Origin: Branchinecta lynchi
Lineage: Eukaryota > Arthropoda > Branchiopoda > Anostraca > Branchinectidae
Length of the DNA: 64,000 bases
NCBI GenBank assembly: GCA_023053575.1
Contig: JAKZAP010000018.1
Span: 5,022,001 to 5,086,000, forward strand
Direction of reading: 5' to 3'
Part shown: positions 1 to 64,000 of the stretch, one piece after another
Position numbering within the stretch: position 1 is the stretch's first letter
Layout: each line of letters starts with the position of its first letter
Notes under the pieces: model-generated
Seen by the model: the letters and a program-made list of their open reading frames with translations, nothing else
What the model was told of the DNA's origin: nothing
Databases searched by the model: none
Position numbers and translations under genes: made by a program

Positions 1-1290
1 CTTCGTGTTGGCGATGTCGTGCGGTGATCTTTCTACTCAGTGTTCGGTCGATTTCGTTTTATTGATTTTCTTTTATGGAAGGGTTTGAACCATTCGATGT
101 TTTTCTTCTCACCGGTTCAAACCCTCAAATAATTGTAAGTGCAGAGTATAGTACTGTTAATGTTTATGTATTATATAAAGTAAGAATAAAAAAACCTTGA
201 ACCTTGAACTGGGTGCAAAGTCAATTTAGTCCCTACTTCGGATTTTCTGTTGTTTTGTTTTACTTGTAAGCAGAAATCGACTGTTAGACCAAAATCATTT
301 TCGGCGAGGGGCTTGTAGCTTTTGCTAGTTGGTGTACCTATTAATCCTAATCATTTGTTTCTGGTGTATTTGAACTGAAAACAATTTAGTACTATGTCTA
401 TCACGGGTAGATGGACTTGTAAGTAGGAATCGGTTGCTAGAAGGGGTTCATAAGGGTCCAGAAACTAGTACAAATTGGTGCACATTTTATTTGATCTCTA
501 TAAATACGAGGGTAAGAAAATTAGTCCTCATGGTCTATCACTGTAACTTAGAATTAAGTCTTTGAGGGGTTGACAACTTTAGTGTTAGGGTACACACTCA
601 AACAAAGAACAGGCAGAACCCAACTGTGAGACAAGTCAGGGACTTGTAACTAACAATCGGCGATTACTCCATATTCATCTTCGGCGACGAGGGGCTTGCG
701 ACTTCTCCTAGTAAGCGTACCTATTTTGTTTCCGGTGTTTTTGAAGATAGGAAAAGTTTGGTTCATGTCGTCGTTCAAGATCGGTTGCTAAAGCATTGTC
801 ATTTTCATTAGATGCTAGAATGGTCTATGGTGATGGTCTTTCACTGTAACCTAGAATTGAGTGTTAACGCAACGGATACAAATGATAATGTAAAACAACG
901 ATATATTTCGCAATAATTAGTAGAGTGACCGCTATGGTATTTTGAACTAAAAAGCTATGGATAGCTTTATAATACCAACTAGGTTATATAAGATAATGTT
1001 CCAAGTTTCCACAAGTCACGATGTCTACGATGGAAAAGGATGAAGTTCAACTTGCTGCAAAGCCAATTTAGTCCCTACTTCCGGTATTCTGTTGTTTTTT
1101 TCTTCAACGCTGAGGATAACCATGTGAAGAAAGAGATTCTTCATGGACTGGAACATACCATTTTGAAAACCTCGATGGGTTGACAAATTCAGCATTTCCG
1201 CGTTAGCGAAGAAACAAAACCAAAGCCGAACAAAGGTTGTTGCAACACTTCACGTTGCCTAGGCAACGTAGGTCTAGTGTAAATTTAGAT
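1..1290. repeat. partial copy of a dispersed hairpin-ended repeat
   Basis: No gene is visible. The stretch consists of degenerate modules of a few hundred bases built around a phrase like 'gaggggcttgcagcttttgctagttggtgtacc' (for example near 303 and 682), which recur many times between 2,270 and 9,700. It ends with the same tail as the copies at 3,480-3,620 and 10,200-10,280: an aaacaaaaccaaag word, then ACGTTGCCTAGGCAACGT (a perfect 18-bp palindrome at 1,253-1,270), then gtaggtctagt. The left end lies outside the window. Confidence 0.6.
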
Positions 1291-1298
1291 TAGTAATT

Positions 1299-3620
1299 GT
1301 GTTGCGAGAGCAACACTTTGGTTTTGTCCTCGTTTTTTTTTTTTTTTGTTTCCTATAGCGCCGATTTCATTTTATTCCTGGTAACTGGGAAGGGTCTAAC
1401 CTGTGCGGATTTTACGGAAAGTGTGGACCTTAGGCCGGATTGATGAATATGACATTACATTTTGGAAAGCTCCGTAGAACTCTTGCCTGGGGCCAAGAAG
1501 GGTGGTTTTTGCTTGTCCTCGAGCCAGAGCCTACGGTTTGCGAAGTGAAGTGGAGTTGTATAGCCTATGTCAGAGAGGACTATCTGAAGTTGTGTAGCGA
1601 ACCTTTCGTTTCATCAAACCATGTTTCTGCTTTCGAGTGGAAAGCTCCGTTCTAGCACGCAAGCAGGCAGGCACCAGTTTCAAATTGAAGATGGACTCAA
1701 ATCTATAAGTGTTAAATATATGCGGCAGTTACCCGGCCCCACAGCCAACATATCTTCGTTGAGTGATAAATAGAAAAATCTACAGAGACAAAAAAGTGGT
1801 TTTTTCCCACGGGTCCGAAAGTGCTGCCATCTATTGTTTCTGTCCATATCTGCGACGATTTCAGCTGAGTTTATAAATTTTTTTTTTGCACTTTGGTTTG
1901 TGGTAGAGTAACGGTATCAGATGTGCCTGTTAAACTTTAAAAGTTCTCTCATTGCTAAAGAAACTAGAGCTTATCCTTTGCTCCTTTCTAAGTCGTGAGG
2001 TTAGAAAGTTGGCCTACGGCAAAAAAGTCAACTTTTGAACTAAGACAGGTAGAATTTTTTTTTCGACGTCAATCGATAGCCATTGATGAGCTGATCAAAG
2101 TATATGTCATCCATTTTCTGGTACAAAAATTCCTTCATGAGATACACCAGTTTGAAAATTTCAACGGGGTTGACAACTTCAGTAGTAAGGTACATTGAAA
2201 CCAAAAATAGGCGATACCAGTTATGAGACATATAGGGGACTTTTAAACAACAGTCGACTGTTAGCTCATAATCATCTTCGGTAATGAGGGGTTTGCAGCT
2301 TTTGCTAGTTGGTGTACCTGTTATTTGTTTCCGGTGTATTCGATGGAAGAACAATTTGGTTCCCAATGGTAAGATATGCAAGGGACTTGTAAGTAATAAT
2401 CGGCTGTTATGCTACAATCATCTTCTGCGATGATGGATTTGCAGCTTTTGCTAGCTGGTGGACCCATTATTTCTTTTCGGTTAACTTAATGTATATCACG
2501 GGAAAGGGACTTGTAAGTAGGAATCGGTTCACGAGGGGCTAGGAATTTTTGCAAATGTGTGCACATTGTATTCGATTTCTATAGATCTGAAGGTAAGAAA
2601 GTTTGTGTCGGGGGATTAACCTAGGATTAACTGTTTACACAACAGATACAAACGAAAATGTAAAGCAATGAGGTAGTTTCATAATAATTAATAGTGTCAT
2701 CTATGGTATTTTAATTCTGAAAAGTTACGGATAACTTTCTAATACCAACTAGATTATATAAGATATTGTTCCAAGTTTTCATCCGTCACGATGTCTACGA
2801 TTGAAAAGGATAAAGTTCTACTGACTGCAAAGTTAATTTAGTCCCTTCTTCCTATATTATTTTGTTGTTGTTTTTACAACGCTGAAGAATACCTTTTGAT
2901 AATATGATTAATTTTTTCAGAACATTCCGTTTAAAAAGCTTATGCTATAATCATCTTCAGCGATGAGGGGTTTTGCTAGCTGGTGTATCCATTATTTGTT
3001 TCCGGTGAATTTGATGTCAATCACAGGAGAGGGACTGTAAGTAGGAATCGTTCACGAGGGGCTAGAAATTTTTGAAAATTGGTGCACATTGTATTCGAAT
3101 TCTGTAAATATCACGGTAAGAAAGTTTGTATCGATGGTCTGTCGCTATAACCTAGGATTAACTGTTAACGCAACGGGTAAAAACGATACGGTAATGTAAA
3201 ACAATAAGGTAGTTTTGTAATAATTAATAGTGTCATCTATGGTATTTTAATCCTGAAAAGTGACGGATAGCTTTATAATATCAACTAGATCGTATAAGAT
3301 ATTGTTCCAAGTTTTCATCCGTCACGATATCTACGATTGGAAAGGATAAAGTTCAACTGACCGCAAAGTCAATTTGGTCCCTTCTTCCGATATTATTCTG
3401 TTGTTGGTTTTACAACGCTAAAGAACAGCTTTTGATCATGTGATTATTCTTTTTAGAACATTCCATTATAAAAGCTTCGATAAGTTGATAATTTCAGCAC
3501 TTTACCGACAGCGAAGAAACAAAACCAAAGTGTTGCTCTCGCAACACTTTTTTCGGCGAAGCCGGACAAAGGTTGCCGCAACACTTCACGTTGCCCGGGC
3601 AACGTAGGTCTAGTTTATGT
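1299..3620. mobile_element. non-autonomous repeat with hairpin-type inverted ends, copy 2
   Basis: The left end reads TGTGTTGCGAGAGCAACAC followed by tttggttttg. The right end at 3,520-3,547 reads caaaaccaaag followed by tgttgctctcgcaacac, its inverse. Each end is itself a small hairpin (GTGTTGC, gaga, GCAACAC). The interior carries tandem degenerate modules shared with 1-1,290 and 7,531-10,280. The 71-codon frame at 1,440-1,655 recurs at 7,676-7,891 with scattered substitutions, but has no recognisable domain and is best read as part of the repeat. The transposon class cannot be assigned: no protein-coding part or clear target duplication was seen. Confidence 0.55.
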
Positions 3621-4139
3621 TACTGCCGTTCGTGTTCAACTTTCTTTCTTTAGTTTTCTGTTTTATTTAATTCCTCCGTTTTAGTGTATAGTCGTAAACG
3701 TGATAAGCAATATATCATTAATGGAAATAATAAGGTCCGTCAAATTAAAATGCATACCTAGGAAAGGGATCTCCTGGTGCCAGTTAAGTGTTGCACAAAC
3801 CGGTATTCGAATTCCTTTGTACCATATTTCTCTGAGAAGATTAACAAAAAACAAGTGAATTCTAAGTGATTTATTTTCTTTTATGTAATAATTGTATGTG
3901 TTCAAGTATTTTAACACTTGAAACGTAATGGTCGACGTATTTTCGACACACATTTTGATTATCTTACTTTTTGGGCTACGAATCCTCCTCTAGGTAACGT
4001 TAATATTTTCTTGGACCTTTTAACTACAACTACTACTCTTTGCAAAAAGCTTACTTATAGAACCCCTCTTACTTAATCTACCTTTTCGAGTTTCTCTATG
4101 GAAGTATAAGCTTCAGAAATCCCGGCCCTTGGCCACTGT
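3621..4139. other. intergenic, nothing recognised
   Basis: I see no repeat end, RNA gene or convincing coding region here. The 90-codon minus-strand frame at 3,681-3,953 has no recognisable motif. Confidence 0.4.
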
Positions 4140-5330
4140 TTCGTTTTGCTCCTAGGATTTTTTAGCGCTTTCTGGGATCCTAAAACGCAAGTGGAGGGAT
4201 ACCCATGACATCGCAAAAGTTGTCCGTCTGTCCGTCCGTCTGTGAGCACGATAACTCAAGAAGGGAATGAGATATTTTGATGAAACTTGGTGTGAGGGTT
4301 CTTTGAGTCAAGCGTAAGGTCAAGTTCGTAGTTGGGCTCTGTAGCTCTACATTTAGGGGTGGGGGAGGGGGTTCAAATAAAGGGGTAAACAAAAATATTT
4401 ATAAACAGCTAATGTGATAGTCTATTATGGGGTAAGAAGGCATGGTGAACGCGATGATTAAAACCATTTCTTGCCGGACGAGTAGTTCGTCCGGAATTCG
4501 GAGAAAACCGGAAAGCTTATTAAAAGCAAAAGTCTTATTTGAAGTTGATTAGATGTTAAAGTTAGGGATAAGAAGGACAAGCTAAACACTTGTGCGAAAA
4601 TTATTTTCTCCCCGGACAAATAGTTCGCCAGGAATCCGGACAAAAACCGGAAAATGTGTTAAAAGCAAAAGTTTTATTTTAAGTTGATTAAATGACAGAT
4701 TTAGAAATAAAAACAGACGCTGAATCCGTGTATGACAATAATTTTTTTTTACCGAACATGTAGTTCGTCTGGAATCCGGCTGAAACCGGAAAATTTGTTA
4801 TAAGTTAAAAGTTTTATTTGAAGTTGATTAGATGTTCTTTATAGGGATAAGGAGATATGCTGAATTAATTCTGAACTTTCTTTTTTTGCTGGACAAAAAG
4901 TTCGCTCGGAATTCGGCCGAAACCGGAAAGTTGGAAGAAGTAAAGCAGGAAGATAGTATCGATCAGTATCGTCAAAACAGAAATACTCTTTCAAACAAAT
5001 TTGGAGCTAAGATAACGTGTTGTCCCCAGATGACCTTTCTATTCCCCCCACCCCTCCTGGCTTCCGTGCGTCGGTCCGAGAGGAATACTGGCAATAAGTT
5101 TTCACCATATCCCGCTAATTCTTCTACCCAATTTTTACGTAGTTTCATTCCATCATTTATTTCTGGTAATTTCTTGTAAGTGTATTAGTTAAATTGTTTC
5201 TTGTGTGTCTGTGTATTTTGTAAATTTGTATTCCTTTTTTAGCTTTTACCAATTCGGATTAAACTTGATTGATTGAATAGATAGGGCTTATATCTGAACT
5301 TGGTTGTCTCAGATGACTAGCCATTTGCTA
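4140..5330. repeat. dispersed repeat with internal tandem units, first copy
   Basis: The stretch opens with ggatcctaaaacgcaagtgg, then tccgtctgtccgtccgtctgt, gatgagatattttgatgaaacttgg and related phrases that recur at 13,860-14,480. From about 4,460 to 4,930 it contains four degenerate units of roughly 140-190 bp. Each has an agtagttcg(t/c)ccggaat word, then ccgaaaccggaaa, then a ttttatttgaagttgattag word. It ends near 5,300-5,450 with a gggatcccatcgcagccttt phrase also found near 14,555. No encoded protein was seen, so this is a non-autonomous element or part of one. Confidence 0.55.
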
Positions 5331-5459
5331 AATAATCTGTTTACAAATTTCAATAGCAAATATGTTCAAGATTCTGGCAAAGACAAGAGCCAATTGTCTG
5401 GATCAAATATTAAATTTGTGGGATCCCATCGCAGCCTTTAGTCTTGTTCGGATTGACCC

Positions 5460-6080
5460 GATTTTGTCAACCACGGAACACGTTCGCCGAAAGCTTCAAG
5501 GCCCGACAATAAATCTTTAAAAAATAAGTGCATTTTTACAAAACTTGCTAGCCATTTGTAGGCTATCTTGCGCTTCGGTCTCCGTTTCTCTGCTTGGTTT
5601 CCCTTCTGTTTTAACCGCGGTGCGCACGACTTTCAAACATTTTGCGTCCAACCAGAATGGGAAGCACCAATAACAACGTCGCTAATACTCTATGTGACTA
5701 AGTCCAAAACACGCCAGTGATCCTCAGGAAGAAGCAGTAAGCGTGTCCGTAACGACTCAAACTCCACGACTCAAATCCTGTGTCAATCAATCACGGCGAT
5801 CTTTGGGAGCAGCAGGCCGGAGATTTTGGATCGGCGAGGAGACATAGTCATCAAGAGTATTTCAGAAGTATTTTCGGAAAGCGATATGTATGAACCAGTT
5901 TACTATGATAAGGTAATTTCTTGTCAGAGTGATTTCAAATAATTCTTCTACAAACTTCTAGCTTTCAAAATTCAATTTCCAGCAATTCTATTTTTAAACT
6001 AACATTTCAGACAGACTACCAGTCACCAGACAATCTGCCACTACGAGAGAGCTGACTCATTTTGTGTTACTATGAACGAT
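5460..6080. other. intergenic, nothing recognised
   Basis: There are no significant repeats, tRNA features or convincing exons in this stretch. Confidence 0.35.
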
Positions 6081-6510
6081 AGCCTAAGGCACTTGATGTG
6101 TGAATATGAGAGTTTGAGTGATTATAAATATTTGGAGAGAATGAAAGGGCGACGAATGAAGAATGGATGTGCAGCATGAATCATGGGGATGAGCTATTTT
6201 GTTTGCATACAACGGTTGGTGAGGTTCCTCAAGGTAGTCAAGTGTGGATCTAGCTTCCGGGAGCTTTCGCATTTGAGGGGTTCATTATTTTATGGGAATG
6301 ATCTATTCTAATTTTGTGCATACAACACTTGAGTTGAGCAGTTTATTTTTGTCTTCATTAGTTGTTTATTTTACTGTATATGGCCTTCGTTTTTTTTTTT
6401 CAGTACAGATATCATCATTGTTTTCATTTTTGTCTGTTTGTGTTTATTCTTTACGGATTTACCCTGTCCGCTGGCTCCCGGAAGCAAATAAAATCCTATC
6501 TTATCTGAAA
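6081..6510. repeat. possible LINE 3'-end remnant
   Basis: A short, Met/Lys/Arg/Cys-rich frame (tgtgaatatgagagtttgag...) is followed by AT-rich text, a repeated ggctcccggaagc word (inverse near 6,250, direct near 6,475) and an aataaaatcc tail. It resembles the C-terminal remnant at 18,288-18,473 in composition only. The assignment is weak. Confidence 0.2.
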
Positions 6511-6790
6511 ACCCCTTTAGCCAGTAGTAACCCCGGGGTTGTCCGTTGTTGACCGCGAAGACTGGACAAGGTCGGTTTTAACTGTGGAGATTTCTCGGGC
6601 AAACGTTTAGATTATATAACTACATCATCACGAAGATTGTTTAATTTTTATTTTATTGGTGTACCTTTTCTTTGTTTTCATTGTTAATTTGTCAATTCGT
6701 TTCTTTGTTAATAACGGTTGATCGGACAAATAATTTAGTTGAGGAATAACCGAGGGGTTGCGCGCTGGTGCCTCATGGTGTACAAGTTCC

Positions 6791-6970
6791 CTGCCTCATG
6801 CCTGCCTCACGTGCCTCATGCCTGCCTCATGTCTGCCTCACGTGCCTCATGCCTGCCTCACGTGCCTCATGCCTGCCTCACGTGCCTCATGCCTGCCTCA
6901 CGTGCCTCATGCCTGCCTCACGTGCCTCATGCCTGCCTCACGTGCCTCATGCCTGCCTCACGTGCCTCAT
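6791..6970. repeat. 20-bp minisatellite, array 1 (E-box in each unit)
   Basis: About nine tandem copies of the 20-bp unit TGCCTCACGTGCCTCATGCC are visible. From 6,838 to 6,958 the CACGTG core recurs every 20 bp, with one more copy at about 6,808. The array is open in all three forward frames only because the period is not a multiple of three and the unit lacks stop codons, so the apparent Cys/Pro/His-rich proteins are not credible. A second array lies at 11,178-11,400. Confidence 0.9.
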
Positions 6971-7530
6971 CGCCCGTTCTGGTGACACGTTTAGGGATTT
7001 TTGAAAAATTTTCGCTCAGCTACGAGATCTGTGATGAATAACAAAAAGAGAGGGAGCTTCTTATCCCCTCGGGAAATTTGAACTGGGTTGTCCATGCGGA
7101 TTATTTGAAAGGTAAAATAAATATTTCTTGTTAGTTGATTAATGCCTTTAATAAACCCTGGTAAATTATCTCTGACAGACTTAGGTATACTCAGGACTAT
7201 TCAAAAGACTACTCAACGACTATACTTAAGGCAGTCTGTTCGTGTCCCTGATATACCTACCAAATTCCATCGTCCTAGTACCGAACTCGCGAGATCACCT
7301 AATTCGCCCCCCCCCCCAAACTCCCGCCACAGTGCCCGAATCCGGTCCGGTTCTCTCAACGATGTATCTAGGACTTGTGCTTGTTCTTCCGACCAAGTTT
7401 CCTCCCGATCCCTCCACTCTAAGCGTTTCCCAAGATTTCCGGTTCCCCCCTCCAGCTCCCCCCAAAGTCACCGGATCCGGTCCGGATTTTAAGTGGGTCA
7501 TCTGAGGCACGAGATCTCTCCAAACATCAT

Positions 7531-10280
7531 TGTGTTGCGAGAGCAACACTTTGGTTTTGTCCTGTTTTTTTTTTTGTTTTTTTTTTTTCTATGCCGCCGA
7601 TTTCATTTTATTCCTGGTAATTGGTAAGGGTCTAACCTGTGCGGTTTTTACGGAAAGTGCGGACCTTAGGCCGGATTGATGAATATGGCATTACATTTTG
7701 GAAAGCTCCGTAGAACTCTTGCCTGGGGCCAAAAAGGATGGTTTTTACTTGTCCTCGAGCCAGAGCCTACGGTGTGCGAAGTAAAGAGGAGTTATATAGC
7801 CTATGCCAGAGAGGACTATCTGAAGTTGTGCAGCCAACCTTTCGTTTCATCAAACCATGTTTCTGCTTTCGAGTGGAAAGCTCCGCTCTAGCACGCAAGC
7901 AGGCAGGCACCAATTTCAAATTGAAGATGGATTAAAATCTGGTGTTAAATATAGTGTTAGATCTGGTTAAAAATCTAAAAAAGATCTGGTAAATATAGTG
8001 TTAAAATCTGGTTTAAATATAAGTGTTAAACATAAGCGGCAGTTACCCGGCCCCATAGCCAACATATCTTCTTTGAGTGATAAATAGAAAAATCTACAGC
8101 AAACCAAAAAGTGGCTTTTTACCACGGGTTCGAAAGTGCTGCCATCTATTTTTTCTATCCATTTGTGTTCGCGATTTCAGCTGAGTTTATCATTCGTTTT
8201 TTTGCACTTGGGTGTGCGGTAGAGAAATGGTATCCGATGTACATCTTAAACTTTAGAACTTCTCTCCTTGCTAAAGAAATTAGAGATTATCCTTTGCTCC
8301 TTTCTAAGTGGTGACGTTAGAAAGTTGGCCTACGGCAAAAAAGTCAACTTTTGAACTAAGACAGGTAGAATTTTTTTTTCAACGGCAATCGATAGCTGTT
8401 GATGAGCTGATCAAAGCATATGGCATCCGTTTTTTGGTAAAAAGATTCCTTCGTGAGATACACCAGTTTGAAAGTTTCAAGGGATTGACAACTTCAGTAG
8501 GAATGTACACACGAAACCAACAATAGGCGATACCAGCTGTGAGACATGTAGGGGAATTATAGGCGACAGTCGATATATGTTAGCTCATAATCATCTTCGG
8601 CAATGAGGGGTTTGCAGCTTTTGCCAGTTGGTGTATCTGTGATTTGTTTCCGGTGTATTCGATGGTAAGAACAATTTGGTTCCCAATTGTAAAACATACA
8701 AGGGACTTGTAAGTAATAATCGTCTGTCATGCTACAAAAATCTTCAGCGATGAGGGGCTTGCAACTTTTGCTACTTGGTGTACCCATTATTTTTATCCGG
8801 TGAACTTGATGTCTATCATGGGAGACGAACTTGTAAGTAAGAATCGGTTCACGAGGGGCTAGAATTTTGTGCAAATTGTTGCAGATTGTATTCGATTTAT
8901 ATAAATCTGACGGTAAGAAAGTTTGTATCGATGGTCTATCGCTGTAACCTAGGATTAACTGTTTCCGCAACGGGTACAAACGATAATCTAAAACAATGAG
9001 GTAGTTTCGTAATAATTAATAGTGTCATCTATGGTATTTTAATCCTGAAAAGTTACGGATAGATTTATAATACCAACTAGATTATATGAGATGTTGTTCC
9101 AAGTTTTCATCCGTCACGATGTCTACGATTGAAAAGGATAAAGTTCAACTGACTGCGAAGTCAATTTAGTCCCTTTTCCTGATATTCTTTTGTTGTTGTT
9201 AGGGCAATCGATAGCCCTTGATGTGCTGATCAAAGTATATGTCATCCATTTTTTTTTAACAAAAATCCTTCATGAGATAAACCAGTTTGAAAGTTTCAAG
9301 GGGTTGATCACTTCAGGAGTAAGGTACACACTGAAACCAAAAACAGGCGATACCAGTTGTGAGACATGTAAGGGACTAGTAAGCAACAGTCAACTGTTAG
9401 CTCATAATCATCTTCGGCAATGAGGAGTTTGCAGCTTTTGCTAGTTGGTTTACCTGTTATTTGTTTCCGGTGTATTCGATGGTAAGAACACTTTTGTTCC
9501 CAATTGTAAGACATGCATGGGGCTTGGAAGTAATAATCGGCTGTTATGCTACCTGTTATTTGTTTCCGGTGTATTCGATGGTAAGAACACTTTTGTTCCC
9601 AATTGTAAGACATGCATGGGACTTGTAAGTAATAATCGGCTGTTATGCTACAATCATCTTCAGCGATGAGGGGTTTGCAACTTTTGCTAGCTGGTGTACC
9701 CATTATTTGTTTCCCGTGAACTTGATTTCTATCACGGGAGAGGGACTTGTAAGTAGGAATCGGTTCACGAGGGGCTAGAAATTTTTGCAAATTACTGCAC
9801 ATTGTATTCGATTTCTGTAAATATGATGGTAAGACAGTTTGTATCGATGGTCTATCACTATAATCTAGGATTAACTGTTTACGCAAGGGGTACAAACGAT
9901 AATGTAAAACAACGAGGTAGTTTCGTAATAACTGATAGCGTCATCTATGGTATTTTAGTCCTGACAAGTTAAGGATAGCTTTATAATACCAACTAGATTA
10001 TATAAGATATTGTTCCAAGTTTTCATCCGTCACGATGTCTACGGATTGAAAAGGATAAAGTTCAACTGACCGCAAATTCAATCTAGTCCCTTCTTCCGAT
10101 ATTGTTTTATTGTTGTTTTTACAACGCTAAAGAATATCTTTTAATTGATCATGTGATTCTTCTTTTTAGAACAAACCGTTTTAAAAGCTTCGATAAGTTG
10201 ACAAATCCAGCATTTAACCGAAAGCGAAAAAACAAAACCAAAGCGCAACACTTCACGTTGCCCAGGAAACGTAGGTCTAG
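7531..10280. mobile_element. non-autonomous repeat with hairpin-type ends, copy 3
   Basis: It begins with the same TGTGTTGCGAGAGCAACAC hairpin as at 1,299 and ends at about 10,230-10,280 with the caaaaccaaag ... gtaggtctagt tail, although the terminal hairpin is partly deleted here. The interior parallels copy 2 but contains more of the tandem modules. One short module (tacctgttatttgtttccgg onwards) is exactly repeated at about 9,451 and 9,550. The copy is about 2.75 kb against 2.3 kb for copy 2. Confidence 0.55.
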
Positions 10281-11177
10281 TTTTTCATTGCTATCCGATC
10301 ACCCGTTCAAAAGTTATAAATACCTCAAGGTTCCGGATTCCCCTCCCTCCACTCCCCCAACGATGCTCGGATCGGGGAAGTGATGCAACAATCATTTGGG
10401 GTCCCTGATATGCCTGCCAAGTTTGATCGTCCTAGCGTATGTGGAAGTGCCCGAACTAGCAAAATCCGGACCGACCGACGGACGGACAGAAATTGCGATC
10501 GCTATATGGGACTTGGCCGAAAGGCAAGTGCCATAATAACATGTCAAAAATGGCTAAGAAGGCAACCAAAGTTTCGGCGTTCGGCTGAATACAGGGTCGC
10601 ACATGGATGCATGTTTTCAATGATTATTTCCCCCCCATTCTCCGGATGAAGAAAAATATTTTAAGATCTGGGCAGTGAATAAACTTCAAAGAATTGACGT
10701 AGGAATCTAAAGAAATTCCGGTAAATTCCAAGGTAAAATCTCGGACAATTCTGGTATAATCTTGGAGCTGCCCCTCCCCACCCCCTCCCCCTACAAGGAA
10801 GGGCTCGTGATGCCCCTGGGTCTACTGTAAAACCAGTCAGGGTTTCACACTCAATGACTATGGTGTCAAAACGAACCGTCAAATGTAGGCCAAAATCAAA
10901 GGGTCAAATGAGAATCTTCTGCAGATGGCGCGCGGGAATTTTTCCGTCCCATCCGTTACATTGCAAGATAGGCGAGTTAGACCTCTTATATTACTATCAT
11001 GATACTCTGTGGCCTGAACAGTACTGTCGGTACTGGGTACTTTCAGAGATTCGCCACAAACGAATTGCTTAATCAATATGTAATATCAAACAAAATTGTT
11101 GCGACATTTTGACACTGTCATTGCTAAGATTTTTTGGTCCGATGACTTCAATTCTACGCAAGTTGTATTTTCATCGT
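10281..11177. other. intergenic with short repeat fragments
   Basis: A phrase gtccctgatatgcctgccaa (about 10,401) also occurs in altered form near 7,243, followed in both places by an atcgtcctag word, so a small repeat fragment is shared. I see no gene. Confidence 0.35.
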
Positions 11178-11400
11178 GCCTGCCTCACGTGCCTCATGTC
11201 TGCCTCACGTGCCTCATGCCTGCCTCACGTGCCTCATGCCTGCCTCACGTGCCTCATGTCTGCCTCACGTGCCTCATGTCTGCCTCACGTGCCTCATGTC
11301 TGCCTCACGTGCCTCATGTCTGCCTCACGTGCCTCATGTCTGCCTCACGTGCCTCATGTCTGCCTCACGTGCCTCATGCCTGCCTCACGTGCCTCATCTG
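11178..11400. repeat. 20-bp minisatellite, array 2 (E-box in each unit)
   Basis: The array has eleven CACGTG cores at exact 20-bp spacing from 11,187 to 11,387. The unit is the same as at 6,791-6,970, with a c/t polymorphism in the linker (ATGCC or ATGTC). The right flank contains catggtgtaca and gcgcaacccctcgg; related words (catggtgtaca, and the inverse ccgaggggttgcgc) lie to the left of array 1, so both arrays belong to one repeat family. Confidence 0.9.
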
Positions 11401-11813
11401 CCTCTGCCTCATGGTGTACACGAAATGGGCCAGTGCGCAACCCCTCGGGAATAACTTAGGGTTGCAATGTCATTAATTGCATTGTCAAACTTTTTGAGAT
11501 GTGTTTAGAAATAAGTTTGAAAGCCTTCATGATGTGCTAAATCAAATTGGTTAAAAAAAAAATGTAAAGTAGATATTAATACATTGGCCAAGTAGGGGCG
11601 TCAGAATAAGTGAGACCACTCCCAGGTACAGAGCGTTGAGCACAGTCTTAGGGTGGGTCTGGGGAAATAAAGTGAGGATAGAAAGGATTGATCTTACGGG
11701 TGTTCAGTTTCAGAAAAAAAAAAAAAAATCCGCCACTTTCTCCTTTTTCATGGAGGATGCGAGGCTGAGAGTTCGGTTGCATACAATTTTTATGTATAAA
11801 AATTGTTGATATG

Positions 11814-11822
11814 TTTACATTT
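11814..11822. repeat. left 9-bp flanking duplication of the fold-back element
   Basis: The sequence is TTTACATTT. The right partner at 12,853-12,861 is TTTAAATTT, a match at 8 of 9 positions. Confidence 0.55.
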
Positions 11823-12852
11823 GAGATCGACTGAAACCAGGAAGGGAAGGGAACGCGAGAAGAGCAGGAAGGGCATACTAAAACCAGGAAGGGCATACTA
11901 AAACGAGGAAGGCTGTCGCCAGAATTTAATGATGCGAAAAACTAGAAAGTCGCACCGTTCCCTTCCTCCATTTAGTATTCTTTGAGGGGTCGGCAACTTT
12001 TCAAATTCAAAATTCAACCCCTTCCTCGTTTTAGTATCCTGACATGGTTAGGCGTTAAGTTTAGTGAGGGGTCGGCAACTATACAAATTGTAATTCACCT
12101 TTTCAATTCTCGTTTTGACGGTAGGCGACTAAAATCCTTGAGTCCAGCGAGGGGTCACCAACTAAGATATTTCAAGTTCACCATTTCCTTCCTCGTTTTA
12201 GTACTTTAGGGTACTACCAGTGAAAAGCAACTAAAACAATGAAAAAAATGGTGGACTTTAAGATTTGATAGTTGCCGACCCCTCAAAGAAGAATAATTTC
12301 CTTCCTCGTTTTAGTACTTTCAAGGTACGAAAACGAGGAAGAAAATGGTGGACTTGAAATATCTTAGTTGCCAACCCCTCGCTGGACTTGGAGGATTTTA
12401 GTCGCCTACCGTCAGAACGAGAAATGAAAATTTGGATTACAATTTTTATAGTTGCAGACCCCTGAAATATTAGTCGCCTACCGTCAGAACGAGAAATGAA
12501 AATTTGGATTACAATTTTTACAGTTGCCGACCCCTGAAATATTAGTCGCCTACCGTCAGAACAAGAAATGAAAAATTTGGCTTACAATTTTATAGTTGCA
12601 GACCCCTCACTGAACTTATTGCCTACCCATGTCAGGATACTAAAACGAGGACGGGATGGTGAACTTTGAATTTGAAAAGTTGCCGACCCCTCAAAGAATA
12701 CTAAACAGAGGAAGAGAACGGTGCGGCTTTCCAGTTTTTCGCAGCATTGAATTCTGGCGACAGCCTTCCTCGTTTTAGTATGCCCTTCCTGGTGTTAGTA
12801 TGCCTTACTGCTTTTCTCGCGTTCCCTTCCCTTCCTGGTTTTAGTCGATCCC
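11823..12852. mobile_element. fold-back transposon with long inverted arms (MULE-like)
   Basis: The ends are GAGATCGACTGAAACC on the left and the inverse GGTTTTAGTCGATCCC on the right. Almost the whole element is two inverted arms meeting near 12,235. Words such as aaaacgaggaaggctgtcgcc (about 11,900), gaggggtcggcaactttt and gtaggcgactaaaatcc recur as their reverse complements on the right side. The right arm has three tandem copies of a roughly 70-bp unit (atattagtcgcctaccgtcag...) between about 12,400 and 12,600. Flanking 9-bp near-duplicates suggest a Mutator-type transposase. The same terminal sequence bounds the 125-bp MITE at 24,176-24,300. There is no coding region. Confidence 0.75.
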
Positions 12853-12861
12853 TTTAAATTT
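12853..12861. repeat. right 9-bp flanking duplication of the fold-back element
   Basis: TTTAAATTT, the partner of TTTACATTT at 11,814-11,822. Confidence 0.55.
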
Positions 12862-12949
12862 TAACATTCACTCTTCGACTTTGAGGGACTCAAATAATAA
12901 GTATAAAAGTAACAATTATGCAATACATAACACACAACTTTATCTTAGC

Positions 12950-13285
12950 CAAAATGTTTTTTTTTTGGGGGGGGGGACGAGGCATTTAACGACTAGATGG
13001 TAAATTTTACCGACTTTTTCTGCAGAAAAAATGACTGTTTTCAACAACAAAAATTACATTTTTGAAAAAAAATCGACTGATTTTCAGAAAAATCCCCTGA
13101 TGTTCAGAAAAACCAAACGATTTTCAGAAAAACCGACTGTTTTCATGACAAAAATCAACTGTTATGACGAAAAATCCCGCCGCTTCGCGCCGACTCGTTT
13201 TTTTTTTTTACCGACTAGCCGACAGCAATGGGGGAGGGGGGGGGGTGCGTCCCACCAGCTCCCCTCGTGACGCCCCTGCTTGAAA
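12950..13285. repeat. G-run/GACTG-word repeat, copy A
   Basis: A G-run (ttttggggggggggacgagg) is followed by degenerate units such as aaaaccgactgttttc and aaatcgactgattttcag, then an accgactagccgacagcaatggggg phrase and a final gacgcccctgc. The same order (G-run, about 10-15 GACTGTTTT-type words, a second G-rich end) is found at 21,745-22,055, 23,830-24,150 and their copies. It is probably a non-autonomous transposon family with a slippage-prone interior. Confidence 0.6.
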
Positions 13286-13850
13286 CTACGGTCAAACACG
13301 AAGGCTTTGTTTCACGGAAGTTAATGTGAGTTACGATGACAAAAGGATCCGAGGAGTATAGTTGTGGCAATTTTATCCTTTCTGCGGTAATAAACAAAAA
13401 TAATAATTCGGACAGACGATACAGATTCCACCCATCCTGACTGGGAATTCCACTTATAATAATTCTCAAAACTAGGCACAGAATCCAAAGTTAAAGGGGT
13501 TAGAGACTCACAGTTACGCGAAAGAGTGAACGCATGTACAGTATTTTCATCGCTTATGACACTTTGGTGGAACGAAAAGTTTCCACATACAATAGAGGTA
13601 TGCTTATTTGAACACCTCTAAATGTTTCAGTACCTTGGTTTTGTTTCTTGCTCATAAACTGTCAAATAGAAAGGAAAGGTATCAGCTAACAGCCAACTCT
13701 TTCAGCTTTCTTCTGGCACAAACACGAAAGTAAATTTCCATGTTCAAATATATTTTTCTTCTGTTGGGGTATGATGTTTACTGTGACCACCATCTATAAG
13801 AAATAAACGTTTTCGACAAGCATTTTCTGAATAAAAGCGACTGGCGTGGG
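13286..13850. other. intergenic, nothing recognised
   Basis: I see no coding or RNA signal. Confidence 0.35.
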
Positions 13851-14600
13851 TTTTAGTGGGTTTTTGGATCCCAAAACCTATGTGGAGGGAAACCTATGAC
13901 ATCGCAAAAGTTGTCCGTCTGTCCGTCCGTCCGTCTGTAAGCACGATGACTCTCGAAGGGAATGAGATATTTTGATGAAACTTGGTGTGAGGATCCTTTG
14001 GGTTGTCGGACCAGTCGAGTTCGTAGATGGGCTTTGTAGCCCTACATTTAGGGGTGGGGGAAGGGGTTCAAACTAAGAGGGAAACAAAATATTTTGAAAC
14101 AGCTAATTTGATAGTCGATTATGGAGTAAGACGATATGCTAAGCAAGATGGTGAAAACCATTTTGTCATCGGATGAGCAGTTCGCCCGAAATCCGGCCAA
14201 AACCGGAAAGTTTGTTAAAAGAAAAACTTTTATTTGAAGTTGATTAGATGTTCGATTAGGGGTAGGAAGATATGCTGAAGACGATGGTTCTACCCGGACA
14301 TGTAGTTCGCCCGGAATCCGGCCAAAACCGGAAAATTGTTAGAAGTTAAAGTTTTATTTCTAGTTGATTAGATAACCGATTTAGGGGTAAGAAGAGATGC
14401 TGAATCCATTTCTGAACTTGGTTTTCTCAGATTATTAGCTATTTGGCCTTAATCTGTTTCTGAATTTTAATTGTAAAAATGTTCAAGGAGTCTGGCGATG
14501 ACTGGATCTGGCTAAGACAAGACCCAGTTGTCTGGATCAGATATTGATTTCTTGGGATCCCATCGAAACCTTTGGTCTTGTTTTTGGTGACCGATTGTTG
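13851..14600. repeat. dispersed repeat with internal tandem units, second copy
   Basis: This is a copy of the repeat at 4,140-5,330. It shares the ggatcccaaaacctatgtgg opening, the tccgtctgtccgtccgtccg stretch, the gatattttgatgaaacttgg phrase, two or three ggaatccggccaaaaccgg units, and the closing gggatcccatcgaaaccttt phrase. Confidence 0.6.
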
Positions 14601-17600
14601 GGAAATAGAGGTAGGCTTTGGTTGGATTTAAGAAGAAATAGCAACTTTGAGCCCGTCTTTAAACAATGGTATTAACGTGAGCAATTCAGCTCTACAGCTT
14701 CGCAGTTTATCGTCTATCCTAGCAAATGACAAAGCAATTCCCGCCAAAGCTCCTAATGAAAATCACTTCCAAGACTTTAATCAAGCCGGTCCCATTTAGC
14801 TTAATTAGAGGAGACCTCATTTCGGCGCTTCACGAAAATGGCATGAAAATCCTGCCGTCTTCTTCAGAGTATAGACTTAAAAAGTTCCAGGACCGCAAAG
14901 GCGCTTCAGTTATCCAAAATTGCCGATCGAAAGATGTCAATTTAAAACGAAGTTATGCAAGTTATTTATAAGCAAACAATTGCGCAAACGCTCAAGCGTG
15001 GAGTGTTAAAGTAAAATGTGTTATCCCATCCTTTCTACAAAAACATCCTTCCTCCACCCTTTAAACCGGAAAGAACCAGACCTCCAAGAGAAGCAGCTAT
15101 GGAAGTACCAAAACTCACACCTGTCGCTTGTAAAACTGAAAGGTACCGTAATAGTTTTGTGCCTCAGTTCACCTTGTAACAACCTTACTTGAATTATTGT
15201 ATTTATTCTATGACAATTGTATATATGTTTTAGTTGTAGGTTAATGACAAGTGTCAATTAATTTGCTCGCGCATGAAATGTTGAGCCTCATTTATTTTGA
15301 AATTAAATTAAAAAATGTTATATACATCTTATATACGGACAGCGTTAGAACCAAGACATTTCACATCCCCAATAGCCAAAACAAGTATTGCATTAGCCTA
15401 ATCTGAAATCATCCACTTAAGGAAAGGTGAAGATGAAGTTTTTCAGGCAGTTTAGATGCTTTTAATGTAAACAAACCACATGTAAAAAGCCAAAGATAAT
15501 CATGCAAGAACGATTTCAATCTCAATACTCGAATGTCTCGCCAGCCTGTGCGACCCTTTAAGGACACCTGAATGAAGAGTACCAAGTATCATCCCTATCT
15601 GTCTGACTTCCGTTAACATTGCATGAAGAAAACCCAATCCAAATACGAAATAGTGTTTCCAAGCCATGATTTTTGCTCCATTTTGCATCTGTCCTTATTT
15701 CAGTACCGAACAAGTTTAGAAATGAACTAATGTCTCCAATCAACCCTTCTTCGGGAATATTTTTTAACCAGTTAAGCCCAAACATATATCTAGAAGAAAT
15801 TCCAATACGATCTGGCCGGCGCTGTACAAGATTTGAATGAATTGCGCTTTTTGTCTTGGAGTCTGCATGTGCAAACCTCCAGAAACGAACATCCCGTAAA
15901 CATCACGCTCAGGAGAAGAATGCTCTCCGCGGCCATGTCTGTAAATGCATCCTCCATGGTGTGTTTAAGCATGGTTTCATTGTTCAGGTGTCCTTTAAAC
16001 CTCTTTTCAATTAGCACAGTAATAACAATTGCAATATACCAAATTGTAGCAGCCTAATACCCCCCTCGTCACAACTTCATTAAGATCGCATACCATACGT
16101 CGCGTGGTCTTACACCAAAATACACATTTATACAGATCTATCCACAAGTATACAAGAGTTGAATTTAAGACTGTCATGCACGAACTGATCATATCGTAAA
16201 TATCAGGGTCCAGTTGTCCATGAACGGGGGAGGGTGGTGGTTGGGTCGGCACCCACGAAAATGTATATCTAGACCTATTTATCTTCAAGCATACAACTTA
16301 GAATTTGATTCGAGTCACGGGTAAAAAAAAAAAATAACTCATTGGCAAATTGGGCTAACTTGCCCATGAAAGTGAAGGGTAGGAGGGTGGTTGAGGTGGT
16401 TCAATTCCAAAATTATATTTCCAGACCGAAGATCTAAATACATCACGAATTTCATCTCCAGCTACTGTCAAGTTAAAAAACATTTGAAACTGGTTGGGTC
16501 CAATTACCCCTGAACAAAGTGGAAGTAGGTTTGAGACCCCCAAAAAGAAAAAAGAGACCCCAATGTCCACATGCCTACCAAGTGTCAACTTGGTACCTGT
16601 AGATTCTTATCACGGGTCAGGAACTTTAGGCTACTCTTGGGTAATCTGGTTACAGCTGCCCATGAACCACCTGGATGGGGGAGGGGCAACTATAGACCTA
16701 TTTTTCCCAAACCTAGGACCTACAAGTACAAAGAATTTTTTCGCCCTATATCCAGCTCTGGTGAAGTTACGACCATTATTCACTGGGCAATCTGGGCCCT
16801 AGTGCCCCTTAACCGGGCGATTGTGGGGGGGGGGGGGGGGCTGCAAAATGCATAACTAGACCCCAGTACCCCCAGGTGCACCAAGTTTCAATTTGATGCC
16901 TGTCATGGTTCACGCGTTATGAACTCCAGTAAAAACAGTGAAAACCAAAAAACCGGCTACCGCGGCCGCAAGAGTGGATTTTTCACAAATGAATACTCCA
17001 CTAAAACGATCTACTAGACGTTCTTAGAAAACTTACGCTGACCCTTGTCCAACGTATAATTTATATTGAAGATGGCAACTAGGCAAGACGAGAAAGATAT
17101 CAGAGAAAGGAGACTGTCCAAAAATCTGCTCAGGTCAGACGCAAGCATGCGTTCTAGCTTGTGATCGTCAAACTGGGATAGATTGACCAACACATTGAAC
17201 TTTAAAGCATAATGGGCACTAACTATGCTCTAATTCTTATAAAATGCTTCACACACACTAATTTCTGACTTCCAATAGAGAGCGTTTCAAAAATAAGCCG
17301 TTTTCTCGTTATCGCTTGTCATTACCTCTTCGGCGTCTCGGCGGAGATGATTTCAGAGCATGTTATTGCAAGGCGCGGAAATTCAAAAACTCCCGGCCAT
17401 GTACAAAAATCAATAATTTCAATGAGCTCAGTGATGGAGTGACAAGGTTGCTAAAATAAACTGTCTCTATAGCTGTCAGATTGCTCTAGTGTTGTCTGAT
17501 GAAACTTCTGTTGTTTGTAGTATCAAAGAAAAGTTTTGTTTTCTGGATGTAAAGTTACAATACTGCCAAAATATTTACAAATATAACCGACTTACTTGCA

Positions 17601-17928
17601 GTTGGTTCCAGAGCTTACAAGGAATTCTCAGTTAAAACTGTTTGTCACAAATACAAATAGCGTTTGTCAACAATACAAATGATCCGGAGTATACATAACA
17701 ACGAATGGATAAGAAAAAAGAAAGTCCGCTTATATCTGTCGAAGCTATTAAACCGGAGTATGGCAGTCAGCAAAAAATGCCGTAACGTTCTACTAGCGAA
17801 AATAGCTTGTCTAGGAATCTGCTGATTTCTGATGTAACATTGTATTCTAGGGGGTGGTAATGTGGCATCATGATTGTTTGATCTGCCCATTGAACTTTAA
17901 GTCTGGTAATTTCAAACTGTGTCACTAA
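14601..17928. other. 3.3 kb without recognisable genes
   Basis: Short open frames exist (for example 14,726-14,971 on plus and 15,790-16,017 on minus) but show no domain I recognise. A degenerate duplication is visible between about 16,200 and 16,900: repeated gcccatgaa...ggggagggtggttg phrases and tcacgggt words. A 16-bp G-run lies near 16,825. Divergent exons of a host gene cannot be excluded but are not supported. Confidence 0.35.
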
Positions 17929-18233
17929 GAGCGTGTTCCACCCTTCTAACAATAGTTACTATTAATTACTATTTCCGTTCCATCCTCACGAAAAGTTACT
18001 ACGCTGACCGTTCCAACCTTGTCGGAATAGTAACTAATAGTTACTATTTGCTTACCATGCTCGGGAGCGTAGTAAGCGTAGTAACTAAGCATCTCTGTAA
18101 CCTGATTGGTGGGATTCGCCGCTGGCGTGAGATCCTGCTGGAAAATAAAAAAATCGTTCCAGCCTTGACGGCAAAAAAACAGAATTCGTGACGTCATGCG
18201 TAGTAACTACGGTAGGTAGGATGGAACACGCTC
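17929..18233. mobile_element. Harbinger-type MITE, 305 bp
   Basis: The terminal inverted repeats are GAGCGTGTTCCACCC on the left and GGATGGAACACGCTC on the right, with one mismatch over 15 bp. They are flanked by TAA on both sides (17,926-17,928 and 18,234-18,236), the 3-bp TWA duplication typical of PIF/Harbinger elements. The interior is rich in agttactac and gtagtaact words. There is no coding capacity. Confidence 0.8.
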
Positions 18234-18287
18234 TAAGTTTACCACTTGGGGCAAGGAGAAAATATATTTGTAAAGTAAACGAGAGAA

Positions 18288-18473
18288 TTGGTAGTGAATT
18301 TGATGTGTGATTGTGTGGAATTGAATGAATGGAGAAAGGAGGTATTTGGTGAGAGAGTGTTTAATGAAGAATGGATGGTAAGGGTGATGAAGGATGAATG
18401 TTTTGTTAATGTAAATATACTTGGACGTTACTTGAGGCTTGCGATGGAGCATAGAAGGAGATTTTTAGAATAG
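18288..18473 (+). pseudogene. possible C-terminal remnant of a LINE reverse-transcriptase ORF
   Basis: About 61 codons end in a run rich in Arg (MEHRRRFLE). The pattern (a Cys-containing start, then an 'EWRKEVFGERVF' stretch and a final 'LGRYLR..MEHRRR') resembles the extreme C-terminus of non-LTR retrotransposon reverse-transcriptase polyproteins, which often end in a short basic helix. Downstream text is T-rich and ends in an aataaatgagaaagc tail near 18,740, as a LINE 3'-UTR might. No catalytic core is present. This is pattern similarity only. Confidence 0.3.
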
Positions 18474-19365
18474 GAGATGTGTGTTAGTTATGTAAGTGAG
18501 TGCATTTTTTTTTACACTTTTTGTTGCCATGGCCCTCGGGCTTTTTTCGGTAATTATATTCTATTCTGTTCTATTCTATAACTACCTTTGTTCGCATGTC
18601 TTTTTCATTGTTTGCACATCTTTTTGTCAGGTTCTTTGTTGCCTATTATTGTGGCCCCTGGTGGCAGCTATTAACTGTTAAGCCTTTGCTATTGTGTCAA
18701 TTTTCCTATCAAGCCTAAACCTTAATCCACACAACAATAAATGAGAAAGCTTACTTACTACATGTTTGTCATTACTGTTATTACACTGCTCGCCGCATGG
18801 TTTGTCATGTGCATGCATTCTATGCAGCATTGGCGAACGAGAATTACCAAGTCAACATTTCTATCCTGTCGACCATTGTCCACATTATCATTCTATATCC
18901 CCCCCCCTTGCGTGGGGACGAAAGAAAAGAAATGCGATGACCACTAAAAGCACATCGCTAATGAAAAAATAAGAACGTGATCTAAATTAGAGAAGGAGTA
19001 ATGGATATGTCCTGGGAAACCAGAGACTGAATGGGTAATTTAAGCCACTTTGAGTGCCGGAATCGGATCCTTTTAGTAAGGTGGTTAAAAAAGTTAAATG
19101 GGGTGAAGGTGGAGGTGATGGGTGGAGTTGTGGGTTCAGGGCATTTGTGAACCGACACTCCACCCAAGTTGTAGGTTCAGACCAGGGCCGGTACGTCCGT
19201 GGGATCATCTCTAGGATCTTTCATCGTCCAATCACAGACTCTCTACGATGGCTTGGCATAACATTCAAATCTTCATCGTTAAAATTTTGCTCTTAGTTGT
19301 TCAAGAAGTTTGTAAATCTATCCGTACCACCTACGGGAGTATCGTCCCCAACGCTATAACCGTAA

Positions 19366-19780
19366 AGCCGCTTTCGCATTGACGCGTCGTTGCGACGCGT
19401 CGCATATGCGTTTATCTTGCGTTTTGTAGCGTATCTTTCACACCTGCGCGAGAACATGTCACGCTAGTTGCGTATTTATATTTTCCTCTTTCAGCTTCCT
19501 CTACGAAATTTTCATTTATTTCATTAATCAGTAAGTTTTAATCATCATTAGTAAGTTTTTCTTCATCAGTAGTAGGTTATTCTCCAGTTTCTCTTCAAAA
19601 ACTTAAATTCTTCACTAAAAAATCTCATGTGTAACGCGTCGACGCAACGCAAGAATAGAAATTGGTTCTACTCTTGCGTTCCATTTTATTTGTCTGCGTA
19701 AGCTCTGCGTTGCGTCGCCACAAGCGCAACGCACAGGTTGCGTAGCTTAGTGGGAAATACCCGTCAATGTGAACGCGGCT
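19366..19780. mobile_element. Harbinger-type MITE in X (415 bp)
   Basis: The ends are AGCCGCTTTCGCATTGACG on the left and CGTCAATGTGAACGCGGCT on the right, inverted with two mismatches over 19 bp. They are flanked by TAA at 19,363-19,365 and 19,781-19,783. The interior contains further gcgtcg/cgacgc palindromic words. Copies through X duplication lie at 34,433-34,847 (inverted) and 50,177-50,591. Confidence 0.8.
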
Positions 19781-19958
19781 TAAAGCTTTGAGAAATTTGT
19801 ACGGCAGCTTCTGCACTCCTTCTGTACCATCTCGTGACTGAGCCTCGTTTTTCTTGCATGCTGCAGGTTCCCTTCTCGGACGATTCTTTCTACATCCGTT
19901 TTTGCACTGCAGTGCTTCCGAGGAAGACGGCAGCGCTTCTCAAGAATCACGGACTTGG

Positions 19959-20983
19959 GGTTCGTTCCAGCCCCTCTTCGGAGTTACTTCGGAGTAACTA
20001 CGTGTGACGTCAGAAATTAACTACTACCTGGAACGGACGAGTTACTACAGGACGAGATAGCGCGTGTTTCTTGAATTCAAGAAGAGATGGGGAAGGATGA
20101 ACAGAACAAAATTATTTGGTTTTGCTGCAAAAGAACGGCTTGGTAATTATTTTGAAACATATTCTTCAAGTGAAGGAGAAGAGGAGCTAATGGAGCAGTG
20201 ACATTGACTATGTGCCCGTTAATTCTCTGTCTCTATTCCGGTTGTGTCTTTTTGGTCGCCAAATCCTTATTTTAACTATAATTGTTTCCTAGCCAGAATC
20301 GCAACAGTCGTTCTTATTCCCGAGCAAATTTGTTAGCACAATGTTTAGTCTTTATAACGAATGGAACGCCCAAGATTCTACTATCTAGAAGCCAATGATT
20401 TCAAAGGTGGTTAACAAGGTTCATAAGTCAATTATCTTTTTCTCCTACAATATATAGAATAATGACAACACTAAAATACAAAGCAACAGAAAAGGCTTTC
20501 GCCTCTAAATAACTCTGAGAAATTTAATGGACAATATTATTTAAGTTTAATTTGAAACTTAATATTATATAGTGCAAAAATTGCCATCTGAGTTACAGGC
20601 GTTTCAAATTCATTCCTGCCACAGTCCCAAGCAAGTCACCAAACCGACCGGTAAATCGTCAACGAGGTTTACAAAAAAATACTTTGGGGTTAATCAGCAA
20701 ATCATATTTGAAGAGAAGCTAAAGGCCAAGTACAGCTGAAGATCACATAATAATTTCCTGCTTATTTTAGCAATTACACCTTGTCTGATTTTGCTGCCCC
20801 GAGTTCACTTCTGAGGCTCTTGGAAAGTGAAAGTGCTAAAGACGGTCGGGTACTATCTTTACAAAAAGTTACTTCGAAGTAACGATCTTCCTTGTGCTCC
20901 CTGTAACTTTTTGACGAGCTGGAACGGTGAAAGTGACTGAAAAGTAACTATTTAGTAACTTTCGGGCAGAGCTGGAACGAACC
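19959..20983. mobile_element. 1-kb element with GGTTCGTTCCAGC inverted ends, in X
   Basis: GGTTCGTTCCAGC at 19,959-19,971 is inverted perfectly at 20,971-20,983. Sub-terminal blocks are rich in agttacttcg, agtaactac and tggaacgg words, similar to those inside the Harbinger-type MITE at 17,929. No clean flanking duplication is seen. No coding region was found. The inverted copy is at 33,230-34,254 and the direct copy at 50,770-51,795. Confidence 0.6.
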
Positions 20984-21744
20984 TTTGGTCACCGACCAAG
21001 TTCGTGTTTCCCTGCAAGGTGCTGCAGCGCTGCCGATCAACCAAGAAGAAAGTGAATTCAAAAACGCATATTGTGCAAAAGCAAAGAAGTGCTGCAGTAG
21101 CGATGCGGCAGCGCTGTTGCAACAAAAACGAGGCTCTGGTGTCACTCATGTTCGGCGAATCAAAAAGACGGCATCGTGTTGTTTTAAATACGCGAAGCAC
21201 CTGCTCAACTCTTAAAAAATATGTCATAACCATACATTGAAGAAGAAGTTCAAAATACAAGATGCAAATGTTACGCTTGTGGATGTTTCCTCGTTGCTTT
21301 CAAAAATCATGGACAACTGGGCCCAACCAACGCACGAGTTATCCCCTGCTTCTTGGCAGAAGATTGAAAATTTAGTCTATTTCTTATGTTTTATTTTTCT
21401 TTCCCTTACTCCACTTTCTAAGAATGGCGGGTTAAAAAATCAGTAGCTTACCTACCTACCTAATATTCGGGAGACAAGGAAGAACCTACGCATACACACA
21501 AGCTCAAAGTTGATTGAAAGTTGAACGAGAAAAAACGCCCAAAAAAGAAGGATAAAAAATTAAAATTAAAATTGTATAGTTTCTTTTGAGCTCTTAATGT
21601 CATTTGTGCCTTGTAGTGTGAGACACCAGATACCAAATCCCCCGTTCCCTTAGAAAAAATTGGAGTGACGCAGAGTAACAATCAGTTGAACTGTGTCAGT
21701 TTTAGGCATTTTAGGTGTATCACATGTAAGAGATTGTTGTTCAC

Positions 21745-22055
21745 AGCGACGTCACGACTGGGGAGGTGGAAGCCCCACCCCCCAATATTTTCGGCCAGTC
21801 GGTCAAAACAGCTGATATTTTTTAACGAAAACAATCATTTTTTTCTGAAAATCAGTTAATTTTTTTTCAAAACAGTCGGTTTTTCAGAAAATCAGTCGAC
21901 TTTTTTTCAAAACTGTCATTTTTTGCTTGAAAACGGCAGTTTTTCTTGAAAATAGTTTTTTTTTTTCTGCAAAAACAGTCGGTAAAAATTACCAGCCAGT
22001 CGGTAAACCCCTAGCCCCCCCGCCAAACATTTTTGATAGTAACGCCTCTGGTTGT
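21745..22055. repeat. G-run/GACTG-word repeat, copy B (in X)
   Basis: It is in the opposite orientation to copy A: a cccaccccccaatattttcggc end, degenerate ttttctgaaaatcag and aaaacagtcggttttt words, then cggtaaacccctagcccccccgcc. It recurs at about 32,158-32,468 (inverted) and 52,557-52,867. Confidence 0.6.
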
Positions 22056-22708
22056 TCGTATCCTATTAAATTTTTTGTAATTCTAACCATGTCCAGGTTT
22101 AGTATAATCTATTGAAAGCCAAATACGGTCATACAACAGACGCCTAGGGCGCCAACAAAAATTCATACAAATAGAAATAGAAACGCAGACTTGTTTATTC
22201 TTTTAATGCATTTAAAACAAAACAAAAAACGATCTCGCGAATTATACTTTTATTTGTAGACTTTAAGATACTAGGGAAGAAAACACTATCAACCATCCCA
22301 TCCCAACTAAACCGAATGAAGGAAGCTCTTGGCACTGTCCAAAAAGGTGGTTAATGGTATCTTCTTAGCAGAAACACTGTGAACTGCGAGGATTTCCCTT
22401 AGGTTCAGGTCTGATTATCCGAAAATATTTAATAATACGATTAAACAAAAGTAATGGAGGGCCGAAAGTTAGGTGACATACATAGCACTGTATTGTTCCC
22501 CGATTCATTACCCTCAACCAGGAAACGAAATGGGCTGTTGGGGAAAGTCATCCTGGCGCTTTCCCACAACTTTCTCTTTCCCACAACTTTCCCTTTCCCT
22601 AAATTTCACCAGGCAGCTTGTGAAGCTCGTCTTCATTTGAGGCTTGGTGGATTTTGGCTTGTCATCGCCACTAACACCCATCGCAACCCCCCCCCCCCCC
22701 CCACCACC

Positions 22709-22786
22709 GAGAATCGAACCAGGAAGGGATCAGGAATCAGGAAAATTAGAATCCAGCGCGCTGATCACTCGGCCATGACGGACAGT
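22709..22786 (-). repeat. tRNA-derived SINE head (Leu/Ser type), in X
   Basis: On the minus strand an A-box-like TGGCCGAGTGATCAGCG and a B-box-like GGTTCGATTCTCGG are spaced as in a type II tRNA with a long variable arm. The anticodon stem is poorly formed, so this is not a functional tRNA. It is followed on that strand by a G-run. A second copy is at 53,522-53,599. Confidence 0.55.
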
Positions 22787-23829
22787 GATGACAGTAAAAT
22801 CATCAGATTTCCTCGACCGCTCATTCCTCAAAAGAACCGTTGACAGATAAGGGTGTCGTAAATCCCTAAAGTATGCACGAGCCAGCCAGTGAATAACCAC
22901 CAAGAGAAACCGTCCAGAAAACTTCTTTTCTTATACAGAGTAATACGCCTCTGATCGGTAAACAATTCCGACTTCTTTCCCCGAGGATGCAAAACCACTT
23001 TGGACTTTCCGCCCAACGGAATGGTTTTTCCGGGACCACGGAATAACAAGCACGTTTAAACAATTAGACCATCACACGTGTTCTTTGGTTGCTAGACAAC
23101 GTGTCGGAGATTACTAGATGGAAAAGCTTTTAATAGTGGGGAGCTAGACCAACATAGACGAAGACTGGATAAGTGCATCCGGGAGATGTTCATTTTCCGA
23201 AAGAGCTGATGGTGGGCGGTGGGGAGCATGGTAGTAGAAACACGTTTTTGAAAATACTTTCGCATGCATCTAGCGGGTGCTCTTTTGATAGACTAATGCT
23301 GGATGGAACGCTTTTAAAGTGTAACTGGAAAGGAAACTTATTTTACTTCCGATATTTAAATACAACGAAGTATTTTAAATCGTGTAAGGGATTTTGTTTC
23401 TGTTTTTTCACCCGGCGCTCTAGTAGTAATGGTCAGAATGTGCGCCGCCTGAAAAACCGAAAATTCAACCAGAGGCGGACAATGTGAATGTCAACAGAAG
23501 CCCGCTTTTCCATGGCTAAAGAAGCTAGGAAAAAATCGCGGCTCAAGAAAGTAAGCAAATGATGTTAAGATGCGTCTTGCAAGGAATCTGCATTTTTACT
23601 CTTTTTTTTTTACCTTTATTTCGAGCGTAGAGTGACAAGCATACAGAGGTATCGCAAATCCGACAGAACAAGTTCATTCGATGAAACTGATTATCTGTGG
23701 ATAGCGGACAGACGAAGTAACGAATTCTTATCGGAGTTGCAGGCTTATTTAAGTAAATAAGTGATGTGTAACTAGACCTGCCGAGTGTCAGACCTATTCG
23801 GTCAAACTTTAATAGTGGTGACCTACCTC

Positions 23830-24150
23830 CAGAGGCGTCACTAGCCAAAATGTTCGGGGGGGGGGGGGGGGGGGTATTTACCGATTGGCTGGTCATTTTT
23901 ACCCACGGTTTTTGCAGAAAAAAACGACTGCTTTCAAGAAAAAGACGACTGTTCTGACGAAAACACGACTGATTGTTAAGAGAAACCAACTGTTTTAAGA
24001 AAAACCAATGTTTCCAAGACAAAAATCGACTGTTTTTACAAAAGTCGCGGTGGTTCGCGCCGACCCGGGTATTTCTTACCGACTTGCTGATAACATTGGG
24101 GGTGGGTGGGAGGGGTCCCTTCCCCCATACGTGACGGCACTGCTAACACC
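23830..24150. repeat. G-run/GACTG-word repeat, copy C (in X)
   Basis: The ccagaggcgtcactagcc end leads into a G-run longer than 15 bp, then aaacgactgctttcaag-type words, a ccgacttgctgataacattg phrase and cgtgacggcactgc. The G-run differs by one base from the copy at 54,644-54,964. Confidence 0.6.
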
Positions 24151-24175
24151 AACACATAACAGACTAAGACTGGAT

Positions 24176-24300
24176 GGGATTGACTAAAAAGAGGCACGGC
24201 ATCCTTTTAGTTTTCGTGCCTCTTTTTAGTACACGTGCCTCTCACACTATGTCGTGTCGTGCCGTGCCGTGCCGAGCCGTGCTTCTTTTTAGTCGATCCC
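24176..24300. mobile_element. 125-bp MULE-like MITE with perfect 9-bp duplication, in X
   Basis: The ends are GGGATTGACTAAAAAGAGGC on the left and the inverse GCTTCTTTTTAGTCGATCCC on the right. The flanking direct repeats AGACTGGAT at 24,167-24,175 and 24,301-24,309 are identical. The interior is a near-palindrome of gtgcctc and gccgtgc words. Its ends match those of the fold-back element at 11,823-12,852. The X copy is at 54,990-55,114. Confidence 0.85.
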
Positions 24301-24639
24301 AGACTGGATATAAGTGCCTCCGGGAGATATTTATATTGCGAAAGGTGGGCGGCTCTTCTTTGACTCGATTATTGCTGGATGAAAAGCTTCTAATATCAAC
24401 AGTGAGTTCGGCTAAGATTGGATTAGGTGTACCCCTCTGGTGTACCCGGAGACATTCATAAGGTGAAAGTGGTGAGCGGGTGGTGGGGAGCATGTAAGTA
24501 AGATTTATTCAGATAAATTTGATAGCGAGATAATTTTGCCGGCTAAACTTCATTCGATATAGCACTTACACATTTAATATATAAAATAATACAAACGCCG
24601 GCACAAAGATTTTTGCACTGCCATTACTAGATGGGATGT

Positions 24640-26630
24640 TTGAGTCCGATCAGTACGATTATTCCAATTTTCTCATAGTTATTTAGAGGCGAAAGCTTTT
24701 TCTACTGCATTTTATTTTATATTGTACTGAAAAAGGAAATGAAAAACGGCGAAAAGTATTAGGGTGACTGTTTATTTTTGCTTTACTGTCTCCAGCTTCA
24801 GCTGCAAACGCGGACGATTCTTTACGGGTGCATCGCACCGTAGGACAGCAGTTCTGGACAGACGGAAGGATTCAATATCGAAAGAAAACCAGTGATTCAC
24901 GAAGTTCGCGGAACAAACGGAGGGAAAGATTTATTAGTAGAGATTCATAAAAGCTAGAAGTTACTTTCAGACCTAATATAGATGGTTTTAGAATCCCATT
25001 GCCGTAGGGGCGTAGGATAGTGTGGTTCTGGATAGACGGAAGGATTTTACGTCCAAAGAAAATCATTGATTCACAACGCACACCGAACTAAGAGAGGGAC
25101 AGACTGTGAGTAGAGATTCATAACAGCTAGAAGTTACTTGCTGACCATATGGAACTGGTACTAGAATCTCATTTCCGAAATTACACCTTCGTACATAGGC
25201 TACTATGCGATAGTTCCTTGACTTTAGTATTACTGAACGAAAAGCTTTTAATCTTTCGGTTTTATTTCTGTTCTTGATTAAAACATGTCGCTATATCTCA
25301 TGCCCGAAATCTTGGCTGTATTTGTGGTTGTACCAAGCAGAAGCTAAAAATCTGAGTATGACTAACACGTCCAGGGTTGGGAGTTGGATAAATAGGTCGA
25401 TAAATAATCGATTTTCGTACAGTGGACTTTCTCTGTCGAATTTGCGGTTCCCTTTATGCGCTTGTACCTCTGTTGTTTGTTTGACGAAAGAGATTTATGA
25501 AAAATAAGTGTGCAGCCAGTGAGCAATGCTCACCATGTTCACCACTGGCTACTGAAAAGCCGTGTTTGTGTTGAGATTCAAATTTCAGTGTCATAGTAAG
25601 ATTTTTGTGGTGAGGACGGCAATAGATATTTCGAACCTCATACTAGAATAAACAGTGACACAAAATACCTTATCACAATCCAAATAATTTAATATATTCA
25701 ATCAAATCATACAAACACAATTTGGCTATTCAGTTAAACTTTAAGGGAGGCGGAGACCTTGGCAGACAAAGGTGAATGCTGGATCCGACTTTCGCAAAGA
25801 TTCAGGAGACCATGATCACGTGCGGAAACACGTTTCTGAAATTAGGTTTAGCCTAACTCTCTGAGTCTCAACTAAAATCCACAAAAGGTGTGTCCCCAGG
25901 AACGGGAAGCTTCGAGAGAGATGCAACTGTCAAGATACCCTTGATTTTGCACATAAATTGTTTTCTAAGTTTGCAGAAAAACCTCCAAGCCGCCCCTAAA
26001 CTGGAAGTTTTTTTTCTAGTGTTTAGTTCTGGTTGTTCTCTTTTCTTCATGTGTGAATGGGTATTTTTATTTGCTCTGTCTGGTCCATCTTTCAGTGAAC
26101 TGGATAGAAGATAGCTTATTCTTAATTAATTCTTTAATTTTTTCCGTAGAATTCTTTGTCTCTTTTAGTTATATTCCGTATTTTGTCTTGGGCTTTTAAG
26201 GTAATAAATATCAATCATTTCATATCGATCACTTAATATACGTATATCAATATATATATATCAGTAATATATAGATCACTTAACATATGTCTATAAGTTA
26301 TGATACCTCGGATACATATATAAACTCGGGGAATAAAATAAAAAATACGAATCAAAGAGACTAAATATAAATCTTACACAACGAATCGGGTTAGCATATT
26401 GTTTGCGGAAACTTTTAGTGCTGTTGTTTGATCACTTAATTACTAATAAAATATTGCAATTTATATTGATAGATCTCTTCTTTGAAAGATGCTCTTTCAA
26501 TTGAGGGATACTTCAATTATTTTGTTTTTAGTTGTAACTTAGCGTCTTTGTCCTTTATGCTCAAGTAATGCATAAACTGGATATGTCAGCTACGATGCTC
26601 TTGATTGACGAATCAATTGATTGCAGGCTT
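24640..26630. other. X interior, no gene recognised
   Basis: Two degenerate units of about 180 bp (gacggaaggattcaatatcg near 24,860 and gacggaaggattttacgtcc near 25,035) lie in tandem, each followed by a gattcataa(a/c)agctagaagttac phrase. The AT-rich stretch at 26,220-26,330 contains TATATA microsatellite-like text. No RNA gene or exon could be supported. Confidence 0.4.
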
Positions 26631-26659
26631 GTTTCCTTCCCCGAAGTTCACCCTGAAGA

Positions 26660-26715
26660 TTGACAGCCTGACGAGGACCCTTGACAAGAAGGGACGAAAT
26701 ATTGCTGCCAAAGCA
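26660..26715 (+). repeat. retroelement-tail-like motif 1
   Basis: A cctgacgaggacccttgac word leads through a cccttgacaagaaggg hairpin to cgaaatattgctgcc. A degenerate relative lies at about 28,950-29,000 (cctaagatgacccttgcc, then cgaaatatagc). The CTGANGA-hairpin-GAAA order is reminiscent of a hammerhead ribozyme core, but the remaining stems do not close convincingly. Confidence 0.3.
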
Positions 26716-27689
26716 CCGTAGCCGACATATCTTTTTATGCATTATTTGAATATATGTTTCAAAGTCAGCTTGGGCTCAAGGAATATTTGCCCTTTCTTGG
26801 GTGTGACTAATTTTACTTTTAATTATTCGTTGGATAGTTACTATTTTACGACTGGGTGGAAAAGATCTAAGGGAGCGGGAAGACCGAGCAACAACTGTAT
26901 AACCTGCCATGGGCACTGGTTGGACATTTAATTTATTTATATTTATTCATTTATTTCCCTCAGACCTGAGGAGTACAAATAATGTATAAAACAGAACTAT
27001 CCCTACTAATGTACACCTGTTTTGGGATTGAGCAACCCTTCGGAGGATTCGCGATCATAAAGCTATCCGTACTGGATCCATGGGTCTAGCTTGAAACAGT
27101 TTCAAATTCCCGATACTATTATGTGGGCGGAAGAAGTTTCCCATTTTCGAAAAATCTCGGGAAAATCGCAGCGGGTTCCGGGAAATGAAGGTGAATTATG
27201 AGCAAGTAATTGCCGTATCTTCGTCATAAAACTCATTTATGCCGGAAATTAGGAGCGAAATCGCAAGGGAACAAATAGGACAAGGTAAAGACGTTATTTT
27301 GTAGGCTACTATAGAAGAAGAGAGAGAGGAGTTACGTGCTTACCGGCAGATTTGCCGCAAGCCCTGCCCTGGGGAATGATCTACGCTACCGGGGTTGTGA
27401 AGGTGCTAGCCAATGCAAGAGGGCCGAGATTCCCGTGACCAGTCAGGACTTTAAAAGAAACTGTAGATGGTAGCTTTGAAATGCCGAAGGGGTTTAATCA
27501 TTCACAAAAAAATTCCAACATTTAATTTGTTACCTAAGATACTTCACTGTCAGAAGTTTCATAACCGATAGCACAAGGATGCGCAATTTCAACAGACAAC
27601 ACTTGGGATGTAATCTTTTGTGATTTTGAAAAGTTATGCATTAAATGTTACGCATTTAAAGAAAAATAAAAGAGAACGTTAAGACGAGA

Positions 27690-27935
27690 CATGTATGAAG
27701 GAATGAATGAATGAATGAATATATTTATTACCCATCTTTACATAAAAATGTCACTGATGGAGTATAAGAAAAGAAAAATGTTATCGTTAAGAAGTATGTT
27801 ATCGTTTGTTGTGAGTGAGTGAAAGTTGTGCGCTCCCGCACACGACATGGTTGTACCCTTATTGGGAGCGTTATGTTCGTTGTTTCTTTTAAGGAATGTA
27901 GAAATTAAAATGAACTGAATTGAACTGAATTAACA
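27690..27935. repeat. LINE-like 3' tail with GAAT microsatellite
   Basis: A (GAAT) run at about 27,699-27,722 and a final aactgaattgaactgaatt run bracket AT-rich text with a gctcccgcacacgac word and its partial inverse. This is compatible with a retrotransposon tail. The X copy lies near 58,504-58,749. Confidence 0.35.
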
Positions 27936-28101
27936 AGCACTGACAGGAAGAAGCGAAAAACCGGCGGAAAAGTATCTGCTGAGTTGATATTATGACGAAA
28001 AACAAAAGTCAGCCAATGCTTTTTCTGTGGTTTCTGTAAAAATAATCTGACTGCTGCAGCTCCCTAAACCAAGTGGTGCGCCTGGGATAGAGCTCCAGGC
28101 C

Positions 28102-28182
28102 GCGCACGGAGTTACGGGAAAAGGCGGATCGTTAAAAAAATTGGACCCTGGGTTCCCCGCCTTTTCCCGTAACTCCGTGCGC
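28102..28182. repeat. perfect 26-bp inverted repeat (hairpin), in X
   Basis: The arm 28,102-28,127 (starting gcgcacggagttacgg) is perfectly complementary to 28,157-28,182 with a 29-nt loop. It is flanked by direct repeats of a tattatgacga...caaaagtcagccaatgc phrase (about 27,989 and 28,198), so it looks like a small insertion inside a duplicated sequence. The X copy lies at 58,916-58,996. Confidence 0.8.
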
Positions 28183-28471
28183 TGCCTGGTATTATGACGA
28201 TATTATGACGACAAACAAAAGTCAGCCAATGCTTGTTCTGTGGTTTTTCGCTTCTTCCTGGCAATGCCTGTTATGCATAAAATTTAAACAGTTTCTGGTT
28301 TATTGGTCACGGTACAAGTCCCTTGTTTAAAGTGCCACCTATGTGTTATTTTTAATTTCTGGATATGGGGATGTGAGCAGGTTATACGAATTTGCCTTCG
28401 GGCGGGATCACTGTTCCTATGGCCAGCTTCTATCAGACTATTGTACTGGTTTGCGAACTCTGTTCACAAGC

Positions 28472-28545
28472 CCCTCGGTAACTCAAATCGTAAGAGTGCC
28501 TGCTTTGTAAGCAGAGGGTCCTGGGTTCAAATCCCGGCTGATGAG
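28472..28545 (+). pseudogene. tRNA-Thr(TGT)-like pseudogene or SINE head, in X
   Basis: The D arm (ACTC/GAGT), the anticodon arm with loop TTTGTAA (anticodon TGT) and the T arm (CTGGG, TTCAAAT, CCCGG) are all recognisable. The acceptor stem (CCCTCGG against CTGATGA) has two mismatches and a wobble, and the anticodon stem has one mismatch. A tRNA pseudogene or tRNA-derived SINE head is more likely than a working gene. Confidence 0.6.
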
Positions 28546-29097
28546 CATTTTTGTCTTTCAGTTCACTACTTACAAAATGCATAAGGTTTCAAAATTACTA
28601 ACCTAACTGTCTATACTGTCTATAGCAATTCTAGACATATAAGACAAATTCCGATTGGGTTTAAAATTCGCTTCGACAACACATACTTAATATTTCGGTG
28701 CGAAAGAGGAAAATCGCATCAGACTGTTTGTGCACGTTACCAAGTCGAGTCCCCACAGAGCCCAGTGCGCAACTCGATTGCTGAGACGATAATAATGCTC
28801 CGGACATACCTCAAAATGGCTGTTTGAAGAAAAATAGCTTCAACAAAAGACTGATCTGGAATTTTTAGAGAAGAAGTTCATAAAATTAGATATTTAAGGA
28901 AGATTCTTTAATCTTTTTCCACAAGCTAATTTTCCAGCTTGAGGGGCCTGAGCCTAAGATGACCCTTGCCAAGAAGGGCCGAAATATAGCTCTAATAAAT
29001 GTAGCTGACTCGTCCGTTTGCACCGTCAAATATGATTCACAGTCAGCTTAGGCTTAAGGACTATCTATCACCACAGTAGATACTTCAGAATGTATTA

Positions 29098-31613
29098 AAG
29101 GTTAACTTCAGACATCGAGGTTGATATCGGAAAATAACAACGAGACGGCTATTGAAAATAACCTGTCCGAGCCGAAGGCGAGGCAAGTTATGAAAAATAT
29201 CAGCCGAGCGCAGCGAGGTTGATATTTTTAAATGGCCGTCGAGATTGTTATTCCGATATCAACCGAGATGAAGGTATGTTAACTATTATAACTTTTTCGA
29301 ACAGGTATCGACATACAATCTGCTTTATAACTTTGCTTTATAACAGATAGTCATGTTTTTTTCTATTTTAACTGATGACGTATTCCCTAAGAGCTTGGTA
29401 AAACTACACTAGGCTTTTTTATTCGAAGCATCCGGCACCGAAGTATTTTTCGACCACTAGATCCAAGAAAAAAGAGCTTTTCGGGGTTGCTAAAAAAAAT
29501 AATCAAGAGATTCACCAGATTCTGATACTGTAGTTTGAAATCCTCTAGGGTGACAGCACAACATTTCGCGATTCTGCACAAAACAGTAGACTCTGCTCCT
29601 CAAATCTATGGCGTTTTTCAGCCTAGTGTGACCAGGGTTTAAATACGTTCGGACTGTGCTTTTAGTATGTTCACACGCATTTAGTATATTTGATAGCGAC
29701 AGCTTTGCAGAAGATTTGATTGCTTCGCTCAAGAAATTTGAAATCAGGCGAAAACGTGCTTTACGATGATAGTATTGCCAGTGGTCGCAGAATTCTGATG
29801 TTTGTCACATATTCTGGTATTCCTCGAAAAGTGAGCCCGGATTCTGCGACCGGTTCCTTAAATCTTGACAGATAATACAGAAATGAAGCTTAGGCACATA
29901 ATAATAAAGATGATAAAGCGAGATTTCTAGCTATTAGTTGGTAAATAAGGCGGAATTTCGTAGGCGCCAGAATGTAAAAAATTTTTGCAGCCAAAAGTCA
30001 CAAATTCCTTCAGAAAAAGGTGGCAACACTGGATACCACGTGGTCTTTGAAAATTATAATATATCTTTCATCACTTTCAAAATTATAATATATCTTTCAT
30101 TCAAAGACAGTTTTAAGTGCTCATTAACTACCTTCTTGGAGAGTAGGATGTTGTTTCAGTTGACAAGCTGTATTTTCAGTGGAAATTGATTGTGACAAGG
30201 TATGAGCTCTCGTTTTTCAACATTTATTTTACTTCTTATTTTATTTATATATATTTTTTAAGTATTTTTTTGTGTTTTTTTTTACTGAAAGTAATGTTTT
30301 TAACATATTTTTGGAGGTCAGCTTCTGGCTGTTACGGTTTCGTATCAGCCTCTCTGGAGGATGATACAAGGTCGTAACATCCTCAACAAAAGTAATTGTC
30401 ATAATATAACTTCCTGTGGGACATAAGAAGATATACATTGCATACCTGTTCGAGAAAAGGTATCAAAGGTTAACTTCAGACAACGGGGTTGATATCGGAA
30501 AATAACACCGAGACGGTCATTGAAAATAACCTGTCCAAGCTGAAGGCGAGACAGGTTATGAAAAATTTCAGCCGAGCTCAGCGAGTTTGATATTTTTAAA
30601 TGGCCGTCGAGATTGTTATTCCGATGTCGACCGAGATGGACGTATGTTAACTATTATAACTTTTTCGAACAGGTATCAACAGTTACAATCTGCTTTATAA
30701 CAGGTAGTCATGTTTTTTTTTATATTTTAAGTATTCCCTAAGAGCTTGGTCCAAAGCCTATGAGCTTTGGGAAAATATCCACCGAGCCGAAGGCTCGATA
30801 GATAGAATTTATCAAGAGAGATAGCATTAACCAACCTTAACCGGTGTTGCCACCGGTTGCAGAATTCTGTGATTTGTCACACATTTTCGTTTCTTCGACA
30901 AAGCGATCAAGAACTCTGCGACCGGTTCCTTACCAGTAAATGCAAAACCTAAGCATAAAAGTTGAGGCGTATAAATATTAAGAGGATAAAGCGAGATTTG
31001 GCTTAAAAGCCAAAAGTCACATGTTCGATCAGAAGAAGTGGCAACACTGAAGTTTCTATTAATGTACTGTCTAATCAGAGCAACATCAAGGAAACAGACT
31101 GTGGAAATTGCTAAACAGCTGCCTTTTGGATAGTAGAGGAAATGAGCTGAAGTAAGCTGGAAGTAATGTTGTTTCAGTTGACAGTTGCATTTTCATTAGG
31201 AATTTGATCGTAACAAGGGATGTCCCAGGGTGGTTGGCTAGGAAAGCGACATTTCCTTTCAGTTTTGAACGTTTTTCTCGAATGTTTTTCAGAATTTTTC
31301 TGGATTATTTTAGTATTTTTTTTATTTCTCTTTCTGAAAGTTCAACTTTTCAGTAGTTAAGAAAAAAGTGCTTGCTGAACTTCTGGCCTTCGTACAATCC
31401 TCTCTGAAGTCTGATAAGATATTGTACCAACCTCTACAAAACTCATTGACATGATATAACTACCAGTGGGACATAAGAAGATATACACTATATATCTGTT
31501 CGAGAAAAGTTATTAAAGGTTAAGTTCCGACATTGAGGTTGATATGGGAAAATAACATTGAGACGGCCATTGAGAATAATCTATCCGAGCCGACGACTTG
31601 GGTGATATTTTTA
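29098..31613. repeat. degenerate tandem array of ~1.0-1.4-kb units in X
   Basis: Units start with aaaggttaacttcagacat(c)gaggttgatatcgg at about 29,098, 30,466 and 31,515. Each has a partly palindromic head: gatatcggaaaataac, later inverted as gttattccgatatc, with ccgagccgaaggcgagg words between. A body follows with ttctgcgaccggttcctta, gtggcaacactg and tgttgtttcagttgacaa phrases. The third unit is cut by the fold-back junction. In the right copy of X the array continues past it with another unit head near 63,145. Confidence 0.7.
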
Positions 31614-34600
31614 GGGAAAGGGAAAGTTGTGGGAAAGAGAAAGTTGTGGGAAAGCGCCAGGATGACTTTCCCCAACAGCCCATTTCGTTTCCTGGTTGAG
31701 GGTAATGAATCGGGGAACAATACAGTGCTATGTATGTCACCTAACTTTCGGCCCTCCATTACTTTTGTTTAATCGTATTATTAAATATTTTCGGATAATC
31801 AGACCTGAACCTAAGGGAAATCCTCGCAGTTCACAGTGTTTCTGCTAAGACGATACCATTAACCACCTTTTTGGACAGTGCCAAGAGCTTCCTTCATTCG
31901 GTTTAGTTGGGATGGGATGGTTGATAGTGTTTTCTTCCCTAGTATCTTAAAGTCTACAAATAAAAGTATAATTCGCGAGATCGTTTTTTGTTTTGTTTTA
32001 AATGCATTAAAAGAATAAACAAGTCTGCGTTTCTATTTCTATTTGTATGAATTTTTGTTGGCGCCCTAGGCGTCTGTTGTATGACCGTATTTGGCTTTCA
32101 ATAGATTATACTAAACCTGGACATGGTTAGAATTACAAAAAATTTAATAGGATACGAACAACCAGAGGCGTTACTATCAAAAATGTTTGGCGGGGGGGCT
32201 AGGGGTTTACCGACTGGCTGGTAATTTTTACCGACTGTTTTTGCAGAAAAAAAAAAACTATTTTCAAGAAAAACTGCCGTTTTCAAGCAAAAAATGACAG
32301 TTTTGAAAAAAAGTCGACTGATTTTCTGAAAAACCGACTGTTTTGAAAAAAAATTAACTGATTTTCAGAAAAAAATGATTGTTTTCGTTAAAAAATATCA
32401 GCTGTTTTGACCGACTGGCCGAAAATATTGGGGGGTGGGGCTTCCACCTCCCCAGTCGTGACGTCGCTGTGAACAACAATCTCTTACATGTGATACACCT
32501 AAAATGCCTAAAACTGACACAGTTCAACTGATTGTTACTCTGCGTCACTCCAATTTTTTCTAAGGGAACGGGGGATTTGGTATCTGGTGTCTCACACTAC
32601 AAGGCACAAATGACATTAAGAGCTCAAAAGAAACTATACAATTTTAATTTTAATTTTTTATCCTTCTTTTTTGGGCGTTTTTTCTCGTTCAACTTTCAAT
32701 CAACTTTGAGCTTGTGTGTATGCGTAGGTTCTTCCTTGTCTCCCGAATATTAGGTAGGTAGGTAAGCTACTGATTTTTTAACCCGCCATTCTTAGAAAGT
32801 GGAGTAAGGGAAAGAAAAATAAAACATAAGAAATAGACTAAATTTTCAATCTTCTGCCAAGAAGCAGGGGATAACTCGTGCGTTGGTTGGGCCCAGTTGT
32901 CCATGATTTTTGAAAGCAACGAGGAAACATCCACAAGCGTAACATTTGCATCTTGTATTTTGAACTTCTTCTTCAATGTATGGTTATGACATATTTTTTA
33001 AGAGTTGAGCAGGTGCTTCGCGTATTTAAAACAACACGATGCCGTCTTTTTGATTCGCCGAACATGAGTGACACCAGAGCCTCGTTTTTGTTGCAACAGC
33101 GCTGCCGCATCGCTACTGCAGCACTTCTTTGCTTTTGCACAATATGCGTTTTTGAATTCACTTTCTTCTTGGTTGATCGGCAGCGCTGCAGCACCTTGCA
33201 GGGAAACACGAACTTGGTCGGTGACCAAAGGTTCGTTCCAGCTCTGCCCGAAAGTTACTAAATAGTTACTTTTCAGTCACTTTCACCGTTCCAGCTCGTC
33301 AAAAAGTTACAGGGAGCACAAGGAAGATCGTTACTTCGAAGTAACTTTTTGTAAAGATAGTACCCGACCGTCTTTAGCACTTTCACTTTCCAAGAGCCTC
33401 AGAAGTGAACTCGGGGCAGCAAAATCAGACAAGGTGTAATTGCTAAAATAAGCAGGAAATTATTATGTGATCTTCAGCTGTACTTGGCCTTTAGCTTCTC
33501 TTCAAATATGATTTGCTGATTAACCCCAAAGTATTTTTTTGTAAACCTCGTTGACGATTTACCGGTCGGTTTGGTGACTTGCTTGGGACTGTGGCAGGAA
33601 TGAATTTGAAACGCCTGTAACTCAGATGGCAATTTTTGCACTATATAATATTAAGTTTCAAATTAAACTTAAATAATATTGTCCATTAAATTTCTCAGAG
33701 TTATTTAGAGGCGAAAGCCTTTTCTGTTGCTTTGTATTTTAGTGTTGTCATTATTCTATATATTGTAGGAGAAAAAGATAATTGACTTATGAACCTTGTT
33801 AACCACCTTTGAAATCATTGGCTTCTAGATAGTAGAATCTTGGGCGTTCCATTCGTTATAAAGACTAAACATTGTGCTAACAAATTTGCTCGGGAATAAG
33901 AACGACTGTTGCGATTCTGGCTAGGAAACAATTATAGTTAAAATAAGGATTTGGCGACCAAAAAGACACAACCGGAATAGAGACAGAGAATTAACGGGCA
34001 CATAGTCAATGTCACTGCTCCATTAGCTCCTCTTCTCCTTCACTTGAAGAATATGTTTCAAAATAATTACCAAGCCGTTCTTTTGCAGCAAAACCAAATA
34101 ATTTTGTTCTGTTCATCCTTCCCCATCTCTTCTTGAATTCAAGAAACACGCGCTATCTCGTCCTGTAGTAACTCGTCCGTTCCAGGTAGTAGTTAATTTC
34201 TGACGTCACACGTAGTTACTCCGAAGTAACTCCGAAGAGGGGCTGGAACGAACCCCAAGTCCGTGATTCTTGAGAAGCGCTGCCGTCTTCCTCGGAAGCA
34301 CTGCAGTGCAAAAACGGATGTAGAAAGAATCGTCCGAGAAGGGAACCTGCAGCATGCAAGAAAAACGAGGCTCAGTCACGAGATGGTACAGAAGGAGTGC
34401 AGAAGCTGCCGTACAAATTTCTCAAAGCTTTAAGCCGCGTTCACATTGACGGGTATTTCCCACTAAGCTACGCAACCTGTGCGTTGCGCTTGTGGCGACG
34501 CAACGCAGAGCTTACGCAGACAAATAAAATGGAACGCAAGAGTAGAACCAATTTCTATTCTTGCGTTGCGTCGACGCGTTACACATGAGATTTTTTAGTG

Positions 34601-35302
34601 AAGAATTTAAGTTTTTGAAGAGAAACTGGAGAATAACCTACTACTGATGAAGAAAAACTTACTAATGATGATTAAAACTTACTGATTAATGAAATAAATG
34701 AAAATTTCGTAGAGGAAGCTGAAAGAGGAAAATATAAATACGCAACTAGCGTGACATGTTCTCGCGCAGGTGTGAAAGATACGCTACAAAACGCAAGATA
34801 AACGCATATGCGACGCGTCGCAACGACGCGTCAATGCGAAAGCGGCTTTACGGTTATAGCGTTGGGGACGATACTCCCGTAGGTGGTACGGATAGATTTA
34901 CAAACTTCTTGAACAACTAAGAGCAAAATTTTAACGATGAAGATTTGAATGTTATGCCAAGCCATCGTAGAGAGTCTGTGATTGGACGATGAAAGATCCT
35001 AGAGATGATCCCACGGACGTACCGGCCCTGGTCTGAACCTACAACTTGGGTGGAGTGTCGGTTCACAAATGCCCTGAACCCACAACTCCACCCATCACCT
35101 CCACCTTCACCCCATTTAACTTTTTTAACCACCTTACTAAAAGGATCCGATTCCGGCACTCAAAGTGGCTTAAATTACCCATTCAGTCTCTGGTTTCCCA
35201 GGACATATCCATTACTCCTTCTCTAATTTAGATCACGTTCTTATTTTTTCATTAGCGATGTGCTTTTAGTGGTCATCGCATTTCTTTTCTTTCGTCCCCA
35301 CG
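31610..35302 (-). repeat. inverted partial copy of X (first 3,693 bp)
   Basis: The stretch is the reverse complement of 18,911-22,603, and equally of 49,722-53,415. At its left edge the forward copy and the inverted copy share only TTTA (31,610-31,613). At its right edge it abuts the left end of the Polinton. It carries the inverted MITE copies at 32,158-32,468, 33,230-34,254 and 34,433-34,847. At the site corresponding to 22,365 it has the base of the right X copy; at the poly-A near 20,675 it has the length of the left copy. Confidence 0.95.
34433..34847. mobile_element. Harbinger-type MITE, inverted X copy
   Basis: Reverse complement of 19,366-19,780, with the same ends and flanking TTA/TAA. 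Confidence 0.75.
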
Positions 35303-35889
35303 AGTAGTTATATAAAGGGGGTTCTAGCTCACCATCCCCCCAATTTCAAAACCCCATTTTAACATCAATTTCTTAAATTTTAACATCCTTTTTACCAAAT
35401 TATCCCCCTTTTTAAGAACATTTTTATTTTCTTACTTCCAAAATAAAGGATACAAGAAATGAGAATATTACCCTTTACTACATATAAAATACTACAATAT
35501 ACTACTACTTCTTTTTTTTTACATTTTTCATTTTTTTATTCAAATATTACTGAGTAAACAGTTCTAAATCCACATATGTTTCTTTGTTCTTGTTTTCGCG
35601 TACAATCGGTTGCAAAACTAGATTTTTCTTTAAAAGTAATTCGTTAGCAATGGCATTATATTTCTGTGTTATAAACAAATCACAGGGTTTGTCATTATGA
35701 TTAATAACTACAACCAACTTATCACCATATTTTGTCTTAGCAATTCTCATTTTAACAATAGTATATTTCAATCCAAGAACTAGTTCTTCTTTCCTGATTG
35801 TCTCATTGTATTTATTCATTCTGATTGTATTCAAGACTTCCTTTGCGGACTCCATTTATTAGGGGATGATTTTATTAAATAAAAATCCA
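35303..35889. repeat. left terminal inverted repeat of the Polinton (587 bp)
   Basis: Reverse complement of 49,135-49,721 as far as I can read. It carries the minus-strand copy of the 102-aa gene and, at its outer tip, a TATATAAAG box directed inward (35,310-35,318). Its inner edge lies only 34 bp from the 102-aa start codon. Confidence 0.95.
35547..35855 (-). CDS. TIR-borne 102-aa protein, left copy (possible OB-fold-like)
   Basis: Function unknown. The protein is small and soluble-looking, mixed charge, with no signal peptide or membrane helix. The centre (residues about 28-66) alternates hydrophobic strands around a 'RIAKTKYGDKLVVVI' segment followed by 'DLFITQKYNAI'. A strand, then TKYG, then strand, then a Phe/Leu-x-x-x-x-Tyr turn is a layout I associate with small OB-fold-like or nucleic-acid-binding proteins of large DNA elements, but this is inference from pattern. 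It is identical to the right-TIR copy at 49,169-49,477, so the element has two outward-facing copies. The start has the ccctaataaATGG context shared by the late genes. Confidence 0.8.
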   Translation of the reverse strand: MESAKEVLNTIRMNKYNETIRKEELVLGLKYTIVKMRIAKTKYGDKLVVVINHNDKPCDLFITQKYNAIANELLLKKNLVLQPIVRENKNKETYVDLELFTQ

Positions 35890-35949
35890 AAGCTCCTAAT
35901 TACCGGCAGATCGTAACACCTGTGGTGTGAGAGATGCGTCACACTAAAT

Positions 35950-35969
35950 ATTCTCGAATATTCTCGAAT
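35950..35969. promoter_or_regulatory. heat-shock element, four perfect pentamers
   Basis: The pentamers aTTCt, cGAAt, aTTCt and cGAAt follow each other without gaps: four alternating nTTCn/nGAAn units, the consensus for trimeric heat-shock factor binding. The site lies about 55 bp upstream of the TATA box at 36,025 and about 500 bp upstream of the 258-aa frame. Confidence 0.75.
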
Positions 35970-36010
35970 ATTTAGATGCGTCACCTCCAGCAGATAGCAA
36001 GACTCGGCGG

Positions 36011-36033
36011 AGAAGATTCGCGAATATATATAG
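36011..36033 (+). promoter_or_regulatory. second heat-shock element abutting a TATA box
   Basis: aGAAg, aTTCg and cGAAt (36,011-36,025) are three perfect contiguous heat-shock pentamers, running directly into tatatatag (36,025-36,033), a TATA box. Transcription should start near 36,055-36,065. The layout matches animal hsp promoters. This is the only gene of the element with a clear RNA-polymerase-II-type core promoter. Confidence 0.75.
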
Positions 36034-36111
36034 TGTCGCGCATCTGGTTAAGGAGACATTTGTAAACAAGTTGAGATTAAGAAGGTGTTGAAGAAAGAAA
36101 AAATTTCCAGT

Positions 36112-36455
36112 GTAAGTATTTTTAGTTTTCTAGCGATAAAAACAAGGATATCCAGGTAGATAGGAATAGCTTCGTCTGAAACAAAAAATTACGCAAATAT
36201 CAAATATACCACACGAGTTATCAGATGACGAAGCGCATCACACGAGATGACGTAGGAAATTCTGTAAAGAATTTTTAATGGGTTAGATAATGTTGCGAAG
36301 CGCATCACACGAGATGACGTAGGAAATTCTGTAAAGGAATTATCTGGGTCAGATAATGTTGCGAAGCGTGTCACACGAGATGAAGTAGGAATCAAATGGT
36401 CTTCAAAAATTCTGTAAAGGAATCATCAAGGTCGTTAAAAGATTTTTATTTTCAG
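36112..36455 (+). other. putative 344-bp leader intron
   Basis: The 5' splice site is ccagt^GTAAGTATT at 36,112, close to the donor consensus. The 3' site is a pyrimidine-rich gatttttattttCAG ending at 36,455, immediately followed by ATG at 36,456. Splicing would remove several out-of-frame ATGs and the 66-bp tandem repeats. This is inferred from splice-site consensus; transcript evidence is needed. Confidence 0.55.
36195..36420. repeat. three 66-bp tandem repeats inside the putative intron
   Basis: The unit contains gcgaagcgcatcacacgagatgacgtaggaaattctgtaaag. Heads are at about 36,231, 36,298 and 36,364, with a partial fourth (aaaattctgtaaaggaatcatc) overlapping the upstream ATG at 36,396. 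The first 20 codons of the long frame therefore derive from repeat DNA. Confidence 0.8.
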
Positions 36456-37172
36456 ATGAACAGCGAAGGTATTCAGAAGAAAACAGCAACCATTCCGAAA
36501 AAGTATATGAATGGGTTGTTCAAACTGGAGAAATCGGAGCAAGAAACATTCCTTTCGCTGTGGAGTAAGGTAGTCACAGCCTCAGATGAAGTCGAAGGTG
36601 AAGACCGTACGACAGCGTGTTCCTCTGTTGACAAGAAAAAAGAGAAGAGCGTGCAGTTTTTAGCCGATATTAAAGCGAATTTACATGCTTCGCGAAGGTT
36701 TGGAAACTTCAAAGTGGACGTAAGCATCAAGAAGGTGCTGAGCAGCAAAATATGTGGAGTCAGTTTGGAACAAGCAGAACGTTTAATTATTGATTTAAAT
36801 AAAGTGGAGGTGTATTTGGATTATTTATCAGTGTTACTAAAAGCGAAAAAAGGTGAAGTGTATGCGTACATGCAAAAACTGTTCAATGACAACCCTGAGA
36901 ATCTGCACAAGTGTTTTCTTGAAGAACGATTTAAGAAATATGGAGAAAGCAAATCAACAATAAGAAGATATCTTCAGTTGTATGGATTAGTCCGCGAATA
37001 TCCTGGAATAGCTTTCTGTGGGAAAGGGTACTATTGCATCGTCGAAAATGAAAAAGCTATTCGCAAAGCGATCCAAGAGGATGAGATATTGTCTTCATTA
37101 CTCAAGGAGCATCCTGCGCAAGTTTTCTTATCCGATGAAGTGTTGATTGATTTTGATAATCTGAGTCTATAA
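36396..37172 (+). CDS. unknown early-type Polinton protein (258 aa, or 238 aa if spliced)
   Basis: Function unknown. The frame opens at 36,396, but the more likely start is the internal Met at 36,456, directly after a splice-acceptor-like tattttcag. This would give a 238-aa protein beginning MNSEGIQKK. It is Lys/Glu-rich, predicted mostly helical, with no signal peptide or membrane segment. The C-terminal third (about residues 170-240 of the long frame) contains a 'STIRRYLQLYGLVREYPGIAF' stretch that could be a small winged-helix or coiled unit, without firm support. It lies alone behind the heat-shock-type promoter, unlike the other genes, which start with TAAATG. An AATAAA signal at 37,193-37,198 follows the stop by about 20 bp. 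It may be a regulator or early function; that is inference from context only. Confidence 0.75.
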   Translation: MVFKNSVKESSRSLKDFYFQMNSEGIQKKTATIPKKYMNGLFKLEKSEQETFLSLWSKVVTASDEVEGEDRTTACSSVDKKKEKSVQFLADIKANLHASRRFGNFKVDVSIKKVLSSKICGVSLEQAERLIIDLNKVEVYLDYLSVLLKAKKGEVYAYMQKLFNDNPENLHKCFLEERFKKYGESKSTIRRYLQLYGLVREYPGIAFCGKGYYCIVENEKAIRKAIQEDEILSSLLKEHPAQVFLSDEVLIDFDNLSL

Positions 37173-37252
37173 ATGTTGAATTAAGTTTTCTCAATAAATT
37201 GATTGAGTTATAAGCTAGATTTTGTTGCTAGGTGGTGGTTATGTGTGAAGAG

Positions 37253-37672
37253 TCACACTGGTGGAACATTCTTCTGAACTATTGATGTATTCTTGCAATA
37301 TTTATAGCCATTCAGACGGACTTGTTTCATGTATTTTTCGCGAGGAAAAAATCGAAAGGTTTTACGCATCTCTGTTTCTCTCTGAATTACCTCCTCAATT
37401 GTTAACTGTCCGCATTTTAGCATTGACAACAACTCAGTATAAAAATCATAAATAGTCCTAAATTCTGCTTTTCTATCAGCAATGCTTAATTGCTTTTCAA
37501 TTATTTCGATGATAACAGCACCCAAACTTAAAGAAGCTAGCGGTAGCACTAGAAACGCAGACATTCCTGCTGCTGAAAAGAGGAATTTGGATACAAGTAA
37601 GCTATTACTTATACGATTGTAGTACTTGTAACTGCGACGGTAAACATACATTTTCTTTTCTAATTCTTCCAT
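37253..37672 (-). CDS. small membrane protein with two transmembrane helices (139 aa)
   Basis: A basic, Tyr-rich N-terminus (residues 1-25) is followed by two hydrophobic helices at about 26-42 and 43-58 separated by a short Gly/Ser turn. A soluble helical tail contains 'FYTELLSMLKCGQLTIEEVIQRE', a pattern common to small Polinton/adintovirus-encoded 2-TM proteins. The function is not established; membrane association during assembly or entry is a reasonable guess. It is convergent with the 258-aa gene (stops 80 bp apart) and divergent from the polymerase gene. The start context on its strand, tattataaATGG, is the late-type motif. Confidence 0.8.
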   Translation of the reverse strand: MEELEKKMYVYRRSYKYYNRISNSLLVSKFLFSAAGMSAFLVLPLASLSLGAVIIEIIEKQLSIADRKAEFRTIYDFYTELLSMLKCGQLTIEEVIQRETEMRKTFRFFPREKYMKQVRLNGYKYCKNTSIVQKNVPPV

Positions 37673-37972
37673 TTATAATATAATAAAATTGTTTCGAAAA
37701 ATATTTCTAACAAAATAAAGAGTAGTAACCAAATGCCGATTTCGTCAAGAGTAGTAACCAAAAGCGGATTTTCGTTAAGAGTAGTAACTAAATGCCGATT
37801 TCGTCAAGAGTAGTAAAGAATAAAGGAAACCCGTGACTAGTAGTAAAGCATGTGCGAAACCCATAAGGGCGTCGGAAAATACATAGTAAAGGATTTGGAA
37901 AACCAGTGCTTTTCTTTACGGTTGAGAAAACGCAGACTGGGAAATTTATTAATAAAAATGTTCCCCTATTAA
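37673..37972. promoter_or_regulatory. divergent promoter region with ~29-bp tandem repeats
   Basis: Between the divergent 139-aa and polymerase genes, 37,720-37,850 holds three clear and two degenerate units of about 29 bp with agagtagtaaccaaatgccgatttcgtca as consensus. They occupy the position expected for shared upstream control elements. The left and right edges carry the tataaATG and tattaaATG start motifs. Confidence 0.55.
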
Positions 37973-40900
37973 ATGATGAATACTGCAGAGGTTATTCAGC
38001 TTTGTAAAAAGGTTATATCAAACAACAAAGCGGTTATACAAAGATTATCGCTATACACATATAATGAACTGCGGACTTATGCGAAAATTAATAAAATCAA
38101 AACAAATGGAGCTAAGAAACATGAAATAACAAATAATATAATAAACCATCTTAATAAGTATATTTTGATAGCTGAAGATAAAATTAAAATTGAACGCAGA
38201 AACGAAAGAACTCATAATAAGAACAGACCATCCGACTACAAACCAGAACCGAGATTACGAACCATTCTGGAAGATGAGATAAAAGAAAATAATATCACCA
38301 TTACAAAACTAAAACAAGAATACAATGATAACAAAGAAAAAGAGACAAGCGAATTAAAGAAATTTCTGAAAAACAAGAACCTATCAACTCGCGGAAACCG
38401 AGAAGAAGTACTAAAAAGAGTTGGAGAATACTATAATAATATTATTACCAAACATAAAGATTCCGTACAGAAAAATAGAGATATCATAAGAGATCAAACA
38501 GAAAGACGTGACAACAGTAGACAGAAACCAATTGGTTTATCAACTCTCTTCATAAATAAGAAAAAAATCCAAGTAGAAAAATTAATTCCTGATCATTTAT
38601 TTAGAACTGAAGAAGAACAGCAGCCTACTATTTTTAGCGAAAGTGAGAATATATTCACTGTAAACGTTTCAGTTCAAGGTAATGGAGTTGACGAGCATAC
38701 TCTTATTGCTTTTACTTTCGCAGATATACAGCGGCGAATGAACGAAATAAATCAATATAGAGTTCAGTTTGTAACTCGGGTTATTTTCCATCGACAGGAG
38801 AATGATGAAGAAGTAGTAGTATATTACAACAGTACTTCTTGGATTTTAAATAAAAATAGCATTCTTACTCATAATCATTTGGATGATAATAACAAGAGAC
38901 TGAGTTCTTTAAGTAATACCCCTCGATCTGGGCTACAATTTAGTCGGTATGAAGGAATTGATTATAGGATGACACGAATAGAATCTTACATGGGAGGAAC
39001 GTTTAAAATACTACCAGATTTCGTAAAAAATAAAAAAGCGTGCATAAATATAAAAAATTTAGATCAAAAATGCTTTCTTTGGTCCATCTTAGCACATTTA
39101 TACCCAACCAAGGACAACGCTGAGAGACTTTCGAAATATAAGCAATATGAGAACCAATTTGATTTCGAAGGGGTTACCAACTTCCCAATGGATACTAAAG
39201 ATATACACAAATTTGAAAATAGATACAACATTAAGATTTGTTTATTTCAAATTGAAAAAGAGAAAATTATCAGAAGTCATATACTAAAAAGTACAATCAA
39301 TGGCAAAACAGCTAAACATGTTATTAATTTATTATATTTCGATAATCATTATGTACTGGTAAAGGATCTGAGCAGATTAGTTGGTCCTCAAATATCTAAA
39401 AAGAAAACAAAGACATACCTCTGCACTTATTGCGGAAGGCATTTTAAGAAGGAAGAATGCTTTGAAAAACATGAAAGTAAAAATAATTGCGAAGATCCTG
39501 ATATTATAATGCCTCCTGAAGGTTCAAGTATACAATATAAAAATATTGCAAAACAAATGAAAGTACCTTATTGCATAATAGCCGACTTTGAGTCTTATAA
39601 CGAAGAGTACAATCAAGTAAACGGGAAGAAAACAATAAAAGTGGCCAAACAGAAGCCATTTGCTTACGGATTTCAGGTATGCTGTTCCTTTGATACAAAC
39701 CAGAACAAATACTACGATTATTTCGGTGAAGACGCTGCAAAACATTTTGTTAAAACCGTTACAAAAGTATCCACAGAAATTGCAAACAAATATGAAAGCA
39801 GACAAAGAAACCATACTTATACCAATGCAGAAATTGTGAATAAATGGAATAAACTAACTAATAAGACTTGTCACATCTGTACAACTGAAATTACTGAAAA
39901 TCCTCACTTTGATCACGACCACATGACAGGAGAAGATAGGGGATTTGCTCATGCTGAATGTAATATGAAATACAGGATTCCTAGGCATATCCCGGTAGTA
40001 ATGCATAATTTATCAAAATATGACTCTCATTTATTTGTTAGAGAATTGATACCTGATAACGGAATTTTTGAAAGTGCAGAAAGTTTCATCTCATTCTCGA
40101 AATCAATAAGTATAAGAAAGACGGATACGGAAATAAAATATGAGATGCGGTTTATAGATTCAATTAGATTTATGGCTTCATCTTTAGACAAACTATCAGC
40201 AAATTTAGCAACATGTGATTGCAAAGTACCTTGTAATCATCTAAGACAGAATTTCAAGTACACATCTAACAGCTTCAAAAATGACGATGAATTCAAAGAA
40301 ATAATTAAAAAAGGTGTGTATCCCTATGAATTCGTGGATAGTTTCGATAAAATGAATTGTACAAACTTACCACCAATAGAAAGCTTTTATTCTAGGTTGA
40401 CGGGGAAAGGTATTGACAAAAGTGATTATAAAAGAGCGGTATCTATATGGAAGCAATTTAACTGTGAAACATTACTTGATTATACCAAGTTGTACCTAAA
40501 AAGTGATGTGTTAATTCTATCAGACGTTGTGGAGAATTTCAGAAATGTGTGTATACATAATTATGATCTGGATCCACTTCATTACTTCTCAGCTCCAGGA
40601 CTAACATGGGATGCTTTCCTAAAGCATTCGAAAGTAGACTTGCCGTTATTCTCAAAGGAAGACATGTATACCTTTATAGAAAAAGGAATAAGAGGTGGTG
40701 TATCCCAATGTATAAAAAGATACGCAAAAGCAAATAATAAATATACAAGTGATTATAATAAGAATAAGCCATCTAATTATTTAGTGTATTTGGATAAAAA
40801 TAATTTATATGGGTGGGCGATGTCGCAGAATTTACCCGCGAATGATTTCCAATTCATTTCCATACCGGATGATTTGAAAGAAAGGAATGAATATGAATCA

Positions 40901-42049
40901 ATCGAGTATTACAACCATCTGAAAAGTCATATCAAGTCGGTGATTACGATTAAGTCGGTGAGACAAGATGTGGGTGCTATATATGAGGTAGACTTAGAAT
41001 ATCCAAAAGAACTACACGAATTACACAAGGATTTACCATTAGCACCCGAACACTTTAACGGTAAGCTATGTACCACAGTATTAGATAAAACTAACTATGT
41101 AGTTCACCACAGGAACCTAGAATTCTATTTACAAAAAGGTTTGATATTGAAAAGAGTACACAGAATACTAGGATTCACTGAAAGTGCTTACTTAAACGGA
41201 TATATAGACCACAACACAGCACTTAGAACTAAAGGTACAAATGATTTTGAAAAGGATTTCTTTAAGCTTATGAATAATGCTTGCTTTGGAAAAACTATGG
41301 AAAACGTAAGGAAGCGAGCGGATATGGAAATAATAACGGATGATACAACAAGAGAAAAAATAATAAAGAAACCCAACTTTAAATCTGAAATAATATTCAG
41401 TGAAAACTTTTCAGTAGCAAGAATGTCAAAGGAAAAGATAAAATTAGACAAACCAATGTACATCGGCTTTGCTGTATTAGAACTATCCAAGTTATTGATG
41501 TATGAATTCCATTATGATTATATGAAGCCTAAATATGGAGATAAAATTGATTTGTGTTATATGGACACTGATTCTTTCATATACGACATTCGAACCGAAG
41601 ATTTCTATGAAGATATCAAACAAGATTTGAATGAGAGGTTCGATACATCTGATTATGCGAAAGATAATCCATATGGGTTTCCTAGTGTAAATAAGAAAGT
41701 GATAGGAATGATGAAAGATGAATTAGGTGGACAGGTTATGACAGAGTTTGTTGGATTACGATCAAAGGTATATGCTTATTTAAAGGACAACCAAGACCCT
41801 TCAAAAGCTAGCAAAAAACTGAAAGGAATAAAAACCAATATAGTTAAAGATAAAATTACGATTCAAAACTATAAGGATGTACTGTTTGGTAAAACGGAAA
41901 ACCTTTCTATAACCCAGTATAACTTAAGATCATACAAGCACAATATGTTTCTAGAAGAACAGAATAAAAAAGCGTTAGATCCTAAGGATGATAAAAGGAT
42001 AGTAACAAGCGATAAAATACACACTTTACCTTTAGGTTATAAACATTAA
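37973..42049 (+). CDS. polB: protein-primed family B DNA polymerase (pPolB)
   Basis: At 1,358 aa this is a full-length Polinton replicative polymerase, which copies the linear genome from a protein primer at the TIR ends. Two SAP-like helix-extension-helix stretches lie at about 20-60 and 125-150. A domain at about 360-470 with 'NLDQKCFLWSIL' and a later 'NHYVLVKDLSRL' looks like a papain/OTU-like fold. A C2H2 finger is at about 482-507. The exonuclease has motif I IADFE (D538, E540), an inserted CHIC...DHDH treble-clef/Endo VII-like unit (about 633-665), motif II HNLSKYD (678-684) and motif III Y841-LKS-D845. The polymerase has motif A DKNNLYG (941-947), motif B K1098-MNNACFG and motif C YMDTDS (D1198, D1200), then SKVYAY. 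All catalytic acids are present. The start context is cctattaaATGATG. Confidence 0.97.
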   Translation: MMNTAEVIQLCKKVISNNKAVIQRLSLYTYNELRTYAKINKIKTNGAKKHEITNNIINHLNKYILIAEDKIKIERRNERTHNKNRPSDYKPEPRLRTILEDEIKENNITITKLKQEYNDNKEKETSELKKFLKNKNLSTRGNREEVLKRVGEYYNNIITKHKDSVQKNRDIIRDQTERRDNSRQKPIGLSTLFINKKKIQVEKLIPDHLFRTEEEQQPTIFSESENIFTVNVSVQGNGVDEHTLIAFTFADIQRRMNEINQYRVQFVTRVIFHRQENDEEVVVYYNSTSWILNKNSILTHNHLDDNNKRLSSLSNTPRSGLQFSRYEGIDYRMTRIESYMGGTFKILPDFVKNKKACINIKNLDQKCFLWSILAHLYPTKDNAERLSKYKQYENQFDFEGVTNFPMDTKDIHKFENRYNIKICLFQIEKEKIIRSHILKSTINGKTAKHVINLLYFDNHYVLVKDLSRLVGPQISKKKTKTYLCTYCGRHFKKEECFEKHESKNNCEDPDIIMPPEGSSIQYKNIAKQMKVPYCIIADFESYNEEYNQVNGKKTIKVAKQKPFAYGFQVCCSFDTNQNKYYDYFGEDAAKHFVKTVTKVSTEIANKYESRQRNHTYTNAEIVNKWNKLTNKTCHICTTEITENPHFDHDHMTGEDRGFAHAECNMKYRIPRHIPVVMHNLSKYDSHLFVRELIPDNGIFESAESFISFSKSISIRKTDTEIKYEMRFIDSIRFMASSLDKLSANLATCDCKVPCNHLRQNFKYTSNSFKNDDEFKEIIKKGVYPYEFVDSFDKMNCTNLPPIESFYSRLTGKGIDKSDYKRAVSIWKQFNCETLLDYTKLYLKSDVLILSDVVENFRNVCIHNYDLDPLHYFSAPGLTWDAFLKHSKVDLPLFSKEDMYTFIEKGIRGGVSQCIKRYAKANNKYTSDYNKNKPSNYLVYLDKNNLYGWAMSQNLPANDFQFISIPDDLKERNEYESIEYYNHLKSHIKSVITIKSVRQDVGAIYEVDLEYPKELHELHKDLPLAPEHFNGKLCTTVLDKTNYVVHHRNLEFYLQKGLILKRVHRILGFTESAYLNGYIDHNTALRTKGTNDFEKDFFKLMNNACFGKTMENVRKRADMEIITDDTTREKIIKKPNFKSEIIFSENFSVARMSKEKIKLDKPMYIGFAVLELSKLLMYEFHYDYMKPKYGDKIDLCYMDTDSFIYDIRTEDFYEDIKQDLNERFDTSDYAKDNPYGFPSVNKKVIGMMKDELGGQVMTEFVGLRSKVYAYLKDNQDPSKASKKLKGIKTNIVKDKITIQNYKDVLFGKTENLSITQYNLRSYKHNMFLEEQNKKALDPKDDKRIVTSDKIHTLPLGYKH

Positions 42050-42285
42050 ATTCAAGTACCTACTTAAAAAATTCAAGTACCTACTTCAAAACTTCAAGTA
42101 CCTACTTAAAAACTTCAAGTACCTACTTAAAAACTTCAAGTACCTACTTAAAAAATTCAAGTACCTACTTAAAAAATTCAAGTACCTACTTAAAAAATTC
42201 AAGTACCTACTTAAAAAATTCAAGTACCTACTTCAAAAAATCAAGTATATACTTAAAATACTCAAGTAAATCTTATAATGAAAAA
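42050..42285. repeat. 20-bp tandem repeats between polymerase and ATPase genes
   Basis: About eleven copies of ttcaagtacctacttaaaaa, nearly perfect, begin right after the polymerase stop and stop shortly before the ATPase start motif. They could serve as a transcription terminator, spacer or origin-like element; nothing in the sequence decides this. Confidence 0.9.
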
Positions 42286-42299
42286 TTCTTCCTAAATAA

Positions 42300-42977
42300 A
42301 TGAATGAAAAGGCTCCAATCAAAGTCTATGACTTTAGTGAAAAGAACACTTATCAGAATAAGCACGACCTTGCACCTCAGTGGCCATTTAGATTATTAAT
42401 TTGTGGAAGTTCTGGAACAGGGAAAACTAACCTTCTTTTGAATTTAATTTATGAATATCTTTGTTTCAACCGAATATACTTGTATGCTAAAGATCTTGAA
42501 GAAGATAAATATCAAGACCTTATAACCAATTTAACCACTTTGGAGTCACAATGCAAATCGAAAGTCTTAACAGTAAGTAACAATCTTGATGATATTGTCG
42601 ATGTGGACGACTTAGACCCTGAGTACCAAAACTTGATTATCTTTGACGATTTTGTCACTGAAAAAGACCAGAAGAAAATAGAAGATTTATTCATAAGAGG
42701 AAGAAAGAAAAATGCCTCAATTATTTACTTGTCTCAAAGCTATCATAAAACGCCAAAGGTGGTAAGACTCCAGTGCAATTATTTTGCATTCTTTCAGTGT
42801 TCTAATCCAAAAGAAGTAAAATTAATAAGACAAAGCCATGTATCCAGTATAGACGATGAAAAATTTCTCAAACAATTCGAGACTGCAACCAAGGGCTACG
42901 GTTTTTTCTTCATAGATTTAAAAATAAAAGATAAAACCCTTAAGTACAGGAAAAACTTTGAAAAATTTACCGGATAA
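42300..42977 (+). CDS. FtsK/HerA-family genome-packaging ATPase
   Basis: At 225 aa this matches the A32-like packaging ATPases of Polintons and related viruses, which use ATP to drive DNA into preformed capsids. The Walker A motif is GSSGTGKT at residues 36-43. The Walker B motif is a hydrophobic run ending in IIFDDF at about 113-118. A sensor/arginine region 'FIRGRKKNASIIYLSQS' follows at about 130-146, typical of the family. It leads the plus-strand late block, starts in the context cctaaataaATG and is separated from the fibre-like gene by only 16 bp. Confidence 0.95.
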   Translation: MNEKAPIKVYDFSEKNTYQNKHDLAPQWPFRLLICGSSGTGKTNLLLNLIYEYLCFNRIYLYAKDLEEDKYQDLITNLTTLESQCKSKVLTVSNNLDDIVDVDDLDPEYQNLIIFDDFVTEKDQKKIEDLFIRGRKKNASIIYLSQSYHKTPKVVRLQCNYFAFFQCSNPKEVKLIRQSHVSSIDDEKFLKQFETATKGYGFFFIDLKIKDKTLKYRKNFEKFTG

Positions 42978-42993
42978 TTTATTTCTATAATAA

Positions 42994-43728
42994 ATGAATA
43001 AATTTGGTAGTGTCGGAAAAAAGGTTAGTAACGAATCGAATGTAAAGGTAGTTACTGACGAAAACGGTAACATTAACCTACAGGATAGGCGAATTGTTAA
43101 TTTAGGTGATGCCAAAGCAGATCAGGATGCGATTAGCTTAAGGTTGATGACTATTATTTTGAATCAGTTTAAAGAACAAATAACTGCAGAACAAGTGCAA
43201 GCCAATCAATATTTTAGCGAAGATATTAACAGATTAACCTTGGTAGATGATTCTCCTGACAATGCAATGGTAAGGATCAAAGATAAAGGATTATTTGTAA
43301 AACCAACAATTCAGGTTACTGATAAAGAACTTGATGCTGGGAATAAAGTTATCACAAATGTTCAAGATCCTAGAAACAAACATGATGCTGTTAATTTAGG
43401 AACGTTAACTACGTATCTTTTAGATTTTGACAAAAAGCTCGAAAACCAACAAGCCCTTAGCATAAGTATTGAAACGAAGATTGGCGACCTTAGCAAAAGT
43501 ATTGACAAAAAGCTTCTTGACCTTAGGAAAAGTATTGAGAAAAAGCTCGAAAACCAACAAAAAATTAGCAGTTTTATTGGTTCAAATGATTTGGACCAAA
43601 ATCTGCATATCAATGGTATTGAAAGAGCAGTCGTAAACATTTTAAAAAGGCTTTTAGAGCAAAAACCTGTTGATCAAGATTTTGTTAAGAAAACAGAAGA
43701 CTTCATGAAAACTAAACTAAAGAAATAA
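42994..43728 (+). CDS. fibre/spike-like structural protein with coiled coil
   Basis: This 244-aa protein has two copies of a tail-fibre-type repeat. The first, at about 25-50, reads 'RRIVNLGDAKADQDAISL'; the second, at about 116-137, reads 'NKVITNVQDPRNKHDAVNL'. The N-L-x-D/P...DAV-N/S-L pattern is well known from trimeric phage tail fibres. Between about 145 and 190 a heptad-like region rich in 'KKLENQQ' and 'SIDKKLLDLRKSIEKK' predicts a coiled coil. A vertex fibre or spike is the simplest reading, inferred from repeats and context (between ATPase and core protein). No signal peptide. Start context ctataataaATG. Confidence 0.8.
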   Translation: MNKFGSVGKKVSNESNVKVVTDENGNINLQDRRIVNLGDAKADQDAISLRLMTIILNQFKEQITAEQVQANQYFSEDINRLTLVDDSPDNAMVRIKDKGLFVKPTIQVTDKELDAGNKVITNVQDPRNKHDAVNLGTLTTYLLDFDKKLENQQALSISIETKIGDLSKSIDKKLLDLRKSIEKKLENQQKISSFIGSNDLDQNLHINGIERAVVNILKRLLEQKPVDQDFVKKTEDFMKTKLKK

Positions 43729-43758
43729 AATTTATATGATAAATTAATTCCCTAATAA

Positions 43759-44328
43759 ATGGTTGAAACAATGGAGTATACAGTTTATTTGTCAAAGCTT
43801 CAGAAAGGAAAGCTGAAGAAATGTTTTGATGCTAAACAAAAATGTCAGATACGTGTTAGTCATAGTAGACAAAATGAACGGGAACCAGTCAAGTTACTTT
43901 TAAGTAAACGACAAATTGATAAAATTGAAACATGTAAAATGAATAATAAGGGTTGTGATATTGATGTATCATACAAGCAGATGAGAGAAGCGATTCAAAA
44001 AGGTGGATTACTTCCATTTTTAATACCGCTAGCAATTACCCTTGGTAAGGCAGCTTTAACAAGTGGTGCTGCTGCTTTGGGTACATTCGCTGGTAAGAAA
44101 ATTATGGATAAAATGACCAACACAGGTGGTGCGCTAAAACTTCCTGGAACACAAAAAGTTACCGGTAATGGTGTACGTGGTAGACCTAAGAAGGAAAAAA
44201 CCGATGATGTCAACACAGGTGGAGCGCTAACACTTCCTGGAACACAAAAAGTTGTCGGTCATGGGGTACGTGGAAGGCCTAGGAAGTCAAAAAACGGGGA
44301 CATCAAAAAAGAAGCAAAAGTAAAGTAG
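43759..44328 (+). CDS. AT-hook core protein, adenovirus pX-like
   Basis: This 189-aa protein probably condenses or anchors the genome in the virion. The N-terminal 80 residues are basic and Cys-containing. A hydrophobic stretch GGLLPFLIP then 'LAITLGKAALTSGAAALGTF' at 82-110 resembles the Gly/Ala-rich segment of adintovirus pX-type core proteins. The C-terminus is a tandem duplication of about 32 residues (120-150 and 151-182). Each copy has NTGGAL-LPGTQKV and an RGRPKK or RGRPRK AT-hook (140-145, 171-176). Each AT-hook is preceded by a GxG cut-like site (VTGNG 134-138, VVGHG 165-169) that may be processed by the element's protease. Start context ccctaataaATGG. Confidence 0.85.
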   Translation: MVETMEYTVYLSKLQKGKLKKCFDAKQKCQIRVSHSRQNEREPVKLLLSKRQIDKIETCKMNNKGCDIDVSYKQMREAIQKGGLLPFLIPLAITLGKAALTSGAAALGTFAGKKIMDKMTNTGGALKLPGTQKVTGNGVRGRPKKEKTDDVNTGGALTLPGTQKVVGHGVRGRPRKSKNGDIKKEAKVK

Positions 44329-44351
44329 GACCTCTAACCAATTTTGATATT

Positions 44352-44696
44352 ATGGATGCATTAGGGAGTATACCACAGTTTAGAGGTGTGTTCTCTTTAG
44401 ATACGCTACCCAAACATATAAACGATTCGGAATGTGGTGTAATCAACTATGACAAACGTGGAATGCCTGGAACACATTGGGTTGCCTATTGTAATCTACC
44501 TGAATCCCCCTATGTCGAATTTTTCGATTCTTTCGGTATTCCTCCAGGAAAAGAAATAGTTAAATATCTAAGAACTTCAAAGAAAAAAATAGCTTATGAA
44601 AATCTTGCTGTCCAAAATATAGACGAAGTAAACTGTGGACTTCACTGTATTTCCTACATTAAGCGCAAAATGAAGTTGGTAGCTTTTCGTTTATAA
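44352..44696 (+). CDS. adenain-like cysteine protease (maturation protease)
   Basis: This 114-aa protein is a compact member of the adenain/Ulp1 family that matures capsid proteins in Polintons and adenoviruses. The triad is visible in family order: His42 in GTHWVAY, Asp59 in FFDSFG, and Cys95 in VNCGLHC, with Gln88 as the oxyanion residue. It is shorter than most family members (about 150-200 aa), mainly through a short C-terminus after the catalytic Cys, but no core element is missing. It is the one gene in the late block without the TAAATG motif (context gatattATGG), 23 bp after the core gene. Confidence 0.93.
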   Translation: MDALGSIPQFRGVFSLDTLPKHINDSECGVINYDKRGMPGTHWVAYCNLPESPYVEFFDSFGIPPGKEIVKYLRTSKKKIAYENLAVQNIDEVNCGLHCISYIKRKMKLVAFRL

Positions 44697-44713
44697 AAAT
44701 TATTTTCTAATAA

Positions 44714-44881
44714 ATGGAGATTTATTGTATGAAATGTAAAAAGAGCACTGACACTGAATCAATGTTTAAGGCAGTGTCACAAAAAAATAATGTTCCAATG
44801 CTGAAAGGGAATTGTGTTATTTGCGGGTCGAGGAAAAATCGCTTTTTAAAAAAAACCTCAACGCAGAAACAGATATTTTAA
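44714..44881 (+). CDS. DUF5679-like zinc ribbon (55 aa)
   Basis: The gene starts in the strong late context ttctaataaATGG. Two zinc knuckles are visible: YCMKC (Cys5, Cys8) and NCVICG (Cys34, Cys37), separated by a segment with 'VPMLKGNC'. Spacing and the K-G-x-C-x-x-C-G layout match the small DUF5679-type zinc ribbons encoded by Polintons and virophage-like elements. The frame overlaps the integrase frame and ends in it at 44,881. Its last codons include TTT TTA AAA AAA, a possible -1 frameshift site (44,845-44,851). It is too short for most ORF scans. Function: probably nucleic-acid or protein binding in cis with the integrase; inferred. Confidence 0.85.
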   Translation: MEIYCMKCKKSTDTESMFKAVSQKNNVPMLKGNCVICGSRKNRFLKKTSTQKQIF

Positions 44882-45783
44882 AGACGTATTATTCTAATTA
44901 TTCAGGTGTGGATGATATTTACAGAAAATTAAAAGAAAATGGTGTTAAGGTTTCCAAGGATAAAATAAAAAATGTGTTGCAAAATGAGAATGTGTATACG
45001 TTACACAAACCTTCCTATCATAACTTTGAAAGGAGGCGAGTGTATGTTCACTATGTTGATGAGCAATGGCAAGCTGATTTAGTTGACATGCAGAAATATA
45101 AAAAAGAAAATAATAAAACAAATTACATTTTAACTGTTATTGATTGCTTTAGTAAATATGCTTGGTGTGTCCCTCTGAAAGACAAAACGGGTGCTGAAAT
45201 AATAAAAGCATTCAGTGTTATATTTAAAGAAAGAATTCCTAAGAAACTACAAACTGATAAAGGTAAAGAATTTGTGATGAGAAATGTTCAATCTTTTTTG
45301 AAAAATAACGATATACACTGGTTTGCATCTGAAAGCGAATTGAAAGCGCAAATTGTAGAACGATTCAATAGAACGCTGAAAGACAAGTTATGGAAATATT
45401 TCACTCACAATAACACTACTAATTGGATTGATATTTTACCTTTATTTGTGAGTAATTATAATAACTCGTACCACCGTTCAATACAAATGAAACCAGTTGA
45501 TGCTAGTAAAAAGGTTAATCAGAAAAAGGTTTTTAGTGCTCTGTTTCCTCCAGTAGATGACTACAAAATCACAGGAAACGTCAAAGTAGGGGATTTAGTC
45601 AGAATTAAAAAAGAAAAAAGTATTTTCGATAAAGGATATTTACCTAATTATACGGATGAGGTATTTCAGATAGCAACCATCAGACCTACCATTCCCATTA
45701 CTTATGAAATATCTGACAAAAGTGGGGAATTAATTCAAGGAGGGTTTTATGAAAAAGAACTTTCAAAATTTATTATGAAATAA
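44812..45783 (+). CDS. int: RVE-family integrase (Polinton)
   Basis: This is a DDE integrase that joins the element ends to the target. The catalytic core shows Asp89 in WQADLVDM, Asp149 in LQTDKGKEF and Glu183 in IVERFNRTLK (numbered from 44,812), with an N-terminal helical region that resembles other Polinton integrases. A C-terminal SH3/chromo-like segment at about 255-320 starts 'VKVGDLVRIKKEK'. The reading frame opens at 44,791 and contains no ATG before the core; the first codon at 44,812 is TTG. The frame overlaps the zinc ribbon at -1 relative to it, with T_TTA_AAA at 44,845-44,851. Either a programmed -1 frameshift produces a zinc-ribbon/integrase fusion, or one base is missing or extra in the A8 run (44,848-44,855). 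Confidence 0.95.
   Translation: MCYLRVEEKSLFKKNLNAETDILKTYYSNYSGVDDIYRKLKENGVKVSKDKIKNVLQNENVYTLHKPSYHNFERRRVYVHYVDEQWQADLVDMQKYKKENNKTNYILTVIDCFSKYAWCVPLKDKTGAEIIKAFSVIFKERIPKKLQTDKGKEFVMRNVQSFLKNNDIHWFASESELKAQIVERFNRTLKDKLWKYFTHNNTTNWIDILPLFVSNYNNSYHRSIQMKPVDASKKVNQKKVFSALFPPVDDYKITGNVKVGDLVRIKKEKSIFDKGYLPNYTDEVFQIATIRPTIPITYEISDKSGELIQGGFYEKELSKFIMK
44845..44851 (+). promoter_or_regulatory. candidate -1 ribosomal frameshift site T_TTA_AAA
   Basis: In the zinc-ribbon frame the heptamer is X_XXY_YYZ with X = T, Y = A, Z = A, a canonical slippery sequence. A -1 slip enters the integrase frame exactly here. I found no obvious strong hairpin downstream by eye. Alternative: a one-base indel in the A8 run by sequencing or mutation. 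Confidence 0.5.
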
Positions 45784-45799
45784 AATTACTTGTATATAA

Positions 45800-46621
45800 A
45801 TGGATTCAAGACGCTTGAGTGATATGTTATCGGATATAGTGAAGAACAGAGAAATTCAGAGAAGCAAGGTTCAGCAAAATGAGATGGAGAAGGCAGGATT
45901 TCGGGAATATGCTTCAGAATTAAACGCTCCAGTTATTATAGCACAAAAAGAAAACACTAAAGACACCATCAAAAAATTACAAGAGAACGCTGAAACGATA
46001 ATTAATAAACTACAGGAAGGTGATAATAATTCAAGAAGACGGTTTCTCAGATTAGGTGATACATTTAAAACAGCTTTACAGACCACTACTTCAGAGGAAG
46101 TGAGTCGAGCACCCGCTTTAGAACCTTCTCCCAATTTAGGACCACTATCCGTTGATATGAATAAAGATATTACCCAAGAGTTGTTAAATCAGATTAATTT
46201 AAAACATGTAGAATCGCGGGGTGGCACTGATACTTATTTTAAAATGCCTACGTATTACATTAAGCATCATACGGATATAGATGAGGCTCTAGAACGTTTG
46301 ACATCTCTAAGTCAAAGTTATGGCGGGAAAAAAGGTAAAGGTTACTCTAGCTATGATGAAATCCTTGAATTTATAAGAGAATACAAGGAGAGGTTAACCA
46401 GCATTCGAACTAATTCCCCATTAGTCAACCAACAAGGAACTGGTGTATTTATGAATTGTGATGAAATGATTTCAAAATTATACACTTTGATAGGTAGCAG
46501 AGTAAACGGAAATACATCTGATGAGGTGAGAAATGAAGCTATTGATATTTTGGATTCGTTAATGCGAAATAAATTTCTTACGAAGAGAAATTACAATTCA
46601 ATATATAAAAATTATTTCTAA
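45800..46621 (+). CDS. unknown structural-type protein (273 aa)
   Basis: I do not recognise a family with confidence. The N-terminal 75 residues are strongly helical with a likely coiled coil at about 48-75 ('TKDTIKKLQENAETIINKLQEG'-type heptads). A Pro/Ser/Thr-rich linker follows at about 95-118, then a helical C-terminal half that ends in 'RNEAIDILDSLMRNKFLTKRNYNSIYKNYF'-type text. A QQGTG sequence at 211-215 matches the xxGx|G pattern seen in the core and pVI-like proteins. It sits between integrase and penton genes, 16 bp and 3 bp from its neighbours, with start context gtatataaATGG, so virion assembly is the most likely role. Confidence 0.75.
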   Translation: MDSRRLSDMLSDIVKNREIQRSKVQQNEMEKAGFREYASELNAPVIIAQKENTKDTIKKLQENAETIINKLQEGDNNSRRRFLRLGDTFKTALQTTTSEEVSRAPALEPSPNLGPLSVDMNKDITQELLNQINLKHVESRGGTDTYFKMPTYYIKHHTDIDEALERLTSLSQSYGGKKGKGYSSYDEILEFIREYKERLTSIRTNSPLVNQQGTGVFMNCDEMISKLYTLIGSRVNGNTSDEVRNEAIDILDSLMRNKFLTKRNYNSIYKNYF

Positions 46622-46624
46622 TAA

Positions 46625-47347
46625 ATGGTGTTGTTAAACATTGAAGGTAATGAAAGTATCATTGATATAACATTTAGTCAACCAATCGAATTGAATCGTA
46701 ATTGGGATTATGAAATAGGTTTGAATCAGTGTACTTTGTGGTATTCATGGCATAATATAAGTGATAAATTTGGAAATAATACATTTCAATACAGGAAAGA
46801 TGAAGATAATAATGCAACAGAATGGATGAATGTTACTATTCCTAATGGGATGTATAACGATGATTGTTTGAATTATTTTTTGTGTCAGTATTTTGATACC
46901 CCAAAAGATAAATGTCCTATTGTAATTTCATCCAATCCAGCATCTATGAGATTTGTCATACTATTACAAGAAAAATATGTGTTTAGATTTAATAGTGACT
47001 TGTGTCAGATTTTAGGATTTGAGAAGGATAGTGAGATATCTAAGAAAATCAATGAAGGTACAAAGCTTCCGAATATAACAAGAAGCGTTGATAAAATTCA
47101 AATTCACTGCTCTCTTGTAAACAGTTCTATCGTAAACAAAAGTAAATCAGATGTCATTTGGACATTTGTTCCGAATACAGAACCGGGTTGTCAAATTGTT
47201 GAGAATCCTAGACAATTAATCTACCTTCCTATTAATACAAAAGACTTTATTTACTCCTTGAGAATGACAATTACTGATCAGTTGGGAAGACCTATCGATT
47301 TGAATGGTGATAACGTTGGATACGTACTGCATTTAAGAAAAGCTTAA
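46625..47347 (+). CDS. minor capsid protein (penton, single jelly-roll)
   Basis: At 240 aa this matches the Polinton penton protein, which forms the pentameric vertices. Family signs are a start with alternating beta strands ('IIDITFSQPIELN'), an early 'NWDYEIGLNQCTLWYSW' block, a central 'TIPNGMYNDDCLNYFL' block (the TIP-x-G-x-Y/F signature), and a C-terminus 'SLRMTITDQLGRPIDLNG' ending in a short 'YVLHLRKA' strand. Its start codon overlaps the late motif of the preceding stop (ttctaataaATGG). It lies directly upstream of the pVI-like and major capsid genes, as in other Polintons. Confidence 0.9.
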   Translation: MVLLNIEGNESIIDITFSQPIELNRNWDYEIGLNQCTLWYSWHNISDKFGNNTFQYRKDEDNNATEWMNVTIPNGMYNDDCLNYFLCQYFDTPKDKCPIVISSNPASMRFVILLQEKYVFRFNSDLCQILGFEKDSEISKKINEGTKLPNITRSVDKIQIHCSLVNSSIVNKSKSDVIWTFVPNTEPGCQIVENPRQLIYLPINTKDFIYSLRMTITDQLGRPIDLNGDNVGYVLHLRKA

Positions 47348-47379
47348 AGGATTAGTGAAATAAAATTATTTACCTATAA

Positions 47380-47736
47380 ATGTTGATTAATAATAAGCGA
47401 TTACTTTATAAAAAGCAGTATGGAAGTGGAATCGGTAGTGTATTCAAAAACATTGTTAATTCCCAGTTATTTCAAACGTCAGCAAAACAAATAAAAGATG
47501 GGGCTATGTCAATGTATAATAATATTATTAAACCGAGATTTGAGTTGTTGAAAAACAGAGCAATAGAATATGGGAAAGATCTGATCGATGTAAACAAGAA
47601 AGAACTCATTGATGTAATTGGAAACAAAAAATCGATGAAGGATCTTATCGGTACAAATAAAAGGATTTTAAATCAAAGAAGTCAGGACTTGATCAAAACG
47701 TTAATGACTGGAAATGGATTAAAGATTCTGAAATAA
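47380..47736 (+). CDS. pVI-like minor virion protein (118 aa)
   Basis: It is small, basic and helical, between penton and major capsid genes, the usual place of the adenovirus pVI-like protein. A QYGSG sequence at 13-17 precedes an amphipathic helix (about 18-40, beginning 'IGSVFKNIVNSQLF'). A second site, MTGNG at 109-113, lies near the C-terminus and fits the adenain consensus (M/I/L)XGX|G exactly. Cleavage at both would release a central helical protein with a membrane-active N-terminus, as in adenoviruses. Function is inferred by position and motif. Start context cctataaATG. Confidence 0.8.
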   Translation: MLINNKRLLYKKQYGSGIGSVFKNIVNSQLFQTSAKQIKDGAMSMYNNIIKPRFELLKNRAIEYGKDLIDVNKKELIDVIGNKKSMKDLIGTNKRILNQRSQDLIKTLMTGNGLKILK

Positions 47737-47766
47737 GTTTTATTTAATAATTTCTTTCTTATATAA

Positions 47767-49131
47767 ATGGCAGTAAATAAAGTTATCAGTCCGCAATGGA
47801 ACATTTTTGATGAACCGCTTGTTGATGATACAGTGGTAAGATACGAATTTAAAGAAATTCGAGAAACAGATGTGAATGTATCTAATAAATCAGAGTTTGA
47901 ATTCGTAACGAAGAAATTAGATTCCTGGTTTTATCCAAGTGAAAGTTATCTTGATGTTAGTGTAAGAATAGTGAAAGAAAATGGAGATAATATAGCTGCA
48001 ACCGATATTGCTACTTTAACGAATAATGGATTTAATTTATTCAGTACCGCTGAATATGTAATAAACGATGAATCGGTTGAAAAAATTAATCATGTTGGTA
48101 TTACAACTACCGTTACAAAGTTGATTGAATACTCTGATGATTATTCTAGAAGTGCAGCAAGAAATCATTTCTGGTATAAGGATTATAATCAAGGAAAAGA
48201 AATTAATCCTGTTATTGCTTCGTTTACTGCAACTCCAGTAGTAGCAGGGGCTGCAGCAGGGGGTGGAACAGTCAGTTTGAGAAATAATAATAATTATAAT
48301 AAAGGATTTGAAAAAAGATATAACAGAACAAAGAGCAGTAAATTAGTAAATATGTATTTACCATTATCAGAATTGTTTGGATTTCTGAAAGGAAACAAAC
48401 GATTCTTCAGAGGTGCATCGCATAAATTATTTCTAAGAAGAAATGATGATAACAACATGATTATAAGAAATGGAAATACTAATTTCAAAGTAGTAATCGA
48501 GTATTTATCCTGGAAGATCCCTATTGTAGCTCCTAGTATCGAAATGATGAGTGAATTAGAAAAGGGTCTTGCTAAGGATAAAAAGCATAATCTGATGTGG
48601 GAAGCATGTAATACTTATAAAAGCGATGTTAGTCAAAATAAGGAACACACTTGGAAAGTTATATCTGAGAGAAACAATCCAACAAAAGTAGTTGTGATGC
48701 TACAGAAAAATGAAAAGCATAACAATCAATTAATGAATAATATGGTGTTTGATCATATGAATTTAACAGACATAGAACTTAGAATTAATGGGGATAAATA
48801 TTCCGAAGAACCACTTAAATGTGATTTTAGCGATGACAAATGTAAATACTCAAATCTTTACAATAGGTTCATACATTTGGGTTATAAACAATTAGCATTT
48901 GATACTGGTAGTGTTGTTAGTATAGAAGAATTTAAAGAAGTATATCCACTATTCTGTTTCGATGTTTCCAAACACGAGTCAAATATTTATAATGGAACAA
49001 CTGCTGATATTGAAATAAGTTTAACGTTGAAAGATAATCAACCCGTACCATATAATGTTTACTGTGTTATATATTATGAAAGAAAAGCTACATTAGGTAT
49101 TATTAACAAAAATATGTATGTGAGTTTGTGA
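47767..49131 (+). CDS. major capsid protein (double jelly-roll, hexon-like)
   Basis: At 454 aa it has the expected size and position for the Polinton major capsid protein, which forms pseudo-hexameric capsomers from trimers. Recognisable blocks: 'NNGFNLFSTAEYVINDESVE' (about 85-104), 'LPLSELFGFLKGNKRFFRG' (about 198-216), 'VVIEYLSWKIPIVAPS' (about 242-257) and a beta-rich C-terminal half. A Gly/Ala insertion (VAGAAAGGGTVS, about 158-169) looks like a surface loop. It is the last unique gene: the right TIR begins 4 bp after its stop. Start context cttatataaATGG. Confidence 0.93.
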   Translation: MAVNKVISPQWNIFDEPLVDDTVVRYEFKEIRETDVNVSNKSEFEFVTKKLDSWFYPSESYLDVSVRIVKENGDNIAATDIATLTNNGFNLFSTAEYVINDESVEKINHVGITTTVTKLIEYSDDYSRSAARNHFWYKDYNQGKEINPVIASFTATPVVAGAAAGGGTVSLRNNNNYNKGFEKRYNRTKSSKLVNMYLPLSELFGFLKGNKRFFRGASHKLFLRRNDDNNMIIRNGNTNFKVVIEYLSWKIPIVAPSIEMMSELEKGLAKDKKHNLMWEACNTYKSDVSQNKEHTWKVISERNNPTKVVVMLQKNEKHNNQLMNNMVFDHMNLTDIELRINGDKYSEEPLKCDFSDDKCKYSNLYNRFIHLGYKQLAFDTGSVVSIEEFKEVYPLFCFDVSKHESNIYNGTTADIEISLTLKDNQPVPYNVYCVIYYERKATLGIINKNMYVSL

Positions 49132-49134
49132 GTC

Positions 49135-49721
49135 TGGATTTTTATTTAATAAAATCATCCCCTAATAAATGGAGTCCGCAAAGGAAGTCTTGAATACAAT
49201 CAGAATGAATAAATACAATGAGACAATCAGGAAAGAAGAACTAGTTCTTGGATTGAAATATACTATTGTTAAAATGAGAATTGCTAAGACAAAATATGGT
49301 GATAAGTTGGTTGTAGTTATTAATCATAATGACAAACCCTGTGATTTGTTTATAACACAGAAATATAATGCCATTGCTAACGAATTACTTTTAAAGAAAA
49401 ATCTAGTTTTGCAACCGATTGTACGCGAAAACAAGAACAAAGAAACATATGTGGATTTAGAACTGTTTACTCAGTAATATTTGAATAAAAAAATGAAAAA
49501 TGTAAAAAAAAAGAAGTAGTAGTATATTGTAGTATTTTATATGTAGTAAAGGGTAATATTCTCATTTCTTGTATCCTTTATTTTGGAAGTAAGAAAATAA
49601 AAATGTTCTTAAAAAGGGGGATAATTTGGTAAAAAGGATGTTAAAATTTAAGAAATTGATGTTAAAATGGGGTTTTGAAATTGGGGGGATGGTGAGCTAG
49701 AACCCCCTTTATATAACTACT
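49135..49721. repeat. right terminal inverted repeat of the Polinton (587 bp)
   Basis: Inverse of 35,303-35,889. It starts just after the capsid stop codon, contains the plus-strand 102-aa gene and ends …TATATAACTACT, so the element tip reads AGTAGTTATATA inward. The first flank bases are CGTGGG. Confidence 0.95.
49169..49477 (+). CDS. TIR-borne 102-aa protein, right copy
   Basis: Identical in translation to the left copy at 35,547-35,855 (see there for description). Here it follows the major capsid gene in the same direction and starts in the full late motif (atcatcccctaataaATGG). An AATAAA at 49,494-49,499 follows the stop by about 16 bp, a typical polyadenylation signal, and the left copy has the same. 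Two identical copies imply gene conversion between TIRs or recent origin. Confidence 0.8.
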   Translation: MESAKEVLNTIRMNKYNETIRKEELVLGLKYTIVKMRIAKTKYGDKLVVVINHNDKPCDLFITQKYNAIANELLLKKNLVLQPIVRENKNKETYVDLELFTQ

Positions 49722-50176
49722 CGTGGGGACGAAAGAAAAGAAATGCGATGACCACTAAAAGCACATCGCTAATGAAAAAATAAGAACGTGATCTAAATTA
49801 GAGAAGGAGTAATGGATATGTCCTGGGAAACCAGAGACTGAATGGGTAATTTAAGCCACTTTGAGTGCCGGAATCGGATCCTTTTAGTAAGGTGGTTAAA
49901 AAAGTTAAATGGGGTGAAGGTGGAGGTGATGGGTGGAGTTGTGGGTTCAGGGCATTTGTGAACCGACACTCCACCCAAGTTGTAGGTTCAGACCAGGGCC
50001 GGTACGTCCGTGGGATCATCTCTAGGATCTTTCATCGTCCAATCACAGACTCTCTACGATGGCTTGGCATAACATTCAAATCTTCATCGTTAAAATTTTG
50101 CTCTTAGTTGTTCAAGAAGTTTGTAAATCTATCCGTACCACCTACGGGAGTATCGTCCCCAACGCTATAACCGTAA

Positions 50177-50591
50177 AGCCGCTTTCGCATTGACGCGTCG
50201 TTGCGACGCGTCGCATATGCGTTTATCTTGCGTTTTGTAGCGTATCTTTCACACCTGCGCGAGAACATGTCACGCTAGTTGCGTATTTATATTTTCCTCT
50301 TTCAGCTTCCTCTACGAAATTTTCATTTATTTCATTAATCAGTAAGTTTTAATCATCATTAGTAAGTTTTTCTTCATCAGTAGTAGGTTATTCTCCAGTT
50401 TCTCTTCAAAAACTTAAATTCTTCACTAAAAAATCTCATGTGTAACGCGTCGACGCAACGCAAGAATAGAAATTGGTTCTACTCTTGCGTTCCATTTTAT
50501 TTGTCTGCGTAAGCTCTGCGTTGCGTCGCCACAAGCGCAACGCACAGGTTGCGTAGCTTAGTGGGAAATACCCGTCAATGTGAACGCGGCT
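50177..50591. mobile_element. Harbinger-type MITE, right X copy
   Basis: Same as 19,366-19,780, with the AGCCGCTTTCGCATTGACG ends and TAA flanks. Confidence 0.75.
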
Positions 50592-50769
50592 TAAAGCTTT
50601 GAGAAATTTGTACGGCAGCTTCTGCACTCCTTCTGTACCATCTCGTGACTGAGCCTCGTTTTTCTTGCATGCTGCAGGTTCCCTTCTCGGACGATTCTTT
50701 CTACATCCGTTTTTGCACTGCAGTGCTTCCGAGGAAGACGGCAGCGCTTCTCAAGAATCACGGACTTGG

Positions 50770-51795
50770 GGTTCGTTCCAGCCCCTCTTCGGAGTTACTT
50801 CGGAGTAACTACGTGTGACGTCAGAAATTAACTACTACCTGGAACGGACGAGTTACTACAGGACGAGATAGCGCGTGTTTCTTGAATTCAAGAAGAGATG
50901 GGGAAGGATGAACAGAACAAAATTATTTGGTTTTGCTGCAAAAGAACGGCTTGGTAATTATTTTGAAACATATTCTTCAAGTGAAGGAGAAGAGGAGCTA
51001 ATGGAGCAGTGACATTGACTATGTGCCCGTTAATTCTCTGTCTCTATTCCGGTTGTGTCTTTTTGGTCGCCAAATCCTTATTTTAACTATAATTGTTTCC
51101 TAGCCAGAATCGCAACAGTCGTTCTTATTCCCGAGCAAATTTGTTAGCACAATGTTTAGTCTTTATAACGAATGGAACGCCCAAGATTCTACTATCTAGA
51201 AGCCAATGATTTCAAAGGTGGTTAACAAGGTTCATAAGTCAATTATCTTTTTCTCCTACAATATATAGAATAATGACAACACTAAAATACAAAGCAACAG
51301 AAAAGGCTTTCGCCTCTAAATAACTCTGAGAAATTTAATGGACAATATTATTTAAGTTTAATTTGAAACTTAATATTATATAGTGCAAAAATTGCCATCT
51401 GAGTTACAGGCGTTTCAAATTCATTCCTGCCACAGTCCCAAGCAAGTCACCAAACCGACCGGTAAATCGTCAACGAGGTTTACAAAAAAAATACTTTGGG
51501 GTTAATCAGCAAATCATATTTGAAGAGAAGCTAAAGGCCAAGTACAGCTGAAGATCACATAATAATTTCCTGCTTATTTTAGCAATTACACCTTGTCTGA
51601 TTTTGCTGCCCCGAGTTCACTTCTGAGGCTCTTGGAAAGTGAAAGTGCTAAAGACGGTCGGGTACTATCTTTACAAAAAGTTACTTCGAAGTAACGATCT
51701 TCCTTGTGCTCCCTGTAACTTTTTGACGAGCTGGAACGGTGAAAGTGACTGAAAAGTAACTATTTAGTAACTTTCGGGCAGAGCTGGAACGAACC
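50770..51795. mobile_element. 1-kb GGTTCGTTCCAGC element, right X copy
   Basis: Same as 19,959-20,983 with one extra A in a run near 51,488. Confidence 0.6.
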
Positions 51796-52556
51796 TTTGG
51801 TCACCGACCAAGTTCGTGTTTCCCTGCAAGGTGCTGCAGCGCTGCCGATCAACCAAGAAGAAAGTGAATTCAAAAACGCATATTGTGCAAAAGCAAAGAA
51901 GTGCTGCAGTAGCGATGCGGCAGCGCTGTTGCAACAAAAACGAGGCTCTGGTGTCACTCATGTTCGGCGAATCAAAAAGACGGCATCGTGTTGTTTTAAA
52001 TACGCGAAGCACCTGCTCAACTCTTAAAAAATATGTCATAACCATACATTGAAGAAGAAGTTCAAAATACAAGATGCAAATGTTACGCTTGTGGATGTTT
52101 CCTCGTTGCTTTCAAAAATCATGGACAACTGGGCCCAACCAACGCACGAGTTATCCCCTGCTTCTTGGCAGAAGATTGAAAATTTAGTCTATTTCTTATG
52201 TTTTATTTTTCTTTCCCTTACTCCACTTTCTAAGAATGGCGGGTTAAAAAATCAGTAGCTTACCTACCTACCTAATATTCGGGAGACAAGGAAGAACCTA
52301 CGCATACACACAAGCTCAAAGTTGATTGAAAGTTGAACGAGAAAAAACGCCCAAAAAAGAAGGATAAAAAATTAAAATTAAAATTGTATAGTTTCTTTTG
52401 AGCTCTTAATGTCATTTGTGCCTTGTAGTGTGAGACACCAGATACCAAATCCCCCGTTCCCTTAGAAAAAATTGGAGTGACGCAGAGTAACAATCAGTTG
52501 AACTGTGTCAGTTTTAGGCATTTTAGGTGTATCACATGTAAGAGATTGTTGTTCAC

Positions 52557-52867
52557 AGCGACGTCACGACTGGGGAGGTGGAAGCCCCACCCCCCAATAT
52601 TTTCGGCCAGTCGGTCAAAACAGCTGATATTTTTTAACGAAAACAATCATTTTTTTCTGAAAATCAGTTAATTTTTTTTCAAAACAGTCGGTTTTTCAGA
52701 AAATCAGTCGACTTTTTTTCAAAACTGTCATTTTTTGCTTGAAAACGGCAGTTTTTCTTGAAAATAGTTTTTTTTTTTCTGCAAAAACAGTCGGTAAAAA
52801 TTACCAGCCAGTCGGTAAACCCCTAGCCCCCCCGCCAAACATTTTTGATAGTAACGCCTCTGGTTGT
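52557..52867. repeat. G-run/GACTG-word repeat, right X copy of B
   Basis: Same as 21,745-22,055. Confidence 0.55.
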
Positions 52868-53521
52868 TCGTATCCTATTAAATTTTTTGTAATTCTAACC
52901 ATGTCCAGGTTTAGTATAATCTATTGAAAGCCAAATACGGTCATACAACAGACGCCTAGGGCGCCAACAAAAATTCATACAAATAGAAATAGAAACGCAG
53001 ACTTGTTTATTCTTTTAATGCATTTAAAACAAAACAAAAAACGATCTCGCGAATTATACTTTTATTTGTAGACTTTAAGATACTAGGGAAGAAAACACTA
53101 TCAACCATCCCATCCCAACTAAACCGAATGAAGGAAGCTCTTGGCACTGTCCAAAAAGGTGGTTAATGGTATCGTCTTAGCAGAAACACTGTGAACTGCG
53201 AGGATTTCCCTTAGGTTCAGGTCTGATTATCCGAAAATATTTAATAATACGATTAAACAAAAGTAATGGAGGGCCGAAAGTTAGGTGACATACATAGCAC
53301 TGTATTGTTCCCCGATTCATTACCCTCAACCAGGAAACGAAATGGGCTGTTGGGGAAAGTCATCCTGGCGCTTTCCCACAACTTTCTCTTTCCCACAACT
53401 TTCCCTTTCCCTAAATTTCACCAGGCAGCTTGTGAAGCTCGTCTTCATTTGAGGCTTGGTGGATTTTGGCTTGTCATCGCCACTAACACCCATCGCAACC
53501 CCCCCCCCCCCCCCCACCACC

Positions 53522-53599
53522 GAGAATCGAACCAGGAAGGGATCAGGAATCAGGAAAATTAGAATCCAGCGCGCTGATCACTCGGCCATGACGGACAGT
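53522..53599 (-). repeat. tRNA-derived SINE head, right X copy
   Basis: Same as 22,709-22,786; the adjacent C-run is one base longer here. Confidence 0.55.
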
Positions 53600-54643
53600 G
53601 ATGACAGTAAAATCATCAGATTTCCTCGACCGCTCATTCCTCAAAAGAACCGTTGACAGATAAGGGTGTCGTAAATCCCTAAAGTATGCACGAGCCAGCC
53701 AGTGAATAACCACCAAGAGAAACCGTCCAGAAAACTTCTTTTCTTATACAGAGTAATACGCCTCTGATCGGTAAACAATTCCGACTTCTTTCCCCGAGGA
53801 TGCAAAACCACTTTGGACTTTCCGCCCAACGGAATGGTTTTTCCGGGACCACGGAATAACAAGCACGTTTAAACAATTAGACCATCACACGTGTTCTTTG
53901 GTTGCTAGACAACGTGTCGGAGATTACTAGATGGAAAAGCTTTTAATAGTGGGGAGCTAGACCAACATAGACGAAGACTGGATAAGTGCATCCGGGAGAT
54001 GTTCATTTTCCGAAAGAGCTGATGGTGGGCGGTGGGGAGCATGGTAGTAGAAACACGTTTTTGAAAATACTTTCGCATGCATCTAGCGGGTGCTCTTTTG
54101 ATAGACTAATGCTGGATGGAACGCTTTTAAAGTGTAACTGGAAAGGAAACTTATTTTACTTCCGATATTTAAATACAACGAAGTATTTTAAATCGTGTAA
54201 GGGATTTTGTTTCTGTTTTTTCACCCGGCGCTCTAGTAGTAATGGTCAGAATGTGCGCCGCCTGAAAAACCGAAAATTCAACCAGAGGCGGACAATGTGA
54301 ATGTCAACAGAAGCCCGCTTTTCCATGGCTAAAGAAGCTAGGAAAAAATCGCGGCTCAAGAAAGTAAGCAAATGATGTTAAGATGCGTCTTGCAAGGAAT
54401 CTGCATTTTTACTCTTTTTTTTTTACCTTTATTTCGAGCGTAGAGTGACAAGCATACAGAGGTATCGCAAATCCGACAGAACAAGTTCATTCGATGAAAC
54501 TGATTATCTGTGGATAGCGGACAGACGAAGTAACGAATTCTTATCGGAGTTGCAGGCTTATTTAAGTAAATAAGTGATGTGTAACTAGACCTGCCGAGTG
54601 TCAGACCTATTCGGTCAAACTTTAATAGTGGTGACCTACCTCC

Positions 54644-54964
54644 AGAGGCGTCACTAGCCAAAATGTTCGGGGGGGGGGGGGGGGGGGGTATTTACCGATT
54701 GGCTGGTCATTTTTACCCACGGTTTTTGCAGAAAAAAACGACTGCTTTCAAGAAAAAGACGACTGTTCTGACGAAAACACGACTGATTGTTAAGAGAAAC
54801 CAACTGTTTTAAGAAAAACCAATGTTTCCAAGACAAAAATCGACTGTTTTTACAAAAGTCGCGGTGGTTCGCGCCGACCCGGGTATTTCTTACCGACTTG
54901 CTGATAACATTGGGGGTGGGTGGGAGGGGTCCCTTCCCCCATACGTGACGGCACTGCTAACACC
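54644..54964. repeat. G-run/GACTG-word repeat, right X copy of C
   Basis: Same as 23,830-24,150 with a G-run longer by one. Confidence 0.55.
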
Positions 54965-54989
54965 AACACATAACAGACTAAGACTGGAT

Positions 54990-55114
54990 GGGATTGACTA
55001 AAAAGAGGCACGGCATCCTTTTAGTTTTCGTGCCTCTTTTTAGTACACGTGCCTCTCACACTATGTCGTGTCGTGCCGTGCCGTGCCGAGCCGTGCTTCT
55101 TTTTAGTCGATCCC
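54990..55114. mobile_element. 125-bp MULE-like MITE, right X copy
   Basis: Same as 24,176-24,300, again between AGACTGGAT repeats (54,981-54,989 and 55,115-55,123). Confidence 0.85.
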
Positions 55115-58100
55115 AGACTGGATATAAGTGCCTCCGGGAGATATTTATATTGCGAAAGGTGGGCGGCTCTTCTTTGACTCGATTATTGCTGGATGAAAAG
55201 CTTCTAATATCAACAGTGAGTTCGGCTAAGATTGGATTAGGTGTACCCCTCTGGTGTACCCGGAGACATTCATAAGGTGAAAGTGGTGAGCGGGTGGTGG
55301 GGAGCATGTAAGTAAGATTTATTCAGATAAATTTGATAGCGAGATAATTTTGCCGGCTAAACTTCATTCGATATAGCACTTACACATTTAATATATAAAA
55401 TAATACAAACGCCGGCACAAAGATTTTTGCACTGCCATTACTAGATGGGATGTTTGAGTCCGATCAGTACGATTATTCCAATTTTCTCATAGTTATTTAG
55501 AGGCGAAAGCTTTTTCTACTGCATTTTATTTTATATTGTACTGAAAAAGGAAATGAAAAACGGCGAAAAGTATTAGGGTGACTGTTTATTTTTGCTTTAC
55601 TGTCTCCAGCTTCAGCTGCAAACGCGGACGATTCTTTACGGGTGCATCGCACCGTAGGACAGCAGTTCTGGACAGACGGAAGGATTCAATATCGAAAGAA
55701 AACCAGTGATTCACGAAGTTCGCGGAACAAACGGAGGGAAAGATTTATTAGTAGAGATTCATAAAAGCTAGAAGTTACTTTCAGACCTAATATAGATGGT
55801 TTTAGAATCCCATTGCCGTAGGGGCGTAGGATAGTGTGGTTCTGGATAGACGGAAGGATTTTACGTCCAAAGAAAATCATTGATTCACAACGCACACCGA
55901 ACTAAGAGAGGGACAGACTGTGAGTAGAGATTCATAACAGCTAGAAGTTACTTGCTGACCATATGGAACTGGTACTAGAATCTCATTTCCGAAATTACAC
56001 CTTCGTACATAGGCTACTATGCGATAGTTCCTTGACTTTAGTATTACTGAACGAAAAGCTTTTAATCTTTCGGTTTTATTTCTGTTCTTGATTAAAACAT
56101 GTCGCTATATCTCATGCCCGAAATCTTGGCTGTATTTGTGGTTGTACCAAGCAGAAGCTAAAAATCTGAGTATGACTAACACGTCCAGGGTTGGGAGTTG
56201 GATAAATAGGTCGATAAATAATCGATTTTCGTACAGTGGACTTTCTCTGTCGAATTTGCGGTTCCCTTTATGCGCTTGTACCTGTGTTGTTTGTTTGACG
56301 AAAGAGATTTATGAAAAATAAGTGTGCAGCCAGTGAGCAATGCTCACCATGTTCACCACTGGCTACTGAAAAGCCGTGTTTGTGTTGAGATTCAAATTTC
56401 AGTGTCATAGTAAGATTTTTGTGGTGAGGACGGCAATAGATATTTCGAACCTCATACTAGAATAAACAGTGACACAAAATACCTTATCACAATCCAAATA
56501 ATTTAATATATTCAATCAAATCATACAAACACAATTTGGCTATTCAGTTAAACTTTAAGGGAGGCGGAGACCTTGGCAGACAAAGGTGAATGCTGGATCC
56601 GACTTTCGCAAAGATTCAGGAGACCATGATCACGTGCGGAAACACGTTTCTGAAATTAGGTTTAGCCTAACTCTCTGAGTCTCAACTAAAATCCACAAAA
56701 GGTGTGTCCCCAGGAACGGGAAGCTTCGAGAGAGATGCAACTGTCAAGATACCCTTGATTTTGCACATAAATTGTTTTCTAAGTTTGCAGAAAAACCTCC
56801 AAGCCGCCCCTAAACTGGAAGTTTTTTTTCTAGTGTTTAGTTCTGGTTGTTCTCTTTTCTTCATGTGTGAATGGGTATTTTTATTTGCTCTGTCTGGTCC
56901 ATCTTTCAGTGAACTGGATAGAAGATAGCTTATTCTTAATTAATTCTTTAATTTTTTCCGTAGAATTCTTTGTCTCTTTTAGTTATATTCCGTATTTTGT
57001 CTTGGGCTTTTAAGGTAATAAATATCAATCATTTCATATCGATCACTTAATATACGTATATCAATATATATATATCAGTAATATATAGATCACTTAACAT
57101 ATGTCTATAAGTTATGATACCTCGGATACATATATAAACTCGGGGAATAAAATAAAAAATACGAATCAAAGAGACTAAATATAAATCTTACACAACGAAT
57201 CGGGTTAGCATATTGTTTGCGGAAACTTTTAGTGCTGTTGTTTGATCACTTAATTACTAATAAAATATTGCAATTTATATTGATAGATCTCTTCTTTGAA
57301 AGATGCTCTTTCAATTGAGGGATACTTCAATTATTTTGTTTTTAGTTGTAACTTAGCGTCTTTGTCCTTTATGCTCAAGTAATGCATAAACTGGATATGT
57401 CAGCTACGATGCTCTTGATTGACGAATCAATTGATTGCAGGCTTGTTTCCTTCCCCGAAGTTCACCCTGAAGATTGACAGCCTGACGAGGACCCTTGACA
57501 AGAAGGGACGAAATATTGCTGCCAAAGCACCGTAGCCGACATATCTTTTTATGCATTATTTGAATATATGTTTCAAAGTCAGCTTGGGCTCAAGGAATAT
57601 TTGCCCTTTCTTGGGTGTGACTAATTTTACTTTTAATTATTCGTTGGATAGTTACTATTTTACGACTGGGTGGAAAAGATCTAAGGGAGCGGGAAGACCG
57701 AGCAACAACTGTATAACCTGCCATGGGCACTGGTTGGACATTTAATTTATTTATATTTATTCATTTATTTCCCTCAGACCTGAGGAGTACAAATAATGTA
57801 TAAAACAGAACTATCCCTACTAATGTACACCTGTTTTGGGATTGAGCAACCCTTCGGAGGATTCGCGATCATAAAGCTATCCGTACTGGATCCATGGGTC
57901 TAGCTTGAAACAGTTTCAAATTCCCGATACTATTATGTGGGCGGAAGAAGTTTCCCATTTTCGAAAAATCTCGGGAAAATCGCAGCGGGTTCCGGGAAAT
58001 GAAGGTGAATTATGAGCAAGTAATTGCCGTATCTTCGTCATAAAACTCATTTATGCCGGAAATTAGGAGCGAAATCGCAAGGGAACAAATAGGACAAGGT

Positions 58101-58915
58101 AAAGACGTTATTTTGTAGGCTACTATAGAAGAAGAGAGAGAGGAGTTACGTGCTTACCGGCAGATTTGCCGCAAGCCCTGCCCTGGGGAATGATCTACGC
58201 TACCGGGGTTGTGAAGGTGCTAGCCAATGCAAGAGGGCCGAGATTCCCGTGACCAGTCAGGACTTTAAAAGAAACTGTAGATGGTAGCTTTGAAATGCCG
58301 AAGGGGTTTAATCATTCACAAAAAAATTCCAACATTTAATTTGTTACCTAAGATACTTCACTGTCAGAAGTTTCATAACCGATAGCACAAGGATGCGCAA
58401 TTTCAACAGACAACACTTGGGATGTAATCTTTTGTGATTTTGAAAAGTTATGCATTAAATGTTACGCATTTAAAGAAAAATAAAAGAGAACGTTAAGACG
58501 AGACATGTATGAAGGAATGAATGAATGAATGAATATATTTATTACCCATCTTTACATAAAAATGTCACTGATGGAGTATAAGAAAAGAAAAATGTTATCG
58601 TTAAGAAGTATGTTATCGTTTGTTGTGAGTGAGTGAAAGTTGTGCGCTCCCGCACACGACATGGTTGTACCCTTATTGGGAGCGTTATGTTCGTTGTTTC
58701 TTTTAAGGAATGTAGAAATTAAAATGAACTGAATTGAACTGAATTAACAAGCACTGACAGGAAGAAGCGAAAAACCGGCGGAAAAGTATCTGCTGAGTTG
58801 ATATTATGACGAAAAACAAAAGTCAGCCAATGCTTTTTCTGTGGTTTCTGTAAAAATAATCTGACTGCTGCAGCTCCCTAAACCAAGTGGTGCGCCTGGG
58901 ATAGAGCTCCAGGCC

Positions 58916-58996
58916 GCGCACGGAGTTACGGGAAAAGGCGGATCGTTAAAAAAATTGGACCCTGGGTTCCCCGCCTTTTCCCGTAACTCCGTGCGC
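58916..58996. repeat. 26-bp inverted repeat, right X copy
   Basis: Same hairpin as 28,102-28,182. Confidence 0.75.
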
Positions 58997-59285
58997 TGCC
59001 TGGTATTATGACGATATTATGACGACAAACAAAAGTCAGCCAATGCTTGTTCTGTGGTTTTTCGCTTCTTCCTGGCAATGCCTGTTATGCATAAAATTTA
59101 AACAGTTTCTGGTTTATTGGTCACGGTACAAGTCCCTTGTTTAAAGTGCCACCTATGTGTTATTTTTAATTTCTGGATATGGGGATGTGAGCAGGTTATA
59201 CGAATTTGCCTTCGGGCGGGATCACTGTTCCTATGGCCAGCTTCTATCAGACTATTGTACTGGTTTGCGAACTCTGTTCACAAGC

Positions 59286-59359
59286 CCCTCGGTAACTCAA
59301 ATCGTAAGAGTGCCTGCTTTGTAAGCAGAGGGTCCTGGGTTCAAATCCCGGCTGATGAG
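59286..59359 (+). pseudogene. tRNA-Thr(TGT)-like pseudogene, right X copy
   Basis: Same as 28,472-28,545. Confidence 0.6.
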
Positions 59360-59911
59360 CATTTTTGTCTTTCAGTTCACTACTTACAAAATGCATAAGG
59401 TTTCAAAATTACTAACCTAACTGTCTATACTGTCTATAGCAATTCTAGACATATAAGACAAATTCCGATTGGGTTTAAAATTCGCTTCGACAACACATAC
59501 TTAATATTTCGGTGCGAAAGAGGAAAATCGCATCAGACTGTTTGTGCACGTTACCAAGTCGAGTCCCCACAGAGCCCAGTGCGCAACTCGATTGCTGAGA
59601 CGATAATAATGCTCCGGACATACCTCAAAATGGCTGTTTGAAGAAAAATAGCTTCAACAAAAGACTGATCTGGAATTTTTAGAGAAGAAGTTCATAAAAT
59701 TAGATATTTAAGGAAGATTCTTTAATCTTTTTCCACAAGCTAATTTTCCAGCTTGAGGGGCCTGAGCCTAAGATGACCCTTGCCAAGAAGGGCCGAAATA
59801 TAGCTCTAATAAATGTAGCTGACTCGTCCGTTTGCACCGTCAAATATGATTCACAGTCAGCTTAGGCTTAAGGACTATCTATCACCACAGTAGATACTTC
59901 AGAATGTATTA

Positions 59912-62900
59912 AAGGTTAACTTCAGACATCGAGGTTGATATCGGAAAATAACAACGAGACGGCTATTGAAAATAACCTGTCCGAGCCGAAGGCGAGGCAA
60001 GTTATGAAAAATATCAGCCGAGCGCAGCGAGGTTGATATTTTTAAATGGCCGTCGAGATTGTTATTCCGATATCAACCGAGATGAAGGTATGTTAACTAT
60101 TATAACTTTTTCGAACAGGTATCGACATACAATCTGCTTTATAACTTTGCTTTATAACAGATAGTCATGTTTTTTTCTATTTTAACTGATGACGTATTCC
60201 CTAAGAGCTTGGTAAAACTACACTAGGCTTTTTTATTCGAAGCATCCGGCACCGAAGTATTTTTCGACCACTAGATCCAAGAAAAAAGAGCTTTTCGGGG
60301 TTGCTAAAAAAAATAATCAAGAGATTCACCAGATTCTGATACTGTAGTTTGAAATCCTCTAGGGTGACAGCACAACATTTCGCGATTCTGCACAAAACAG
60401 TAGACTCTGCTCCTCAAATCTATGGCGTTTTTCAGCCTAGTGTGACCAGGGTTTAAATACGTTCGGACTGTGCTTTTAGTATGTTCACACGCATTTAGTA
60501 TATTTGATAGCGACAGCTTTGCAGAAGATTTGATTGCTTCGCTCAAGAAATTTGAAATCAGGCGAAAACGTGCTTTACGATGATAGTATTGCCAGTGGTC
60601 GCAGAATTCTGATGTTTGTCACATATTCTGGTATTCCTCGAAAAGTGAGCCCGGATTCTGCGACCGGTTCCTTAAATCTTGACAGATAATACAGAAATGA
60701 AGCTTAGGCACATAATAATAAAGATGATAAAGCGAGATTTCTAGCTATTAGTTGGTAAATAAGGCGGAATTTCGTAGGCGCCAGAATGTAAAAAATTTTT
60801 GCAGCCAAAAGTCACAAATTCCTTCAGAAAAAGGTGGCAACACTGGATACCACGTGGTCTTTGAAAATTATAATATATCTTTCATCACTTTCAAAATTAT
60901 AATATATCTTTCATTCAAAGACAGTTTTAAGTGCTCATTAACTACCTTCTTGGAGAGTAGGATGTTGTTTCAGTTGACAAGCTGTATTTTCAGTGGAAAT
61001 TGATTGTGACAAGGTATGAGCTCTCGTTTTTCAACATTTATTTTACTTCTTATTTTATTTATATATATTTTTTAAGTATTTTTTTGTGTTTTTTTTTACT
61101 GAAAGTAATGTTTTTAACATATTTTTGGAGGTCAGCTTCTGGCTGTTACGGTTTCGTATCAGCCTCTCTGGAGGATGATACAAGGTCGTAACATCCTCAA
61201 CAAAAGTAATTGTCATAATATAACTTCCTGTGGGACATAAGAAGATATACATTGCATACCTGTTCGAGAAAAGGTATCAAAGGTTAACTTCAGACAACGG
61301 GGTTGATATCGGAAAATAACACCGAGACGGTCATTGAAAATAACCTGTCCAAGCTGAAGGCGAGACAGGTTATGAAAAATTTCAGCCGAGCTCAGCGAGT
61401 TTGATATTTTTAAATGGCCGTCGAGATTGTTATTCCGATGTCGACCGAGATGGACGTATGTTAACTATTATAACTTTTTCGAACAGGTATCAACAGTTAC
61501 AATCTGCTTTATAACAGGTAGTCATGTTTTTTTTTATATTTTAAGTATTCCCTAAGAGCTTGGTCCAAAGCCTATGAGCTTTGGGAAAATATCCACCGAG
61601 CCGAAGGCTCGATAGATAGAATTTATCAAGAGAGATAGCATTAACCAACCTTAACCGGTGTTGCCACCGGTTGCAGAATTCTGTGATTTGTCACACATTT
61701 TCGTTTCTTCGACAAAGCGATCAAGAACTCTGCGACCGGTTCCTTACCAGTAAATGCAAAACCTAAGCATAAAAGTTGAGGCGTATAAATATTAAGAGGA
61801 TAAAGCGAGATTTGGCTTAAAAGCCAAAAGTCACATGTTCGATCAGAAGAAGTGGCAACACTGAAGTTTCTATTAATGTACTGTCTAATCAGAGCAACAT
61901 CAAGGAAACAGACTGTGGAAATTGCTAAACAGCTGCCTTTTGGATAGTAGAGGAAATGAGCTGAAGTAAGCTGGAAGTAATGTTGTTTCAGTTGACAGTT
62001 GCATTTTCATTAGGAATTTGATCGTAACAAGGGATGTCCCAGGGTGGTTGGCTAGGAAAGCGACATTTCCTTTCAGTTTTGAACGTTTTTCTCGAATGTT
62101 TTTCAGAATTTTTCTGGATTATTTTAGTATTTTTTTTATTTCTCTTTCTGAAAGTTCAACTTTTCAGTAGTTAAGAAAAAAGTGCTTGCTGAACTTCTGG
62201 CCTTCGTACAATCCTCTCTGAAGTCTGATAAGATATTGTACCAACCTCTACAAAACTCATTGACATGATATAACTACCAGTGGGACATAAGAAGATATAC
62301 ACTATATATCTGTTCGAGAAAAGTTATTAAAGGTTAAGTTCCGACATTGAGGTTGATATGGGAAAATAACATTGAGACGGCCATTGAGAATAATCTATCC
62401 GAGCCGACGACTTGGGTGATATTTTTAAATGGCTTTGGAGTTGTTATTCTTACATGAACCGAGAAAGAGGTATGACAACTATTATACATTTTTCGAACAG
62501 AATATTTTTATAGGTAGGACTTATCTTCTTTTATTGTACTTTTTTGCTAATGGGGTAGGGAATTTATTTTAGTAAAGTAGCAAGCCAAGCCTACCGTAGA
62601 CCTATTAAAATGACTACTGTTGGGACCCAAGTTTGTACTAATACAGTCTTTTATTTTTTTGGCGATTTGGAAAGAGAGTAAGATGTTCTGTCATTTGTTC
62701 AATGATGAATAACTAGCCTTTGGAAAGCAAGGGATAGTACGATGTTCTTTCAGTTGACAAGCTGTATTTTCAGTAGAAAACTGACTGTGATAAAGTATGA
62801 CCTAGGTCCTGTCATCTTCAACATTTATTTTAATTTTATTTCTTACATAACTTCTTAAGTATTTTTGTGTGTTTTCCTTAACGAAAGTATTGTTTGAAAG

Positions 62901-63290
62901 TATTATTTTTAATATATTTTTTGGAGGTCAGCTTCTACTTTTTAGTATTTAAGCAAAGGTGCTCGATGGATTCGTTTTTTAAGGAAAAGTGCTACATCTG
63001 TGGAGATGTTCATACGGCTTCGTTTCAGCCTCTCTGGAGGGTGATACGAGGTCGTAACAACTTCCACAAAAGTAATTATCATAATATAACTTGCTGTGGG
63101 ACATCGGAAGATACGCATTGCATACCTGTTCGAGAAAAATTATTAAAGGTTAACTTCAGACATCAAGGTTCATATCGGGAAATAACACCGATACAGTCAC
63201 TGAAAATCCACCGAGCCGACGGCGAGGTCGATATTTTTAAATGGCCGTCAAGGTTGTTATTCTGATATGAACCGAGATGGAGGTATGTTA
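59912..63290. repeat. degenerate tandem array, right copy, with a further unit
   Basis: Unit heads (aaaggttaacttcagacatc or variants, then gttgatatcgg) lie at about 59,912, 61,280, 62,329 and 63,145. The spacing shrinks (about 1,370, 1,050 and 815 bp). The last unit lies beyond X and is unique to this side. Confidence 0.7.
62894..63265 (+). pseudogene. possible exon relic inside the tandem array unit
   Basis: A 123-codon frame has a central Cys/His-rich stretch (CYICG...CCGTSEDTHC). Homologous DNA in the earlier units (30,310-30,470, 31,380-31,500 and the right copies) keeps part of the same frame ('QPLW', 'KSN-HNIT-CGT') but with a stop (CGT then TAA). This looks like a decayed duplicated exon or a repeat-borne frame; no known domain. 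Confidence 0.25.
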
Positions 63291-64000
63291 ACTATTCCAA
63301 CTCTTTTTAATATAATATTTTTATAGGTAGGACTTATCTTCTTTTATTGTACTTTTTTGCTAATGGGGTAGGGAATTTATTTTAGTAAATTAGCAACCCA
63401 AGCCTACTGTAGACCTACTAAAATTACTACTGTTGGGACCCAAGCACTTACCAATACAGTCTTTTACTCTTTTGGCGATTCAGATGCCATTTAGCGGTCG
63501 TGAAAGCCTACGATAGATCTTTGAAATGACTAGTCTAGGGGTCGTGGAAATAAAAAGTAAACAATAACAAACCACGCGTTGGCTCTTGAAAAAAAAAAAA
63601 TCAAGATCAAAGACAGTAAGTGATCAATGCTGAATAATTAGCTTTTGGAAAGCAAGGGATAGTGGGATGTTGTTTTAGCTGTATTTTCAGTGGAAATCTG
63701 ATTGTGACAAGGTATGACCTCGGGCATAAGGCTGATTGTCTAAGAGAGTAAGATGTTCTGTCACTGTTTCAATGTTGAATAACTAGATTTTGGAAAGCAA
63801 GGGATAGTAGGATGTTGTCTCAGTTGACAAGCTGTATTTTCAGTGTAAACCTGCCTGTGAAAGGTATGACCTAGGGCTATGGCTGGTTGTCTAAGAGAGT
63901 AAGATATTCTGTCAAATTGGTATTTTTGTGTTTCAGAGTCTGAATGGCTTCGCGCCTGATGTTTTTAGTATTTTTTTCGTTTTAACTCATTTTATCACGG
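63291..64000. other. host flank with short duplicated phrases
   Basis: Phrases tggaaagcaagggatagt(a/g)ggatgtt and gttgacaagctgtattttcagt recur at about 62,716, 63,644 and 63,791. An approximately 100-bp block (taggtaggacttatcttc...ctaatggggtaggg) at 62,511 recurs at 63,325. These are continuing degenerate tandem duplications. No gene is recognised. Confidence 0.5.

Follow-up and report, generated by a model that had tools for sequence, protein, structure and literature searches.

The locus described here bears on what makes an integrated Polinton become active, with seven perfect pentamers of the heat-shock element (HSE) type standing beside a TATA box at the left end of a Polinton/Maverick element. 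The window, by which we mean the whole stretch of DNA that was analysed, comprises 64,000 bases of an animal host assembly of 575.7 Mb. The questions are whether the pentamers are there by chance, whether they belong to the Polinton as such, and whether host heat-shock factor (HSF) would read them.

The element and its setting

The element belongs to Polinton/Maverick (Table 1). Inspection of the tips showed AGTAGTT at the TIRs, and the limit of the TIR was taken from other genomic copies; the element is therefore placed at 35303-49721. A long inverted match had offered a TIR of 4.28 kb, which was rejected, as other copies show it to consist of the 587-bp TIR and 3.69 kb of inverted flank. A TSD is lacking in the window copy, since each of its flanks is an inverted copy of the other. 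A 6-bp TSD, CCTGTA, was found in another copy (L166/L162), one of five examined and the only one in which both tips were located by exact string; in the remaining four this string search did not locate both. The element is centred in a 3.69-kb palindrome, as 31610-35302 matches 49722-53415 in reverse complement. In addition, 18911-31613 recurs at 49722-62427 with an identity of 99.96%. The palindromic flanks may be the result of a misassembly through the TIRs or of a genuine rearrangement.

Over residues 860-1358 the polymerase shares 43-53% identity with the best of the homologues listed, 7930 of the 7987 scored candidates had E≤1e-3, and the species-named ones among the 120 listed were all animals, including Stylophora, Uloborus, Araneus and Halyomorpha. 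No Pfam polymerase model matched the 1358-aa ORF at 1e-3. We take the family B DNA polymerase of Polinton/Maverick to be of the protein-primed type. The end of the polymerase gene and the gap before the ATPase gene are taken up by about 10 tandem copies of a 21-bp unit (42006-42299). Family searches found no convincing match for the 102-aa ORF inside the TIR, and the Rfam and tRNA scans gave no matches. Searches for related Polintons in IMG/VR with the capsid, the polymerase and a capsid alignment confirmed none.

Table 1. Features of the element, in window coordinates
Feature	Position	Strand	Basis or remark
Polinton/Maverick element, 14,419 bp (14.4 kb)	35303..49721	+	tips AGTAGTTATATAAAGG; limit set by TIR pieces in other copies (L158, L159)
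Left TIR, 587 bp	35303..35889	+	right TIR at 49135-49721
102-aa ORF within TIR, divergent from HSE promoter	35547..35855	-	no convincing family match
Left-end cassette A: HSE promoter, leader with predicted intron, 238-aa gene	35890..37289	+	junctions: TIR inner edge, element position 1988
GATGCGTCAC, left copy beside array 1	35933..35942	+	string search
HSE array 1: ATTCT CGAAT ATTCT CGAAT, four perfect pentamers	35950..35969	+	sequence, run scan
GATGCGTCAC, right copy beside array 1	35975..35984	+	string search
HSE array 2: AGAAG ATTCG CGAAT, three perfect pentamers	36011..36025	+	sequence, run scan
TATA box TATATATA	36025..36032	+	base 36025 common to array 2
Predicted transcription start	36056..36058	+	~31 bp past TATA; from spacing
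Predicted 5'UTR intron, GTAAGT ... TTTTATTTTCAG	36113..36455	+	sequence; TRF: holds 67-bp tandem repeats
Accessory gene of 238 aa, or 258 aa with a start at 36396	36456..37172	+	ORF list
139-aa ORF across right edge of cassette A	37253..37672	-	ORF list
Family B DNA polymerase with SAP and endonuclease VII domains	37973..42049	+	Pfam SAP, Endonuclease_7; 1358-aa ORF
A32-like packaging ATPase	42300..42977	+	Pfam Pox_A32 2.1e-13
Adenain-like protease frame, start codon undefined	44331..44693	+	weak match: Peptidase_C5 E 0.0018, 18.4 bits, below curated cut-off of 21.3
rve integrase, open frame from 44791	44791..45783	+	Pfam rve 2.6e-14
Double jelly-roll major capsid protein	47767..49131	+	DJR-like_dom 2e-26; 22 homologues

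Two non-random HSE-like arrays

The sequence-only reading had placed four pentamers at 35,950-35,969 and three more at 36,011-36,025, the latter running into a TATA box, and had held such an arrangement to be very unlikely by chance. The coordinates were exact, and the count in shuffled sequence that it had proposed bore out the second claim. The whole window contains only two runs of at least three contiguous alternating TTC/GAA pentamers (nTTCn/nGAAn), the ones at 35950 and 36011. Dinucleotide shuffles of the window gave on average 1.33 runs of at least three and 0.04 runs of at least four, and a run of four with a second run within 80 bp appeared in 0/300 of them. When 581 bp were shuffled locally, the probability of a run of at least four was 0.00025, and both runs were obtained jointly in 0/20,000 shuffles. 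Among 3,000,000 sequences drawn from a first-order Markov model of the promoter and leader (566 bp), 41 contained the pair (1.4e-5). The motif had been chosen post hoc, and a look-elsewhere control was made with 288 grammars (32 trimer classes at 9 spacings). Only GAA at spacing 5 gave a run of four in the 581-bp promoter stretch, and in the rest of the window 4+3 clusters came only from AAA at spacings 10-12, in A-rich tandem repeats. The HSE-like arrays are real and non-random.

In its layout the promoter has what is expected of an HSE promoter: at least three contiguous alternating nGAAn pentamers, here four and three, and a site directly upstream of the core promoter, as array 2 meets TATATATA. 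CGAA pentamers are less favoured than AGAA pentamers. The two arrays differ in their construction. Array 1 is a tandem 10-mer, AATATTCTCG, in 2.6 copies, and its four pentamers are therefore not four independent events; array 2 lies outside this tandem 10-mer. The string GATGCGTCAC occurs exactly twice in the whole window, once on either side of array 1. Its reverse strand holds TGACGCA, which we take to be CRE/ATF-like, and the two copies look as if an insert had been flanked by a duplication, or else as if CRE-like sites had been paired. The 67-bp tandem repeats at 36229-36391, inside the predicted intron, carry TGACGTA, presumably also CRE/ATF-like. Both the transcription start and the splicing of the leader are predicted; among 140 genomic copies the donor string of the intron was found in 131 and the acceptor string in 139, and the predicted intron length, measured in 138 of them, varied from 277 to 573, being mostly 345 or 390.

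The construction of array 1, a tandem palindromic 10-mer between two exact GATGCGTCAC copies, would also suit operators for a different DNA-binding protein, encoded by the element or by the host, with the HSE match as a by-product of the palindromic ATTCNNGAAT unit. The 238-aa gene has no known homologue (0/540 word-sharing candidates at E 1e-3) and could encode such a regulator. However, searches of Pfam, PHROGs and the PDB with it returned weak noise only and no DNA-binding family, and single-sequence folding of the protein gave no confident fold (pLDDT 39.5). Furthermore, array 2 is no copy of array 1 in the window element and yet follows the same grammar, while TTCTCGAA is found at two and TTCGCGAA at one other place in the element, all within coding sequence. 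We regard operators of this kind as decidedly unlikely.

Copies of the promoter and exchange of the cassette

The promoter stretch had 232 candidate matches in the genome, of which the 40 scored were 98-100% identical, and the 238-aa gene had 269, of which all 150 scored were 97-100% identical and four had a stop. We read the promoter in 140 distinct copies from 150 stretches (the window and L009-L157), leaving out nine duplicates and L081, where the start anchor was not found. The arrangement of 4+3 perfect pentamers is kept in 124 of the 140, with both arrays exact in 118 and changed spacer bases in six; in one of these six, L093, array 1 has the opposite orientation and still consists of four perfect pentamers. 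Among the other copies, two have 3+3, eight have lost one 10-bp unit and kept array 2, and two have array 1 only. No array was seen in four, namely L064 (an assembly gap), L091 (unrelated DNA upstream), L127 and L145. Three 4+3 promoters, at G000:C6:18038686, 18042590 and 18046496, follow one another at intervals of about 3.9 kb with the same orientation, and may represent pieces of the element in tandem.

The copies are young, the median pairwise divergence of the main clade being 1.75% (343 columns), and the shared arrays therefore show descent and not function; constraint is not provable from them. The variation was counted without L091, L127 and L145, and L064 was dropped from the alignment. 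With L093 included, the core TTC/GAA sites seem to be less variable than the non-core sites (3/21 as compared to 8/14, p 0.011), but without it the difference is lost (3/21 as compared to 4/14, p 0.40), and the four changes in L093, which make up half of those in the spacers, have the look of a single event. Nor is the variation in the arrays (11/35 sites) lower than in the promoter flanks (43/188).

L127 and L145 carry an intact 238-aa gene and the same leader, with a different upstream part. Array 1 is absent, array 2 is degenerate and TATATATA is replaced by ATATTTAG. The two copies differ strongly from the others upstream of about 36051, and from there to 36120 they agree but for one base; a break at this position is in keeping with the start at 36056-36058 that the TATA box predicts. 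The body of L127/L145 is of the same family, with 95.3-95.5% identity in the capsid region, while two other copies have 96.6-96.7%; six pieces were used for this comparison, among which L161 had no element match and L162 only a TIR tip. The weak promoter of L145 reads ATATTCGTGAATATTTAG..., which is close to a single array 1 unit followed by the right flank of that array, and it may be that array 1 arose by copying of the promoter-proximal site.

An intact gene without good HSEs, arrays no less variable than their flanks, a number of units that varies (8/140 minus one) and a sharing that reflects descent would all agree with a fortuitous tandem expansion that hitch-hikes with the cassette and has no regulatory role. 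Against this, there are two separate arrays in one promoter next to a TATA box, and their joint probability of 1.4e-5, together with the grammar control, speaks in the same direction. Such hitch-hiking is in our judgement quite unlikely.

Twelve further copies were picked through the capsid gene, away from the scored 238-aa hits, a choice that disfavours the HSE type, so that frequencies are not to be read from it. Nine of them carry another cassette, two carry cassette A (L172, L178), and L181 had no element match. The nine relatives share the TIR, and from 37290 on also the body, with a differing segment of about 0.5-0.6 kb in between, which is of type B in seven (L183, L184, L185, L187, L188, L190, L191) and of type C in two (L186, L189). 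None of the nine, in about 1.4 kb each, has the 238-aa gene or any run of at least two alternating pentamers. By eye, cassettes B and C hold stretches that resemble tRNA-type A/B boxes; ARAGORN (run on all nine) and Rfam (on four of the nine) gave no matches. Since the nine relatives lack both gene and HSEs, the promoter is a feature of the accessory cassette, and the Polinton family as a whole does not use it. The earlier description of this gene as the first gene of a Polinton is right for the window copy and wrong for the family. The comparison of copies indicates that the 238-aa gene and its HSE promoter together make up an exchangeable left-end accessory cassette, and that the promoter is not that of a core Polinton gene.

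Host HSF and comparison with known systems

The 4+3 design, with a gap of 20-50 bases, was found at 188 places in the assembly as compared to two in a backward-read control, and all 100 of the places among the matches listed, out of 188 in total, are the Polinton HSE promoter. Perfect four-pentamer sites number 361, as compared to 52 in the control, and of 50 distinct places among the matches listed, 29 are Polinton sequence and 21 are other. Of the perfect four-pentamer HSF-type sites in this 576-Mb animal genome, the Polinton may thus carry about half, 188/361 (52%) if the other 88 4+3 places are alike, while the excess of non-Polinton sites over the control suggests that the host uses HSEs too. 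A related capsid query had 1149 candidate places, of which 93 were scored and were 56-57% identical to the query; the genome probably bears a very large and young Polinton load. The host has an HSF DNA-binding exon, recognised by one match to PF00447 (profile positions 23-63 of 100, E 4.8e-9, over the cut-off). The only Hsp70 promoter that could be read is that of an HSC70-like gene (L192) with a single two-pentamer run in about 700 bp upstream, and Hsp70 therefore provides no positive control.

The explanation we favour, with moderate confidence, is that the arrays are HSEs read by host HSF in a compact stress-responsive promoter of the 238-aa gene, promoter and gene travelling together as an exchangeable cassette of a recently amplified Polinton family. 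Heat or proteotoxic stress would free HSF, which would trimerise on both arrays, the one of three pentamers beside the TATA box and the one of four pentamers that lies about 40 bp farther upstream, and the accessory gene would then be induced. Judged from the sequence, HSF control of the cassette A promoter is likely to be functional. Points that count against it include the intact gene with poor HSEs in L127/L145, the possibility that array 1 arose by slippage, arrays that vary at no fewer sites than their flanks, and the less favoured CGAA pentamers.

It is also conceivable that HSF acts on the arrays as a constitutive or developmental activator, for example in the germ line, and not as a stress switch. 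Seven pentamers beside a TATA box are the layout of inducible hsp promoters, which argues against this, whereas a high-copy family would need germ-line expression to spread. HSFs act outside stress too, and HSF4 is described as binding constitutively (reviewed in PMC12366260). We consider a role of this kind rather unlikely.

If stress-responsive HSF control is accepted, the cassette might act as a prophage-like induction switch in the Polinton, as the sequence-only reading had hypothesised. A wider and fairly improbable version is that stress sensing is a plug-in, consisting of an exchangeable HSF-responsive promoter and an early accessory gene. Stress, such as infection or heat, would turn the gene on and start or boost mobilisation, and the copies with many pentamers would have spread where L127/L145 did not. 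The family offers a natural experiment within one genome, as the same TIRs and body occur with or without the HSE cassette, and with seven, five, or at most two good pentamers.

The element resembles other animal Polintons/Mavericks in its PolB, integrase, ATPase, DJR capsid, AGT tips and 6-bp TSD, and differs in its swappable left-end cassette with an HSE promoter. Literature searches combining Polinton/Maverick with heat shock, HSF1, promoter and stress found no report of an HSE in a Polinton, within a coverage that most subscription papers fall outside. The literature consulted has one case in which Polinton transcripts are linked to stress: in the sea anemone, the transcripts raised at a CO2 vent include one that matches Polinton-2_PH, with a value of 5.95 in a table of PMC6505742.

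Links to heat or to host HSF are reported for several mobile or parasitic DNAs. Sleeping Beauty is a Tc1/mariner cut-and-paste element, and there the gene concerned is the transposase, unlike in this Polinton, where the gene is absent from many copies. The likeness is that of a DNA transposon with HSF sites inducing its own gene: according to a meeting report, Hsf1/2 sites induce the transposase, and a stress activation of latent copies is proposed (PMC3520738). ONSEN of Arabidopsis shares the heat-driven transcription of a mobile element, but it is a plant LTR retrotransposon and its activation is proven (PMC6927752, PMC8376061). The HSEs of the EBV Qp promoter and the HIV-1 LTR are likewise cases of a DNA-borne parasite wired to host HSF1, in unrelated viruses for which functional data exist (reviewed in PMC9157408).

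The Helitrons of Caenorhabditis are alike in being DNA transposons with clustered HSEs upstream of their own gene and a large share of the HSEs in the genome. PMC6927752 gives this share as more than half of the HSEs in C. elegans, as compared to up to 188/361 four-pentamer sites here. The same paper reports that HSF-1 binding was measured and that Rep-helicase mRNA goes up in heat, whereas here a virus-like Polinton and an accessory gene are known from their sequence. New insertions could bring host genes in their vicinity under heat-shock control, as Helitrons did in Caenorhabditis.
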